From Tricholoma matsutake (taxonomy: Eukaryota; Basidiomycota; Agaricomycetes; Agaricales; Tricholomataceae), in NCBI GenBank assembly GCA_026075535.2, contig AP026538.1:10230001-10294000 (forward strand): DNA of 64,000 nt, in the 5' to 3' direction. Positions 1 through 64,000 of the stretch are shown piece after piece. The notes below the pieces were generated by a model, which was not told the DNA's origin, did no database searches, and was given only the letters and a program-made list of their open reading frames with translations. Within the stretch, counting starts at the first letter, position 1. The number at the start of each line of letters is the position of its first letter. A program made the position numbers and the translations under genes.

Positions 1-17
1 GGAACCCACCCCTCATG

Positions 18-940
18 GTGTTTAAGACCAGTCTTAACCAAGGTTTTGGGGGCAATTGAACCGATGTGGACCAGTCCTACTCAGTTCAGTTGTGGTTGCC
101 CCATATCTGGGTCGGTCCAGTTGCAGTTGCAGTTGCCGGTTGCTAGGGTGTAGCACAGGTGACACCATGGGTTTCACTGGCAACACCACACCTGTCACCT
201 TTGACACCATACCTGTACAAACACCATACCTGCAGGTACAGGTTATAAGCACAGGTTTTGTATGGTGTTTCAGAACTACAGTAGCACTTGAGTAACATGG
301 CATAAACTATGTGTAGCTAAAACAAAGATAAGAGGTAGCTATACTAGAAAATTATCCAACTTTTTTATACTGCTTCAACACTTGAATCCACATATAAATT
401 ATGATATAATGTTCAATTCTTTCACAAATCATCTGTCAACCTTTTTTATCCATCATGAAGAACACAAAGAAACTAGTCATTTGCTGCATTCTATCTGGGC
501 AGAGTAGTTTTGGCATGAGAGGAGCAATTTTTGGAAGGAACACTTAAGGTCACCATACAAACTAACATCAACTTCACTGAATTACATCATTGTATGTCAT
601 AAGATCCCACAGTACCAGGCAGATATATGTCTTAGCAGAGTGTAACAACAATTGATTCTCATAAAACTTAATAGAAATTCTTTTGACTCAAAGCAAAGAG
701 CTCAGAAGAATTTTGGAACCACAAAACCTGATATGAAATATATCACAACTCACACCTGTGACAACCTGCAACACCATGAGTACAGGTGTGGTGTTGCCAC
801 AGGTACAGATATAGAAACCCATACCTGCACCTGTGCTACCTGCAGGCAGAATACCACAGGTTCACCTGTACCTGTGCTACACCCTACCAGTTGCCCCTCT
901 TGGGGGTCAAAAAACTGGACTGAACTGGACCTTTAAACAC
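18..940. repeat. Inverted-repeat element of dispersed family R1
   Basis: The two ends are inverted copies of one another. The left end begins GTGTTTAAG with CCAGT-rich sequence, and the right end read on the minus strand begins GTGTTTAAAGGTCCAGT. Both are followed by GTAGGGTGTAGCACAGGT-like sequence. Between them are many short ACCTGTACC/GGTACAGGT motifs at about 163-275 and 755-890, also in opposite orientation. Related single ends occur at 5355 and 24907, so this is a dispersed family, probably a non-autonomous terminal-inverted-repeat element. No coding capacity and no clear target-site duplication were seen. Confidence 0.5.
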
Positions 941-949
941 TACCACTGC

Positions 950-1900
950 CTCTGCTTTGTCCACACCCACAGACACTGCTCCCATGCCCACCTCTTGCAA
1001 TGCCAAAGCCACAATGTAGCCAGAACAACACAAAATGGGTGCAAATGATTGCCCCTGCTTGCAGGGTGGATTGCAGTGCGACAAACCACAAGCGAACCAT
1101 GAGGAAAACACACACAATGGGAACAACACCCATGGGGGCCAGGCAACACAGGGCCAGAGCAACAACGAGGCAAGAAAGACAACAATGGGGTGGGAATGAC
1201 AAGGACAGGGGGAGATGACAAGGGCACAAATGACGAGGGCATGACGATGAAAGGAAAACAATGAACATGACAATGATGACAGCCAGGGAGTACAACAATG
1301 ACAGGATGGGGGGGGGGAAAATGGCAAGGAAACCCAAAAAAAAGGGCCCAAGAGATGTTGTCTCTTGGGCATCTGTGAGTTTTTTTTTTCTTTCATTTCA
1401 TTTTTTTGTTACTAAAAAACCTTTCCAGGGACCAGACAAGGACAATGAGGGGGGCGGGAATAGCATGCAGGACCCAGGAAGGCCAATGATGAGGAGAACA
1501 CAAGGAGAATGACAATGAACAACACACCAATGCCAACAATGACAGCCCAGCACCCACCCCCACCACTGCGAGCAACTGCTTGCAGGGTGGACTACAGGTG
1601 CTACAGATGATGGAAACGACACCACAGAGAACAAGGGGGCAGGGACAGTGGGAATGACCCAGGTAGACCAACAACAATGAACAAGGGGCAGGGGCAGGGG
1701 GAAGGGACGAGAATGATGAGAGCACACCCTACCGCAATGGTGGAAAGGGTAGGCAAAATGCGCTACGCACCCACCACCTTGCTGGAGAGCAAGGCAGCAG
1801 CCTGTTCATATTTGGTGGCCACCCCCCTCTACAATAGGGGGCTTTTCTTATTGTTTGTATGCCTGTCACTCATTTCGAGCGACAGTGATTTATTTTTTTT
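950..1900. other. Purine-rich non-gene region
   Basis: Long A/G-rich plus strand with ATGAC/ACAAC-type low complexity. The segment CTGCTTGCAGGGTGGA recurs near 1050 and 1570, and a related form occurs near 25917, so it is repeat-derived. The open frames look like low-complexity artefacts. No gene is supported. Confidence 0.5.
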
Positions 1901-1949
1901 ATTTACATCTAATTTGTAAATAAATAACATTAATGATGTAGACTACTAC

Positions 1950-2030
1950 TGCCATTCTGGCAGAGTGGTATAAATGTTTATGGTCACATGAAGAAAGTTG
2001 TGAGGCTGAGGGTTCAAATCTTGTTATTTA
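1950..2030 (+). repeat. tRNA-like head, possible SINE
   Basis: A possible A box (TGGCAGAGTGG, 1958-1968) is followed 43 nt later by a B-box-like GGTTCAAATC (2011-2020), the arrangement of an internal RNA polymerase III promoter. The surrounding sequence does not close into a convincing tRNA cloverleaf by eye. A tRNA-derived SINE or tRNA relic is the simplest reading. The following 250 bp (to about 2270) contains loosely repeated CTTGGACT and ATTCCATGTGGA motifs. Confidence 0.35.
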
Positions 2031-2429
2031 CATTAATCTTTTCTTGGGGACTTAGTCAAAAATTCACTAAGTTGACAGTTGCTCCAACTGTGCTTGGACT
2101 GTACTCAGACTTCACTCAGAAATTTCACTTGGAATTCAGTCTAACTTGGACTATTAAACTAGTCTGAGCATTCCATGTGGACAACTCAGACTGAGCTCAG
2201 ACTTTGCTAGGATTCCATGTGGATTCCTAGCATTCCACTTGGACAGCTTGGACTCTGAATGGACTAGGTGGGGGAGTATAAATTACAGGTTTTTGTTGCC
2301 ATCCCACAGCTTGTAGTGCTGAAAGTAGTACCTGTGCTCGGCACTTGTGAACAAGCTAGTGATGTGAACAAGTCATTACAATTGAAGACCAAGCAACTGA
2401 AACAAGAAAGGCCAACAGGGCAGTACTTT

Positions 2430-4250
2430 CTAACAGACAGATATTCTAATGAGGCACAGAGAGCAAGGTAACAAAGAAAATGTTAGAAGAAAGAACTGGC
2501 CCCATAGCACCTCTGTATATTCCAATAGTGTATCCAACAGAAACAATAGAATCAACAGGGATCTCCCTGGTCCCCTTTCAATACAACAGCCACGTAAACA
2601 GATGCTGGAAGTCAGAGTCATTGAACATGAACGGTGGTCTCCCATTTCAAGTGTCCCCATCATAGACAGGAACTATCAAGCTCTATGAGTCACAACAGAT
2701 TGACAAATGTAGGAAACAAACTCACCTGGGTCATCGAAAGACTTCAAAGCACTGAAAGCAGATTCACCCATCAATGTGAGCAAAGGTGAGGATACAGGCT
2801 TAAGTACAAAAGACTTATGTTTAGCTGGGGACAATGGAGCAGAACCTGAAGCAATGTTCAGTGCTGGGTAGTAAGAAAGAATTGGGAACCAACCAATCCT
2901 CCAACCATCCCCTCTGCCCTCGCCCTGTGTAGCAAAACCAAATCCCAAAGGTGACATGAGGCCAGAAATAATATGAAAATTGAACATAAGCTCCCAGAGG
3001 GACACATCTCATCTCATGTCTTGTTCTAAAGGTGCTATGGAGACCTTGTGCACCTGATAGGGAGCATGGTGAGGGCCAGCCTCACAAGAATTGAGCAAAT
3101 AACTCTCAGTGACAGTCCCAGACATAATGCACATAGCAAGGGCTTTGCTGTCCTTGACCTGGAGGCACAAGTTGTTGATGCACTGCTTTGTCGATGCACA
3201 GCAAAGCAGGGTCCACATAGCAGTATTGATATACTGTGTACTCTTCACAAAATGAAGGGCACACAAGAAGGTTCTACATGGACATTTTAGACACAGTACA
3301 AGAACAGTGAGCAATAGATGAGATGCACTGAATTTCTTCCTTGGGCATTTGTGCACAAGTCTCACTGAATAGAGTGCAGAGAGACTCAGACTGGGTGGAG
3401 AATAACTTTATCTCACAGAGATGGCTGTAAAGAACAACAGGATGACAAAATGAATGGCGACAAAAAAAGCAAGTAGACAATGTATGGAAGGCTAGGGAGG
3501 TTTGCATACGATCAAACCAAGAGTGGATCTTGACAGGACTGCAACATAACAGCAAGATTATCACTTTCTCCATCATCACCAGCAGCAGCTTGTTGTCCAT
3601 TGGTAGAAAGGCTTGAAATCACAAAACCTTCAGGATAAAAGCATCAGATTACAAGATCAACATACATTTCATTGTCTGAAGATAGAGCATCACCAGCATC
3701 ATTCACAACACCAGACTTGGCACCAGACTCACTTACAACAGCATCATCAGACACAGCTTGCATGTCCACAAATGCCTCAGGGGAGGGGAGCTCACTGTAG
3801 TACTGACATGAACAAGTTGAACAAAAGCACAGCAGAGATAGAAACGCACACAGCGCTGGCAAAACTTTGCTCTGAAGACTCATACACCTTTGCTTTTTTC
3901 TTTCTGGCCTGAATCTCAGAAAGTACCCTAAGAATCATATCACATGTAAGGCTCAACACAGGGTCAAAATAAGACAAGAAAACATACCAGGCAACTTCTG
4001 CAAGCTCATCATTGCTGAGCTTGGGGACCTTGCCTGGTGAGGCAGACAAGGATTTCTGTGGCATGGGGATAATAGGAACAGAAGTCTTCTTGGTGACCTT
4101 TGGAGGGTGGGGTGGTGCTAATGTGCAACATGAACAAGTAAACTATGCCAGGGGAGTAAAGGCAGGAAAGACATACTTGGTCATAACGACATCATTGTCA
4201 GATACTTTTGCCTTCTCCATTTTTACAATGACCCTCCTTACATGACTTGA
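2430..4250 (-). pseudogene. Degenerate multi-exon gene, unknown family
   Basis: I do not recognise the function. Several minus-strand signals are consistent with a spliced gene. One intron at about 2683-2725 has a CCAG/GTGAG donor and a CATAG acceptor. A second, near 3925-3992, has GTATGT and CTTAG ends. The 3009-3365 frame continues in phase into 2717-3005 across one TGA, with stretches such as CEAGPHHAPYQVHKVSIAPL. After the last intron, a fragment reading GTREIPVDSIVSVGYT resembles a recurrent Agaricomycete hypothetical-protein motif. Further stops follow near the end. Probable passenger or expanded-family gene, now a pseudogene. Boundaries are approximate. Confidence 0.4.
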
Positions 4251-5354
4251 TGAGATAAAGGGTGAGCAGAAAAAAAGGAAAGCCTTACTTAGGATGACCA
4301 CTAGGGCTATGATTTAGAGAAGATTAGGGGAAAGGAAGGAGCAATGGAAGAAGACAACTCACATCTCAGGACTACCCACAGACATGTCAGGCAGTGCCAC
4401 TGCAGCAACCAATGCATCATCTGTGCACCTTTACAAAAAACAATCACTTATAGAACATGGAAGTCAAAGTGGAAAGCAATACATTATAGATACTTGTGGA
4501 AGAAGTTTAAATGCTTCTGAACCAGGTGTGGGGGCAGTTTTTTGGGGCCTTTTGGTTGCAGGCAAAGTCAGGCCTCCCAAAACCTCCCTAGAGCAAAGCG
4601 AAAATGAACACTAGAAAACATGCAACAAAACAAGATGTGTACATGTTGGAAGAATCACTTGCAACAACAATGCATGTCTTGCATTTTTTTGAAGGGCTGG
4701 CACTGGCAGAGCCTGATAAATATCATAATGTGGTCAGATAAAAGGACACACATTGCTGTAGACATCAACAACTGAGAATCTACCAAACTACAAATCATGA
4801 AGCACATAAGTTAGCTACAAAACAAGGAGATGATGCCACACGCTTGAAGATCCAAGTCAGTGCTAGAATAAGCAGCTAGCATTAAACACTTTAGAAAATC
4901 AGCTGTAAAAGGACACCCACTTTGCAACTTTCTCATCCGACTTGGAGGCAGAGTACTTTTTGTTGGGCGACCTACAAAACACATTGAGCCTTAGCTGGTA
5001 ATACAAAGAAATAATCATGAACAAGGATGTTTTAGATGTAGGTTTGGCAGGCATATCAATAAGTTGAAACACTGGTAGTCTGGTAGTAAAATTTGGTGGC
5101 AGAAAATGACAAGACAGGTGCCAACCTTTGCACCATGCTCAAGAGATTTTATAGATGCATATTTTTCACCAAATTTGTAGACAATTCTTTGCCAACACGG
5201 TGCTGAGAAGAAAAGTAAGAGGAGGCAATGATCACAGAAGCATGGACTTGCAAGCAGCACCAAACAGCAAAAACAGTGATTCAAGAAGGATGAAGATCCA
5301 CTGTAAACAAAGGAGAACCCTGGCTGTTCATGTGGAGATAACAAGGATTAGAAT
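4251..5354. other. No supportable gene
   Basis: Short open frames on both strands without recognisable motifs or consistent splice chains. A 110-codon minus-strand frame (5015-5344) may be a relic exon but has no family signal. Confidence 0.4.
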
Positions 5355-5485
5355 AGTGTTTAAAGGTCCAGTCCAGTCTGGTTTTTGACTTCCAAGTGGA
5401 GCAACCAGCAACTGCAACCAGTCTAGGACTGACCCAGACATTGGGGGACTGCAACCGGACCATTTAGGACCAGTCTTTTGTCATA
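5355..5485 (+). repeat. R1 family end copy
   Basis: Starts AGTGTTTAAAGGTCCAGT and continues with GGTTTTTGACTTCC and CCAGT/ACTGG-rich sequence. This matches the inverted right end at 880-940 and the copy at 24907. The other end of this copy is not obvious; a related segment, ACCAGTTTAAACTGG, lies near 6393. Confidence 0.45.
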
Positions 5486-5648
5486 AAATTTTTCATAGGA
5501 AATAACCCATATTTATCTCAATAATTATGATCAATACCTCATATATATTAAATTCATGAATAGATATTGTAATTCCCCATAGATTGGTCCAACTTTTAAG
5601 GAATTCCACCAAGATTTGACTGAGATATGGCCAAAACCAAAAGGACAT

Positions 5649-6136
5649 TAAGGCAAGGCAGGGGTAGGGGTATACCCTTGTGTTTTTGGGCTAAGGGTAT
5701 GAGGGGTAAGGGTAGGGGTTTGGAAGTTCATACCCTTGCATACCCCTGTACCCTTACTAAGGGTACAGGGGTATGCCAGGGGTATGCTTATGTAAGAATA
5801 TCATTTGATTTTTCAGCTACAAAGACTCATATTCAAGATTTTCATCAATTAAATTCAGATTTTGGGATTGTCCAACATGATAATGGCTTTCATATGTTAA
5901 TAAGAGGTATTAATATGTGATATTAATAGTAAATACAATAGTTATCAACACTTTTCAAATGAATTTTGCTCTAAATATGTTGATTTTGTGCCAAACCCTT
6001 GTACCCTTGACAAACCCTCCCATACCCTTGGCAACCCTTATATGTTTCCATACCCTTACCCCTAAGGATAAGGTGTTCAGGGGTAGGGGTAAGGGTGTGA
6101 GATTTGACACCCAGGGGTAACCCCTGCCTTGCCCTA
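5649..6136. mobile_element. hAT-type MITE with 8-bp target duplication
   Basis: Termini are TAAGGCAAGGCAGGGGT on the left and, read from the other strand, TAGGGCAAGGCAGGGGT on the right. They are flanked by a perfect 8-bp direct repeat, AAGGACAT (5641-5648 and 6137-6144). An 8-bp duplication with short G-rich terminal repeats is typical of the hAT superfamily. The interior (488 bp total) is filled with AAGGGTA/TACCCTT motifs near both ends and an AT-rich centre. It has no transposase, so it is non-autonomous. Empty-site sequence either side reads continuously across the duplication. Confidence 0.78.
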
Positions 6137-6144
6137 AAGGACAT

Positions 6145-8321
6145 GCATTCAAGTTGTGGTTTGTAGTTTGCAATTTGTAGTTTGTAGTCACAACTCATTT
6201 GGGCTACATTTATGATGTCATATAGCTGTACAAAAAAAATTATAGCTCAGGTAATAAGCAATGCTCTGGTACAACAAAATACTCATACAAAAATGTTTTT
6301 GGTCATATATCAACCAATTTTTGATGATCCAGGGACTGAAAAGGAAGTAAATATGTGTGGGAGTAAGGTCAAACACACTTTGGGACAAAAGACTGGTTAC
6401 AACCAGTTTAAACTGGTTTTTCATTGGTCCTACTATTTTTTTTAAATGTAAGAGCAGCAACTGGACTGCAAAAGACCAGATGAGAATTGCAAGGTGGATC
6501 CTGTGTGAGTATGAGTTAGACACCAATGAGAATTCAAATATTAAAGTTTCAAAGGAAAACTACAAATCAAGGAATACCTCTGTGCAAGAACCACAATTAC
6601 ATGGTGAAAGCCCCAAGTATGGTAGCACAAGGTACAATGCTAGCACTCACCTGCAAGATTCACCTCTGAAATCCTGAGGAAGACACAATGCAACAATATA
6701 CTGCAGCGATGTTGGCCTACCAAGAACAGGAGATGGAGATGCCTCTCCCCATGTAAGGCCATTGGCAATGCAAGACTACAATCTATAAAAGAACTTGTGC
6801 TCATAAGAAGTGCAACAACATCAAAATTTCAATAGCAACAAGCCCATAAATGGCAGTACAAAGCACAAAACTGGCATGTACCTTGAATATGAAATCATAA
6901 GCTACAGCAATGTCAGTTTTCCAAGAGCCTGAGGCACACCTGACAAACAGCTATGCAGGGTGAGGTTATCCAGTTAGGAGATCACAATGCATTAGTTAAG
7001 AAAGACGCAGAATCAAAACTACAACAGCTCAGTCAGGCACAAGACAGGCAGCATGTGAGCCTGTTGTTATGACAACATAAGGACAACATTCTAAGATCAC
7101 AAAAAAACTGCTCTGAAGTAGTGAAAGGGATCGAGATGGATTACAAAACCAGATCAAATGCCAACCATGAACTGGGGAAATATATAATCCCTATCACCAT
7201 AAAAGCAAGCGGACATTGAACAAAAGTATCCTCACCCGCTGGGACACAAAATCATACTGCACAGACCTGAAGGCAAACATGTTAGACAAAAACTACAATA
7301 AGATGGGAGCTCATACATTTCAAAACAGGTTCAATGACAGACCACTTATGCAAAGACACAGGAAATGTGCTTGAACAGAGTGCAGCAGAGAAGATAAATG
7401 CTGCAAGCGACAAGAGGTTGGCAAACTTATTTAAGGTGAGACATGTCCATATCACTGCAAATGATCAACAGAGTGACCAGCAAATTTGTCTAGAACCCTG
7501 AAACCTTTGGCAACAACTTTTCCATTCAGCAGATGGAGAACCCAATGTCATGGTGGATTTTGAGACAAGATGCTCTGCACAGCAGTGCCATAGAAGAAGC
7601 AGTCTTCACTATCCAAGGGGTCCTTGTATCGAAGGACTTGCCACCACTCCTGGAGAAGCCAAGGTGAGCCACACTTCAGGAGCCACAGCAGTATAGCTTA
7701 CAGCAAAATGGAACAGGATGACTGCAAATAAATACAGGTACCTCTGACAAGTGATTACACTCACTGGATTTGGAATGCCTATGTTTTCCAATGCTTTAAA
7801 TGCTGCCCAGCTGTTATATGATTGCTTCAATCAACAATTTCTTGAAGGCACATTGGAAGGGTGGAGCAGCTCACATGTGAACATTGGTGACACAGAATGC
7901 ATTGACATATCCAACCAATATTTGACACTGCAGAAAGACACACAGGGGCAGGAAAACATGCCATTTCTAAAGGGAGTGGATCCTTGAAATATACTGCAAA
8001 ACATGACTAGAGGAGATGGGTCTTGCACACTGAAGAAAACCAAGTACACTTCTTCACTATGTACAGGGACAGCACCAGAGACAGAAAGTCAGTATGGCTC
8101 ATTTTCCTGGACAGATGTTTCGAACTGACCTTACATCAACTCGGAATAACAGATTCCAACCTTGCAAGCCACAGATATTTCAACTGGGAGATATCATCCA
8201 AGCCCAACTGTCCTTTGTTGTCATTCCTGTAAAAGGAGGGAAGTGCAAGATGCTTACAATCTTGTGTTTGCTAGCGCTTTTGGAGAGTAAGTTTACAAAG
8301 GGATGTGAGCAATCAACTGCT
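6145..8321. other. No supportable gene
   Basis: Mixed-composition sequence with only short frames. Some GT-AG-like signals occur on both strands near 7660-8300, and the flank of Copia-1 looks like it could be intronic or exonic sequence of a lost minus-strand gene. Nothing recognisable was seen. Confidence 0.4.
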
Positions 8322-8326
8322 TACCT

Positions 8327-8670
8327 TGTTGGAATCGCACCGTGAGTCCATAACACTTTTGATGTGTTTGATGCATGTGCTATTTAGCATTCCCTTTGAT
8401 CCATGTGGTTGGCTCATGTTTAAGTTTCCCCTTGTCTCTTTTCCTTTGACAAACATCCTTTTGTTACACATTACACATATATATATCTTCAGTAGTTTAC
8501 TTTATCACCTCAGTCACTTATCCAGAGACTGAGGTGAGCTATATTTACTATACATATTTATTGACACGTACTTACTCTACTACAACAGTTGTTTATACTA
8601 GGTATAGTATGGATTAATAAAGTCACTTATCCAGAGACTGAGTTGTTTATACTAGGATTCACTTTCTACA
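8327..8670 (+). repeat. Copia-1 5' LTR
   Basis: Begins TGTTGGAATC and ends TTTCTACA. It is internally duplicated: CACTTATCCAGAGACTGAG occurs twice and GTTGTTTATACTAGG occurs twice, so the U3/R region grew by direct duplication. Both duplications are also present in the 3' LTR and so predate insertion. Confidence 0.95.
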
Positions 8671-8682
8671 GGTTATGGGCCA
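8671..8682 (+). other. Copia-1 primer-binding site (initiator tRNA-Met, internal)
   Basis: GGTTATGGGCC lies immediately after the LTR. It is complementary to the anticodon-loop region of eukaryotic initiator tRNA-Met rather than to its CCA end. Drosophila copia uses this internal half-tRNA priming. The same motif follows the Copia-2 LTR. Confidence 0.75.
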
Positions 8683-8881
8683 TTCTCGTTGTCTTTGAAC
8701 AATGAAAGAAAGTATCCTAGCCACTCGACGTTCTGCTTTGTCATACCTTCTGATCCGTTTCCCTGATCATTTTTTGATCTCAGATCAATTCCTTTGTCTT
8801 TCACGGACCCAGCTGCTCTACCATTGCATCTCTCTCATCTCCCTTTGCACACTCGTCGTCCACTAACCTCAGTTTTCTATC

Positions 8882-9433
8882 ATGGGTACCAATACTGTTG
8901 ATCCCCCATCTGTTTCCCCTATCAAACTTTCTGTGCAATATACTGGGGAGAAGCTCGACAAACTTAAATCAAATTCCAAAGAATGGTGCGAGGAGATTAT
9001 TATTATTGCTTTATCATTAAATGGCCTTTATGAATATGTTATGGGCGGAATACCTGAGCCCACTTCTACCAAACTCCGAGTGCTTGCCAACTGGAAGGCG
9101 AATTCCTGCCTCGCATATGCATTTATCGCATCCAGCGTCTCTCCATCTGAGCATAAATTCCTGGACATTAAAGTAGGCCCTGATGTGAACTGGAAAATTC
9201 TCCAGGACCATCACCAGAAGGAAGGCCCCATTCGGCAGGTCCAGCTCTTACAACAAGTGCTTTCCATCCAGTGTACGAATGACACACCACTCCCCGAGAC
9301 AGCAGAAAAGATTTGCACATTAATTGAACGTGCTTTTGCCATGGGTGATATACAGGCTGATCTTCTTTGTTGCATCGCTCTCCTTAATTCCCTTAGTGAT
9401 AATTTTCCACATGCTCGCTCCATTATTTCATGA
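8882..9433 (+). pseudogene. gag: Copia-1 Gag N-terminal part
   Basis: Encodes the capsid-type region of Ty1/copia Gag, which assembles the virus-like particle. The frame opens with ATG at 8882, 211 bp after the LTR, and runs 183 codons with a helical UBN2-like pattern. It stops at TGA 9431-9433. The same frame continues with no further stop into the zinc-knuckle and protease region, so the TGA interrupts one polyprotein. A CGA to TGA transition at a CpG would explain it. Confidence 0.9.
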
Positions 9434-11512
9434 GATATTGCTGCTTCTTCCCTCTCAGCTCCATATGGCTCGAAAGATATCAAATTATTTATGGAGAACG
9501 AACAATCATTACTTGAGAATGATCAGCATGGTGATTCCAAAAACCATGCCGCTTTTACCGCACAGTCCAAATCTTCCAAGCTCCCTAATGCACCAATCTG
9601 CACCAATGCTAACTGTGGGAAACCTGGCCACATGAAACAATATTGCATTAAACCTGGCGGTGGTATGGCTGGGAAATCACTCGAGGAGTCGATCACTGCT
9701 CGCAGGGCTGCCCATGAGAAGAAATCCTTACCAGCTGGCACTACAAAGGTTCCTATTACCATGAAGGACATTAATGGTCATGCCTTCACTGTCATGGTCG
9801 ACCCCGATATTCCTACCCCACCTGCACCAGAATTTGCTGGGCTTGCTCACGACCTGCTGCCTTTAGACCCTTCGGACATGCTGGAATATGAAGGATGGGT
9901 TGCTGTGGAGGACGAGCTCACCACTACAGTGGACTGGAAACACCATACATCACCCATCCCTGACAATGCACTCACCGTGGAACCCCTTTCACAGACTTGT
10001 TGCTCACACATTACCTTAGACGCTCTCCCCTTTATTATTGACTCTGGGGCTACAGTACATATATCCCCTGACAAGTCTGACTTCCTCACCTTACGACCCT
10101 TTTCACCTTGCTCTGTCAGAGGTGTTGGTGGTTCATCTATTGATGCTGTCGGTGTTGGTGATATACAGCTAAGAATAGCCCAGGGCGCATCAATTATTTT
10201 ATGTAATGCCCTCTACATCCCAAAATCGGCAGTTTGGCTGATCTCAGTGGGCATGCTGGCCGACGACTCTAATGCTGTCGCACATTTTGACAGTAACACA
10301 TGCTGGTTCACTGATAAATCCTCCAGGGCCTTCATAGCTCATGGATTGCACATATCTAGAAAGCTTTACATGCTCAACATTGCATCGGCCCAGTCTGATC
10401 ATGCACTAATGGTTCACAAGACCCCTACTCTTGAGACATGGCATTGTCATCTGAGTCACACAAATTACCAGGCACTCTGGGATATGGCCAAGAAGGGTGC
10501 TTTCACTGGTGCGCTGCTCACTTCATTGCAAAAATTACCTAAATGTGATTCCTGTGTCATTGGCAAGCAGACCAAGTCTCCAGTCCCCAAGAAACGTCAG
10601 GAGGGACCAGGCCATAAGGTGACAAGGAAGCTAGAAAAGGTGTGGGTGGATCTATCTGGACCACATTCAGTAATGTTGCGTGTGGGGAACCGTTATATCA
10701 TGGATATAGTAGACGACTACACCTCATTCCCATGGTCTATACCATTGCAAAATAAAGATGATGCTTTCACGGAACTTAAAGCTTGGGAACTTGCCCGGGA
10801 GAACAAAACTGGCCTCAAAGTCGGGACCTATATCACCGATAATGGTGAACTTAAATCGCACGAAATGAAGGAGTGGTTGAAGACTCGTGGTATTGATCAG
10901 TGTTTCACAGCACCTCACACCTTGGCTTACATAGGCCGTGTTGAGCAAATGCATAGGACACTTATGGCTAAAGCGCACACTATGCGAATATATGCTGGTC
11001 TGCCAGCTTATTTGTGGGACAAGTTCTACCTCACAGCTGCCCACTTGCATGCCAAGACTATGACCCATTCACTAGCAAGCCTAATGCCTTGGGAATTATG
11101 GTATGAGAGAAAACCTGATTATTCTTATCTTCGCGAGATAGGTTGCAGGGCGTTTGTGCTTATCCCAGGAAAGGATAATCCCAAGATACTTGAACAATCC
11201 ATCGAATGCGTCTTGATAGGCTACGAGCCAAAATCAAAAGCATATCGCTGTTATAACCATGCAACACGTAAGGTTCATATTTCATATCATGTCCACTTTC
11301 TTGAGAGCCATGAAGGCTATTCACCACCTTCAATCAATGAATTAGGGGAGGATGATAATATTGGGTCCAGTGGTAGTCTACCCACATTCCTTGGTCCTAT
11401 TTTACAGCAAGACAATGATGTTGAGTCTTCTCATGAATTCACTCTCCCTGATGTGCCCTCTAATAGTCTCACGACACCACCACCGCCACCCATCGCCCAG
11501 CCTATTCATTGA
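9434..11512 (+). pseudogene. pol: Copia-1 zinc knuckle, protease and integrase
   Basis: Continues the Gag frame. A cysteine-histidine knuckle with CX4CX4HX4C spacing lies near 9599-9646. The aspartic protease signature IDSGAT follows, with its Asp at 10040-10042. The GAG-pre-integrase zinc module (WHCHLSH ... CDSCVIGK) lies at 10439-10572. The integrase core has Asp in VWVDLSGP, Asp in ITDNGEL and Glu in GRVEQMHRTL, so the DDE triad is retained. The frame ends at TGA 11510-11512 after a proline-rich linker. This too fits CGA to TGA, because the frame stays open through to the RT segment. Confidence 0.93.
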
Positions 11513-13396
11513 TCTACCCATGTTCTAATACCCACAGACAAAAACCCCAATGGTGGCCCTGCTATTACTAGAACAGCGGCTGCAGTGCAAGAATCCTTGG
11601 AGAGTGCTGCACATGTAAAGGAGGCGCGGCGGAAGCGTCAGGCTGCTATTGTGGCTGCACAATCGGATCACATTATGGATCAATCCTCTGATCATGATCG
11701 TGATGTCATGGAAGAACTCCAACAATCATTTCATAATCTTGATTTGGGCGATCAAGCGCATCAATTTCAGGCCCTGATCTTGGAAATGGGAGATTTTGAT
11801 CCGCAGTCACTTCAATTTGAGGATGAGCTGAAAACATGGGATGAAGCCAGAAGATCTGTTGATGCAACACGATGGGAGCGTGGATATCTGGAGGAATTGA
11901 ACTCATTGAAAGAAATGGGGGTATACAAACTACCTAGGTCAGAGGTTCCACTAGGGAAATGTATTAGGCATGGGAGACCAATTTTCCACATGAAGCACAA
12001 TGAGGCGGGTACCCCTATTAGATGGAAGGTATGCCTAGTCTTCAGAGGAAATGAACAAATTTATGGCAGGGACTACACCAAAACTACCTCACCGACTGTG
12101 CGCATGGAATCATGGCGGATTCTCTTACACATAGCCGCCTCACTTGGCTGGGATGCACAACAGGTCGACATAAAGACGGCCTTTCTTTACGGCTTACTTC
12201 CGGACGATGAAATTCAATATATGCAGCAGCCTGCTGGTTTCGAGGAGCAGGGCAAGGAGGACTGGGTTTGGCAACTACAGCATGGCTTATATGGTATGAA
12301 ACAGAGTGGGCACATTTGGAATCAGACCCTTAATGCGCAGATGCTAAATTGGGGATTCACCCGCCTCTCGTGCAAGTCCTGTATCTATTACTATAAAACT
12401 GACACTGGTACAATTATCGCTGCTGTCCATGTCAACAACTATTTAAACATCGCCGACTCCAAGGACAAAAACAAGCACTTCAAGAACCAGATGCACGAAG
12501 TATGGACTATCTCCAAATTGGGGATGGCACATTTTATTATGGGTATTGCTGTCTCATGGGACCAAGACATGTGTACTGTTGCACTTTCACAGACCGCTCT
12601 TATTGACAAAATAGTGGAACAGTTTGGTCAGAAAGAAGCACACCCTGTTTCTGCCCCATTGGACCCTGGTTCAAAACTACGGTGCTCCAATCTGCAATGT
12701 ATGTCCCAGGATGCCAGGAACACCCTGGCCAAGCTTCCCTACCGCTCTCTTGTCAGATGCTTATTGTACTTGGCAATATCTACACGTCCCGACATTCCTT
12801 ATGCAGTACAACAGCTCTCTCAATACCTTGATTCGTACTCCTCAGAACACTGGAGTGCTGCTATACGGCTAGTACGTTATCTAAAGGGAACTAGGGACTT
12901 GAAGCTTTATCTGGGCAGACAGAACCCCATTCTCCTGCACGCCTATAGTGACTCCAACTGGGCTAATTGCCATGATACTCATCGCAGCATTGGGGGATAC
13001 ATGTGCTCTCTTGGCTCAGGCACAGTGTGTAGGGCAGCACATAAACAGAAGGTAGTGGCAGCTTCCACCTGTGAAGCAGAATACATAGCAGTGTTTGAGA
13101 CCGCAAAGGAATGCATGTGGTTGCGTACACTACTACGCACTATTGATTTTCATCAAAACTTGCCTACTACCATCCTCTGCGACAACAATGCTATGAAGAA
13201 ATTATCCAAGGACCCATTACTTCATTCATGCATTAAGCACATCAACATCAAATATCATTTCCTATGCGAGTGTGTACAGTCAGGCAACCTAGCTATCACT
13301 TACATCCACACCTGTGACAATGTAGCTGACATGTTTACTAAAGCCCTGGAACCTAAACATTTTGCCGTCCTTCGTGCATCTCTTGGTCTTTGTTAG
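11513..13396 (+). pseudogene. pol: Copia-1 reverse transcriptase and RNase H
   Basis: In frame with the upstream parts. RT motifs include QQVDIKTAFLYG with the first catalytic Asp. The box normally reading YVDD is HVNN (12428-12439): both aspartate codons became AAC, which removes polymerase activity. Each change is G to A in a CpG context (GTC-GAC-GAC ancestor). RNase H follows with SDSNWA, STCEAEYIA, CDNN and DNVADMFTKAL, and the frame ends normally at 13394-13396. The product would copy element RNA into cDNA in the particle; this copy cannot. Confidence 0.93.
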
Positions 13397-13409
13397 TGGG
13401 ATTCCATGT

Positions 13410-13439
13410 GAGGAGGAGTGTATTCACAGTGAGGAGGAG
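13410..13439 (+). other. Copia-1 polypurine tract, duplicated
   Basis: GAGGAGGAG lies directly before the 3' LTR (13431-13439), as expected for the plus-strand primer. A second copy, GAGGAGGAGTG (13410-13420), lies 21 bp upstream, making a tandem duplication of the priming signal. Confidence 0.65.
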
Positions 13440-13784
13440 TGTTGGAATCACACTGTGAGTCCATAACACTTTTGATGTGTTTGATGCATGTGCTATTTTA
13501 GCATTCCCTTTGATCCGCATGGTCGGCTCATGTTTAAGTTTCCCCTTGTCTGTTTTCCTTTGACACACATCCTTTTGTTACACATTACACGTATATATAT
13601 CTTCAGTAGTTTACTTTATCACCTCAGTCACTTATCCAGAGACTGAGGTGAGCTATATTTACTATACATATTTATTGACACGTACTTACTCTACTACAAC
13701 AGTTGTTTATACTAGGTATAGTATGGATTAATAAAGTCACTTATCCAGAGACTGAGTTGTTTATACTAGGATTCACTTTCTACA
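13440..13784 (+). repeat. Copia-1 3' LTR
   Basis: About 97% identical to the 5' LTR and one base longer through a T insertion. Most differences are CG versus TG or CA. One TG/CA pair implies that each copy lost the same ancestral CpG on a different strand. Confidence 0.95.
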
Positions 13785-13789
13785 TACCT

Positions 13790-14100
13790 GACATTCACTG
13801 AGTCTGCACAGGTCACTAAACTAGAAATTCCTAAAGATAAACCCTTTGAAGCACTGACATTGAAGCATAAGATCAGTTGTAATGAGACAGCAGACTGTAT
13901 CAAAATGAGGGTCAACAAATGCAACAAGATGATAGTAGACCATGATACTGATTCAGAGCAGGCTAGAATGTAGACATAGGCACACTCACTTTGAATTGAC
14001 TCTTGAAATGTACTACTAGTAAGTAGTAGGCGCTGTGCCAAAATCATGGCAGATGCCAGCAAATAAAACTCGACCGCCTGACCAACGAGTCATTCACCAG
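13790..14100. other. Copia-1 flank, possible relic exon
   Basis: On the minus strand the flank reads CAG/GTAAGC across the insertion point, a splice-donor consensus, with open sequence upstream. No family was recognised, so a gene is not claimed. Confidence 0.25.
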
Positions 14101-14315
14101 TAATAACTGCAATGTAACAGAGGTTTTCCCACAACAGCTCATGAGAACATGAAGAAGTGACAAAGTGACATCAACAACCATTCACCAGCAATTACCGCAA
14201 TGTAAGAAAGGCCTTTCCCATGATAGCTCAAGTTGAGAAATTGACATCAATCGCCGGCAATTACCGCAACGTAAGATGACGCATTTCCCATGCTAGCTCA
14301 AATCGGCAGTAAACC
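14100..14315. repeat. Three ~70-bp direct repeats
   Basis: Three successive copies share ATTCACCAG (or a variant), a TACCGCAATGTAA-like core, then TTTCCCA and AGCTCA. They start near 14092, 14178 and 14251. This resembles a promoter-type or subterminal array. No gene overlaps it. Confidence 0.55.
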
Positions 14316-14544
14316 TCCATCTGGGTTTTGGGCCAAAAAGGTTAAGGCTTGATAAGGCCTTAAAATATCCAAATTAATAATAATATTTGCAATTCTTATA
14401 TACAGTCTGAAAAGGGTATTTAAAGGACAGTAGTGTTGACAAATTTCAACAGCGCACTCAGAATTGAGCTTTCGAAATGTATGGTAGTAGCTGAACAAAT
14501 AATATACATATGTGAAATTTAATGAACAGAGATATCAAGTGTGA

Positions 14545-15245
14545 TTGATCAGTGAAATTTAGAAAAGAGTGATGAAAATGTCCCAATGCTTATAAAGGAC
14601 GGTAGCGATGGCAGATTCTGCCAGCTATATCAGGATGGCCTCACTGATCAGCTGTTGCCTGGAAGTGATTACTTGAGAATATTTGTAAGAATTGTGAGTA
14701 TAGACCATGAAGTATCAGACTGGCAAACCTCTCAAATTGGTAAAAGCATGGTGCATCAGAAAAAATTGCAAAAGATGGACAGAAAGCCACCTGTGGTCCC
14801 AACCTTTATAAAGGACGGCAGCGGTGGTGGATTCAGCCAGCTATATCAGGTGGGTTCTGCTGATCAGCAGCTGCCAGGAAGCAGTTGCTTCAGAAGTTCT
14901 GTAAGACATGCAGGAAAAGGCCTTGAAGCATCAGACTGACAATTCTGTGAAATTTAAAAAAGAGCGATGAAATTCCACCTGTTGTCCCAATGCTTATAAA
15001 GGATGGCAGCAATGGCAGATTCTGCCAGCAATCGCAGGAGGGTTCCACTGATCAGCAGCTGCCTAAGAGCAGTTACTTGAGAAGATTTATATGAAGTATG
15101 TGAAAACATCAGATGGACAAACCCACGGAATGGGTAAAAAGTCTGTAAGAAATGCTTGCATGGATCATATGCATCGGAAAGTCAGGTCTGCAAATTTAAT
15201 GACAGAATGAGCAAAAATTACCCATAGTCCCAACACTTGTAAGAA
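14545..15245 (+). repeat. Tandem ~190-240-bp repeats with TATA-like box
   Basis: Four units begin with a CCCAA(T/C)-CTTATAAAGGA-like anchor at 14582, 14798, 14986 and 15229. The first three continue with GGCAGATTCTGCCAGC and CTGATCAGCAGCTGCC-like sequence. Unit spacing is 216, 188 and 243 bp. The TATAAA within the first three units is suggestive of promoter duplication, but no gene start follows directly. The short ORF at 14586-14939 is a by-product of the repeats. Confidence 0.6.
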
Positions 15246-15588
15246 GGGGAAGTCTGGGTGACTTGCACCATAAGCACCAACATCGATATCTCTCAGACAC
15301 TGTTCTCCAAATTCCATACATTACAAGGTATGCAGGAGAGGTAAATCTGTGGCTTTAGAAAAAGACCGCATATATATCATCTGGAGCACCAATTCTGTCA
15401 TCCATCAGTCATCAGTTGTCTGGACTCCATATCCTGTAAGATGGGTAAGTATTATGAGCCCACTTCATCCTTGTGAGAGCTGACCTGTGCAGGCATCAAT
15501 CTGCTCTCTGATCAGTCACTCTAATTTTGCTCGGTGGTTGCAAGAAAGCCAATTGAATTGCATTGCTAATCTGCAGCTAGCTGGTATT

Positions 15589-16900
15589 TTACAATCCCCC
15601 CCTATTCAACGGTGCCTGCTTCAGGGCCCTTTGCTCCTTCAGTCTGGCTAGCGCGCTCTGTTTTGTTACCGCATGATCACATACAATGTAGCTTGGAAAC
15701 ACCTGGCTAACAGGGGAATCAGCTGCTGCCAATGGCTGGTACAGTGAAATCAATTCGTCGACACCTACCAGTTCCACCAGTTCAACAGATCATCCACCTC
15801 GTCCTTCTCCTCTGGATCATCTAAGAAGCCCAGGACACTTTCGTAAAATTGTTTGGAATCAGTCACGGTGTCCGACCAACAGAACACCAAAGAGGATGAT
15901 AATGCAAAGCGAAGCTGGTTAGATCATCAGTGACGGGTTACTAGTGTGCTAACTCCCCACAGACCTGCATGGCTACATAGGCCAGGGAGGCGGTAGTGAC
16001 CCAGGTCATGCCATGAATACGAGCATTACCTGATCTTGTCGCCTTCACCTCTTTCTCTACCAAACTGGGTGAGGTAAAGATGTGCTTGAATGCCTGAACA
16101 AGACGGAGTCAGCAGCAGATGAGGAGGAAAAATGCATGCAAACCCAAACAAGAATCCGGCTTCTGAACAGCCCCTCCCAAGGGTTTTTGGGATCATACTC
16201 CTGGTCTGCATACACCTGCATTGGCCACTGATCACCATGGACAGGCATTTCACCACTAGAAAGTTTTTCACGCACACTAAAAAAGGATCAGTGGTGTAAA
16301 CTGCATATGCAAAGGAAGGAACACTGACTCCGCATTGTTCCAGTCTAGACCAGCAGGACAGAGGAGGGCACCGGTGGTGGGATGGTGATAGCCCCTGTTT
16401 GTCTTGACATTCCGGGAGAGGGGTGGGTGGACAGGTATGCTGGGAGGGCTTATCCACTCCAGAACAACACCTTTCAAGCTCTTAGTATCGTCCGATCTTG
16501 CGCTGGATATGCCCTTTTGAATCTTTAATGGATGAGAAAAGGTATGTAGATTCATGGAGCAATCAACGTACTAATTCTGCGACCACCATGCACTCTTCAT
16601 TAGAAGCTTCCATAAGGCACTCCAGAAGATGGGGCACCATGCGCAAGAGTTGTTGGAATGCTCTATGCTCTTTTCTGGCCCTGCAACATGGAAGAGTATT
16701 AGTTGAGAAGTGGATTAATCAAGTATGATACTTGCTTGGGAGTGAGCGACTCTTCTACGACTTCCCCCTCCTCACCCATGCGAAGTATGCTGTTGGTCAG
16801 CAATGCTTGGATGCTGCACATTGCATGCACTGCTCAGCCAAAATGTTGCCCGTAATGAACTAAGGGATCACTGGCACGGCTGAGCGGTAGCATTAGAGCA
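15589..16900 (-). pseudogene. Agaricomycete conserved gene, unknown function
   Basis: A multi-exon minus-strand gene of a family that is abundant in Agaricomycete genomes. From memory it may be the one catalogued as DUF6698. Conserved blocks in order are ILRMGEEGEVVEES, SARSDDTKSLKG, TGALLCPAGLDW, YADQEYDPKNPWEGLF, AFKHIFTSPS and SALARLKEQRA, ending at TAA 15589. Readable introns include GTACGT...TAAAG before 16522 and GTGTTC...TTTTAG near 16260-16310. An in-frame TGA at 16834-16836 (again a possible CGA) breaks the N-terminal exon, so this copy is probably dead or near-dead. The first exon was not found. The cellular role is unknown. Such genes occur near TET/JBP and KDZ-type elements, which fits the neighbour at 20-21.6 kb. 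Confidence 0.62.
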
Positions 16901-17248
16901 AGGCATGGTGGAAATACAATGGACACATGGCTTTTTCCTGTTCCCAAGCTTGAGGGCATTGACACTTGTAGCATTGTCTGGAGGAGAGTTCTCATCTGGT
17001 ATTGGGGATACAACGGGGGCCAAGGAGGATGGGGCCCATTGCTTGCTGCGCCAACTTTTAATGACCTCACTGACTCAGAGTCCATCAATCTGAGTCACAG
17101 TGTGCCCCTCGCTGACTCAGAGTCAGTCAATCTGAGTCACGGCGGGGTGACTCATTCAAAGCCTAGCGGCCCATAAATGCCTGGCCAATTCAACCAACAA
17201 AGCCCAACTCAACACTTAGCGTTGAATTGAGCCCCTCACCTTCGTCAA

Positions 17249-18196
17249 GTGGTTCCTTTCTCCATGCCCGGGCATCTACAGCCGCTGACAGTGACCACTG
17301 CCCCAACGTACCGGCAGATATTGCTCAACAAGGTATACAACTCGACAAATGTCGTCTGGTCCCTCGAGCCAGCTACACTGAAACTGACCAAATGGCACTG
17401 GTGCATAGCTTGGAACCTTGCCGCTGCATCTCTGATGGTCATATAAAGGCCCATCTATGCAAGGAAGCACGTAGCACTGGGCGCACTGCGTGAACATTGT
17501 GAGCATTACCAATTCCTTGGGCCCAGCTGCTTGTGTCCATTGCTTCAACAGGTTAGCGAAGACCCAGTCTTCACTGAAGCGGCCATATACATACCAGTCT
17601 TTGGACACTACACCAGGGAGTACATTGCCGAATGTGCAAATGGCCGATGTGGATACATTGGTCAGTCTCCATCTATACTGAAGAATGCAGTAAGCATTTA
17701 CAGTGGCCCAGTGCCATTACAGAGGCTATATCAGGTGGTTGGCATTCCAGTGTGGACGTTTCCACCTCGAGGTAAGTTGGGAGGTTTCACCAGAGCTTCA
17801 AGTACTTACCACATATTATGAAGAAAGGGACACATTGCGCCCTCCTCCCGCTCTACATCGCTGGGAATTAGAGTGCATCCAAAGGCCATTGAAGTGGACC
17901 TATGTGGAAGCAGGTAAGTGAAGAGCAATCCCCAAACATTCAAGCTAACCCTGGCCATAGATTTAACCGCTGAAGTGCCCCATTCCATTGCGTACGTGGA
18001 TCTTGGTTATGAAACCGACTGGCACAAATTCTTGAAGCTTGATTCCATGGACAGGCCTGGGCTAACGGAGGTGGAATTCTTTGGCCTGTTTGCCAAGTGC
18101 GAGGTGTGCTTGCTCATCATGATGCGCCAAGCATTCCGTAGCCACTACTGCAGCCTGCAAAGGGAGGATGATTCAGAGCTAACTGACCACGAGTAA
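17249..18196 (+). pseudogene. Unknown gene with C-terminal CxxC...HxxC motif
   Basis: The plus-strand frame from 17249 continues in phase to about 17772 across one TAA (17444-17446). It includes YIPVFGHYTREYIAECANG and an RCGYIG motif. A clear 47-nt intron (17915-17961; GTAAGT, CTAAC branch, CATAG) joins ...RPLKWTYVEA to DLTAEVPHSIAYVDLGYE. The C-terminus has CEVCLLIM followed by SHYC, a plausible zinc ligand set, and an acidic tail. Joining 17772 to the next exon in phase would need an improbably short 22-nt intron, or else a frameshift. I recognise the style as an Agaricomycete hypothetical family but no function. Divergent from the gene at 15.6-16.9 kb. Confidence 0.5.
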
Positions 18197-18199
18197 GGA

Positions 18200-18850
18200 A
18201 GGCGGCATTGATAAACCAACCATCATTTAGACTTTTCATTTCAATCATTTTGTATATACCCTTCTAGATTTCAAATCAACCGTGTTGCATAGCCATACCC
18301 TCATAAAACACTTACCCCATCAGTTACATGGGGATGATCCTGAAAATAGGCAGCTCAGGAGCCTGTCTATGCAGGGAAGCAGAAAATTATGAACACACAC
18401 CCCACAAAGTCTTAGGACTTTATTCCTCGAGGCATACAAGTAGAATAAGGGTAAAATAATGGTTAAGAGAACAAGAAGCGCACCTTACTTCCTAGCATAC
18501 ATCACAATGACCATGCTTCAAAGGCTAGATGTAATTAATTTATCAATACTCATTTTCAATGATCATTAATGCCATATCTGGACTTTGACCGCTATGTATA
18601 TGAGATGGAGAAAGTGACTGATGAAATATGTGGAATCAGTGGGGACCAACTTGAAGTTGGGAACTTGGGGACGAGCAGGCGTGATGCATTTGAATGGCAT
18701 ATAAATTAAGGGTAGCTGCATAGGCACTGTTGCATCACGGTCAAAGCAAAAAAAGACAGCATGCAAATGGAGGTGCGAATGGGCTGCCAAGTAGAGGAAC
18801 GGCTGCCCAGCCATTTGCTTGAGCATGCCTGGGCCGGGACATTTTAGCTG
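18200..18850. other. No gene seen
   Basis: Intergenic sequence between the 17.2-18.2 kb gene and the tandem repeats. Short frames only. Confidence 0.4.
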
Positions 18851-18854
18851 CCCA

Positions 18855-19730
18855 CATCAGATATAAGAAATATGGATGCCTTTCGGATGGCTGAGGGATT
18901 AACTAAGCTAGAAAGTGCGTCAGCTTTCGATCTTTGATTACCTGCCACCATACAGCTACACGTCACATACGCCAATTTCCTGGGCTCAAGTAAAGGGTGG
19001 GTGTTGCATACCTGACAGGGCAGAGTAAGAAGGGAGGCTCTCACCTTGGGAAGCCCATCCGAGTCATCACCACTACCCATGCCAACACTGACACATACCC
19101 TGAACGCCGAACACCGCATCAGATATGGGAAGCATTAACAGCTTTGTCAAGGTGAATGGGCTTTGGGATGAACCAAAGTAAAGAAAAAACACGTCAGTTC
19201 TCGATCATTGATTGCCTGCCGCCGTACAGCTACACGTTGCTTGCGCCAATTTCCCAGGCTCGAGTAAAGGGCGGGCGTTGCATATTTGACAGGGCAGGGT
19301 AAGAAAGGGGGCTCTCACCTTGAGGTGCCATCGGACGCATTGAGAAGTTTATCGTCACTGCTACATCAAGCCAACACCGGCGCATATGTGGAGGCGCGTC
19401 CACCAAGCAGCTTGACTGGGCACCCCTGGAACAAAGTACCTCAGCCAACCACGTCGGATATAGGAAACATTAACACCTTTGTGGAGGTGAATGGGCTTCA
19501 GGATTAACTAAAGTAGAAAACACGTCAGCTCTCGATCTTTTATCAGCTGCCACCCTGTTGCTATGTGCTGCTTGCGCCGATTTCCTGGGCACGAACAATG
19601 GACAGGCATTGTGTAACTGATATAATGGGTAAAGGGGATCTCACCTCAAGGGGACATCTGACACTTGGATGTACTGAAATTCCTGTCAAGGACTCTAGGG
19701 CGAGCTGCTGACAGGTTCAAGGGGCCAGAG
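18855..19730. repeat. Three tandem ~260-335-bp repeats
   Basis: Units start at a CATCAGATAT-like anchor at 18855, 19117 and 19452. Each contains CACGTCAG, TCGATC, CCTGCC and GCGCCAATTTCC-like cores, then AAAGGG-TGGGCGTTGCAT and CTCTCACCTT. The last part read on the minus strand resembles exon plus GTGAG donor, so the unit may be a duplicated 5' gene end. A related segment, GGGGATCTCACCTCAAGG, occurs at 19638 and again at 21753 on the other side of the TET/JBP pseudogene. Confidence 0.6.
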
Positions 19731-20109
19731 GTAACCCAAATGTAGGGTTGCGTGACAAAAAGTCAGACACAACTGGGCAGGTGACAAAAAGTCAGACCTG
19801 CAGGGCCAGGAAGTAAGAGCAACACATGCAGAAGTGAGGAAGGACAAGAGGGAGTTGAACTTGAACAAGAAGTCGAGCACTGCCACTTCAACTTGAACTT
19901 CCTGTGACTTGTTTATAATTATGTAAGGGTGTACACATGTCCTAAGATCGGACAAGCCTTCAAAGCTTCAAGTTCAGGCTCAGAGGTTCTATCAGGCCAC
20001 TGGGGTCTCCACGTTCACATTGTACTAGGAGCTAGGAAGCTAAAGACAATATGTTACTGAGCAGATGAATGGGTCCAATTGTAATTTTACATACAATGCA
20101 GCTACTAAG

Positions 20110-21643
20110 TTAGCTCTGTTGCGCCATTGCATGCAGCTCATCCATCATAGAAAACAAAGAAAGACCAAAATCCTTACATGCTGCCCTATGAACCTCTTCT
20201 GCTGCACGCTCAGCTGCCAAAGATCCATTAGCATAGCTCTCCTCCTTCTGAAACCCATGCTCAACCCAGAGGAATAGACCACCGGCCGTGTACTGCGTGA
20301 AGGAGTACCGAATCTCGTGGGGTTGGATGGGGAGGTTCGAGTGGCTGATGACAGCTGAGGGAATGATGATGGATGTGCCTGGAGGAAACTTGATAACAAT
20401 GCCACACTCCCATAGGATGAGGTGGCCACTGCGCATTGAATCAAACTTTCCAACATTGGTTATAACACAGACTCCAAAGGCGAGGTTCCCCCAATCTGTA
20501 TGCCAATAGCACCAAGTTGCTGGGCCAAAGTTGAAAGAAATTGCTGCCCAGATGCTATCCAGAAATAGGCGCTCGAGGCCTTCATCCTGCTTGTACAGGG
20601 CCCCAAGAGTTTCATGGTAATATTTATAAAGCTTGGGGAACCAAGTTGCAAATCTACCATTCGCAAATTTGGAGATGCGGACAAAGGACAGGTAGCTGAG
20701 GAGTTTTCATAAAACTCTGTGATTCGCTCAGTTGGGGTGCAAGGTTGCCCGGGATCACTTGTCCACCACCAAATGATACACCCACTGCCAGGGCTGGGAA
20801 AGGCCCACGGCGATGATTCAAGTCCTTAGAATCAAAGGAGCATTGCTTGCTGGCCTCCTCCATCTCCCTCTCCACATCCGCCATTCCCTTCGACCATTTT
20901 TGCTCCTCCGGCTGGTTACTGTCATCTGGCTGCCCAATGCCTACACAGAAAATCCAGCCAGCATGATCCTCGATGGGGATTGATTTTCTGTCAAATTCAA
21001 GTTCCAGCTATAGGAATTGACACAAAATTAACTTAGCTTACCTGCCATCCCACTTTGGCAGCTTAAATTTGAAGCACGAGTTCTCTCCAACCAGATTGTC
21101 CAACTCATATGCAGTCTTATCCTTCAACTCCTCAGTGTCGCGTAGACCTACGTACCCAGGGGCCGAGATCGAAATATCTGTGAGATCGAGCTTGGCATCA
21201 ATGGCCTTTGAGTTCAGGTTATGCAATTTCTGGCAGGTGGCAGGCCAAACTTTGTAAGCATGCACTCCAGCCTCACGCTCCTTCCGCTGCTCAGCTCTGT
21301 CGTGCTTCCACTTTGCATGGCTCTGTTGCTTGTTGCTGCCATACTTCTTACCTGCATTTTCCAGCCGACCAGCCAAGGTTGAAGCAGTTTCCCCTGGCAC
21401 TGACTGGGGATCCGGGGGAAGATTGTGGTCATCCAAAGAAGTCAGTTTTTGAGTAGGTGAGGGAGGCGGAGTAGGCTCCGGCATGGTGAGGGGAGAATCG
21501 CTAAAAAGGCCGTGTCCTATTTCCCCGCTGTCTAAATAGCCAAACCCCTCCTCCCTTTCGATACTCAATGCTATTGCTGACTCGAAATCAAATGATGGGT
21601 CATGGGCACTGATGGGGGTGGGCCAAGGTTTGTCCTGTGCCAA
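20110..21643 (-). pseudogene. TET/JBP-family dioxygenase, degenerate
   Basis: TET/JBP enzymes are Fe(II)/2-oxoglutarate dioxygenases that oxidise methyl groups on DNA py­rimidines. The fungal branch is strongly expanded in Agaricomycetes. Here a basic, proline-rich N-terminal exon (21042-21643) ends in LPKWDG, and a 54-nt intron (20988-21041) joins it to KSIPIEDHAGWIF. The core keeps the iron-binding HxD as WHTDWGN (20494-20502), the distal His in SHSNLPI and the downstream Arg in RYSFTQYTAGG. Between GGGQVIPGNL and the FATWFPKLYKYYHE stretch there is a one-base frameshift (about 20745) and two in-frame TGA codons (20728-20730, 20707-20709), both explicable as CGA. The 5' exon is missing or unrecognised. 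The fold is intact enough to identify but the gene is not functional. Confidence 0.8.
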
Positions 21644-21754
21644 AGTATTTCAGCCAACTTTCTCTGATGTAATAAATATTCATTCATACTTTTTTTTTCA
21701 TATGAATGGATTTCGGGGTCAACTGCCAGTGAAGTAGAAACATCAGAAAGGGGA

Positions 21755-21870
21755 TCTCACCTCAAGGGGCCATCTGACACTTGGATGGGCTGAGATAGGT
21801 TTAACTTGTTGTGTCGGCGAGGTGATCCGTTGAATGAGTGATGAAAAGTCAGACCTGCAGGCAACCAGAA
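21755..21870. repeat. Direct repeat flanking TET/JBP pseudogene
   Basis: GGGATCTCACCTCAAGGGG, CCATCTGACACTTGGATG and AAAAGTCAGACCTGCAGG also occur, in the same order and orientation, at 19640-19800. The pseudogene lies between the two copies, which suggests a segmental duplication or recombination product. Confidence 0.55.
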
Positions 21871-22370
21871 ACGTAGGAGAGAACAGATGAGTTGTACAGA
21901 TGATGTAAATATAGCATTGAGGCTTCAAGTCGCCAAAGGCAACCCAAACAGCAAGTGGGAGGACTCAGAAGAAATCCACAGGCAACGTAAAGCTGAGGTT
22001 CTTGGAATCCAAGTTCACATGTTCCAAAATCTGACTTCAGTCATCATTTTGAGGGCCATGCCTGCACATCTTGCAATCTCTACTTGAGCATTTTCTCTGT
22101 TATTGATTCAAAAGCTACCAGGCAGCAAAAATACGAAGGCAAGCAGTGTGACAGTGTCAAGGTTAATCTCAATAACTCCCCAGATGAATTTATAGAACCT
22201 AGTATGCAGGACATGAAGCAAGGCAATAACTTTGGTCATACAGAAAATTCTGAAGAAAAGTTGCCTTTTGTTAAGTTCTGAGTTGGGAAATGGAGATGTC
22301 AGATTTCTGGTCAGACCTGGATGGTTGAATTTGACAGAGCAGGATCCCAAAGGAATTCCGAGGCAAGAGT

Positions 22371-22815
22371 TGTTGGGACAGGAAGGACTTGGCTTCAGCT
22401 TATAAGAAGCTGCACCCTTCTCCTTGTCAAGTGTCCTAATTTCAGATAAGGTCAGAGGAGAGGATCGGAGGTCCAGAGGTTTTCTGGAGAGGACAAGTAA
22501 GGGTTTGAGGAAGACTTAAGAGAGATGAAAAGGGAGCAAAGATAGAGTTGGATTAATTGATTGACTTTGTTGATTTACAAACTGGCAATACAGAATGAAA
22601 GTAGCTAGCTTAAATACTAAGGTCAGAGTTTCCAAGGCTGTGGTAATATGAAAACCAGCTTCTGAGGCAAATCCTGAAACCATTTCACCTAATTGGAAAT
22701 GAGGAAATTTTGCCTCTAGGCAGTACTGCTGATAGGAGGTAGGCTGTGATGCAAGGCAGCTGGGAAGGGGGGCAGAAAATGATTGGAAATCCGGTTGAGA
22801 GAATTGGTCTTGACA
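22371..22815 (-). repeat. Gypsy-A 3' LTR
   Basis: Read on the minus strand it runs TGTCAAGACC ... CCCAACA, 445 bp, with TG/CA ends. The polypurine tract abuts it at 22816-22828. Shared features with the Gypsy-B LTR include the GCAGCTTCTTATAA block (CTTATAAGAAGCTGC here). Confidence 0.8.
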
Positions 22816-22949
22816 GTATTTCCCCCTTAGTGCTGAGCTTATGAGGCATGTGAAGGTTCGAATCCAAATCAGGTATGTTGATTTTGATGTTGATAGGTTC
22901 CCAGGTTTTTCTTCAACCACCACCACACCCCCTCACTCCCTTCGACAAG

Positions 22950-23776
22950 ATGTCCACTGTCCCCTCGTATGCAAAAAAGATAGCAGCCATCAAGGCCCAG
23001 CAGGAGCAATTGATGGAGGAGCTCCAGTTGAAAGAAGATGCCAGGGAAGCTGAGGAGCACTGAGCAGCAGAGGAGGCTGCCAAAGTGGAGGCAGCTAGGG
23101 TGGAGGCTGAGAAAAAGGCTGCAGAGGAGGAATGGAAGAAGACCACTGCTGCCAAGAGGGCAGAAAAGAAGCAGAAAGCCAGAGAAGTGGAGCCTGAAGA
23201 GGCTGAAGGGAGCACCCCCCCCAAGAAGAAGGTGAAAGGAAAGGCGAGGGTGGAGGTGCCCAAAACTGAAGTCCCCATGTGGCTACAAGCTGCCATTTTG
23301 TGCAAAAGGTGAGTCACATTTTATTCTTGTTACCTTCCATGCTGATTCCTAGTAGATGTTCAAGTCAAAAGTTGTCATGTTTCCAGACAGGAACCTGGGG
23401 TCAGGCCTGTGAGCCCTGCACAAAGGCGAAGCACAAGTGCAAAGAGGTGGTGTGGGAGGGGCAGGTGTTGCCAGCAGGACCCAAGCTAGGGGATAACAAG
23501 GGAGTAATGGAGTTGCTTAGGGAGTTGGTAGGGGCAGTAAAGGGGATGAAGAAAGAGTTGTGGGAGCTCTGGGAGCTCTGGGTTATAAGCAAGGGTGTGA
23601 TGGGTATTCAAGATACAATGTCTGACATCCAAGGAGTATTGGATCCAGAGTGGAGGTCGGAGTCTGAGGAGGAAGAGGGGGAAGAGGAGGATGAAGAAGA
23701 GGAGGAGCTAGAGGTACAAGGGGAGCTGCCGGGACTCGCAGAAGAAGCAGAGGGTGAGGGAGTGGGAGAGGAGTAG
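22950..23776 (+). pseudogene. Antisense Zn(II)2Cys6 gene of Gypsy-A
   Basis: Lies between chromodomain and 3' LTR, on the strand opposite to pol. ATG at 22950; exon 1 22950-23308; 47-nt intron 23309-23355 (AG/GTGAGT ... TAGTAG); exon 2 23356-23776. Total 780 nt, exactly in phase. The N-terminal ~115 residues are rich in Lys, Glu and Ala and look coiled-coil. Splicing creates CKRC across the junction and gives six cysteines with spacing CX2CX6CX9CX2CX6C (last part CEPCTKAKHKC), the fungal binuclear zinc-cluster pattern. A hydrophobic middle and a Glu-rich tail follow. One in-frame TGA (23061-23063) fits CGA. Fungal Zn2Cys6 domains bind DNA; that this one does so is inference. Confidence 0.75.
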
Positions 23777-23862
23777 GGATTGGGCAGGGATCCAGAGTTC
23801 TTTTAAATTTCTAATAATAACTTTGTGAATGGATGAGGATCTTGTTTTGAATTGAAGGAGTG

Positions 23863-24893
23863 TTAAGTGGAAAGAGGTCCGGGTTTCCCTGGGTAACAAG
23901 TGTGAAAGTCTGTAATGAGTTCCTGGGCATGATCAAGTTCCATAGCTGGAAGCCAGGAGGTTTCTTTGTCAGTTCCTTGGTAACCTTCCCACCATATGAA
24001 ATAGAGGAGCTTCCATTGATGACAGTTGTCAATCTTTGAATTGAGGATTTCCGCAATCTTGTACTCCAGTTTGTTGTCTATAATGACCAGAGGAGGTGGA
24101 GGTTGAATATGATTAGGAATCGTGTTGGGAGTGTCTTCTTCTAGTTGGGAGAGGTGGAATACTGGGTGGACACCCCGGAGGTGATCCAGAAGTTGAAGGG
24201 TAACTGAGTGGGTAGCCAGATGGGCAATGATCTCAAAAGGGCCATAGAACTTTTCTGAGAGCTTCTTGGAGGGTCATGTAGTGTGTAAGTGCTCGCCTTT
24301 GACAAAAGCATAATCACCGATTTTGAAGTCAGGAGCGGGTGCCTGGTGTTTGTCTGCAGTACCTTGATAGTGCTTCTGTGGTTCTGTGAGTTGCTTCTGG
24401 AGTTCCTGGTGGAGATCATCAAGGTTGACCACAAAATGGCATGCACGTTGCAAGGCTAGTTTGTGCTCCAGGAAAACTGTGATGTTTGGGTGGTAACCCT
24501 TGTTGGCAAAGAAGGGTGAAACTCTGGTGGAAGCTGAGGGAGCATTGTTGTACACAAATTCCCCCAAGAGTAAAAGCTGGGACCAGTTGTCCTGTTGGTA
24601 GTTGCAGAAGATCCACAAGTACTGTTCGAGGGTCTGGTTGAGGTGTTCAGTTTGTCCATCACCTTCTGGATGGTAACCCAAAGTGAAGTGGATTTGAATG
24701 TCCAGGGCTTGCCCGAGAGAGCAGAAGAAATGGGAAATGAACTTGGAACCCTGGTTGCAGGTGACGTGGGATGGAACACCATGTTTGGAGAAGATGTGCA
24801 TGATGAAGAGATTAGCAAGTTCTTGTGCCATGATTTCATTTACTGTGGGGATGAAGATACCCTGTTTGTAGAGTCGGTCTACAATGACTAGGA
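23863..24893 (-). pseudogene. pol: Gypsy-A integrase C-terminal half and chromodomain
   Basis: Open from the truncation point to TAA 23863-23865 except for one TGA (24274-24276). The integrase core reads CNQGSKF where CDxGSEF is usual, so the second catalytic Asp is Asn (24754-24756); the Glu in GDGQTEHLNQ remains. The C-terminal chromodomain keeps YKIAEILNSK, WWEGYQGTDKETSWLPA and ends ...CYPGKPGPL. Chromodomains of this family are thought to steer insertion to heterochromatin. Confidence 0.85.
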
Positions 24894-24906
24894 TGGCAGT
24901 GTGACT

Positions 24907-25100
24907 AGTGTTCTAAGGTCCAGTTTGGTCCGGTTTTTTGACCCCCAAGAGGGCAACTGTGGACCACAACTGGTCCAAACCATTGCCCAAACTTGGAGGA
25001 CTGCAACTGAACCGCATAGGACTGGTCCTATTCAGTTCAGTTGCCCCAAAAGACCGGTTTTGACCAGTTTTTTCTACTATTTTTACAGTCTAATTAAATT
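24907..25100 (+). repeat. R1 family copy at Gypsy-A break
   Basis: Starts AGTGTTCTAAGGTCCAGT, then GGTTTTTTGACCCCCAAGAG, matching the inverted end at 880-940. Its first base coincides with the truncation of Gypsy-A, so insertion or recombination at this repeat probably removed the element's 5' part. Confidence 0.55.
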
Positions 25101-25129
25101 TTATTACAAAACAAATTACATCACCCTGT

Positions 25130-26000
25130 GAGCAGGTGCTCGCAGCGGTGGAGTTGCTAATAGAAAGAATAAAGAAAAAGACCAAAGAAAAAAAGAAAGA
25201 AAAAAGAAACAACACCCATCTCACAATTGTTGCAAGAGTGGGCATCATATGTTATCCCCCCAATATTCCTTGTTGTCAGCCCCATGTTGTTGTATGTTGT
25301 TCCTCACATTGCTGTCCCCGCTGTCATTCATCGCCCTTGTGTTGCCATCCCTGCGTTGTCATGCATCATCCCCTCCCTGTTTTTGTTGCCGTCCTCCCTG
25401 TTTTTGTCCTCGTTTGTTGTGTTCTCCCTGTCATTTGGGTCATTCATTATCCCACAGGGGCTGGGTTGTCATCAGCACCTCCATTGCTCCCTCGAGCAGT
25501 GGCTCGCAGGCGGGATGGTGGTGCTAAGCGACGTGGCACCCATCGTGGTCTGGGAACAGAACCACCTTGCGAGCAGAGGCTCACAGCGGCAGCATAGGGC
25601 AGGTGGCGGCTCACAGGGGTGACAGAGGGTGAGGGGGTGTTGTCAAATCTAAAACAAAATCAAGTTGTTAGTAAAAAAAAGAATTCAACAATACAGAAGA
25701 ATGCACGTGGGGCCCAAACAATGCTAGTTCATTTGGGCACTTTGCATTTGTTCATTCGTGGTGGCGAGGCTCTGAGCTAGGTGGGGTGGGTGTCACTGGA
25801 GGGTCCCTGTTGGCGTTGGCGGCATCGTTCCTGTTGGCATCACTCCTGCTGGCATCGTCCCTGTTGGTGGTGTTGTGATGTGGTGTTGGCCGTGGTTAGA
25901 AACACAACCCATTGCCACCCTGCAAGCAGAGGCTCACAGGTGCAGCATAGGGTGCAGTGTCATTGGTGGTGGGCAGCAAAAGATAGGAACCTAAAAAGAA
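25130..26000. other. Low-complexity region, no gene
   Basis: Pyrimidine-rich then GTTGGTGG-rich sequence with recurring GCAGAGGCTCACAG motifs (25565, 25926), related in reverse to 1050-1600. Long frames are low-complexity artefacts. Confidence 0.45.
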
Positions 26001-26049
26001 TAAATAATTATTAGTTAGTAGAAGTAATAAAGAAAGAAAAAGACACCCT

Positions 26050-26560
26050 ATGGCCCAAATGACAGTTCCTGTATATCTCCTGCAAGTATCTGAGTATCTT
26101 ATCAGCAAGTGGTAGCCGCCAGGAAGAATGGGATATATAGGAAATGCCAGATAAAATCATTTCTTCCACTTGAATAATTGTGTATTGGGATATACAAAAA
26201 TCATACATTCCAATTCTGTTAGTCCAAATGTCGGTTCCTGAACATCTCCTGCAAGTATCTGAGTATCCTACCAGCAAGTGGTAGGATCCAGGAAGAATGA
26301 GATATAGAGGAAATGGCAGATATAATCATTTCTTCCACTTGAACAATTGCATGTTGGGATATACAAAAATCATACATTCCAATTCTGGGAGTACAAGCAT
26401 CAGTTCCTGAACGTTTCCTGAAAGTATCTGAGTATCTGGTCAGCAAACTACAAACTCTAGGAAGGATGATAGCACATTTTAAGGTCTGGATAATCTCTAG
26501 AAAGGATGTTGTTCCAGCTAAAATCATTTCTTGTGCTTGAACAATTGTATGCTATGATAT
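26050..26560. repeat. Three tandem 169-bp repeats
   Basis: Anchor GTTCCTG at 26065, 26234 and 26403, an even 169-bp period. Each unit has AAGTATCTGAGTATC, CCAGGAAGAATG, AATCATTTCTTCCACTTGAA and a GATATAC-AAAATCATACATTCC-type end; the third is more diverged. Confidence 0.7.
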
Positions 26561-26619
26561 AACAATATCGTACAGCACAATCCTGTTAAAGTGTCTGACC
26601 CCTCTTCATATTTGTTTGA

Positions 26620-26875
26620 CCATCTTTTAAGGCCTGCCCAAATTTTATCTATTGATTGCGGAGTGTTAATTGGTGATCAAATCTGTCTAGTCATACCAGA
26701 TCCCTGTCATTCACTGCAATTCTGTCAGAAAAAGTGTCGGCGGCTGACCCATTGTCATCTGTGTTGGATGATGTTTTAAGGCTAGATAAAATCTTATCTA
26801 CTGATGGCGGAGTGTTAATCATTGATCAAATCTGTCTAGTCATACCGGACCCCTGCCGATTTCCAGATGTCATTC
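26620..26875. repeat. Two direct repeats of ~95 bp
   Basis: TTTTAAGGC ... ATCTATTGAT, GGAGTGTTAAT and GATCAAATCTGTCTAGTC occur at 26626-26712 and again at 26774-26860. No gene. Confidence 0.6.
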
Positions 26876-26879
26876 TCAA

Positions 26880-27550
26880 CAAATTCTCAATACTGAGAAC
26901 TCGGAACTGAAACCGCTGGAGACGCCTGAGGTGTCTCCTCGCTGGACACGGAATGCTGTCGTGTAGTGATATCATTCATCTATCTATGTACATCCAGTGA
27001 CCTACTAACTACCCGTTATGATATGTTCTCATTAGTGTTCCGAATATTTTTTTTTGTTTTTTTTTTCCTTCCATTTTTTTCTTTCAGAATGATATATACT
27101 TACAGTACGTTTATATGTGAAAAGGACGTTATTGCCTGCAGATACATATCAAGGCCTGTCAAGATCAAGTGTAATCTTGCCGGCGTGCATATCCACATCC
27201 GGATATGAGCTTTTGGAAGAACGGTTGTGCCCTCTGGGTAGGTCCGGATATGAAAGAAGAGAGGTACTGAGATTTGAGGGTAAGGAACTCATGTTACTGG
27301 TGAAGGGTCCGTTGCAAGAACGGTAGATGCGAAGTCATTCGGGCGATGTCTTTCTCCGTGTCCGTGGTACGTCCGCACGAAAGATGTCCACGGAACTTGA
27401 ACATTCCGTCCACGAAAAAGATTGAACTTTGTCTTATTAGCCAGCGTAGAAGAGTAATATAATAGAACAAACACCTGTGAGATGGTAGCAATCTTCCTGG
27501 TCGCCCTGCAGCTGCAACGAAAAAAGGAGAATTGCCGGATGAGCTGTAGA
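26880..27550. other. No gene recognised
   Basis: Transition from repeats to the gene island, with a T-rich run near 27045-27085. Short frames only. Confidence 0.35.
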
Positions 27551-27627
27551 GGCAACTGCGCCAGATGCTACTACTAGGCTTGGTGGACTCGAGCTATGAG
27601 ATGGCAGGCACCTCATCGGTGGGGAAC

Positions 27628-28077
27628 TTAACCCACTCGGACAGGAACGTCGAGTCGACCCAGCCCCCGTGGATGATGCGTGTCGGTCGACCCGGTCAGC
27701 GAGAACAAGTGCGACTCACCTGGCCCATGGCCATAATGCACATGACGTGCCAGGCTTCTGCCTGCTGGAAACAATGGCAACTCCGTCATGGACCTGAGGG
27801 AAAGGAAGACGGAGGAGGCTGAATTAAATAATGAGATAACAACTAGTACAGTTGCAGTGAGGCGGGTGAAGCGGCGGCGGCGGATGGAGCTGGAGAGCAG
27901 GAGCGGGCTGTGGTTGCGGGCGCGGTTGGAGAGGGTGGAGGTGGAGTAACGGTTCAGGCGCGCGGGTGCTGGGAGACCTGGAGGTGATGCGAAGAGTGTT
28001 CGTTCGGTCGGGAGATAGCTGCACCTGGACTGATGAGACAAACGCACCTCATCACGCACAAAAAGGTTTCTGCTCAT
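27628..28077 (-). other. Possible exon(s) of unknown minus-strand gene
   Basis: An ATG-initiated frame begins at 28077 with Ser/Arg-rich sequence (RYSTSTLSNRARN, SSIRRRRFTR) that could be a mitochondrial presequence. GT-AG-like signals follow (e.g. GTGAGTCGC near 27713-27721). No domain was recognised, and the downstream exons do not form a convincing chain. It sits tail-side of the deaminase-like gene. Confidence 0.22.
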
Positions 28078-28142
28078 GTACTACTTTCGCTCCCGTTTTG
28101 TAAATTATAAAAATAAGATTTCGACGGGTCACAAATTGACTA

Positions 28143-29448
28143 CTATGTCGTCAAGCCCTCTTCAAATTTAGCTACTGTGAAGCCATTTCCGAGTTCCCCC
28201 ATCAAACATGCACAGTTGGTGCATGGACGCATAATTTTTGGGTTCACTTTCCCTTTCGCATCCCTGTAGGGCGTTATCTCGGGCACGGAGGCGTCATATA
28301 GGGCTGGGGCTAAAGCAGCAAGCCCTTCGGCACTCCCTCGAATTTCAAAGGCTTCAGATCGATCCTTGGCAAGCCTATAAGATTGATTGGCGAGTAGAGC
28401 TTACAGTTCCTCGAAAGACGCTTACGAGCAAATAAATAACAATGGGTAAGTTTCTGCGCAGTTCCCAAAATCTCGACCTACGATACCCCGGGGCCCCCAC
28501 TTCTGCGTTGGGAGGGGGGTGCCATCCCTCCAAACGAGTATTCCCTCCTTTCTCAGCAGATCTTTTCTAAATTCCTTTGCCTTATTCTTGATATTTCCTG
28601 GTGGATCATCGAGGGTCGCACCCAGTAAGACGCGCGTGACCGGCCGATTATTGACCTTCTGGTTGAACCACATCACCGACCACACGTCTGGCGCCATGCT
28701 TCGTATCTCTTTTTGCTTCCCCTCTATTGTAGTAGCGGGGATCAGCTTTGTGCAGAAAACGTAAGCAATCATCATTAGGGCGTAATAGTAGTTTTCTCTG
28801 GTCGCCCCATTTGGCACGTTCCCGACCACAGAGAAGATCCAGCCGACAATGTCGTACAATGTTTGCAGCTTGAATTCATTGCCTTGATAGCCGACTATCA
28901 GACCATCTACGGTATAACCAGGATTTAGCCGGGGATCTTTTTTGTAACTGACTAAGTGTCAGCTCAGCGTAGTGGCCTGTACAGGATGTACTCACCGCTC
29001 GTGTATGGTCTTGATCATCGAGACAGCACTCTCCATGTAGCCCCGAGCCTCCTCCTGAACTCCATACCGATCCTCATTAGCCGCGAACCTCTGGAATAAC
29101 GCTATAATCTGTGCCGAATGGTCAGTAGTTTTTGAGTCCCACTGATTGTACTGAGGCTTACCTCGGATGCGCTCAAAGCCAAAGCCACTTCCAAGGTATA
29201 ATTTCCGTTGAAGAAGAAAGAGTAGACAACCATTTAGAGGAGAGTATGGGGCGTTGCTTCCAGTGAGCGACGCGATCCGAGAATCGAACAGTATCTGGAC
29301 TGTCTCAGGCAAGCATAAATATATACCACTGGCATGATCGGCGAATCGATTCGCAGCACATGCTCTTACGCCCGAGTGCTGCTTCTCGTTTTGTCTTCGC
29401 TGTCCCCGGTCTCTTCGTTGTTACCGCAGTCCTAAGCCGAACAATCAT
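28143..29448 (-). CDS. Deaminase-fold protein, five exons
   Basis: Exons 29448-29370, 29299-29162, 29101-28996, 28947-28426 and 28374-28143; introns of 70, 60, 48 and 51 nt, all GT-AG. Coding length 1077 nt, giving 358 residues and a TAG stop, with no internal stops. The C-terminal part carries the zinc-deaminase signature. N270-C271-A272-E273 supplies a metal Cys and the proton-shuttling Glu. P332-C333-T-N-C336 supplies the two other metal ligands, 60 residues later, in MRPCTNCACLM. The N-terminal ~250 residues are mostly helical and unrecognised. The superfamily includes nucleoside, tRNA, DNA and toxin deaminases; the sub-family and substrate cannot be told. The gene is clean while neighbouring repeats are CpG-decayed. 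ATG at 29448 was chosen because exon 1 is then in phase. Confidence 0.78.
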
Positions 29449-29449
29449 C

Positions 29450-30075
29450 AGGTTCGCACAAATGGACTTGAAACAAGCACACGGTCAGACAGCCGCCAAA
29501 CCAGATGATTAGATTGCTTTCTCTGTTGATCATGTGTGTTCGGGCGATTAATAGGATAGAAGATAAGAACGGAGCGCTGAGCTCTCATCTGCACTCCATA
29601 TCTTTTTCGCCGTTTGCCGGTTCTCTGCATGCGGACTAACCCTTCTACCCACTCTTGGGGTACACCGTAGGACAAAAAATATATCACATATAGTCACTGA
29701 TAAGGAAAATACAAAGATACTTACCCCAACCTAGCGGTTCACAGGCCTTGGGCGCATGGTTCAATTACAATCAATTACTCGCCTCTAACCTTTGTCTGTC
29801 ACACTAATACACCTGACTACGCTCTTCCGGATGTTAGGCGTTTACCACCAGTAAGTTGGCTCGAACGCTGGAAATGAGGTTGCTTAGAACTTGACCATAT
29901 AAGATCCGTTGCGTTTGTTGCGTACTGAGCTCGGAGACAAGACAATCGCCGCAGAGCGGATATGAGAAAACGGTCGGTTGCGAGTCGGCGACCAAACCTA
30001 TTAGACTATTAGTTCAGATTCGGGGCACAGATGTATCGTGGATTGACCTGCCAGAGAGTCGTTGACTTGTCAAAA
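29450..30075. other. Intergenic, no gene seen
   Basis: Upstream region of the deaminase-fold gene. A minus-strand frame (29448-29687) has no support beyond being open. Confidence 0.35.
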
Positions 30076-30079
30076 CTTC

Positions 30080-30660
30080 AGATGTCAGACACAGGTTTCC
30101 GGGACTTTGTCCTTTCCGGTGTCTCAGATCTTCCGATCACATACAACTCCCACGGGTGGGGGTACCGCGCCTGTTGGCGCCTGGAGGCTCTTGTTTGGAT
30201 CTGACGTCCGCTATCGGTGCGATCTGTGACCTCTTGTATGCCCTGATAACCACCGAGGATTCCCACTTGAAAGCGTCTAGAGGCGTCTAGTCTTTCTCTT
30301 TCAGGTAAGACTTGAACATGATGCACATGAATGACCTGACCATTGAACGATCATACAGATATCCGAGGCCACTTGACTTGGATAGCATCAGCAAGGGCAC
30401 ATATGTGAGCTGTACCAATGACCGGCTCGTTTTCTTATCAAGACGATTATATGGGTACTGCGTTTACTGGCTACGTACGTTGTTGTCTCTTTTATGATCA
30501 TCTCCGCCAATACAATCTGATCTCTCCTAATATACTAAGTAGTTCAACCCCTTCATTTGATCATGAGGTTGACGTTGTTTCTATGTACTTACATAGCGAA
30601 TGGGAGAGCCGATAGCGACGTACTTGGCATTCAGGGGCAAACGGAACTCTTGTTGACCGA
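30080..30660 (+). pseudogene. Broken partial duplicate of the 32.3-33.4 kb gene
   Basis: Matches the later exons of the gene at 32293-33413: ISKGTYVSCTNDRLVF here versus VSKGAYVSYTNDRLVF there. It is followed by the same TTTACTGGCTA-C/T donor region and the same AATGGGAG-GCCGATAG 3' exon start (about 30600). The 5' exons are absent, and an indel after NDRLVF shifts the frame. A dispersed or tandem duplicate left as a relic. Confidence 0.65.
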
Positions 30661-30915
30661 TACCGTCTGGGAATAGAGAGCAAAATCTGACAGTTTTTGG
30701 AAGCAACCAACATATTTTCGCAATGTATATGAGCACAGTTGAGACAGTTCTGTATATTCGTCGGAGTTGACATCGTTAAATTTGTCGAAGTTTTCAAGCC
30801 GAGCATACGAGTACAGGGTGATCTAAGCGTTATGCTCTGCCTCGAGCTCGCCGTTGGCGATAAAACATTTTGATAATCAAGTGATAACATTCGTACATCA
30901 ACGGACAACAAGGTA

Positions 30916-31507
30916 GGGTTCGTCCACAGCCAACTTGAACATCATCACATGTTGTGTGACCTTACTGTGACTGATTTGTCAGTTTCCGGGAACATCAATT
31001 GGCGTATCGGCGCGCCTCGTCTAGTAGCTAATCTATGTACTATGAATTACACTATGTGCTTTTACATAAGATATACTAGAGTATCATCAGATAATAGTTG
31101 TGAATTATTTACTTAGGTGATGTTTGCTTTTTATTTTCCTTATCTGAGTCGGGGCTTAATTTCCGTTTGCCAGGGTGCGCGTGATGGCCAAGATTTGCGG
31201 AGCGCCAGTTCCGCCTCCCCATAAACACCGCCCGTCTTTCATTTCTTTCATTGGCTCGCGACGCGCTTGAGGCGCAGAGCGGCTATTTCCGAGAATTACC
31301 GAAAACAGAACATTATTGATGTATGCCTAATTACTTTCTTCTTCCACCGAAAATAAAAAATTGAGAACCTAGAGAATTATATTTTACATAGATCTTAAGT
31401 TTTACTTTTGCGAAAAAAGTGGAATTGAATGAGTAATTAGAAATACAGTGTTTTGTCACGATTTGTCCCTCTTTAGTCATGTGATGATGTTGGCTGTGGA
31501 CGAACCC
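30916..31507. mobile_element. TA-flanked MITE
   Basis: Inverted ends GGGTTCGTCCACAGCCAAC (left, 30916) and its complement (right, ending 31507), continuing imperfectly through CATCATCACATG. Both are flanked by TA, as expected for Tc1/mariner-like insertion. No transposase in 592 bp. A further end, TGGACGAACCCTA, lies at 31578-31590, suggesting a second, overlapping or nested copy. Confidence 0.6.
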
Positions 31508-31779
31508 TACCTTATTACCTTACTCGACGGCGGACGCGTCAACAAAATATAGAGGAATAGGCACGTGATCATGTGTCTGGACGAACCCTAAGTTATGGTA
31601 ATGCTCTGTGCAAATTTAATCCAGCGCCCACGCGCTCATACTGTGCATTCTTGCACTAAGCTAAATACGCATCCCGCCTTCTCGTAACCGCTAAAAGCCG
31701 TTGCTATACGCACGCACTATTGGATCTCAACACTGGCTGATTTCTGCAGTCAAGTAGATGAGGTTTTTCCTGATGGAGT

Positions 31780-31993
31780 TTCCAGCCAAACTCATATCGA
31801 TAGGCCCCTTCTGAAAAAATACACATGTAGCTGAATCCCAACTTCTTGATTTCCGAGGCTTTTAAGGAGATAAAGGTCTGTCGGACGTCGAAAAACAATC
31901 GAAAATAGGCCCGAATAGTACACCGCCCATCACACGTCTGCGTGTATGTTTTCAACTTGAAGAGGGGCCTATCGATATGAGTTTGGCTGTCAG
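31780..31993. repeat. 27-bp inverted repeat pair
   Basis: CCAAACTCATATCGATAGGC at about 31784 is repeated as its complement near 31965-31990, with a ~150-bp loop. It could be a small hairpin element. It lies just upstream of the shared promoter block. Confidence 0.55.
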
Positions 31994-31994
31994 C

Positions 31995-32092
31995 GCTTCA
32001 GCCTTCAAGGCAGTGACCTATGATCGATATGATCGATCCAATTGCCCCCGAGTTTAAACGTTTACCGCTTGCGAGAGATTCGGAAGCACCCC
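31995..32092 (+). promoter_or_regulatory. Shared upstream block, copy 1
   Basis: Contains GCTTCAGCCTTCAAGGCA, GTGACCTATGATCGAT, AATTGCCCCCGAGTTT and CCGCTTGCGAGAGATTCGG. The same sequence recurs at 35270-35363. Copy 1 ends about 200 bp before the ATG of the 32293 gene; copy 2 ends about 140 bp before the ATG of the MACPF-like gene. Position and conservation suggest a common promoter. Confidence 0.55.
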
Positions 32093-32292
32093 CCAGATTT
32101 GTAACACTTGCAGTGAACCAAAATTGCGTGCCATGCCATATTCTGATTTGGGACACCTCAAATTAGTTGACGTCCATCCGTTATTTCATGGAAAATTCCA
32201 GCATGTGACAGGTCAGCGCTTCAGCAGGTTGTATAAGACGGGATTGTCGAGCGGAATCGTGCCCTCAATCATCCTCCTCCGACCCGTCCACA

Positions 32293-33413
32293 ATGACCAG
32301 CATATACTCAACATACGCGGACAAATACAATAAGCAGACCTCCGCAGAGGCGCTGTTCTTCCACTCCTCTCTACATGACTATGTGAAGGGCTTGCGAGTT
32401 CTGCTTCCTGACAAGGGGATAGAGTTCACCGACAACTCATACGTCGGAACGGGTGAGTTTTAATCAACCTGCGAGGACCTGACTGCTCATTGCTCCTGTG
32501 CTATTTGAATATCGTCAAGATCCCGCCGGTTTTTTCTATTACGACAACCTTGACACGGCCAAGACTGCAAATAAATATGTGTCGGACAACACCACAAATC
32601 CAAAAGATAGCCAACTTGTCGCGTGGGTCAAGTTTTACAAGGACGACACACTTGTTGCTGAGGTATGTCACGTTTTCTTTCAAGAAAACATCTTGATAAC
32701 GGAGTCCTTTGCACGACATTACTAGTTCCTTGGCGATGACTATGTAAGGGGTTTGTTGCATCGCCAACTGTAATCTTCTAATTTGGTCCACTCCTACTAG
32801 TTCAACGTTGTCTCGGTAGCTGGTATGGTCGGGTACGAACACACGGGCTACTGGCAGACCTCCTCCGCCGAGAGCTATGTGGAAGCCCATCTTAAAAAGG
32901 ATGCGAACAGCAGTTCTCTGACCCTCGATATTTCCAAAGCCATTAATAGGAAAGGGACGATGACCACCGATGATTCCGATTTGAAAGCGGCTAGTCTTCC
33001 AGGTAGGTGTCCTTAAATATGCTCCACACGAATGAACTCACCAACGATATCGATCACACAGACATTAAAGGCCATTTCCATTACGAGAGCTTGGCCGATG
33101 TCAGCAAGGGTGCCTATGTCAGCTATACCAATGACCGGCTCGTTTTCTATCAGGACAATAACACTGGCAGGACGTTTACTGGCTATGTGCGTTCTGTCTC
33201 CTTTATGATTTTTGTTGACGCAATCTGATCTCCCCCTGATACGCCATCAAGTTCATTCGTAAGTAGTTCAGCCCCTTCTTTTCATCATGAGGTTGACATG
33301 GTCTTGTTTCTACTTACACAGCTAATGGGAGGTCCGATAGCCAGACGCTCCTTGGCATTAGCGGCAGCACGGAACTTACATTGTCGGGGACCACGTGGGT
33401 TACTACGAGCTAA
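32293..33413 (+). CDS. Unrecognised six-exon gene
   Basis: Exons 32293-32452, 32520-32662, 32726-32743 (an 18-nt microexon), 32801-33002, 33062-33190 and 33322-33413. Phases agree if the last donor is GC/GTTCTG after 33190, which gives about 247 residues. The sequence has no signal peptide. It is rich in aromatic and polar residues (GFFYYDN, YEHTGYWQTSS, YTNDRLVFYQDN) and ends with a beta-like STELTLSGTTWVTTS tail, so an all-beta fold is likely. I recognise no domain. A broken copy lies at 30.1-30.7 kb. It shares an upstream block with the MACPF-like gene 3 kb away, so co-regulation is plausible. Confidence 0.6.
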
Positions 33414-33419
33414 ATGCGA

Positions 33420-34600
33420 GAAGTTTGCGAGGCAAACAACATATTGTCTCGATTTGTACGGGTATTGAGATAGTGTATCATCGTAGCGTGTGGCCCGGGG
33501 TACACGTATTGTAAAATTTATCCTATGTCCACTGCGCGATGATCCTCAGTAAAAACGAAAGTCAGACGATGTCAATTGAAGGTCATCGAATAGTCGCGGA
33601 TCTTGTAAGTTAGCAAAATCGTTACATGTCCACTGGCACAGCTGACTGCGGGGGAGACGTCCTTGAAAACCCCCCTCCCAACCGGGACGCCTGTCCGAGC
33701 TTCCTTGAACAGTCATCGTTGCTTGGACTGTTGAGGGGACACTTGGTCGTCCTGCTTTCACCACACCTTGTCATACCCCAATTCTTTCTCCCTTTACTGT
33801 ACCAACGCAATCAATTCATCAGGGGGTGTGACCTATGACCTGACGAATATCTGAGTTCAGCAATGCGGCGCGGTAAGTAATGGTGTTTGTGGTCCAATTG
33901 TGGTCTATAGTATCAAGTTCCCACGCCAGTATCGAGGCCGCATTTGGCCTCGTTATAGGCAATGCACCTGATCTTCCCATGGCCACTCGACCAAAATAGG
34001 CTGACTTGACTTAAAAGTTAAAATAGATGAGGCTATGAAACTCTTGGCAGACCCTTGTTCTCCACAGTCCATCCCCGCCATTATCGCTCATTATCGGTAT
34101 TTATTAATAAATTTTATATGTCTAATCCCTTAATTCAGGGCCTTATCTGATCAAGCTATTCCGACACAGGTCATGCATTCTTTCCATCACGTCGAGAACC
34201 CTCGATTTTTCTTAGAAGGGGGGTCTCTGGATAGTTTTATCCTTCCATTGTGTACATATTAGGAATAGGGCGGCAAGTCTACGGCAAAGCCCGTAACCAG
34301 TGGAAGACGGACATAACTACGCTATATCATATCTACCTCGTTTCTCTCAGTTCTTGGCAGGGCAGCGGAGGGGAACGCATCCGCCTGACCCACGGCTTTA
34401 GTTTCTATGCAACTTTGGCGTTCTAGAGAGGATGCACAGCCACCAGTCTGTCTGCCAAAAGTTACCTCAAACCCTTTAAAGGTAACTGGACCAAGATTCC
34501 ATGTGAGCCTTCTCGTATTGATTATCCTTTTAACATGGTGAGACTATCATCCAATCAAAGTGAAGCCTTGGCTGATTTTCGGTAACAGCGAAAACTTAGT
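33420..34600. other. No gene clearly supported
   Basis: Contains possible upstream exon material for the 34650-34965 exon, with GTAAGT-like signals near 33870, but no consistent chain. Confidence 0.3.
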
Positions 34601-34647
34601 GATCGTAAGGTATGTGAGTGAAAGGCACGCCCTCTACAGAGTCTTAC

Positions 34648-34965
34648 ATTCGCCCTCAGCCTGAATGGACAGAAACCATTGATCTGAAAGCAAAAGTGGA
34701 AAAGGGACTGGGACTCGCGACTGGCCTCGAATCAATCAATGTCGTGCTGACAGAAGTGCGTGGAAGCCAATCTGTATTTGCGGGATTCAACAGGACCAAG
34801 TGGTCACAGCTCCAATACTTCCTCTGGGATAGCATTACGGAGTCATGCTATCGCATTACGAAACCTGTGGGTAAAGACAAAATCGTCGAGCAGATCAAGA
34901 AGGACCTTACGAAGGTCGTGGTTGAGGCGTATGGCGAGGAGGATGGCGAGGAGGATGATGGTTAG
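34648..34965 (+). CDS. Terminal exon of unknown gene
   Basis: An open segment after a CTCTACAG acceptor (34637-34644) runs to TAG 34963-34965. It codes for a compact segment (LKAKVEKGLGLATG, FNRTKWSQLQYFLWDS) and ends in an acidic EEDGEEDDG tail. No family was recognised. Exons upstream were not resolved, so it may be the 3' end of a gene or a relic. Confidence 0.35.
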   Translation: MRPQPEWTETIDLKAKVEKGLGLATGLESINVVLTEVRGSQSVFAGFNRTKWSQLQYFLWDSITESCYRITKPVGKDKIVEQIKKDLTKVVVEAYGEEDGEEDDG

Positions 34966-35269
34966 TGGTAGACGTGTCCTACGCCGTTATTCTATCGTGT
35001 ATGATATATCTGGTGAAAGGAGGCGACACATCCAAGCCAGTACGTAAGTCCCGAGCTACCCAGGGGTATACCAAAACATCTGCCCTTAGCTTCCCCAATT
35101 ACCCCAGATCAGCAAGTCATCATGAGACCAAGTTGAAGATATTGGCCCTGACAGATGGAATGTTGTGTGTACATACACCCAGTCAGAGAACCGACTTTCG
35201 GAGATCCCCTGGACCCGACCCATTTTGCGATCATTGCGGCGTCACGGTGCTTCAGCGCTTCAGAGCTTC

Positions 35270-35363
35270 AGCGCTTCAGCCTTCAAGCTTCAAGCTTCAA
35301 GGCACAGTGACCTATGATCGATCGAATTGCCCCCGAGTTTGCCGCTTGCGAGAGATTCGGAAG
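35270..35363 (+). promoter_or_regulatory. Shared upstream block, copy 2
   Basis: Second copy of the 31995-32092 block, with two extra CTTCAAG units (GCTTCAAGCTTCAAGG) and a shorter GATCGATCGAATTGCCCC segment. Ends ~140 bp upstream of the MACPF-like gene start. Confidence 0.55.
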
Positions 35364-35503
35364 TCTCAATCCTACTCAATCCTAGCGCCGCTCTCGTTAC
35401 CCAGCCGTTCTCAAGCCGTTCTAGAGGAGATTTGAAAAATAAATAAATTTTACGAGGTCCGAATTCCGGGTCTTGCGGCTATCTCATAAAGACACAGGTG
35501 ACG

Positions 35504-37963
35504 ATGCAAAACCAGCACAACCAAGAATGGCCCAAGGTTCGTCCTGAATCCATCACTCAGGCATTTCGTCGGCGAACCACTGACAGTCATCCAGACGGGA
35601 AAACACCACAGCAGCTCCTCGAAACTGTCCCCTTCAATCTTGTTTTTCGAGCTGAAGATGGCACAGATGTCAAGACGGATACCCTCCTGTCTCAGGATTT
35701 ACCCGACAAGGACACCACCCTGCTCTCCAGCCTGAGAGCGAAAGGGAACTTGTAGGTTCTTCATACTTTGTGCCTTCAACCTTACCACTTACCATACAAT
35801 TCTTTCCGGCATATAGGTCATCGAAATACCGTTTTTGTTTTCCAGGTGATAGCAACACGATAGCGGAAAGCACCCAGCTAGGAATATACATCTTATCGAC
35901 GCCGAAAGTGCGTATGTTCTGCGTTTGACTGAATGATGTAGTTCAAATCATACCGTCGCAGAACGTTACCGCACTCCAATCTGCAGATGCAGCCCAGACG
36001 GTTGCGTCACTCGTTTTGTCCTATAGATCAAACGCGGCGTCAAGACCTGAACAGCAGAGTTTGCAAACGTGAGGGTCATCTATGTCGTCCACCGCATTTT
36101 CACCCAACTGATAACTATGGAAAGGGAACCCGCAGACATGTCAGAGCATGACTGGAATGTTGTTATGTTGAACAATTCATTGCTCCACGGAATGGTTTAT
36201 GATCCCGACAGTAAAAGCCTGCGGCAAGCCAGGGAACCTGGTAAGTCGAACTTGAAACATGGGTGTGAGCCACGGGAGCAGTGCTGAAGATTGTTTGATA
36301 ATAGCATTTAGACTCAAAACGGCCTATCCCGATCGATACGCCTCACCAGCAGGTTGCCCTGCCCCTGTTGATTGGGATGCTTCGGACCCCCGGGTGAGAC
36401 CTCTACCATTTCTATCCTAGAGGGTTGGCTAACTTTCGCCAGCATGATTTCTTAGCTCCCGCCTTTGAGATAGCCGACGATTCCTCAGTTACGTTTACAT
36501 CAGTGAGGAATTCGGTTCAAGCGTCAATGACGCAGAACTCCTTTTCTTCTTGGAGCGTGGAAGCATCTGCGTGGGTGATACTACCTTTCCTTGTCTACGT
36601 TTCCGTTGTGACAAGGTTTTTGCAGTTCTGGAGGCTATGGTGGATTTTCTGGTGGCGTGGGGGCCAAGGGAGGCAATTCGTCCTCGGATCTCAAAGAGGC
36701 AGCCCAGGAAGAAACGATGGATAAAGTCCATATATCGTACAACGTACGTTTACTATGGTCTGGATGTACACAACGTTTCAACAGCGGGTTTTGATAGTTC
36801 CCGCGCGTAAAGGTCTTTCTCGATGGCGATGACCTCGAGGTGTCGGACGTTTGCAGAAAATTCTGGGATACCGAGGGCCGAGGATACGATGGAGTCGATA
36901 GGTTTTACAAAAAATTTGGTGAGCTCTGTGTCTCCTGCTATCATTAAACCGTTTACAATTTGTGTGCACAGGCACCATATTTACTCGTACTACCTTACTC
37001 GGAGCCCGTTTGCATAGCATCGTGGAAACGAACTCATGCCTTACGGTCACGAAGGATACAACGAAAGAAGAAAAGACCGCTGCGGTTTCTGCTTCGTTTT
37101 CGTCTCCATTTGCTTCTGCATCGGTCGGAGCTTCGTACACGAATTCGTCTGAAGATGGGACGGCGTCTAGTACAGAGGATAAATCCGGGCGTATGCATTG
37201 GGAGGCGCGAGGTGGCGCGACCTTCCTGGCGGTCGAGTGAGTATGAATTCATGCGTGTCCGACAAAATCCTGAAATGCATACTTCCTTGTATTACAGCGC
37301 GACTGCTTGGATCAACACAGTTGGCGTGTACCAGAATTGGAGAGTGATCGAGGTAAGCTGGACCTTTAACATTTATGGCAAATAATTAATAGTGTGTACT
37401 GTACAGCGTCACGAAGTGTGCGATATCTTCAACGTAGGGCCTAGATTCAAGCTATTTGACGGCATGTACGGGATAAAGAAGTATCTCGTCCCGAAAAGGG
37501 TCTACGTAATTGCCAGTGACGGTCGGCTGCTGCAGCGCTCTCCCGGGAGTGACGTCGGTCTCATTGATCCTAACCTTGCTCGAGGCGGCAGCACGAGAGT
37601 ATGTGGTCGCCTCAGAGTTTTGTAATGCTTTTGACTGACAGGATTTAGTGGAACATCACCGTCCAGGATGTGCAGAGGGATACCGAGGTAACTATAACCG
37701 ACATGGACAAGATCAAAAATCTGTACTATAACGGGACTAGCGTCATTACACAAGACACGTCATTTACGTGGAAGGTCTGGCAGGCGTCGCCGGGGTCTGA
37801 CATTTTTTTGTGGATATCCATTCTTGCCACCACTGGTGTAGTGATGCTGACCGATCATTTCGTTGGCAGCATATCTTGTCTCAACTCTGATAAGACTCAA
37901 TGGCTTGCCATTGGGACGGACACGGACAATCCACAATCTGGTAATGTAAGATCATCGTGGTAA
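35504..37963 (+). CDS. MACPF/perforin-like protein gene, about 12 exons
   Basis: Probable exons: 35504-35751, 35817-35907, 35962-36068, 36125-36240, 36312-36393, then one ending 36570, 36626-36743, 36813-36918, 36972-37236, 37298-37352, 37407-37598, 37649-37963, giving roughly 600 residues. Most junctions are canonical and in phase. The one after 36393 needs either an unusually short intron or a one-base lesion, so integrity is not certain. The centre shows MACPF features: a Ser/Gly-rich membrane-insertion-type segment before 36743, then a KKFGTIFTRTTLLGA motif (signature region), then a second Ser/Ala/Thr-rich helix-cluster segment (about 37070-37190). MACPF proteins oligomerise into membrane pores, and fungal members often act with a partner. 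No signal peptide was seen. Role is inferred. Confidence 0.68.
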
Positions 37964-38880
37964 CATTTGCGTCCCTTAGATGGAGATCTGATGATGTTTT
38001 GTTAAGGTTGTAATAACGAAGCTCGACATAACAAACGACAATCAAGTCTGGCGCCTTTTGGAAGTTTAGGGTTGAAAATTTCGTTCGAAGTAATGCTGCC
38101 TGACTCAGTAGGGTAGTACACAGTAGACGAAATTGGCCGAATTTGATGCCAAAATCCCAACTGAAATCCATCATTTCAGCCAGATCCATTTTCTCAACTG
38201 AGCCATCAAATTCCAGAATTCAGCTTTGATGGCAAGCACATTTGGTGTCAAGATCTGTCTGTAACACATGCTTACAAATCTTTCTGGTGTTCTTCATGCT
38301 GAGGCAGAACCCTCAACTTCATCTTACTGGGAAACTGTAAATACAGAAACTATGCTAAAGAGACAGTACTGCCATAGCACAACTGATGGTAAGCCAAGCT
38401 GCAAGGCTCATTCCAACAGTGCAGCATTGTGTTGACACCCTGATGGGAAGGTGGTGGGAGGTGTTGCCACCATGTTGGTTTGGGCCACATAGGTAAGCTA
38501 CAGTGTATCGAATGATATGGTCTATTGAACACATACAATGTATCAAATGATATGGGTTTGATGGATGCTGTTGAACACTCTATATGTATATATATATATA
38601 CTGTAGTATCAAATAAATTCACTATTACTGTAAGGGGACAACCCCTGGGTAGGGTACCCAGCCCCTTCCTATGTTTATATCAGTCATGGACTCATTCCTA
38701 CATTCTGTTCCATTACATTACTCTAGCTTTGTTATCATTTGGCTACAGCCTTATCTTGGACAGTTGGAGTAGTGACCCTTCTTTAGTTCATTATTATTAG
38801 GAATTCCTCTGCTTACAGCAATACACTGGCCATGCTTTAGTGCCCCTTCTCTCTCTGATTGAGTCTCCTCTTGTTGCTGC

Positions 38881-39154
38881 TGTTGGAGCAGACTATATAC
38901 GCTGCACAGTGGAAGAGACAACACGTTCCTTACAACCTACCTGGGGTTTACTTAGACTTACAGCTAGGGTTAGCAGAGGTAAGAACACTGTATTCCTACT
39001 ACGGTACAGGTTCTCCTTATATACATAATAATAAGGATGTCACATGACTCAGGAATGTGTTTACCACATGTATGCGCAGTAAGCGCAGTAACATGCATAT
39101 GCTGCATGTATTGCCTCATGTATACAGCATGCATCACTGGGATTAATTTCAACA
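38881..39154 (-). repeat. Copia-2 3' LTR
   Basis: Same length as the 5' LTR with no indels. The C-rich stretch next to it (39155-39161), read as GGGGGG on the coding strand, is the polypurine tract. Confidence 0.96.
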
Positions 39155-39186
39155 CCCCCCCTCAAACTGTACAGCGCTCTAAGCAG

Positions 39187-40932
39187 CTAAGTTTGAATCT
39201 CGAAAGTAATTCCGAGAGAGTCTCTAAATTTCCTGAATAGGACAGCGCCAAGGTTCTTTGTGAACATGTCAGCCGGATTATCACTTCCAGGAATGAAAAC
39301 GACTGTGACTTTGTCATTTTCTATGCATTCGCGGGTGTAGTGGTAGTGAATGTCTATATGTTTGGTCCTTCTTTCCTGAACTGGATTTGATCCAATAAAG
39401 ATGGATCCCTGATTATCAGCGCAGATTGGTATGCGCTTCAGTGTATATCCAAGTTCCTGGAATAAGGACTCTATCCACACTATCTGCCGACAAGTGTCAG
39501 AGAGAGCCATATATTTGGCTTCTGTGGATGACAGTGCTACAGTTTTTTGTAAATGGGACTGCCAGCACACAATGCCACTCGCCAGAGTAGCAAAGTAACC
39601 CGTTGTAGATCGGCGCTTGACAGTGTCAGCTGCCCAATCAGAATCTGTGAAGGCCTGCAGCCCCTCGGATTTCTCTCCATCATAGACTATACTGTACTTC
39701 TGGGTTCCCACCAGATAGCGCATTATGTACATTGCTTTGTCTAGATGTTCTTGGCTAGGATTAGCCGAGAATTGCGACATCTTGATTACCGCGTAAGCGA
39801 TATCAGGTCGCGTTCTGAGCATCAGATACAATAAAGATCCGATCACAGACTGATATTTCGATCTAAGTGCCGCGTTTGGCATCGCTGTGTTCTCCGACGG
39901 TTTGTAGCCAGTCGGGAGCAGAGTGGGGGCAACTTTGGCATTTGTCATCTCGAACCTCTCGAGCACTTTGGCGAGATATTCTGTTTGATCGAGTTTGACT
40001 TTTGTAGTGGTCTGGGTGACGCGCATGCCTAAGAATTCCGTGACTTTTTCAGTACTACAGCACTCCCAATGCTTCAGGCAAGCATTCTTCTTTTCATCCA
40101 CAAGTTTCTTGTTCTTGCCCATGAACAAGCCATCGTCAACATAGACTAGCGCAATAATGATGCTGCCTGTCTTAGGATCCTTGTGTATGAAGATGCCGGC
40201 ATCGGAGCTGGCGCGCACAAACCCAATGGTGCGCATAAATGCCTCTAGCTCTTTCCACCATGCTAGTGAAGCCTGTTTAAGGCCATACAATGCTCGGCAT
40301 AAGCGCATTACTTTGCGCTCTTTACCCTCAAGTCTGAAACCCTCGGGTTGATCCATATAGATCTCCTCATCAAGTTTGCCATATAAAAATGCGGTTTTTA
40401 CATCTAGACCGGTCATATACATGCCTTCTAGAGATGCAAGGGCAAACATGAGGCGTACAGTCTTGTAGCGGACTACTGGTGAGAAAATCTCATCAAAGTC
40501 AACGCCTTCAACTTGTGAAAAGCCTTTGGCCATGAGTCTGGCTCATTTTCTTCCGTCCAATTTCACGGAGAAAACCCATCTATTTTTGATCGTTTTCTGA
40601 TTATGTGGAAGATCGACGATATCATAGACTTGTCGCTTGCGAAGAGCCTCTAACTCTTCACGACAAGCCTGTTTCCACTCAAGTTGCTGCTGCCAGGGTA
40701 GGCACGCAATATCACGAAATTGGTTTGGAACTAGGCTTTTTCTGCTTGATGGTGTGACTGCTTTTGATAACAGCCAGCGGATAAGCTCATCTCCACCTTC
40801 CTTGGTTATCTTTTTAATATAACCTGCTTTGTCCGGTTCCCCCATTGGGTAATCATGTTTTTGATTATTGGAATCGGGCACACTCTCGTGGGGTGCCGAA
40901 CTCGGTCCAGCAACCGGTTCTTGCTGTTGAGG
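39187..40932 (-). pseudogene. pol: Copia-2 reverse transcriptase and RNase H
   Basis: Minus-strand segment from just after TGA 40933-40935 to TAG 39187-39189. It holds WKQACREELEAL at the RT start, then ARLMAKGFSQVEGVDFDEIF, the first catalytic Asp in LDVKTAFLYG and an intact YVDD box (LVYVDDGLFMG). RNase H retains FTDSDWA, SSTEAKYMA, ADNQGS and DNPADMFTKNL, so the catalytic residues are present. One TGA (40543-40545) falls between KLDGRK and ARLMAKGF; a CGA ancestor gives the expected basic residue there. Confidence 0.93.
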
Positions 40933-40935
40933 TCA

Positions 40936-42066
40936 TGGTTGTGTTCGGTTATGATCCGAATCTTGACCCACAGACTTCTTCCAATATCGATCACGCGCAA
41001 TGTCTCTCTCTATGTCAGAGGGGAGTCGCTGTTCTCCATAGGTATTGCCGGGACGGTTTGGGATTTTCCTCTGCCTGCCTGATCGACGGGGCAATTGCTG
41101 CCATTCCTGTTGATCTTCACATCTTGGACGAAAGTCCTCAGTGTTAACTGGAGGCGGTGGAGGAGGAGCGTTAGTCGCATCGTCATGCGCCTTTTGCTCA
41201 CTTGGTAAATCATCATCATCATCTTCTGATGATGGAGGAAGGGGCGGATTTTGTGGTGGTATAGGGTCATCGCCATCCGTTCCAGATGAGTGGTCGTCAT
41301 CTTCTGGTTCTGGAGGTGGAAAATCACCAAGGTCTGTCTTGGCAGGAGTTTTAGCTCTGGGACAGCATGGGAACATCGTTTCATCAAATAGTGCCATGGC
41401 ACCAATGAATATTGCGCCATTTTGTCACATGAAACAATATGCTTTAATACCATCTTCTACTCCAAGGTACGTCATTAACTCTGATCGAGGAGATAATGTT
41501 GTTGGATGTTTTTCCTTTGGTAGATAGACATAAGCACCGCAACTGAAGACCTTCAGATTGTTTATATCTGGGCAGACCTTTGTCAGGTCCTCAAAAGGTG
41601 TCAGCCATTTCAGGCGCCTTATTGGGGTTTGGTTGTATAAATGTGTTGCATGTTCTATGCAAAATTCCCACCATGATTGTGGTAGACAAGCGGTGAATCG
41701 CAAGGTTTGCGACTTTTCCATTATTGTCCTTATGGCGCACTCTGCACGCCCGTTCTGTTGATGAACGTGGGGTGCAGACATCTCTATTTTGATGCCTAAG
41801 TCCTTGAGCTGTTTTTGTAGCTCACAATCCTTGAACTCCCCCCCTGGATCGACATTCCAGCGCTTGATTGTAGCGCCATATTGGGTTTTAGCCATTGCTT
41901 GAAATTGTCTAATCGCTGCAGCAGCGTCAGATTTCTTTCTGAGACATTGGACCCAAATATGTGACATTTTGTCATCCAGAAATACAATGAAGTATTTATG
42001 TTTGTGGTACGATAGTACCGGGAGTTCCTTTAGGTCGGAATGTATTAATTCAAAGGATTTGTCAGC
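40936..42066 (-). pseudogene. pol: Copia-2 integrase core and linker
   Basis: After TGA 42067-42069 the frame gives ELIHSDLKELPVLS with the first integrase Asp, VDPGGEF with the second and QNGRAECAIRTI with the Glu. The Cys after AE would be Arg in related elements; CGC to TGC at a CpG fits. A second TGA (41425-41427) separates the integrase C-terminus from a long acidic, proline-rich linker (PPEPEDDDHSSGTDGDD). Integrase would insert the cDNA into the genome. Confidence 0.88.
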
Positions 42067-44058
42067 TCATGAGTCTGACTCGGGAAAAGATTTTGAGGTC
42101 ATTTTCCCTTCTGCACACCCTGGACATATAATTTTGTCTTTAGGAATAATTAAATTCCTTGGGAATTTTATGGTGCTTTTAGGCATTTTCCCTAGCGCCT
42201 CTTTGGATGGGTGTCCAAGTTGCCTATGCCAAGTCAAGTAGTCAGCGACATAAATGGTCGCGACATTAACCTTTTTGGTGCTCAATATATGAGTCCGAGC
42301 CCAATAGATCATGTCATTCCTCCTTAGAGGGACACAATGCATGATTGGGTTTCCATGCTCGATAAATGAAATGTGTGCGGAGGAACCATGCACATCACTT
42401 CCGTCTTGTAAAAAGACCCTCATTGACATCAATTGAGTATTAATGTTGGGTATGTAGTAGACGGGGAATAACCGCGTTTCACACGTCTCTGACTTCCCGT
42501 GACATACTACCTGGTGTTTAATTAAGACTGCTCCTTTTCCTACTATATGAGTAGTAGTACCAGTGGCCGTTTGGACCAAGGTAGAGTCCTTTCTCAGTAA
42601 AGGCTCGTAAGAAGCGAAATCTTTTATTTCACCAGTGAAGTGTTTTGATGCGCCTGAATCCATGATCCAGTCGGCACCTTTCTTACAATCTCCCTTTGCA
42701 CACATAGCACATATATTAAGATCTAAATAATTCCATGATACATTTAATAGCGGTAAAATTTCACATGAAAAGTTCGCTGTATTCATAGGAATATTAATCT
42801 TAGTGCTTGTGGCAGGGAAAAGGACTGACCTGTCATCATACGCCCCTGTATCAAGGGGTTCATCGACAAGCATTTCGTCGATGGCTTTCCACACTTCCTC
42901 ATCAGACACCGGAGGTTCAGATCCAAGGGAGACGGTATCATCTTCTACCTCCTCGATCCTAGACTCGGGTTCTGGTTCTATCCTTCTTCTCTTTCCTTCT
43001 CGCACCGTCAGGTGCTCTTCCAGCGGTCGCAGATTTTTCGCGCTGCGCAGAAGTTGCATTTGCTCGAGGGTGTCTCGAGCTTGCTGATATTCGGCATAAA
43101 CCGAACGAGAGGTAGAGGCTGCGCCCATATATGCCTGTGCAGGTGGTCGGCGGCGAGGATCCCTTGTGGGAGTGTGTTCGCATCTTTCGATGCGCTGTAT
43201 AAGCAGCATCGGCGGTATGATGGTGCCATTACCATTTATGGTGGTATAGGCTTTGGAGGCGAGGTGGGTATGTTTATCCTTCGGCTTCTCCTCCTTAGTC
43301 TTTCTGTCCCCACGTTGTCCACACTTTCGGGACGAGTCTCCGTTGCTGTTTTGCCCTTCTTTGGGCTGCCATTTGGGGTTTCCCCCTTTGCACTTAACAG
43401 CAGAAAGTTTGTTGGCCTGAGGCTGGCCAGTGGGCTTTCCTACTGCTGTGCGCCTTGAGGCTTCAGCGACAATGGAGTCCTTGACATGTTTAAATGTCAA
43501 GGCGCTAGTAGCGGTCGTGTTAAGGACCGTTGCGGACAAGGAATCGTACTTGTGTGGCATCGCAGCAAGTAGAATCATTGCTTGCACTAGCTCAGGGATG
43601 GCGATGTTAGCAGCCGTAAGGTGCTCAAATTTGTCTGCCATTCTAGCAATCTCCGGTGCAGGGTTCGCAGCCGGGATCTTGATCGCTATTGTGGACCTAA
43701 AGTCCGCGAAGACTTGGGAGGGGCCGTCCACACCATAATTGGTGCGGATAAGATCCCACACCTCCTCAGCAGTGTCCTTTGAGTTGGCACGCTGCTGAAT
43801 GGAGGGGGCCAGGCGGAGCACTAGGCTACCAATGGCCTGGTCATTTTTGTTGCTCCAGGTCTGGAGCTTGGCATTAGCATCCGCTACCAAAGTAGCATTC
43901 ATCGCCATCAGGGGAGGCGCCGGGGGCGGTTTTTGCTCCGCCCCGCTAGTTATTTGCCAGAGGACCTGAGACCTGAGCCACGCCTTCATTAAGTTGGCCC
44001 ATTGAATGTAATTTGATCCGTCGAAAGTTTGAACGAGTTTCTCAAGAGTTGAAGACAT
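42067..44058 (-). pseudogene. gag: Copia-2 Gag, protease and integrase N-terminus
   Basis: The first ATG of the frame is at 44058. Gag starts MSSTLEKLVQTFDGSNY, with WANLMKAWLR typical of the UBN2-type capsid region. A cysteine knuckle is degenerate (only KCGQRG remains). The protease signature is MDSGASKHF (about 42650). The pre-integrase zinc module follows as WHRQLGH ... CPGCAEGK before the TGA at 42067-42069. A charged Arg/Glu-rich spacer of about 150 residues lies between Gag and protease. Confidence 0.9.
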
Positions 44059-44285
44059 GATTTTGTGGTGGCAGCTGTTAAAAGTGCTCAATCAGTCTTT
44101 TTACTCAATAAAACATGTTTAACGTTCTCAGGAGAAAACACTCCTTCAGAGTGGTTAACCCTAGTCAACCTAGGTTTTATGTGCAGCTCGCAGGGAGTGC
44201 AATGCAGCTCACGAAGAGCACAAGGTTATAATTTGGAGACGATGAAGTCAACGTCGTTCACAGCCAATTAAGGTGCGTTCACGAC

Positions 44286-44307
44286 GTGCCCAGCAGGGCC
44301 CATAACC
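44286..44307 (-). other. Copia-2 primer-binding site
   Basis: On the coding strand GGTTATGGGCCCTGCTGGGC follows the LTR. It matches the internal region of initiator tRNA-Met around the anticodon loop, longer than in Copia-1. This indicates half-tRNA priming. Confidence 0.8.
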
Positions 44308-44581
44308 TGTTGGAGCAGACTATATATGCTGCACAGTGGAAGAGACAACACGTTCCTTACAACCTACCTGGGGTTTACTTAGACTTACAGCTAGGGTTAG
44401 CAGAGGTAAGAACACTGTATTCCTACTACGGTACAGGTTCTCCTTATATACATAATAATAAGGACATCACATGACTCAGGAATGTGTTTACTGCATGTAT
44501 GCACAGTAAGCGCAGTAACATGTGTATGCTGCATGTATTGCCTCATGTATACAGCATGCATCACTGGGATTAATTTCAACA
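44308..44581 (-). repeat. Copia-2 5' LTR
   Basis: 274 bp. Compared with the other LTR it differs at 8 positions grouped in five dinucleotides, each of which is CG in one copy, or TG in one and CA in the other. Confidence 0.96.
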
Positions 44582-44779
44582 GCTGCAGGGTCTTGCCCTT
44601 ACAATTACAATCCTTGCTGTCTTATACACTACATATGTGTAATGAAGAATGTAATATATAGCTCAGTGACCTATGCATTCAAGGACACAATCAGCAGCGG
44701 CACTGGCATGGGGCATTACCATTGGGCATCACCATTGGGAATCAGGATGGGGAGTTGGCATTCATTTGTTAGACCTATG

Positions 44780-46140
44780 TAGTATACAGACCTACAAAAT
44801 AAAATTGGTGCCGAGTGCTGTTCAGCAGCCTGGTGGCTGTGGCCAATGCTGATGCCACCTAAACAAAACCCCAATGCCGAAGGTTGTACAGCATCATGTA
44901 TGTAAAGGCCTCTTTTAAGTGATAATTAATTTGTTGTAGTATGCAGACCTACAAAATGAGGTTGGTGCTGAGTGGTGCTCAGCAACCCAGTGGCTGTGCC
45001 AATGCCATCTAAAAAAAATCTTGATGCCGAAGGTTGTACAGCGTCATGTATGATATACTCAGTAAATGCCCTGTTTATGTGATAATTAATTTATTGTAGT
45101 ATGAAGACTTACAAAATGAGGTTGGTGCTGAGTGGTGCTCAGCAACCCAGTGGCTGTGCCAATGCCAATGCCAATGCCACCTAAAAAAAATTCCCGATGC
45201 CGATGCCTTGTTTCTGCAATAATTAATTTGTTCAATGTAGTATGCAGGCCTACAAAATGAGGTTGGTGCCAAGTGGTGCTCAGCACCCCAGTGGCTGTGG
45301 CTGATGCTGATGCCACCGAAAAAAAAAATCCTGATGCCATACAGTGACATGTATGATAAACTCAGTAAATGCCCTGTTTATGTGATAGTTAATTTGTTGT
45401 AGTATGAAGACTTACAAAATGAGGTCAGTGCCGAGTGCTGCTCAGCAACCCGGTGGCTGTGCTGATGCCAATGCCAATGCCACCTAAAAGAATTTCCTGA
45501 TGCCGTACAGTGACATGTATGATAAACTCAGTAAATGCCCTGTTTATGCAATAATTAATTTGTTGTAGTATGAAGACTTACAAAATGAGGTTGGTGCTGA
45601 GTGCTGCTCAGCAACCCAGTGGCTGTGGCTGATGCCACCTAAAAAAAATCCTGATGCCAACAGTTGTACAGTGTCATATATGATAAACTCAGTAAAGGCC
45701 TCATTTAAGTGATAATTAATTTGTTGTAGTATGCAGACCTAGACAATGAGCTCAGTGCCAAGTGCTGCTTGGCCCCCATGTCACTGTGGCCAATGCTACC
45801 AAAAAAAAATTCCCAATGCTGTACAGTGACATGTATGAGAAACTCAGTAAATGCTTTCATTTATGCAATAATTAATTTGTTGTAGTATGAAGACCTACAA
45901 AACAAGGTTGGTGATGAGTACTGCTCAGCAACCCAGTGGCCATGCTAATGCTGATGCTGATGCCACCTAAAAAAAATCCCGATGCCAAAGGTTGTATACA
46001 CTGTCATTAATATACTCAGTAAAGGTCTCATTTCAGCGATAATTAATGTGTTGTAGTATACAGACCTACAACATGAGGTCAGTGCTGAGTGATGCTTGGC
46101 AACCCAGTGGCCATGGCCATGGCCAATGCCAAGAGGTCTT
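44780..46140 (+). repeat. ~160-bp tandem array, left arm
   Basis: Nine unit starts with TGTAGTAT at 44780, 44935, 45095, 45236, 45398, 45564, 45725, 45881 and 46052 (spacing 141-171 bp). Each unit has ACAAAATGAGGTTGGTGC, AACCCAGTGGCTGTG, a variable number of CCAATG/CTGATG hexamers, a run of A and GATAATTAATTTGTTG. Length variation comes mostly from the hexamers and from loss of the GTACAG-CATGTATGAT part. Confidence 0.88.
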
Positions 46141-46414
46141 CATTCATTTATGTTGTAATGTGCCAACCTACAGAATGGGGTCAGTGTGCAGAGTTTTCAT
46201 GTGTCTGTGTCTAGTTTTGTTGAGTTTTTAACAATTGTTCTCCTGATTGATCTATGGACTTTTTGGTATCTATGGGTTTGTCTTGATGATCTCTATTCAC
46301 AATAATTGTGTACCAACCCTCAACTCCATCCCCTCCATCACCATGCCCATCCGTTGAGGTTATTCAACCTCCAGACTTGCATATAATTTCCTCCAACATC
46401 ATACCTCATTCTGT

Positions 46415-47795
46415 AGGTCTGCATACTACAACAAAATGTAAATGAGGCTTTGACTCTACTGAATAAATCATACACCACACTGTGCACCTTGCAGAATCAA
46501 GAAATTTTCCTAGGTGGCAACCTCATTTTGTAAGTCTTCATACTACAACAAATTAATTATCACATAAACAGGGCATTTATTGAGTGTATCATGCATGACA
46601 CTGTACAACCTGCGGCATTGAGATTTTTTTAGATGGCATTGGCATTGGCCACAGCCACTGGGGTGATGAGCACCGCTTGGCACCAACCTCATTTTGTAGG
46701 TCTGCATACTACATTGAACAAATTAATTATTGCATAAATGAGGCCAGCATGGGGAATTTTTGTTAGGTCACATTGGCATTGGCATTGGCACAGCCACCAG
46801 GTTGCCAAGCAGCACTCAGCACCAACCTCATTTTGTAAGTCTTCATACTACAACAAATTAATTATCACATAAACAGGGCATTTACTGAGTATATCATACA
46901 TGACACTGTACAACCTTCAGCATCGAGATCTTTTTTAGATGGCATTGGCATTGGCATTGGCCACAGCCACTGGGGTGCTGAGCACCACTTGGCACCAACC
47001 TCATTTTGTAGGTCTGCATACTACATTGAACAAATTAATTATTGCATAAACAAGGCTTCAGCATCAGGAATTTTTTTTTGGTGGCATCAGCATTGGCATT
47101 GGCCACAGCTACTGGGGTGCTGAGCATCACTCAGCACCAACCTCATTTTGTAGGTCTGCATACTAAAACAAATTAACTATCACATAAACAGGGCATTTAC
47201 TGAGTTTATCATACATGTCACTGTATGGCATCAGGATTTTTTTTTTGGTGGCATTGGCATTGGCATCAGCCACTGCCACAGGGGTGCTGAGCACCACTCA
47301 GCACCAACCTCATTTTGTAGGTCTGCATACTACATTGAACAAATTAATTATTGCATAAATGCATCAGCATTGGGAATTTTTTTTAGGTGGCATTGGCACA
47401 GCCACCAGGTTGCTGAACAGCACTCGGCACCAACCTCATTTTGTAAGTCTTCATACTACAACAAATTAATTATCACATAAACAGGGCATTTACTGAGTTT
47501 ATCATACATGTCACTGTATGGCATTGGGAATTTTGTTTTGGGTGGCATTGGCATTGGCATTGGCCACTGCCACAGGGTTGCTGAGAAGCACTCAGGACCG
47601 ACCTCATTTTGTAGGTCTGCATACTACAACAAATTAATTATCACTTAAATGAGGCCTTTACTAAGTTTATCATACATGATGCTGTACAACCTTTGGCATT
47701 GGGGTTTTGTTTAGGTGGCATTGGCATTGGCCACAGCCACCAGGCTATTGACCAGTGCTTGGCACCAATTTTATTTTGTAGGTCTGTATACTACA
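46415..47795 (-). repeat. ~160-bp tandem array, right arm
   Basis: Ten copies of the same unit in the opposite orientation, marked by ATACTACA (one is ATACTAAA) ending at 46430, 46547, 46713, 46852, 47025, 47167, 47334, 47460, 47628 and 47795. Paired with the left array they can form a hairpin of more than 1 kb. Confidence 0.88.
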
Positions 47796-48469
47796 TAGGT
47801 CTAACAAATGAATGCCAACTCCCCATCCTGATTCCCAATGGTGATGCCCAATGGTAATGCCCCATGCTGTTGCCATTGCTGTTGCTGGTGCCGATTGTGT
47901 CTGATGCATAGGTCACTGAGCTATATATTACATTCATTACACATATGTAGTGTATAAAACAGCAAGGATTGTAATAGTGAATTTATTTGATACTACAGTA
48001 TATATATATATACATATAGAGTATTTGACAGCATCCACTGAACCTGTATCATTCGATACACTGTAGCTTACCTATCTGTTGAGGCAGGAGCACCATGCCA
48101 GACCACAGATGAATCAGGGGAAGAGTAGGTGCTTTCTACTTTTCATGGGTTGTAGTAGGCTCCTTGCCTGAGATAAATACACAGGACTAGTTAGTAGTTT
48201 ATCAAGAGGCTAAAATAGCTTACTTTGCATGACACAAATGTGCCATGATGTGGAAGCAGTTGAGAGTGTGGTGAGACAACAGAAAATGAATGTTTGTCAG
48301 CATTTCTGTATTTGGAAGGTGTCACAGTGTCACAGATTTTGATGCCAAATGTGCTTGCCAGCTGAATTCCTGAATTCAATGGCTTGGTCGAGAAATGGAT
48401 ATGGCCAAAATGATGGATTTCAGTTTGGATTTTGGCATCAAATTCAGCCAATTTCATCTACTAGTGTCT

Positions 48470-49068
48470 GGGCATTTATTTGATGGAGAAACCCAAGTTC
48501 TATATGTAGATGAATCTTGTACTGGTGTTATGACTTGAAACGTACTTAGATGGTGGCAAATCACTTGATTGTCATATATACATGCATCAGTGTTATCTAC
48601 CAAAAAAAGCGAAGGAAAATGTTGAGCAATGAGTGGAATACTTGCTCATCATCAGGGATGATGAGCGCGACGTGGCGTGGCAATATTGATGGCAATGTTG
48701 CAGGTAGCCGAGTTGCTCATCACATTGATGTATGTTGATGTGTGCTGTTGTGCTGAGCTTGATCTCTCTTATCAGTTTGTTATCTATTGCTTACATGATA
48801 TCTATGGGTGGCATAGATGGGTGGGCTAGGTGGGCTACCTTACACAGTTGGGAGTCAACAATATTGAAGGGACATATTCATGGGTGAGGGAAATAAGCAG
48901 ATTTACTACAGATTAGTGGGCATGATGTGATGGGATCATGTCCACTAATATGTGGCAGACTGTGGGAAGGTTAGGTGACTTTTTCTCCAGGAAAAAATGT
49001 GGAGAAAAACAAGTACAGATATGGTGAAAATGAATTATTTCTTCATCATTTCAGCATCATTTCAGACA
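48470..49068. other. No gene seen
   Basis: Spacer between the foldback element and Gypsy-B. Short frames only. Confidence 0.4.
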
Positions 49069-49073
49069 CATTT

Positions 49074-49771
49074 TGTCATGATCCGTTCCTTGTCTGCTTG
49101 GAACCCACAACCATCCGACCATTTTCCGCACTTCTAACCCAACTCCTTCTGCCTTCATTCCAGCCGCCTTGCACTGCCCACATTGCTGTGCACCAGGCCA
49201 CCTTGTACAGCACCCACGGCTGCCTTCCCAAGGCTGCCATCTAGTTTTGCAAATTCGACTACGGATTCCTGTGTGGCCTCCGCTAGGTAATTTATCTATG
49301 CAGTCAAGACACTGCTGCAGTTCCTGTTTCTGTCCTGCTTTTATTCTGGACTCTAGTATTTAAGTTTAGTTAGTTTTGCCTTGTATTCCTCAGTTTGTAT
49401 ATCGACATAGACTCGACTTTAACTTGTCAATCTAAATCTCATTCTACTCCTACCTCTGTCCTCTAAGAGTCTGAACTCCATTTGACTCAACCTCTAGTCT
49501 CCCTCTGAAGTTCTAGTCTCATCTGAACTTAACCTAAGTCTCTTTGTACTCCTTTCCACACTCACCCGCCACTTCTCTGCCTCCATCTCTAAATCTTCAT
49601 CTTGAAATTAGGACACCAGACGAGGTGAAGGGTGCAGCTTCTTATAAAGCTGAAGCCAAGTCCTTTTCATTTCCCCTCTGCATAATCTGCTACGACCCGA
49701 CAATTTCCCGCTATCAACACCTGCCAGGTCCAACTGGATTATGACAAGCCCTCACGGATCAGTTCTTAACA
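49074..49771 (+). repeat. Gypsy-B 5' LTR
   Basis: 698 bp, TGTCATGATCC ... TTCTTAACA. It contains CTTCTTATAAAGCTGAAG, a TATA-like hairpin also present in the Gypsy-A LTR, and a series of TCTAGTCTC-type repeats. It carries a TCTAGT-region insertion of a few bases relative to the 3' LTR. Confidence 0.93.
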
Positions 49772-50016
49772 GTATATATTAACAGTATATACAAACTCAC
49801 ACTTCACTCATCTCTTCTCCTCCTATGACCCCAACCAAAACTTGCCAGTGCACAACCAGAAACTCTCAGCGCGCTGGCACCATTCCAGGGATCTCTGCAA
49901 TTCAGTGATCCACACTTCCTAGCCCATGACCCGCCACAACATTTGGAGTATCTTCCAGACCTTCCAATATTTTCCAACAAATTGATTCCGGAGCCCCATC
50001 AGTCAGTGCAAACCTC

Positions 50017-51204
50017 ATGTCTACTCAAGCCCAACAACCTCCCATGAATCCAGAAGAACCCCAACCCACAACTCCTCTTGAGTACATAGGGGGCATCAAC
50101 CAGCCTGAACCCTATGGGTTGGAAGATCGTGGTCTAGAGGATGGACCTCCCAGCAGACCTGACAACCCTAGTGGTCCTGACAGCCCTGGGGGCGACCCCA
50201 ATCCCAATGATCCTGACGATCAACCTCCCACAGGGGGAAACCCTGATCCAGGGGATAGGTTCATAGATGTTCTTTACAACCTCTCGGAGAGTATCCACAC
50301 CCTCTGACAAAACAATGCACCCAAGACCAAGAAAATCAAAGTTCATGACCCTGACACCTTTGATGGCTCCAACCCAAAGAAACTTAGAGACTTCCTAGTC
50401 TTGTGTAATCTTCATTTCTGCAACCATCCACACATATTTTCTTCTGATGAGAAAAAGATCATATTTATCCTTTCTTATCTCAAGGGATCAGCTCTCAGTT
50501 GGTTTGAACCCGGTCTTAATGACCCAACTGATTCCACACACTGGATGTGGGATTATGAAGCTTTCCTCACCAAGCTAGAGAGCAACTTCAGCCTGCACAA
50601 CCTGGTCAGGGATGCAGAAAAAGCCCTTTCTGACTTAGCAATGAAAAAAGGTGGTCGCATCACAAAGTATAACATTGACTTCTGGGAGTTAGCTTCTAGG
50701 GTCAACTGGAATGAGGAAGCCCTCCATGACTGCTATTTCTGCGGTCTTCCACTCTGACTTCACATAGAAGTCCTTTGGGGTGGTAAACCCAACACCCTTG
50801 CAGAACTGCACTTGAAAGCGCAGGACTGTGATGATATCTACTGGATGCAGGAGGATGAAACCCAATTTGAAACTAAGAATTCTGGAAACTCTTCTACCCC
50901 TGTCAAGAAGGACACCCCCAAAAGTTCCTCCCAGTCTACCAATCAATCCTCTTTGAACTCTGCTCAGGGTAACTCATCCAACCAGCAGTCTTCCACAACA
51001 AAGAACACTTCCAAGTCATCCATCTCTGATAAATTGGGGAAGAATAGCAAACTTACTGTGGAAGAACAAGAACATTGCATGAGGGAAAGACTTTGTCTCT
51101 ACTGCAGTGAAGAAGGGCATGTAGCAGGAAACTGCCTGAAATCTAAAGCCGCAAAAGCCTGTGCATCTGCTGTGATTCCTGAATCTGTGGACTTGGAAAA
51201 ATAG
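50017..51204 (+). pseudogene. gag: Gypsy-B Gag
   Basis: Starts near ATG 50017 with a Pro/Asp/Gly-rich N-terminus. The retrotransposon Gag domain (LKGSALSWFEPG, FLTKLESNF) follows. The C-terminal zinc knuckle CLYCSEEGHVAGNC (CX2CX4HX4C) lies at about 51094-51135. One frame throughout, broken by TGA 50305-50307 and 50755-50757, both explicable as CGA, and ending at TAG 51202-51204. Confidence 0.85.
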
Positions 51205-51260
51205 TCTGCAACCCTCAGGATACAGCCATTGGGGCTGGGGGTTGCATTGACCTTACCCAT

Positions 51261-53395
51261 TTGGCTGCCTACATTCATCTCAACATGTCCGCTCTTTCTG
51301 ACCCTGACTCCCTAATTACTCTCTTAACTATTCCTGACCATTCCACCCCTGTCCAAACCCTTATTGATTCTGGTTTCTCCCATTGCTTCCTCGACTCCTC
51401 CTTTGTGTTGAATAACCAACTCAGCACAACATCCATTAACCCGATCAGATTATGACTCTTTGATGGATCTTGCAACTCCACCATAACTCAAGTCTTCCAA
51501 CTTCCAGTCACCTTCCCTACTGGTGAAATGTTCAATCCATCATTTTATGTAACCTTGCTAGACTCTTCCTGTTCCGCAGTACTTGGTCATAACTGGCTGA
51601 AGCAATACAATCTGTTGATTGACCGGTCTTCAAGCCAAATCACTTTCTGCTCTGCTGATCATAGAGGTTCAGCACCCCAGACGTCACCTTTGTTCCTGAA
51701 CCTTCTGGTAGAAATCCTTGAATCCTCCACACATTCCAAACCCCCCATTCCTTCTAAGTTTACACCTCCCGACATCTCTTTCATCAATGCTGCTGCTTAT
51801 GCACATGCTAGCAAACTCCCTGGGGCAGTAGCCTTCCAGATGACCTTCACTCCAGAAGGATTATCCACCTGCTCTACCCAATCTTCACCCCTGCCGGATT
51901 TGTCTGACATTCCCGCCGAGTATCATGAACTCGCTGATGTCTTTAATAAGACTAAGGCAGACACCCTTCCTCCACATTGTCCTTACGACCTCAAGATAGA
52001 GATGGAGGATAATGCTCCCCCTCCTCCAGGTTGCATGTACTCCCTCTCTCCCTCTGAATTAGAAGCCTTATGAGTCTTCATTGATGAAAATGTCTGCTCA
52101 GGTTTCATTCGCCCTTCTAAGTCTCTGCATGGCACTCCAATTCTCTTCATTAAGAAGAAGGACAGTAGCCTATGACTTTGTGTCAACTACCGAGGACTCA
52201 ACCGTCTTACAAAGAAAGACCACTATCCCCTTCCTCTCATTTCCAACCTCCTCGACTCTCCCCAAAAAGCCCGCTTGTTCACTAAGATAGACTTGCGGCA
52301 CACTTACCACCTAGCCTGCATTGCGGATGGTGACAAATGGAAAACTACTTTCCACACCCACTATGGATCCTTCGAGTGGTTGGTGGTTCCCTTTGGACTC
52401 ACTAATGCACCTGCAGCCTTCCAGCAGTTTATGAACGACATCTTCAGTGGCATGCTGGATGTTTGTGTCATTGTGTACCTCAACAACATCCTGATCTATT
52501 CAGATGACAAGTCCCAGCACAGGGCTCACGTTAAAGAAGTCCTCCACCATCTCCAGAAAAATGGACTTTATGCCTCTCCACAGAAATGTGAGTTCCACAA
52601 AGACACAGTTGAATATTTAGGTTTCATCCTTTCACCGGATGGGCTGCGGATGTCCGAGGATAAAGTCAAAACTGTGCTCAACTGGCCCAAGCCTAGGAAA
52701 GTTAAGGACATCCAATCCTTCTTAGGCTTTTGCAATTTTTACCGCTATTTCATTAACAGCTATTCAGACATTGTCATCCCACTTACCTGCTTGATCCAGA
52801 AATCCACACCTTGGGACTTCAACAAGAAGTGCCACGACGCCTTTGAAAGGCTCAAACAAGAATTCACTCATGCACCCGTCTTAACTCAATAGGTACCCGA
52901 CTCACAGATGGTACTCGAAACCGACACTTCCAACTATGCCCTAGCAGCTATCCTTTTGGTTTATACTGTGGATGGAGAAATCCATCCAGTTGCTTTCCAT
53001 TCCCACTCCTTTAATCCTGCTGAACTAAATTATGACACCCATGACAAGGAACTCTTGGCCATCTTTGAAGCCTTCAAACACTGGTGACAGTATTTTGAGG
53101 GTTCTGCAAACCCAGTTGATGTGGTCACCGACCACAAAAATCTTGAGTACTTCAGCACTACTAAGTTGCTCACTCGCTGCCAGGCCTGTTGGTCTGAATA
53201 CCTTTCCCAGTTCAATCTCGTCATCTGCTTCCACCCCAGAAAATTAGGGGCCAAGCCAGATGCACTCACTAGACATTGGGATGTCTACCACAAAGGGGGA
53301 AATAGCGACTTTGCCTCTGTAACTTCCAACCTGTATTCACACAGGAACAACTCACCTCCTCCCTCTGCGCCACCTATTTTGCCACACCTATCCTT
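51261..53395 (+). pseudogene. pol: Gypsy-B protease, reverse transcriptase, RNase H
   Basis: In a frame shifted from gag. Retropepsin-like LIDSGFSHCFLD (51363); RT with VNYRGLNRLT, FTKIDLRHTYH and LVVPFGLTNAP. The catalytic box is YLNNILIYS (52476-52502) instead of YLDD, both Asp codons being AAC in a CpG context. RNase H follows with ETDTSNYALAA, HDKELLA and VVTDHKNLEYF. Stops at TGA 51453, 52071, 52173 and 53085 and TAG 52890; a frameshift occurs near 53330. Confidence 0.88.
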
Positions 53396-54870
53396 TGACA
53401 AGCAATAATCATGGATGTTGAGAAACTCCACAGCGACATCTGCACCTCTCTTCCCCTTGACCCTCTATCTTCCATTCATCTCCCGACACCTGTTGACCCC
53501 AACTGGACCACAGACGAGGCAGGTCTTCTCTGCCACTTTGACTGGATTTATGTTCTGGACATCGCAGATCTCCACCTCAAGGTCCTCCAATACAAACATG
53601 ATCATATTCTCTCTGGCCACTTTGGACAAAACAAAACACAGCAGCTTGTCTGCCGGGAATATGTCTGGCCAAACCTCCGCACCTTTGTCCAGGAATTCTG
53701 CAAATCCTGTACGACTTGCAAGCGATCCAAATTGTCTCGACACAAGCCCTACAGGTTCCTAAAGCAACTTCCAGTTCCGGAACAACCTTGGAATTCCATC
53801 TCCATGGACTTCATTGAACAACTACCCAACTCCGACAGTCACACCACTATCCTGGTCATCGTTGTCTGCCTCACCAAACAAGGCATCTTCATCCCAATGG
53901 TCAACATAATCACAGCCCAAGAACTAGCCAACCTGTTCGTCCTCCATGTCTTCTCCAAGCATGGCATCCCATCACATGTCACTTGCAACCTGGGATCTGA
54001 GTTCATCTCTCATTTCTTCTGCTCTCTCAGAAAAGCGCTCGACATGCAGATCCACTTCACTTCCAGTTATCACCCACAAGGTGATGGTCAGACAGAACGA
54101 CTTAACCAGACCTTGGAATGGTACCTCTGGATCTTCTGTAACTATCAGCAAGATGACTGGTCTCACCTCCTTCCCTTAGGTGAATTTGCCTACAACAATG
54201 CGCCTGCTGCCTCTACAGGCATATCCCCTTTCTTTGCCAACAAAGGCTATCACCTGAACATTTCTGTCTTTCCAGAATGCGACTTAGCCTCACAACGTGC
54301 CCGAGAGTTTGTCGTCGATTTAGACGACCTTCACCAGGAACTCCAGAAACAACTTGCAGCCGCTCAAGAACATTATCAAGGTCCTGTGGACAAACATTGG
54401 GCACCCGCACCCGACTTCAACATTGGTGATTTCGCTTATGTCACTGCGGAAAATATTCACACCACCCATCCCTCCAAGAAACTCTCCAAAAAGAACCATG
54501 GTCCTTTTGAAATCATTGCCCTCACTCAGTCACCCTGCGGCTCCCGGACCACATGCGGGCCATCCACCCTGTCTTCCATGTCTCTCAACTAGAGAAACAC
54601 TCCCCGAACACCATTCTAAATTGGACACAACCTCCACCTCCTCCCATCACTATCGATGACGAGCTCAAGTATGAGATCACCAAAGTCCTCAACTCCAAGG
54701 TTGATAATAGACGTCAATGCAAGATTCTCTACCTTGTCCGATGGGAAGGCTACCAGGGAACCGATGAGGAAACCTCCTGGCTACCCGCTATGGAACTCAG
54801 CCACACCCAAGAACTCCTTGCAGATTTTCACAACTGCTACCCACAAAAACCCAGTCCATTACCCACTTAA
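53396..54870 (+). pseudogene. pol: Gypsy-B integrase and chromodomain
   Basis: After TGA 53396-53398 the frame gives the HHCC zinc module (HILSGHFG ... CKSCTTCKRSK). The core follows with Asp in SMDFIEQLP, then CNLGSEF, where the second catalytic Asp is Asn (53997-53999), and Glu in GDGQTERLNQ. A frameshift near 54550 leads into the C-terminal chromodomain (YEITKVLNSK, LVRWEGYQGTDEETSWLPA), ending at 54870. Homologous throughout to the Gypsy-A fragment. Confidence 0.9.
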
Positions 54871-55105
54871 AAGTCTATTCACGTTACTTATGTATTCACT
54901 CGGTTTGTACTCAGAAACAAATTTCATTGAAAAAAGATTTTTTTTGGACCCAACTGGATCCCTACGCTACCTCCGCTCCCCTCTCTCCGGCTTCAGCACC
55001 CTCTTCTCTGACTTCACCTTCTTCCCTACCCTCACCCTCTTCCCCATCCTCACCCTCTTCTTCATCCTCACTCTCCTCCACATTATCTGCTTGCCTTTTC
55101 TTGAG

Positions 55106-55973
55106 CTACCTCTGGAAATTCACCCAGTCATCCCCAGACTGGTGGATCCCATGCCTTTCCCACCGGGATTCTTGTATTGACCGCTCCACTTCCTCCTTGT
55201 TCTTGTCACTCTCCTCCCCAGCGCTTTCATCTGACTTCCACTCTGGGTCCATTGCATCCCGGACCTCCTCCATTGACTCCTGAACCACCATTGCCACCTC
55301 TCCAAACCCCTTCCTCACTGTTTTCACCAGCTGCTGCAGCAGCTCTGCCACCTCCCTGCTGTTTTCCGCCGGGCCCATCGTCCCCACTACAGACCTCGCC
55401 TTCCTTGTTGCAGGGGCCTCCTGCCCCTCCCACACTACCTCCTTGCACTTATGTTTGACACGCATGCAATTGTCACACATGCATCCCTTTGCACCCATCT
55501 TGAAACATGAGATCTTTTGATATTTGCATCTAGGCCACTTGTCAGTAAGAGAACACTGAGAAGGAAAATGATTATGCAGCTTTTGCAGGGCAATGCGGCC
55601 TGCACCCACACCAGACCCTCCAACTCCTCTGATTCCACTTGCACCTTTGACTTGGCAACTTTCTTCTTCTTCATGGACTTGCTCCCCTCTGCCTCATCTT
55701 CCAAACCCATGGCCCAGCCACCCACTTCTTCTCTGCGCATTTAGTGGCCGATAACTCTTTTTTCCATGCCGCTGCCTGGCATGCCTCCTCCGCCTTTGCA
55801 GCCTCCTCTGCTGCTTTCTGCACCTCCTGTGCCCATCGCTCCTCCTCCCTCGCGGCTTCCTCTAACTCCTTCATTTCTCATTCCATCTGCTCCTTCAACT
55901 CCTGCTCCTTCTGCTCATGTTGGGCCTTCATTGTGGCCAATTTGATCTGCATGGAAGCTGCTGGGGGGGACAT
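55106..55973 (-). pseudogene. Antisense Zn(II)2Cys6 gene of Gypsy-B
   Basis: Counterpart of the Gypsy-A gene, on the strand opposite to pol. ATG at 55973-55971; a Glu/Ala/Lys-rich coiled-coil-like N-terminus interrupted by a TGA; a frameshift near 55735; exon 1 ends ...TGCAAAAG at 55580 but the donor is CT instead of GT. The acceptor GGCCTAG precedes exon 2 (55529-55106). Spliced, the cysteines would follow the same CX2CX6CX9CX2CX6C spacing (CDNCMRVKHKC then KEVVWEGQ, as in Gypsy-A), then a DPEW motif and an acidic tail. Conservation of cysteine spacing, KCKEVVWEGQ and DPEW between two decayed copies argues that the ancestor was functional. Confidence 0.72.
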
Positions 55974-56095
55974 CTTTGATGGAGATGAGGGTAGTAATCA
56001 AAGTGAAAAATTTTCAACCCAACTACCACATTCAGAAATTCATCCAACTTCCTCATTTGGACTCAAACCCTCATGTGCCTCATAGGCTTGGCACT

Positions 56096-56108
56096 AAGGG
56101 GGAAATAC
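56096..56108 (+). other. Gypsy-B polypurine tract
   Basis: AAGGGGGAAATAC directly before the 3' LTR; identical in Gypsy-A (reverse strand, 22816-22828). Confidence 0.75.
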
Positions 56109-56799
56109 TGTCACGATCCATTCCTCGTCCACTCGGAACCCACAACCATCCGACCATTTTCCGCACTTCTAACCCAACTCCTTCCACCTTTGTTCCGGCT
56201 GCCTTGCACTGCCCACACTGCTGTGCACCAGGCTGCCTTGTACAGCACCCACAGCTGCCTTCCCAAGGCTGCCATCTAGTTTTGCAAAATCAACTATGGA
56301 TTCCTGTGCAGCCTCCGCTAGGTAATTTATCTATGCAGTTGAGACACTGCTGCAGTTCCCATTTCTGTCCCACTTTTATTCTGGACTCTAGTATTTAAGT
56401 TTAGTTAGTTTTGCCTTGTATTCCTCAGTTTGTATATCAACATAGACTCAACTTTAACCTGTCAATCTAAATCTCATTCTACTCCTACCTCTGTCCTCTA
56501 AGAGTCTGAACTCCATTCGACTCGACCTCTAGTCTCCCTCTGAGTCTCATCTGAACTTAACCTAAGTCTCTTCATACTCCTTTCTGCACTCACCCACCAC
56601 TTCTCCACCTCCATCTCTAAATCTTCGTCTTGAAATTAGGACACCAGACAAGGTGAAGGGTGCAGCTTCTTATAAAGCTGAAGCCAAGTCCTTTTTGTTT
56701 CCCCTCCACATAATCTGCTATGACCCGACAATTTCCCGCTATCAACACCTGCTGGGTCTGACCAGATTCCAACAAGCCCTCATGGATCAGTTATTAACA
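56109..56799 (+). repeat. Gypsy-B 3' LTR
   Basis: 691 bp, TGTCACGATCC ... TTATTAACA. Many differences from the 5' LTR are CG versus TG or CA (for example CATGATCCG versus CACGATCCA). Confidence 0.93.
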
Positions 56800-56804
56800 C
56801 ATTT

Positions 56805-57970
56805 TAGATCTCTTTTGACTATGTTTCCACCTGGAGAAAAAGACTCTTTTCCTCTGACTTGAAAAAAGTATCCTTTTTTTCCTTATTTTATACTAGACTT
56901 CACATTGATAAAAAGGATCATTTTGACATCATTTTCTCATCATTTTACCTGTGTTAAAACCTTGTTCTGTCTGTTGTGCTATTGACAAGTGAAGAACAAA
57001 TTTACAAGAGAGAATATGCAAGAAGGACGAGGTTACACGTTGATTCAATGAGTTCTATAGTACTACAAACAAGGGTTTATATTTCTAAGGGAACTTTAGG
57101 AGTATATGATAGGAGTATGAAAGAATAGTGATGTACTAGTACAGTAGAGTAAGAATAGGGTATTAGAGAGGGGAATTGAGAGTACAGAACAAGTAGTAAA
57201 GTACGAATTAAGTTGTGAAGTACAGATCAGATCAAGTATAGGATATGGAATAGGGTTCAGAATGGGACAGAACATGGATGATCTACACATATTGCAACTT
57301 TTGCATGTCACTGTACCAATCAGTGTTGTCTCCTCCAGTTTTGAATGTGTCCACCATATTCAAAATGTGCGAATGGAACTGAGGGCCTAGTCGGATTGGG
57401 AACCATGTCAGTGTTCAGATTTGCACACCTGTAAGGTACATGACAAAAGATAGGTGGTGGAGGCGCTGGTAGTGGATGAGTTATAAAAAATCTGTTGCAG
57501 AATGGCATAAGAAAACCAGTGGGGAAGATTGGCAGTGCTGCTCCAGCTGCAAATAGGAAGACAGGTTGAACAGGAATTCTGGGCAGGGGCAAAGCGTGGG
57601 CAGGGGCAAAGCAGGGACAGTGCTCAGTCCATAATAATGGACATCTACAAATCCAGCTGCAGGAGAGATGAGCCATATTCCACCAACTTGAATCTCTGTA
57701 TATGTGAATGTGATCCCATGTCCAATTGAGTGGTTGATGAGCTGACTATAAGGGCAACCTCAGCCTCTAGCAAAGGGAAATCCAAAGTTAAAATTATACT
57801 ACATAGTACAGGGATTGGGGATGCACCTAAATAACTTATGCACCTGTTTGATGTTGCTTTCCTTCAACATGAGGTGAAACTTATCTCTTGCGGCCTCCTG
57901 ATCTGCAGTGTATGGCACATCATCACCGCTTTCCATACTTCCATCATCCACATCTGCATTATCCCTCTTG
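56805..57970. other. No supported gene
   Basis: Mixed sequence. A minus-strand stretch near 57840-57940 (MESGDDVPYTADQEAARDK) ends at a GTGCATAAG donor-like site and could be an exon of an unknown gene, but nothing confirms it. Confidence 0.35.
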
Positions 57971-57977
57971 ACTCTAA

Positions 57978-58072
57978 CTGAGAAGACCACCACACTCGAG
58001 GTCGAGTCAAGGTCGAGTCCTCTGATACCATCGACAACGTAAAGGCCAAGATCCAAGACAAGAAGGGCGAGC
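57978..58072 (+). pseudogene. Ubiquitin gene fragment
   Basis: The plus strand encodes KTTTLEVES, then after a small duplication SSDTIDNVKAKIQDKKG. This corresponds to about residues 11-35 of ubiquitin with few changes. GGTCGAGTC occurs twice in tandem (58000-58008 and 58011-58019); the 11-bp duplication shifts the frame. No start, no C-terminal Gly-Gly and a stop soon after, so it is a captured or leftover fragment. Confidence 0.75.
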
Positions 58073-58079
58073 TCGTCCT

Positions 58080-58451
58080 TTAGTCTGGGAATATCACTGG
58101 CAAGGCCCTCATACTTATCGTCTCTAGCATTCTTCCTGACCAGTGCTCTGGATCCAATTGTCCTTCCATCTGGTATTCTTCTTTTGAGCTAAGCACCCAC
58201 TTCAAGTTTGCTTCTTCTTCTTCTTCTTCGTCCTCATCTTCTCCTCCCGAGTCGTCTCTACCCTCCTGATCAGAATGCCCATCCTGCAGGTTCTGATTGT
58301 CTTCTTCTGAGTCATCTTCCACATCGTTGCTATCCAACCCAGTAGACCTGTATAATAGTAGAGTTCTGGGATTGTCCTCCTGGCCCAACCAGTCGCTGCC
58401 AAGGATCGCTTCTTGTTTGCTATCCTCTTCTGGTTCATTTTCCTCTTCCAA
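58080..58451 (-). CDS. Acidic open frame, unknown
   Basis: A 123-codon frame beginning at ATG 58451 with long Asp/Glu runs (SGGEDEDEEEEEE) and no domain. Low complexity makes chance openness possible; it may be an exon of a gene that continues into 57.8-58.0 kb. Confidence 0.3.
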   Translation of the reverse strand: MEEENEPEEDSKQEAILGSDWLGQEDNPRTLLLYRSTGLDSNDVEDDSEEDNQNLQDGHSDQEGRDDSGGEDEDEEEEEEANLKWVLSSKEEYQMEGQLDPEHWSGRMLETISMRALPVIFPD

Positions 58452-58569
58452 AAATCACTGTATCACGTCTCGATTCTAATAGTAACAACGGTACGCAATA
58501 ATGACATTAATAAATAGAATCCCAGTCCCAATCCAAGAATACAAAAAAAAAAAAACCAATCGTCAATCA

Positions 58570-59455
58570 TCACAATGCCATGCCCATGCCCATACCTACA
58601 CCCAACCCCACGCCGACCAACCCCAGACTCACACCCATACCGACCACACCCCTCGTCCTCCCGGCGGCACTCTTCTTCCTACCACCAGCCGAAGCAGAGG
58701 GCGACGCAGAAGCAGACGTAGACGTAGATGCCGGCAAAGCCCCAATGGGACCCGTCTCCAGAGCCGATTGACCCGCAGTCGATGTAGCGCTCGCATACCT
58801 ACGAAAAAAAAAGGAAAAGACACACACAATAAGTACATTATACTACATGCAGAAAAAGATACTCACGCCGACGCAGCCTTGGAACTATCCACGCCCAAAT
58901 CTATCAAAACCCTATCTACGATATGAACGACGCCGTTGTTGACCAACACATCTGATTTTATAATCTTAGCGCTTGATGTGTTTTCGGTGATGACGTAGGC
59001 TCCAGAGGAGTTGGATGTGAATTTGAGAGATTGGCCCGAGTTTGAGATGAATGATGAGGGAGAGGAGGGGGTGGAGAGGAGGGTGGGGGAGTATCGGGAG
59101 GTTCCGTTGATGTACTTTGGAATAGGGTAGTTAGTTAGTTGGAGAGAGATACTGGAAAGAAAGAAGACGCCTACGTGGTTCCCCAATAAAGCCAACAACG
59201 CCGTCTGATTATTCGCCACACTAGCCAACGCAGACCCCGCCGCCGTAAGCGCGTCATTACTCGGTGCGAAAAGCGTGTAGCCCCTAGTCATGTCTGCGCC
59301 TAATGCTTGTGCTAGCGATGCGTTGGTGCCGTTTGGGTAAAACCCTGGAATGGTGATCATGCCAGCGAGATTGGATAGGGAGGAGAGTGAGAGGAGGGGG
59401 TTGGAGATGGTGGTGGGGAGGTCTGATGGAGGTGTGAGGACGCTGTGGACTGCTC
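58570..59455 (-). pseudogene. Fasciclin (FAS1) protein gene, 5'-truncated
   Basis: FAS1 domains mediate cell-surface adhesion; fungal members are often GPI-anchored wall proteins. Exons (minus) 59455-59176, 59114-58867 and 58798-58570, introns of 61 and 68 nt. One complete FAS1 domain is present, with TLFAPSNDAL (H1) and NGVVHIVDRVLI (H2). A Ser/Thr/Ala-rich stretch and a hydrophobic C-terminal tail rich in Gly, Val and Met follow, consistent with a GPI signal. Upstream, the linker SVLTPPSDLPTT that normally follows a first FAS1 domain is cut at about 59455, where repetitive GGACTGCTCCA sequence begins. The signal peptide and first domain are missing, so this is a truncated gene. Confidence 0.8.
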
Positions 59456-60166
59456 CAGGGCTAGCACACTATCGCTCGTTCCTTGTCACCATTCCTTTTC
59501 AACCTCCTGTCTTGTTGATAGGCTTCCATTGAAAGAACTCTTGGACTGCTCCGGAGTTCTGACAACTACACTTTGCATCGGAGAACTTTGGGACTGCTCA
59601 TAAGCTTTCATCTACATTTCACCTTACAGATCTCCCAGGTCAAAGCTCGCACATCGTTTCATTTACAGAGGCCTTCAGATCTCACACAGCCCACACATCC
59701 TTTTGAGGCTTTGGACTGGAGAACTTTTGGACTGCTCCAAAGTTCCCTGTCCTCTTGCTGCAGATTACATTACAAGTTTGGAGGTTTTGGATTGGAGAAC
59801 TTTTGGACTGCTCCAAAGTTCCTCTGTCCTCTCACTGCAGATTCATCACAAGCCTTTGGATTGCTCCAGAGCTTCTCCGCACGTTCTACCTGGTCTTCTG
59901 TCGCTGTGCTTTCCAGATTGCTACAAACCCCCTTGCTCACAATAAACCTGTGCCTTGTTTGTTACCTGGATGGGTGAGCCTTGTCTGCTGCAGTTTTTTG
60001 TCAATCCTCTGATGTTGAATTCCTAGCTTATCCCCCTTGGCGATCACTTTTATTGCTGGATCCTACTCTTTTGGTTGCGAAGTTGTGCTACCAGACCTAC
60101 AAATGGGACAAGTCATTGTTTACCTCCCCGAGGCAAAGGCCCTTGCCACCGTCTTTAGGAGATAAC
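59456..60166. repeat. Repeats with GGACTGCTCCA core
   Basis: GGACTGCTCC (or one mismatch) recurs about six times. Two long copies of GAGAACTTTTGGACTGCTCC with CAAAGTTCC lie near 59718 and 59795, 77 bp apart. Probably leader or LTR-derived sequence of an unidentified element that replaced the 5' half of the FAS1 gene. Confidence 0.5.
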
Positions 60167-60568
60167 TGTTAGGAAACCACCCCATTACCTAATAAACTTT
60201 CATTTTTATTTTATTATGTCGAATTACGCTATATGACGCCAAATGATGCTACATTTTGATAGCGTGAGAATTTTATTTCGCACGCATCAAAATGTATGCG
60301 CATGTATGAGTGTGTTGGTAACAACAATGTACAATATATGTAACATAGTATATAAACCCTAAATATATGCCTAGGGGACCCCAGTTGTGTTCTCTTAGGT
60401 ATTCCACCTATGTTTTCAGTGTGAAAGGCCTATCTCAACAAACTTACCTATTAATAACCCCTCGCATCAAAACCATCAATTTCCCCATCACGCGCGTGGA
60501 TCCCGCCCCCTTCTTGTAGAGAGAACCCACACGGTCTTAGCTAGCAGATAGTGGGTGTCGCCCTAACA
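60167..60568 (+). repeat. Candidate Gypsy-C 5' LTR
   Basis: TGTTAGG at 60167 and CCTAACA ending 60568 form TG/CA ends with a 7-bp inverted repeat. Leader follows to 61054. Alternatively the LTR extends to about 60914, just before GGCGCCCGAC. The right-hand LTR is needed to decide. Confidence 0.5.
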
Positions 60569-61054
60569 GAAGAACACAACTTCCCATATCAGTGTGCCTT
60601 CTCTTACTTGTGCATACGTCATTGTTTCACTGCACCACATCCAATTACTCATCCTTTCAGCATGAGCTGGAAGTACTTGTATATACATAATTTACCTTTT
60701 CTTTTGTAAGCCGACACCAGGCCTCGCCTTACATTGCAACTGCCAGTGATCGAGAGGCAGCGCTCATCATTAGGACAGCTGCAACCAGACAACCGATCAG
60801 ATCTGGTTTAGTTACGATTTACATCACTCTATTCGGACGACTATTTTAGTTACAAGCCAAATTCAGTGATATCTCCGAGATCAGGCACTGTTGGAAGGGT
60901 TGTTGATCCGAAGTGTCAAAATAGGCGCCCGACAAACGACGAACCATTGACGAACCTCGACGAACCTTATCACGTGACCCGTAGATGTTTGGAGAGGTCT
61001 CGAAGTAAAATTTTGAATTTGTTGAAGAAGTGATTCATCACAGATTCTACAATT

Positions 61055-62152
61055 ATGTCTGAACCTTCAACTTCTAATCCTGGTCCTAATCCTGTTCCCA
61101 TACCAGCACTAGAGGCGAAAATTGATGCGCTCACAGCACAAATGTCGCAATTAGTGTCAGTATTGGCAGCATCACAGCCCAGACAAGTGGAAGTACAGCC
61201 AGAGACAACAGGAGAAAGAAATGATGAGATGGAGGAGATGGTGGAGTGGATATTGCAGGAGGATGAGACGGTGGAGAAATCTGGAAATGGAAAAGTGCGC
61301 TTACCTAAGTATGTGCCCCCGCAAATCTTTGATGGTACCATGGAGAATACAAAAACCTTCATCAGCTCTATAGTATTATACATCCATGGGAGGAAGCCAG
61401 AGTTTCATACAGCCAAGTCTAGGATTATGTTTGCTCTCTCATACATTCAGGGGGGGAAAGCACAGTTCTGGAGAAATGAGGTTATTAATCAAATTGCCGC
61501 GGGAAATAAACCATTTGCAACCTTCAAGGAATTTCTGGAGAGATTGGAGGCACAGTTTGGAGACCCTAATCCAAAGGCGACAGCCAATGCTAAATTAAAG
61601 ACCATGCGCCAAGGTTCCTTAATGGCGGATGAATTTATTTTGCAGTTTAAAGCAGAAGCTTTCCAAACGGACATGGAAGAAGCCGCATTGGTAGAGTTTT
61701 TGAAAGCAGGATTAAATCCCTCTTTATTCAAGTCTATCTACTGACTACCTTCTATGCCAGAGAAGTTGGACGAGTGGTATAATTGGGCAATGTGCCTTGA
61801 CCGGCAATATCGGCAGGAACAGGCAGAGTCAAAGTTGATGTATGGAAGTAGTAAATTTGGAAAGTCATCAGGAGGAAAGTCCGAGAAAGGAAAGGTGCCT
61901 CAGGCGCAAGCTCCGAGGGCACAGCCACCAGCCATGGCAGTGACACCTATAGTTATGGAGTCAGCAGCACCAGCAGATGCAATGGAGGTTGATCAAGTGG
62001 GGAGACAAGCCCCACTTAGATGTTTTAACTGTGGGCAGTTAGGACACATTTCTAAGAATTGTAAGCAGAAGAGAAAGATCAGGAAAGCTACAATCGAGGA
62101 AGTGAAGCAGGAGGAAGGCAAGCAGGAGAATTTTGTGGAAGAGTCCCAGTGA
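61055..62152 (+). pseudogene. gag: Gypsy-C Gag
   Basis: ATG 61055. A Pro-rich start and a short coiled coil are followed by the capsid-type domain (ALSYIQGGKAQFWRNEV, FLERLEAQFGDPN). The zinc knuckle CFNCGQLGHISKNC (62021-62062) follows. One in-frame TGA (61742-61744) interrupts between FKSIY and LPSMPEKLDEWY; CGA fits. The frame ends at TGA 62150-62152, with pol in the -1 frame and open well upstream, so pol expression by -1 frameshifting is likely. Confidence 0.87.
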
Positions 62153-64000
62153 AGGTTTCCCCATTGGTGACCCAGAATCGTTACAATGTATTAGTATCCG
62201 AGGAAACCCAGAGTAAATCAGAAAAGGAAATCGAGGAGGAGTACAACTGTTGCGAATCATGCAACAAAGAAAATTGTCACGTGTCATTTCCAAAAACCCC
62301 TAAATTCTTTATTCGCTCTGTGCAAATAGAACCTGAAATCACCTTGACTGTTGGACTGAAGACGGTGGACACGCATGCAGCTATTGATGTGGAAGTGTTG
62401 CTTGACAGTGGTGCTACAGGATTATTTATTAATCGATCCTTAATTACCGGAAACGGTATTAACACATGCAAGCTGGCGCAACCTGTAATGGTGTACAATA
62501 TTGACGGAACAGTCAATCGTGGAGGAACTATCAAGGAGGAGGTGACTATGGTACTAAAGTATCAGGAGCATCAGGAGCAAGCCGTATTCGAAGTGTGCAA
62601 TCTTGGGAAAACCAATCTAATAATAGGATGTCCGTGGTTACAGAAGCATAATCCCGAAATTGATTGGAAAACTGGGAAAGTACAAATGACTCATTGTCCT
62701 AAGGAATGTAATGTGTATGGGAGGAAGATGAAGAAAGAAAAAAGGAAAAAGAAAGAGAAAGAATGTCCGAGGAAGTATTCTGTTACGATGGAGGAAGTGG
62801 AGGATGAGGAAATGCCAAATGGGGAAGTTCCAATCATGATTGAGAAAGAAGAGCAGAAGCAAACCTTTAGAGCAGTTCATGGAGGACAGTCGTGGGACAA
62901 GAATATTGTGAAGGTGGAGAAGCCAGTGGAGGAATGGGTGCCAAAAGTGTATCATGAACATTGGTCAGTGTTCCAAAAGAAGGAGTCTGAGCGAATGCTG
63001 GTGCGGAAGCCATGGGATCATGCGATCGAGATGAAGCCAGGGTTTGTGCCAAAGAAGTCAAAGGTATATCCATTATCTCCAATGGAACAAGAAGTGGATG
63101 CATTCCTGAAGGAGCAATTGCACAAAGGATACATACAACCTTCGAAATCACCCCAGACGTCACCAATATTCTTCATGCCAAAGAAAGACCAAAGGAAGAG
63201 GATGTGTACAGATTATAGGTATCTGAATGAGTGGACAGTGAAGAACATGTACCCCCTGCTGTTGATCTCAGAAATAATTGACAAGGTGGGAAAAGCCAAG
63301 GTCTTTACAAAATTGGATTTATGATGGGGATACAACAATGTATGAATAAAGAAAGGAGATGAGTGGAAGGCTGCATTTGCCATGCGTCGAGGATCCTTCG
63401 AGCTGCTTGTCATGTTTTTTGGGATGACTAATAGTCCCCCGACCTTTCAAAATATGATGCACAACATTTTCAAGGATGTAATAGACAAAGGCATGGTAAT
63501 AATATTTATTGATGACATTCTGATATTCACGGAGGATGAAGAGAATCATGAAGCGATAGTGCAAGAGGTGTTATGGAGGTTGGCGGAGAATGATCTATTT
63601 TTGAAACCAGAGAAGTGTGTGTTTGGGGCAAGCAAGATCGAGTTCCCAGGATTATTGATCGGCCCTGACGGGATCAAAATGGATCTGATCAAGGTACAGG
63701 CAATCACAGATTGGCCTGCGCCCACCCGTGTCAAGGAGGTTCAAGCCTTCTTGGGACTTGCAAATTATTATCATCGCTTTGTGCACAATTTTTCTAAAAT
63801 TGCCACACCCTTACATAACCTTACGCGAAAGGGAGTAGTGTGGAGGTGGGGAGAACAGCAGCAGACAGCGTTTGAGGAGTTGAAGAGGAAGTTTGTGGAG
63901 GGACCAATATTAGCCCCAGTAGATTTCACACGCCCTTTACGAGTGGAATCCGATGCATCCGATTTTGCTACTGGAGCAGTATTATCAATGCTGTGTGAAG
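62149..64000 (+). pseudogene. pol: Gypsy-C protease, reverse transcriptase, RNase H start
   Basis: Retropepsin signature VLLDSGATGLFINRS (62396). A Lys/Glu-rich spacer follows. RT begins around MEQEVDAFLKEQL and contains YIQPSKSPQTSPIFF, CTDYRYLNEWT and FTKLDL. TGA at 63322-63324 and 63343-63345 break the motif that follows KLDL; both become Arg if CGA. The catalytic box FIDDILIF is intact (63508). QAFLGLANYYHRF and the start of RNase H (ESDASDFATGAVLS) run to the window end. Confidence 0.9.

Follow-up and report, generated by a model that had tools for sequence, protein, structure and literature searches.

The antisense gene in the two window copies

The window, by which we mean the whole 64,000-nucleotide stretch of Tricholoma matsutake DNA analysed here (contig AP026538.1, positions 10,230,001 to 10,294,000 of the forward strand), contains two Gypsy copies, Gypsy-A and Gypsy-B, each bearing a gene on the strand opposite to pol. 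In Gypsy-A the gene occupies 22950–23776 of the + strand, in agreement with the coordinates and orientation given by the first-pass annotation. Exon 1 (22950–23308, + strand) encodes a coiled coil and a basic stretch, PKKKVKGK, and ends in Cys112-Lys-; it is followed by a 47-nt intron (23309–23355, + strand; GTGAGT...GCTGAT...TAGTAG), after which exon 2 (23356–23776, + strand) runs from Cys115 through the motif KEVVWEGQ, a helical region and an acidic tail to the stop. Excision of the intron unites the two reading frames and, as had been proposed, splicing itself creates the first CX2C of the pattern CX2CX6CX9CX2CX6C, with Cys112 supplied by exon 1 and Cys115 by exon 2. The accompanying claim that this copy is exactly in phase over 780 nt does not hold, since codon 38 of exon 1 is an in-frame TGA (23061–23063).

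Gypsy-A is a fragment in which the 3′ LTR (22269–22819, − strand, 84% identical to the LTR of copy L031), the gene and the integrase–chromodomain region are present. The C-terminal part of the integrase and the chromodomain (23866–24810 on the − strand, the sense strand of the element) are 84% identical to the integrase–chromodomain query from L037 and contain one TGA, and the DNA match of this region spans 23738–24905. An RT query run against the window matched only Gypsy-B, leaving Gypsy-A without an RT match. CpG is strongly depleted in this material, with observed/expected ratios of 0.12 in the Gypsy-A gene (22950–23776) and 0.13–0.48 in eight LTRs, compared with 0.49 in the window as a whole, which suggests methylation-driven decay of this gene and of the LTRs.

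Gypsy-B is a complete element of 7.7 kb (49074–56799, + strand) with CATTT on both sides (49069–49073 and 56800–56804). Its 5′ LTR (49074–49771, + strand) is 90.8% identical to the 3′ LTR with which it is paired (56109–56799, + strand), and the internal part at 51760–54819 (+ strand) comprises RT–RNaseH (51760–53650) and an integrase/chromodomain region (53655–54819), both placed by DNA match to L031; a Pfam scan of 53411–54592 gave Integrase_H2C2 above its cut-off and SH3_Tf2-1 and rve below theirs. The presence here of a homologous gene opposite pol, with the shared motifs KCKEVVWEGQ and DPEW, was confirmed. Exon 2 with its stop (55106–55529, − strand) is homologous to that of the A type, and exon 1 (55580–55973, − strand) is broken by stops and frame changes. 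The further statement that the intron has the same position as in Gypsy-A is correct for the family but not as regards a working intron in the window copy: at the corresponding position (55530–55579, − strand, placed by comparison with L046) CTGAC and TAG are kept and the donor GT has become CT, whereas the B-type relative L046:2-c.545, the exon 1 of which also has in-frame stops, retains the donor GT there (GTGTGT...CTGAT...TAG).

Between the 3′ LTR and the gene lies a conserved 33-nt block, found at 22829–22861 of the + strand in Gypsy-A, with one mismatch to a degenerate pattern, and at 56063–56095 of the − strand in Gypsy-B, with none. These two are the matches of the pattern in the window, where shuffles gave none; genome-wide, irrespective of position, 424 matches are free of mismatches and the reversed control pattern has none. 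Between polypurine tract and gene, the A and B types have a nearly identical block of about 45 nt, which a pattern search located in 21 of 30 A copies and in both of the two B copies. Within it lie an inverted repeat, GCCT-AYG-AGGC, and CACGTG; some copies also have GGTTCGAATCC, which we take to resemble a tRNA T-arm or a Pol III B box. An RNA family or tRNA at this place was considered and set aside, with no Rfam match in L046 1–3500 and no tRNA in the window. The block may serve the gene as a promoter or binding site, or it may act in cis in the priming of the second strand. GAL4-type CGG/CCG sites were also sought in eight LTRs, of which two belong to the same element, and no pair was shared among them; the few pairs present (in L032, L048 and the Gypsy-B 3′ LTR) are each confined to one LTR.

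The window holds further repetitive DNA. Two Copia-type elements with RVT_2 and gag domains lie at 8383–13784 and 38880–44581; their LTRs are 98% and 97% identical, respectively, compared with 90.8% in Gypsy-B, and they are therefore probably younger than that element. Beside the second of them, arrays of an approximately 160-nt repeat at 44692–47881 form a long inverted structure, the left part of which (to about 46160) is 77–93% complementary to the right part in the pairs listed. Near the end of the window, a retroelement open reading frame at 62149–63324 (+ strand) matches RVP_2, a retroviral aspartyl protease domain, with a score that barely exceeds the cut-off, and its element probably extends beyond the window.

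Element family, linkage and intron

The antisense gene is real and marks two sister subfamilies of chromoviruses (Ty3/Gypsy), referred to here as A and B. In a search of the genome (161,040,721 bases in 13 contigs), exon 2 of the A type returned at least 150 copies (the best 150 of 700 candidates, all of which matched) on all 13 contigs, and exon 2 of the B type likewise at least 150 (the best 150 of 795 candidates, all matching), with zero overlap between the two lists of 150. RT, RNase H, integrase and chromodomain occur in order between LTRs, as in chromoviruses of the Ty3/Gypsy group; the Pfam evidence is pieced together from three copies, with RVT_1 and RNase H in L031 and L045, SH3_Tf2-1 and Chromo above their cut-offs in L037, and rve below its cut-off in L031, where RT precedes the integrase.

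Linkage was examined with a query consisting of the integrase C-terminus and chromodomain, for which 126 of 7620 candidates were scored, 64 of them at 80% identity or more and 62 below. Among the matches listed, the A-type gene lies antisense and 145–327 nt downstream of 53 of the 64 closer integrases; 11 of the 64 are without a listed A-type gene, and a B-type gene, at 2240 nt, accompanies one of the 64. The B-type gene lies antisense and 192–285 nt downstream of 20 of the 62 more distant integrases, none of which is followed by an A-type gene among the matches listed, and no listed gene was found within 2.5 kb on the 5′ side of an integrase. Counted from the gene side, a downstream integrase is listed for 53 of the 150 listed A-type matches; the list of integrases covers far less than the whole family. 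Recurrence of the gene at the same place and on the same strand in 53/64 and 20/62 integrase matches indicates that it is not there by chance. This position, antisense between pol and the 3′ LTR, is that of the genes termed aORF-3R, and, as is described for such genes, the A-type gene is found in most copies; the lower B-type fraction was obtained with the best 150 of the 795 gene candidates.

The context of the gene was followed in a sample of 31 copies, made up of 22 long loci, including both window copies, and nine short ones. The first-pass annotation had allowed that matches might prove to be mostly stand-alone host genes; an integrase is adjacent and antisense to the gene in 30 of the 31, and the exception, L049, does have RT sequence. 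An upstream match to the A-type LTR is present in 24 of the 31, in Gypsy-B over 68 nt only. Elements with paired LTRs are 7.3–7.9 kb long, with LTRs of about 500–700 bp. Compared by eye, the 5-bp flanks match in three of six LTR-paired A copies (L032, L035 and L048); in L031 they differ by one base, and in L041 and L045 there is no match. Such flanks, with the CATTT pair of Gypsy-B, show that the gene lies inside elements bounded by target-site duplications.

The exon junction could be mapped in 29 of 30 A copies, L023 being unmappable at that point; L011 and L030 have insertions near the intron, and their junctions were taken from separate alignment pieces. A GT-AG intron is kept in 26 of the 29, with lengths over all 29 of 46 nt (three copies), 47 nt (four), 48 nt (18), 49 nt (two), 28 nt (one) and 57 nt (one). 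CTRAY occurs inside the last 20 nt of every mapped intron, and the unspliced frame meets a stop in all 29 copies. Retention of the intron fits with the sense RNA being the RNA that is reverse transcribed.

Protein, coding frame and selection

In five open A copies the protein is about 234–265 residues long and consists of an N-terminal coiled coil, a basic, NLS-like stretch resembling PKKKVKGK, six cysteines, the KEVVWEGQ motif, a helical region and, at its end, an acidic tail (in L032, 29 of the final 49 residues). The cysteines, whose lack of conservation in intact copies had been named as grounds for doubt, are conserved in the mapped copies: cysteines 112, 115, 122, 132, 135 and 142 are kept in 28/29, 30/30, 30/30, 30/30, 29/30 and 30/30 copies, respectively. 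The full CX2CX6CX9CX2CX6C is present in 25 of the 29 mapped copies, and these 25, together with the database relative P0001 (see below) and the B-type L046, show the Zn(II)2Cys6 spacing CX2CX6CX5-12CX2CX6-8C.

Assignment of the protein to the fungal Zn(II)2Cys6 class by the first-pass annotation is borne out by this spacing but not by similarity beyond the cysteines. The Pfam Zn_clus model (PF00172, cut-off 21) scored 8.0 bits on P0001 and 11.2 bits on the isolated segment and was unlisted for the two full spliced proteins. A PROSITE-style pattern fits 14 of the 29 mapped copies. When the sequence was compared by profile with seven yeast zinc clusters, its score was equalled by 20 of 100 cysteine-keeping shuffles and two of 100 full shuffles, and it was the second cysteine triad that aligned with the first triad of GAL4. 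A structure model of P0001 (with exon rows) had a mean pLDDT of 70.6 and a pTM of 0.35, with helices at 84–95 and 104–108 around the cysteines placed at low confidence (pLDDT 39–54 in the cysteine-region block). Matches to solved structures, sought independently of this model, were at chance level only. A Dendrin match in Pfam on one protein (E = 0.00086, below the cut-off) was taken to reflect low complexity. We therefore describe the domain as a candidate zinc cluster by spacing, and not as a proven Zn(II)2Cys6 member.

Database searches returned one close relative, P0001 (218 residues, from a single 970-nt contig, source lgn), with 58% identity across 89% of the query region (E = 9.4e-27). 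It reads SCKRCMGQKLSC over the splice junction without an intron and derives either from RNA or from a copy that lacks the intron. P0002 (167 residues, source ena; E = 7.9e-4) has CLACGKEKQKCMGAVWEG and the following helix, with CxxCx6C and VWEG kept; it is a probable weak relative, which suggests a wider protein family in other genomes. An IMG/VR scan yielded 312 pattern matches with no relative among them, and a database search with the B-type frame of the window gave five candidates, none of them a relative.

For the analysis of the coding frame, 30 copies were mapped onto the columns of L003, with frame-shifting indels not scored as stops. The gene frame contains five stops in 3017 codons of exon 1 and two in 3943 of exon 2, against 84 and 157 in the other two forward frames of exon 1 and 198 and 241 in those of exon 2; the reverse frames contain 36, 94 and three stops in exon 1 and 55, 73 and 56 in exon 2. 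Variants shared between copies fall preferentially at third codon positions, with 34, 30 and 58 of 114, 114 and 113 sites at the three positions of exon 1 (Fisher p = 4e-5) and 28, 37 and 70 of 145, 143 and 143 sites in exon 2 (p = 5e-8). Exon 1 is the fairer test, since similarity to part of exon 2 was the basis on which the copies were selected. A sense-strand gene at the same place was rejected: the mirror frame of exon 2 contains 55 stops among its 3940 codons, and not one of the 30 copies is open in it. The mirror frame of exon 1 is nearly free of stops (3/3023 codons).

Since the decay of copies resembles CpG loss, observed ratios of non-synonymous to synonymous changes were corrected by comparison with the same changes moved to sites that share their trinucleotide context. 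Rather than near 1, the outcome named in the first-pass annotation as one that would refute its reading, the corrected N/S is below 1 and close to that of pol. Over all pairs it is 0.68 for exon 1 and 0.56 for the core of exon 2; with rising divergence the exon 2 core drops from 0.78 to 0.53 and exon 1 has no clear trend (0.69, 0.76, 0.69, 0.67). At a divergence of 0.08–0.14 the values are 0.62 for the exon 2 core, 0.76 for exon 1, 0.64 for RT and 0.65 for the integrase, while control frames in the LTR gave 0.86, 1.11 and 1.14 in this range and 0.83, 1.07 and 1.18 over all pairs; as one control frame is thus also below 1 (0.83), the exon 1 ratio is weak on its own. At divergences of 0.2 or more the ratio is lower in pol (RT 0.35, integrase 0.33) than in the exon 2 core (0.53). 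The pairs behind these ratios are not independent, and Gypsy-B is counted in the figures for pol but not in those for the gene. On the opposite strand, the mirror frames gave 0.72 against 0.68 in exon 1 and 0.63 against 0.56 in the exon 2 core; they share third positions with the gene frame, so that N/S separates the strands weakly and the stops and cysteines separate them better.

Where an indel occurs in two or more copies, its length is a multiple of three in 12 of 18 cases within the exons and in seven of 37 in the intron and flanks. Among distinct indels the corresponding figures are 16/45 in exon 1, which is no excess, 28/46 in the exon 2 tail and 1/4 in the exon 2 core. Both exons are open in 11 of 30 copies by script criteria that disregard splice sites and cysteines, and 29 of the 45 exon 1 indels are not multiples of three; most copies are thus decaying. 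Third-position bias, scarce stops and a pol-like corrected N/S nevertheless indicate selection on the protein, and a chance reading frame is ruled out by the stops, the third-position bias, the cysteines and N/S together.

Distances between gene copies correlate with those between their integrases over 20 A copies (r = 0.63, with 0 of 2000 permutations as high). Judged as an aORF-3R, the gene is pol-like in N/S at a divergence of 0.08–0.14, yet the mean DNA distance across A copies is 0.169 for the gene and 0.112 for the integrase, and the A and B proteins are 33–40% identical over exon 2, compared with about 72% for the integrases of the two groups; on this last comparison the antisense protein evolves faster than the integrase. 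Taken together, the results support an element-borne, antisense, spliced and selected protein gene shared by two subfamilies.

Possible function and known antisense genes

The basic stretch, the candidate zinc cluster and the acidic tail, together with analogy, lead us to propose that the spliced antisense gene of the two sister subfamilies encodes a nuclear accessory regulator of element transcription or integration, a reading to which we assign a probability of roughly 0.55. Transcription would start from a promoter most likely in or adjoining the 3′ LTR, and the antisense RNA would be spliced by the host, which would complete the six-cysteine candidate binuclear zinc cluster. The protein would then be imported into the nucleus, where it may bind zinc and DNA and act as an element-encoded accessory regulator, comparable to the antisense product HBZ of HTLV-1, which has a spliced form and a bZIP role. 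A more specific proposal, which we consider possible but rather unlikely, is that the protein recognises the block of about 45 nt described above, forming a sense/antisense autoregulatory switch that is older than the split of the subfamilies and is also present in other fungi.

A role as an accessory integration factor, with the basic stretch bringing the preintegration complex into the nucleus and the acidic and coiled-coil parts contacting chromatin beside the chromodomain integrase, overlaps with the regulatory reading, so that the odds of the two are not exclusive; taken by itself we consider it possible but rather unlikely. The PKKKVKGK-like stretch and acidic tail of the spliced copies and the place of the gene beside the integrase in 30 of 31 contexts are consistent with such a role, and nuclear import has been raised for proteins of this kind in passages of one account (PMC7264820), but a late-acting import factor would have no obvious need for a separate antisense, spliced transcript. 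It is improbable that the protein binds chromatin or components of the silencing machinery and so relieves host silencing, such as that of methylated, CpG-depleted copies. The CpG ratio of the window gene (0.12 against 0.49) is consistent with methylation-linked decay, under which relief from silencing would pay, whereas the Pfam scan gave no homology to known counter-silencing proteins.

We think it very improbable that the antisense RNA is itself the functional product, limiting the sense RNA through dsRNA with an incidental reading frame. Formation of dsRNA is named as a possible role of such transcripts in the source just cited (PMC7264820, in part), but third-position bias, scarce stops, kept cysteines and a pol-like N/S are not expected of a function in RNA only, and the intron would serve no purpose. 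Most improbable of all is a passenger captured by transduction of a host zinc-cluster gene: the spliceosomal intron and zinc-cluster-like spacing look host-like, but the same place in both subfamilies, a divergence shared with the integrase and the signs of selection speak against a recent passenger, and no stand-alone copy occurs among the 31 contexts.

Returning to the nuclear regulator, the system has several useful traits, namely a candidate zinc cluster, many copies and selection that can be measured against pol and LTR within the same elements, and the conserved intron makes a spliced antisense RNA easy to recognise. If the protein regulates its element, HBZ would have a counterpart in fungi, and self-regulation of an LTR element would become testable in a mushroom. 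To our knowledge, a function has nowhere been established for an antisense gene of an LTR retrotransposon, and no antisense zinc-cluster gene in a fungal retrotransposon was found among the titles and abstract openings of the open-access literature.

Antisense genes in this position are already known, and what is new here is a variant with an intron and a candidate zinc cluster. The statement in the first-pass annotation that LTR retrotransposons rarely carry extra antisense genes was accordingly too strong: passages of PMC7264820 describe them, in this same position, from plants and from Boty, a fungal element, with products proposed to be regulators of transposition. Most antisense proteins of LTR elements are said there to lack clear similarity to others, SMC and transposase 28 domains being those named (PMC7264820).

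Among the closest known systems by description is brtn of Boty/BcGypsy1 from Botrytis cinerea, in which a fungal Gypsy element with a polyprotein ending in IN and CHROMO bears an antisense gene between pol and the 3′ LTR (PMC7264820, PMC4227169, PMC8365987); the passages on brtn in these sources mention neither an intron nor a zinc motif. The plant aORF-3R genes (Grande gene23, RIRE2, PvRetro13 and Retand TRP28), as described in parts of PMC7264820 and PMC11963269, share the antisense position between pol and the 3′ LTR and the presence in most copies. According to the same passages, the product of Grande gene23 is nuclear (PMC7264820, PMC11963269) and Retand TRP28 is thought capable of DNA binding (PMC11963269), but the plant proteins are of other types, SMC and transposase 28 domains being those named (PMC7264820, PMC11963269). 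Retand is not a chromovirus. The Gypsy element marY1, also from T. matsutake, differs in size, the only feature compared, with 6047 bp and 426-bp LTRs in the description given in PMC10211490, against 7.3–7.9 kb and about 500–700 bp here.

Fungal Zn(II)2Cys6 transcription factors (PF00172) share the CX2CX6CX9CX2CX6C spacing, unlike which the element protein stays under the Pfam cut-off and is borne by a retrotransposon. HBZ of HTLV-1 likewise derives from an antisense gene and is nuclear (PMC11963269, in part), and its antisense promoter lies in the 3′ LTR (PMC7264820, in part). It belongs to a human retrovirus and has a bZIP instead of a cysteine cluster, and the comparison does not imply common descent.
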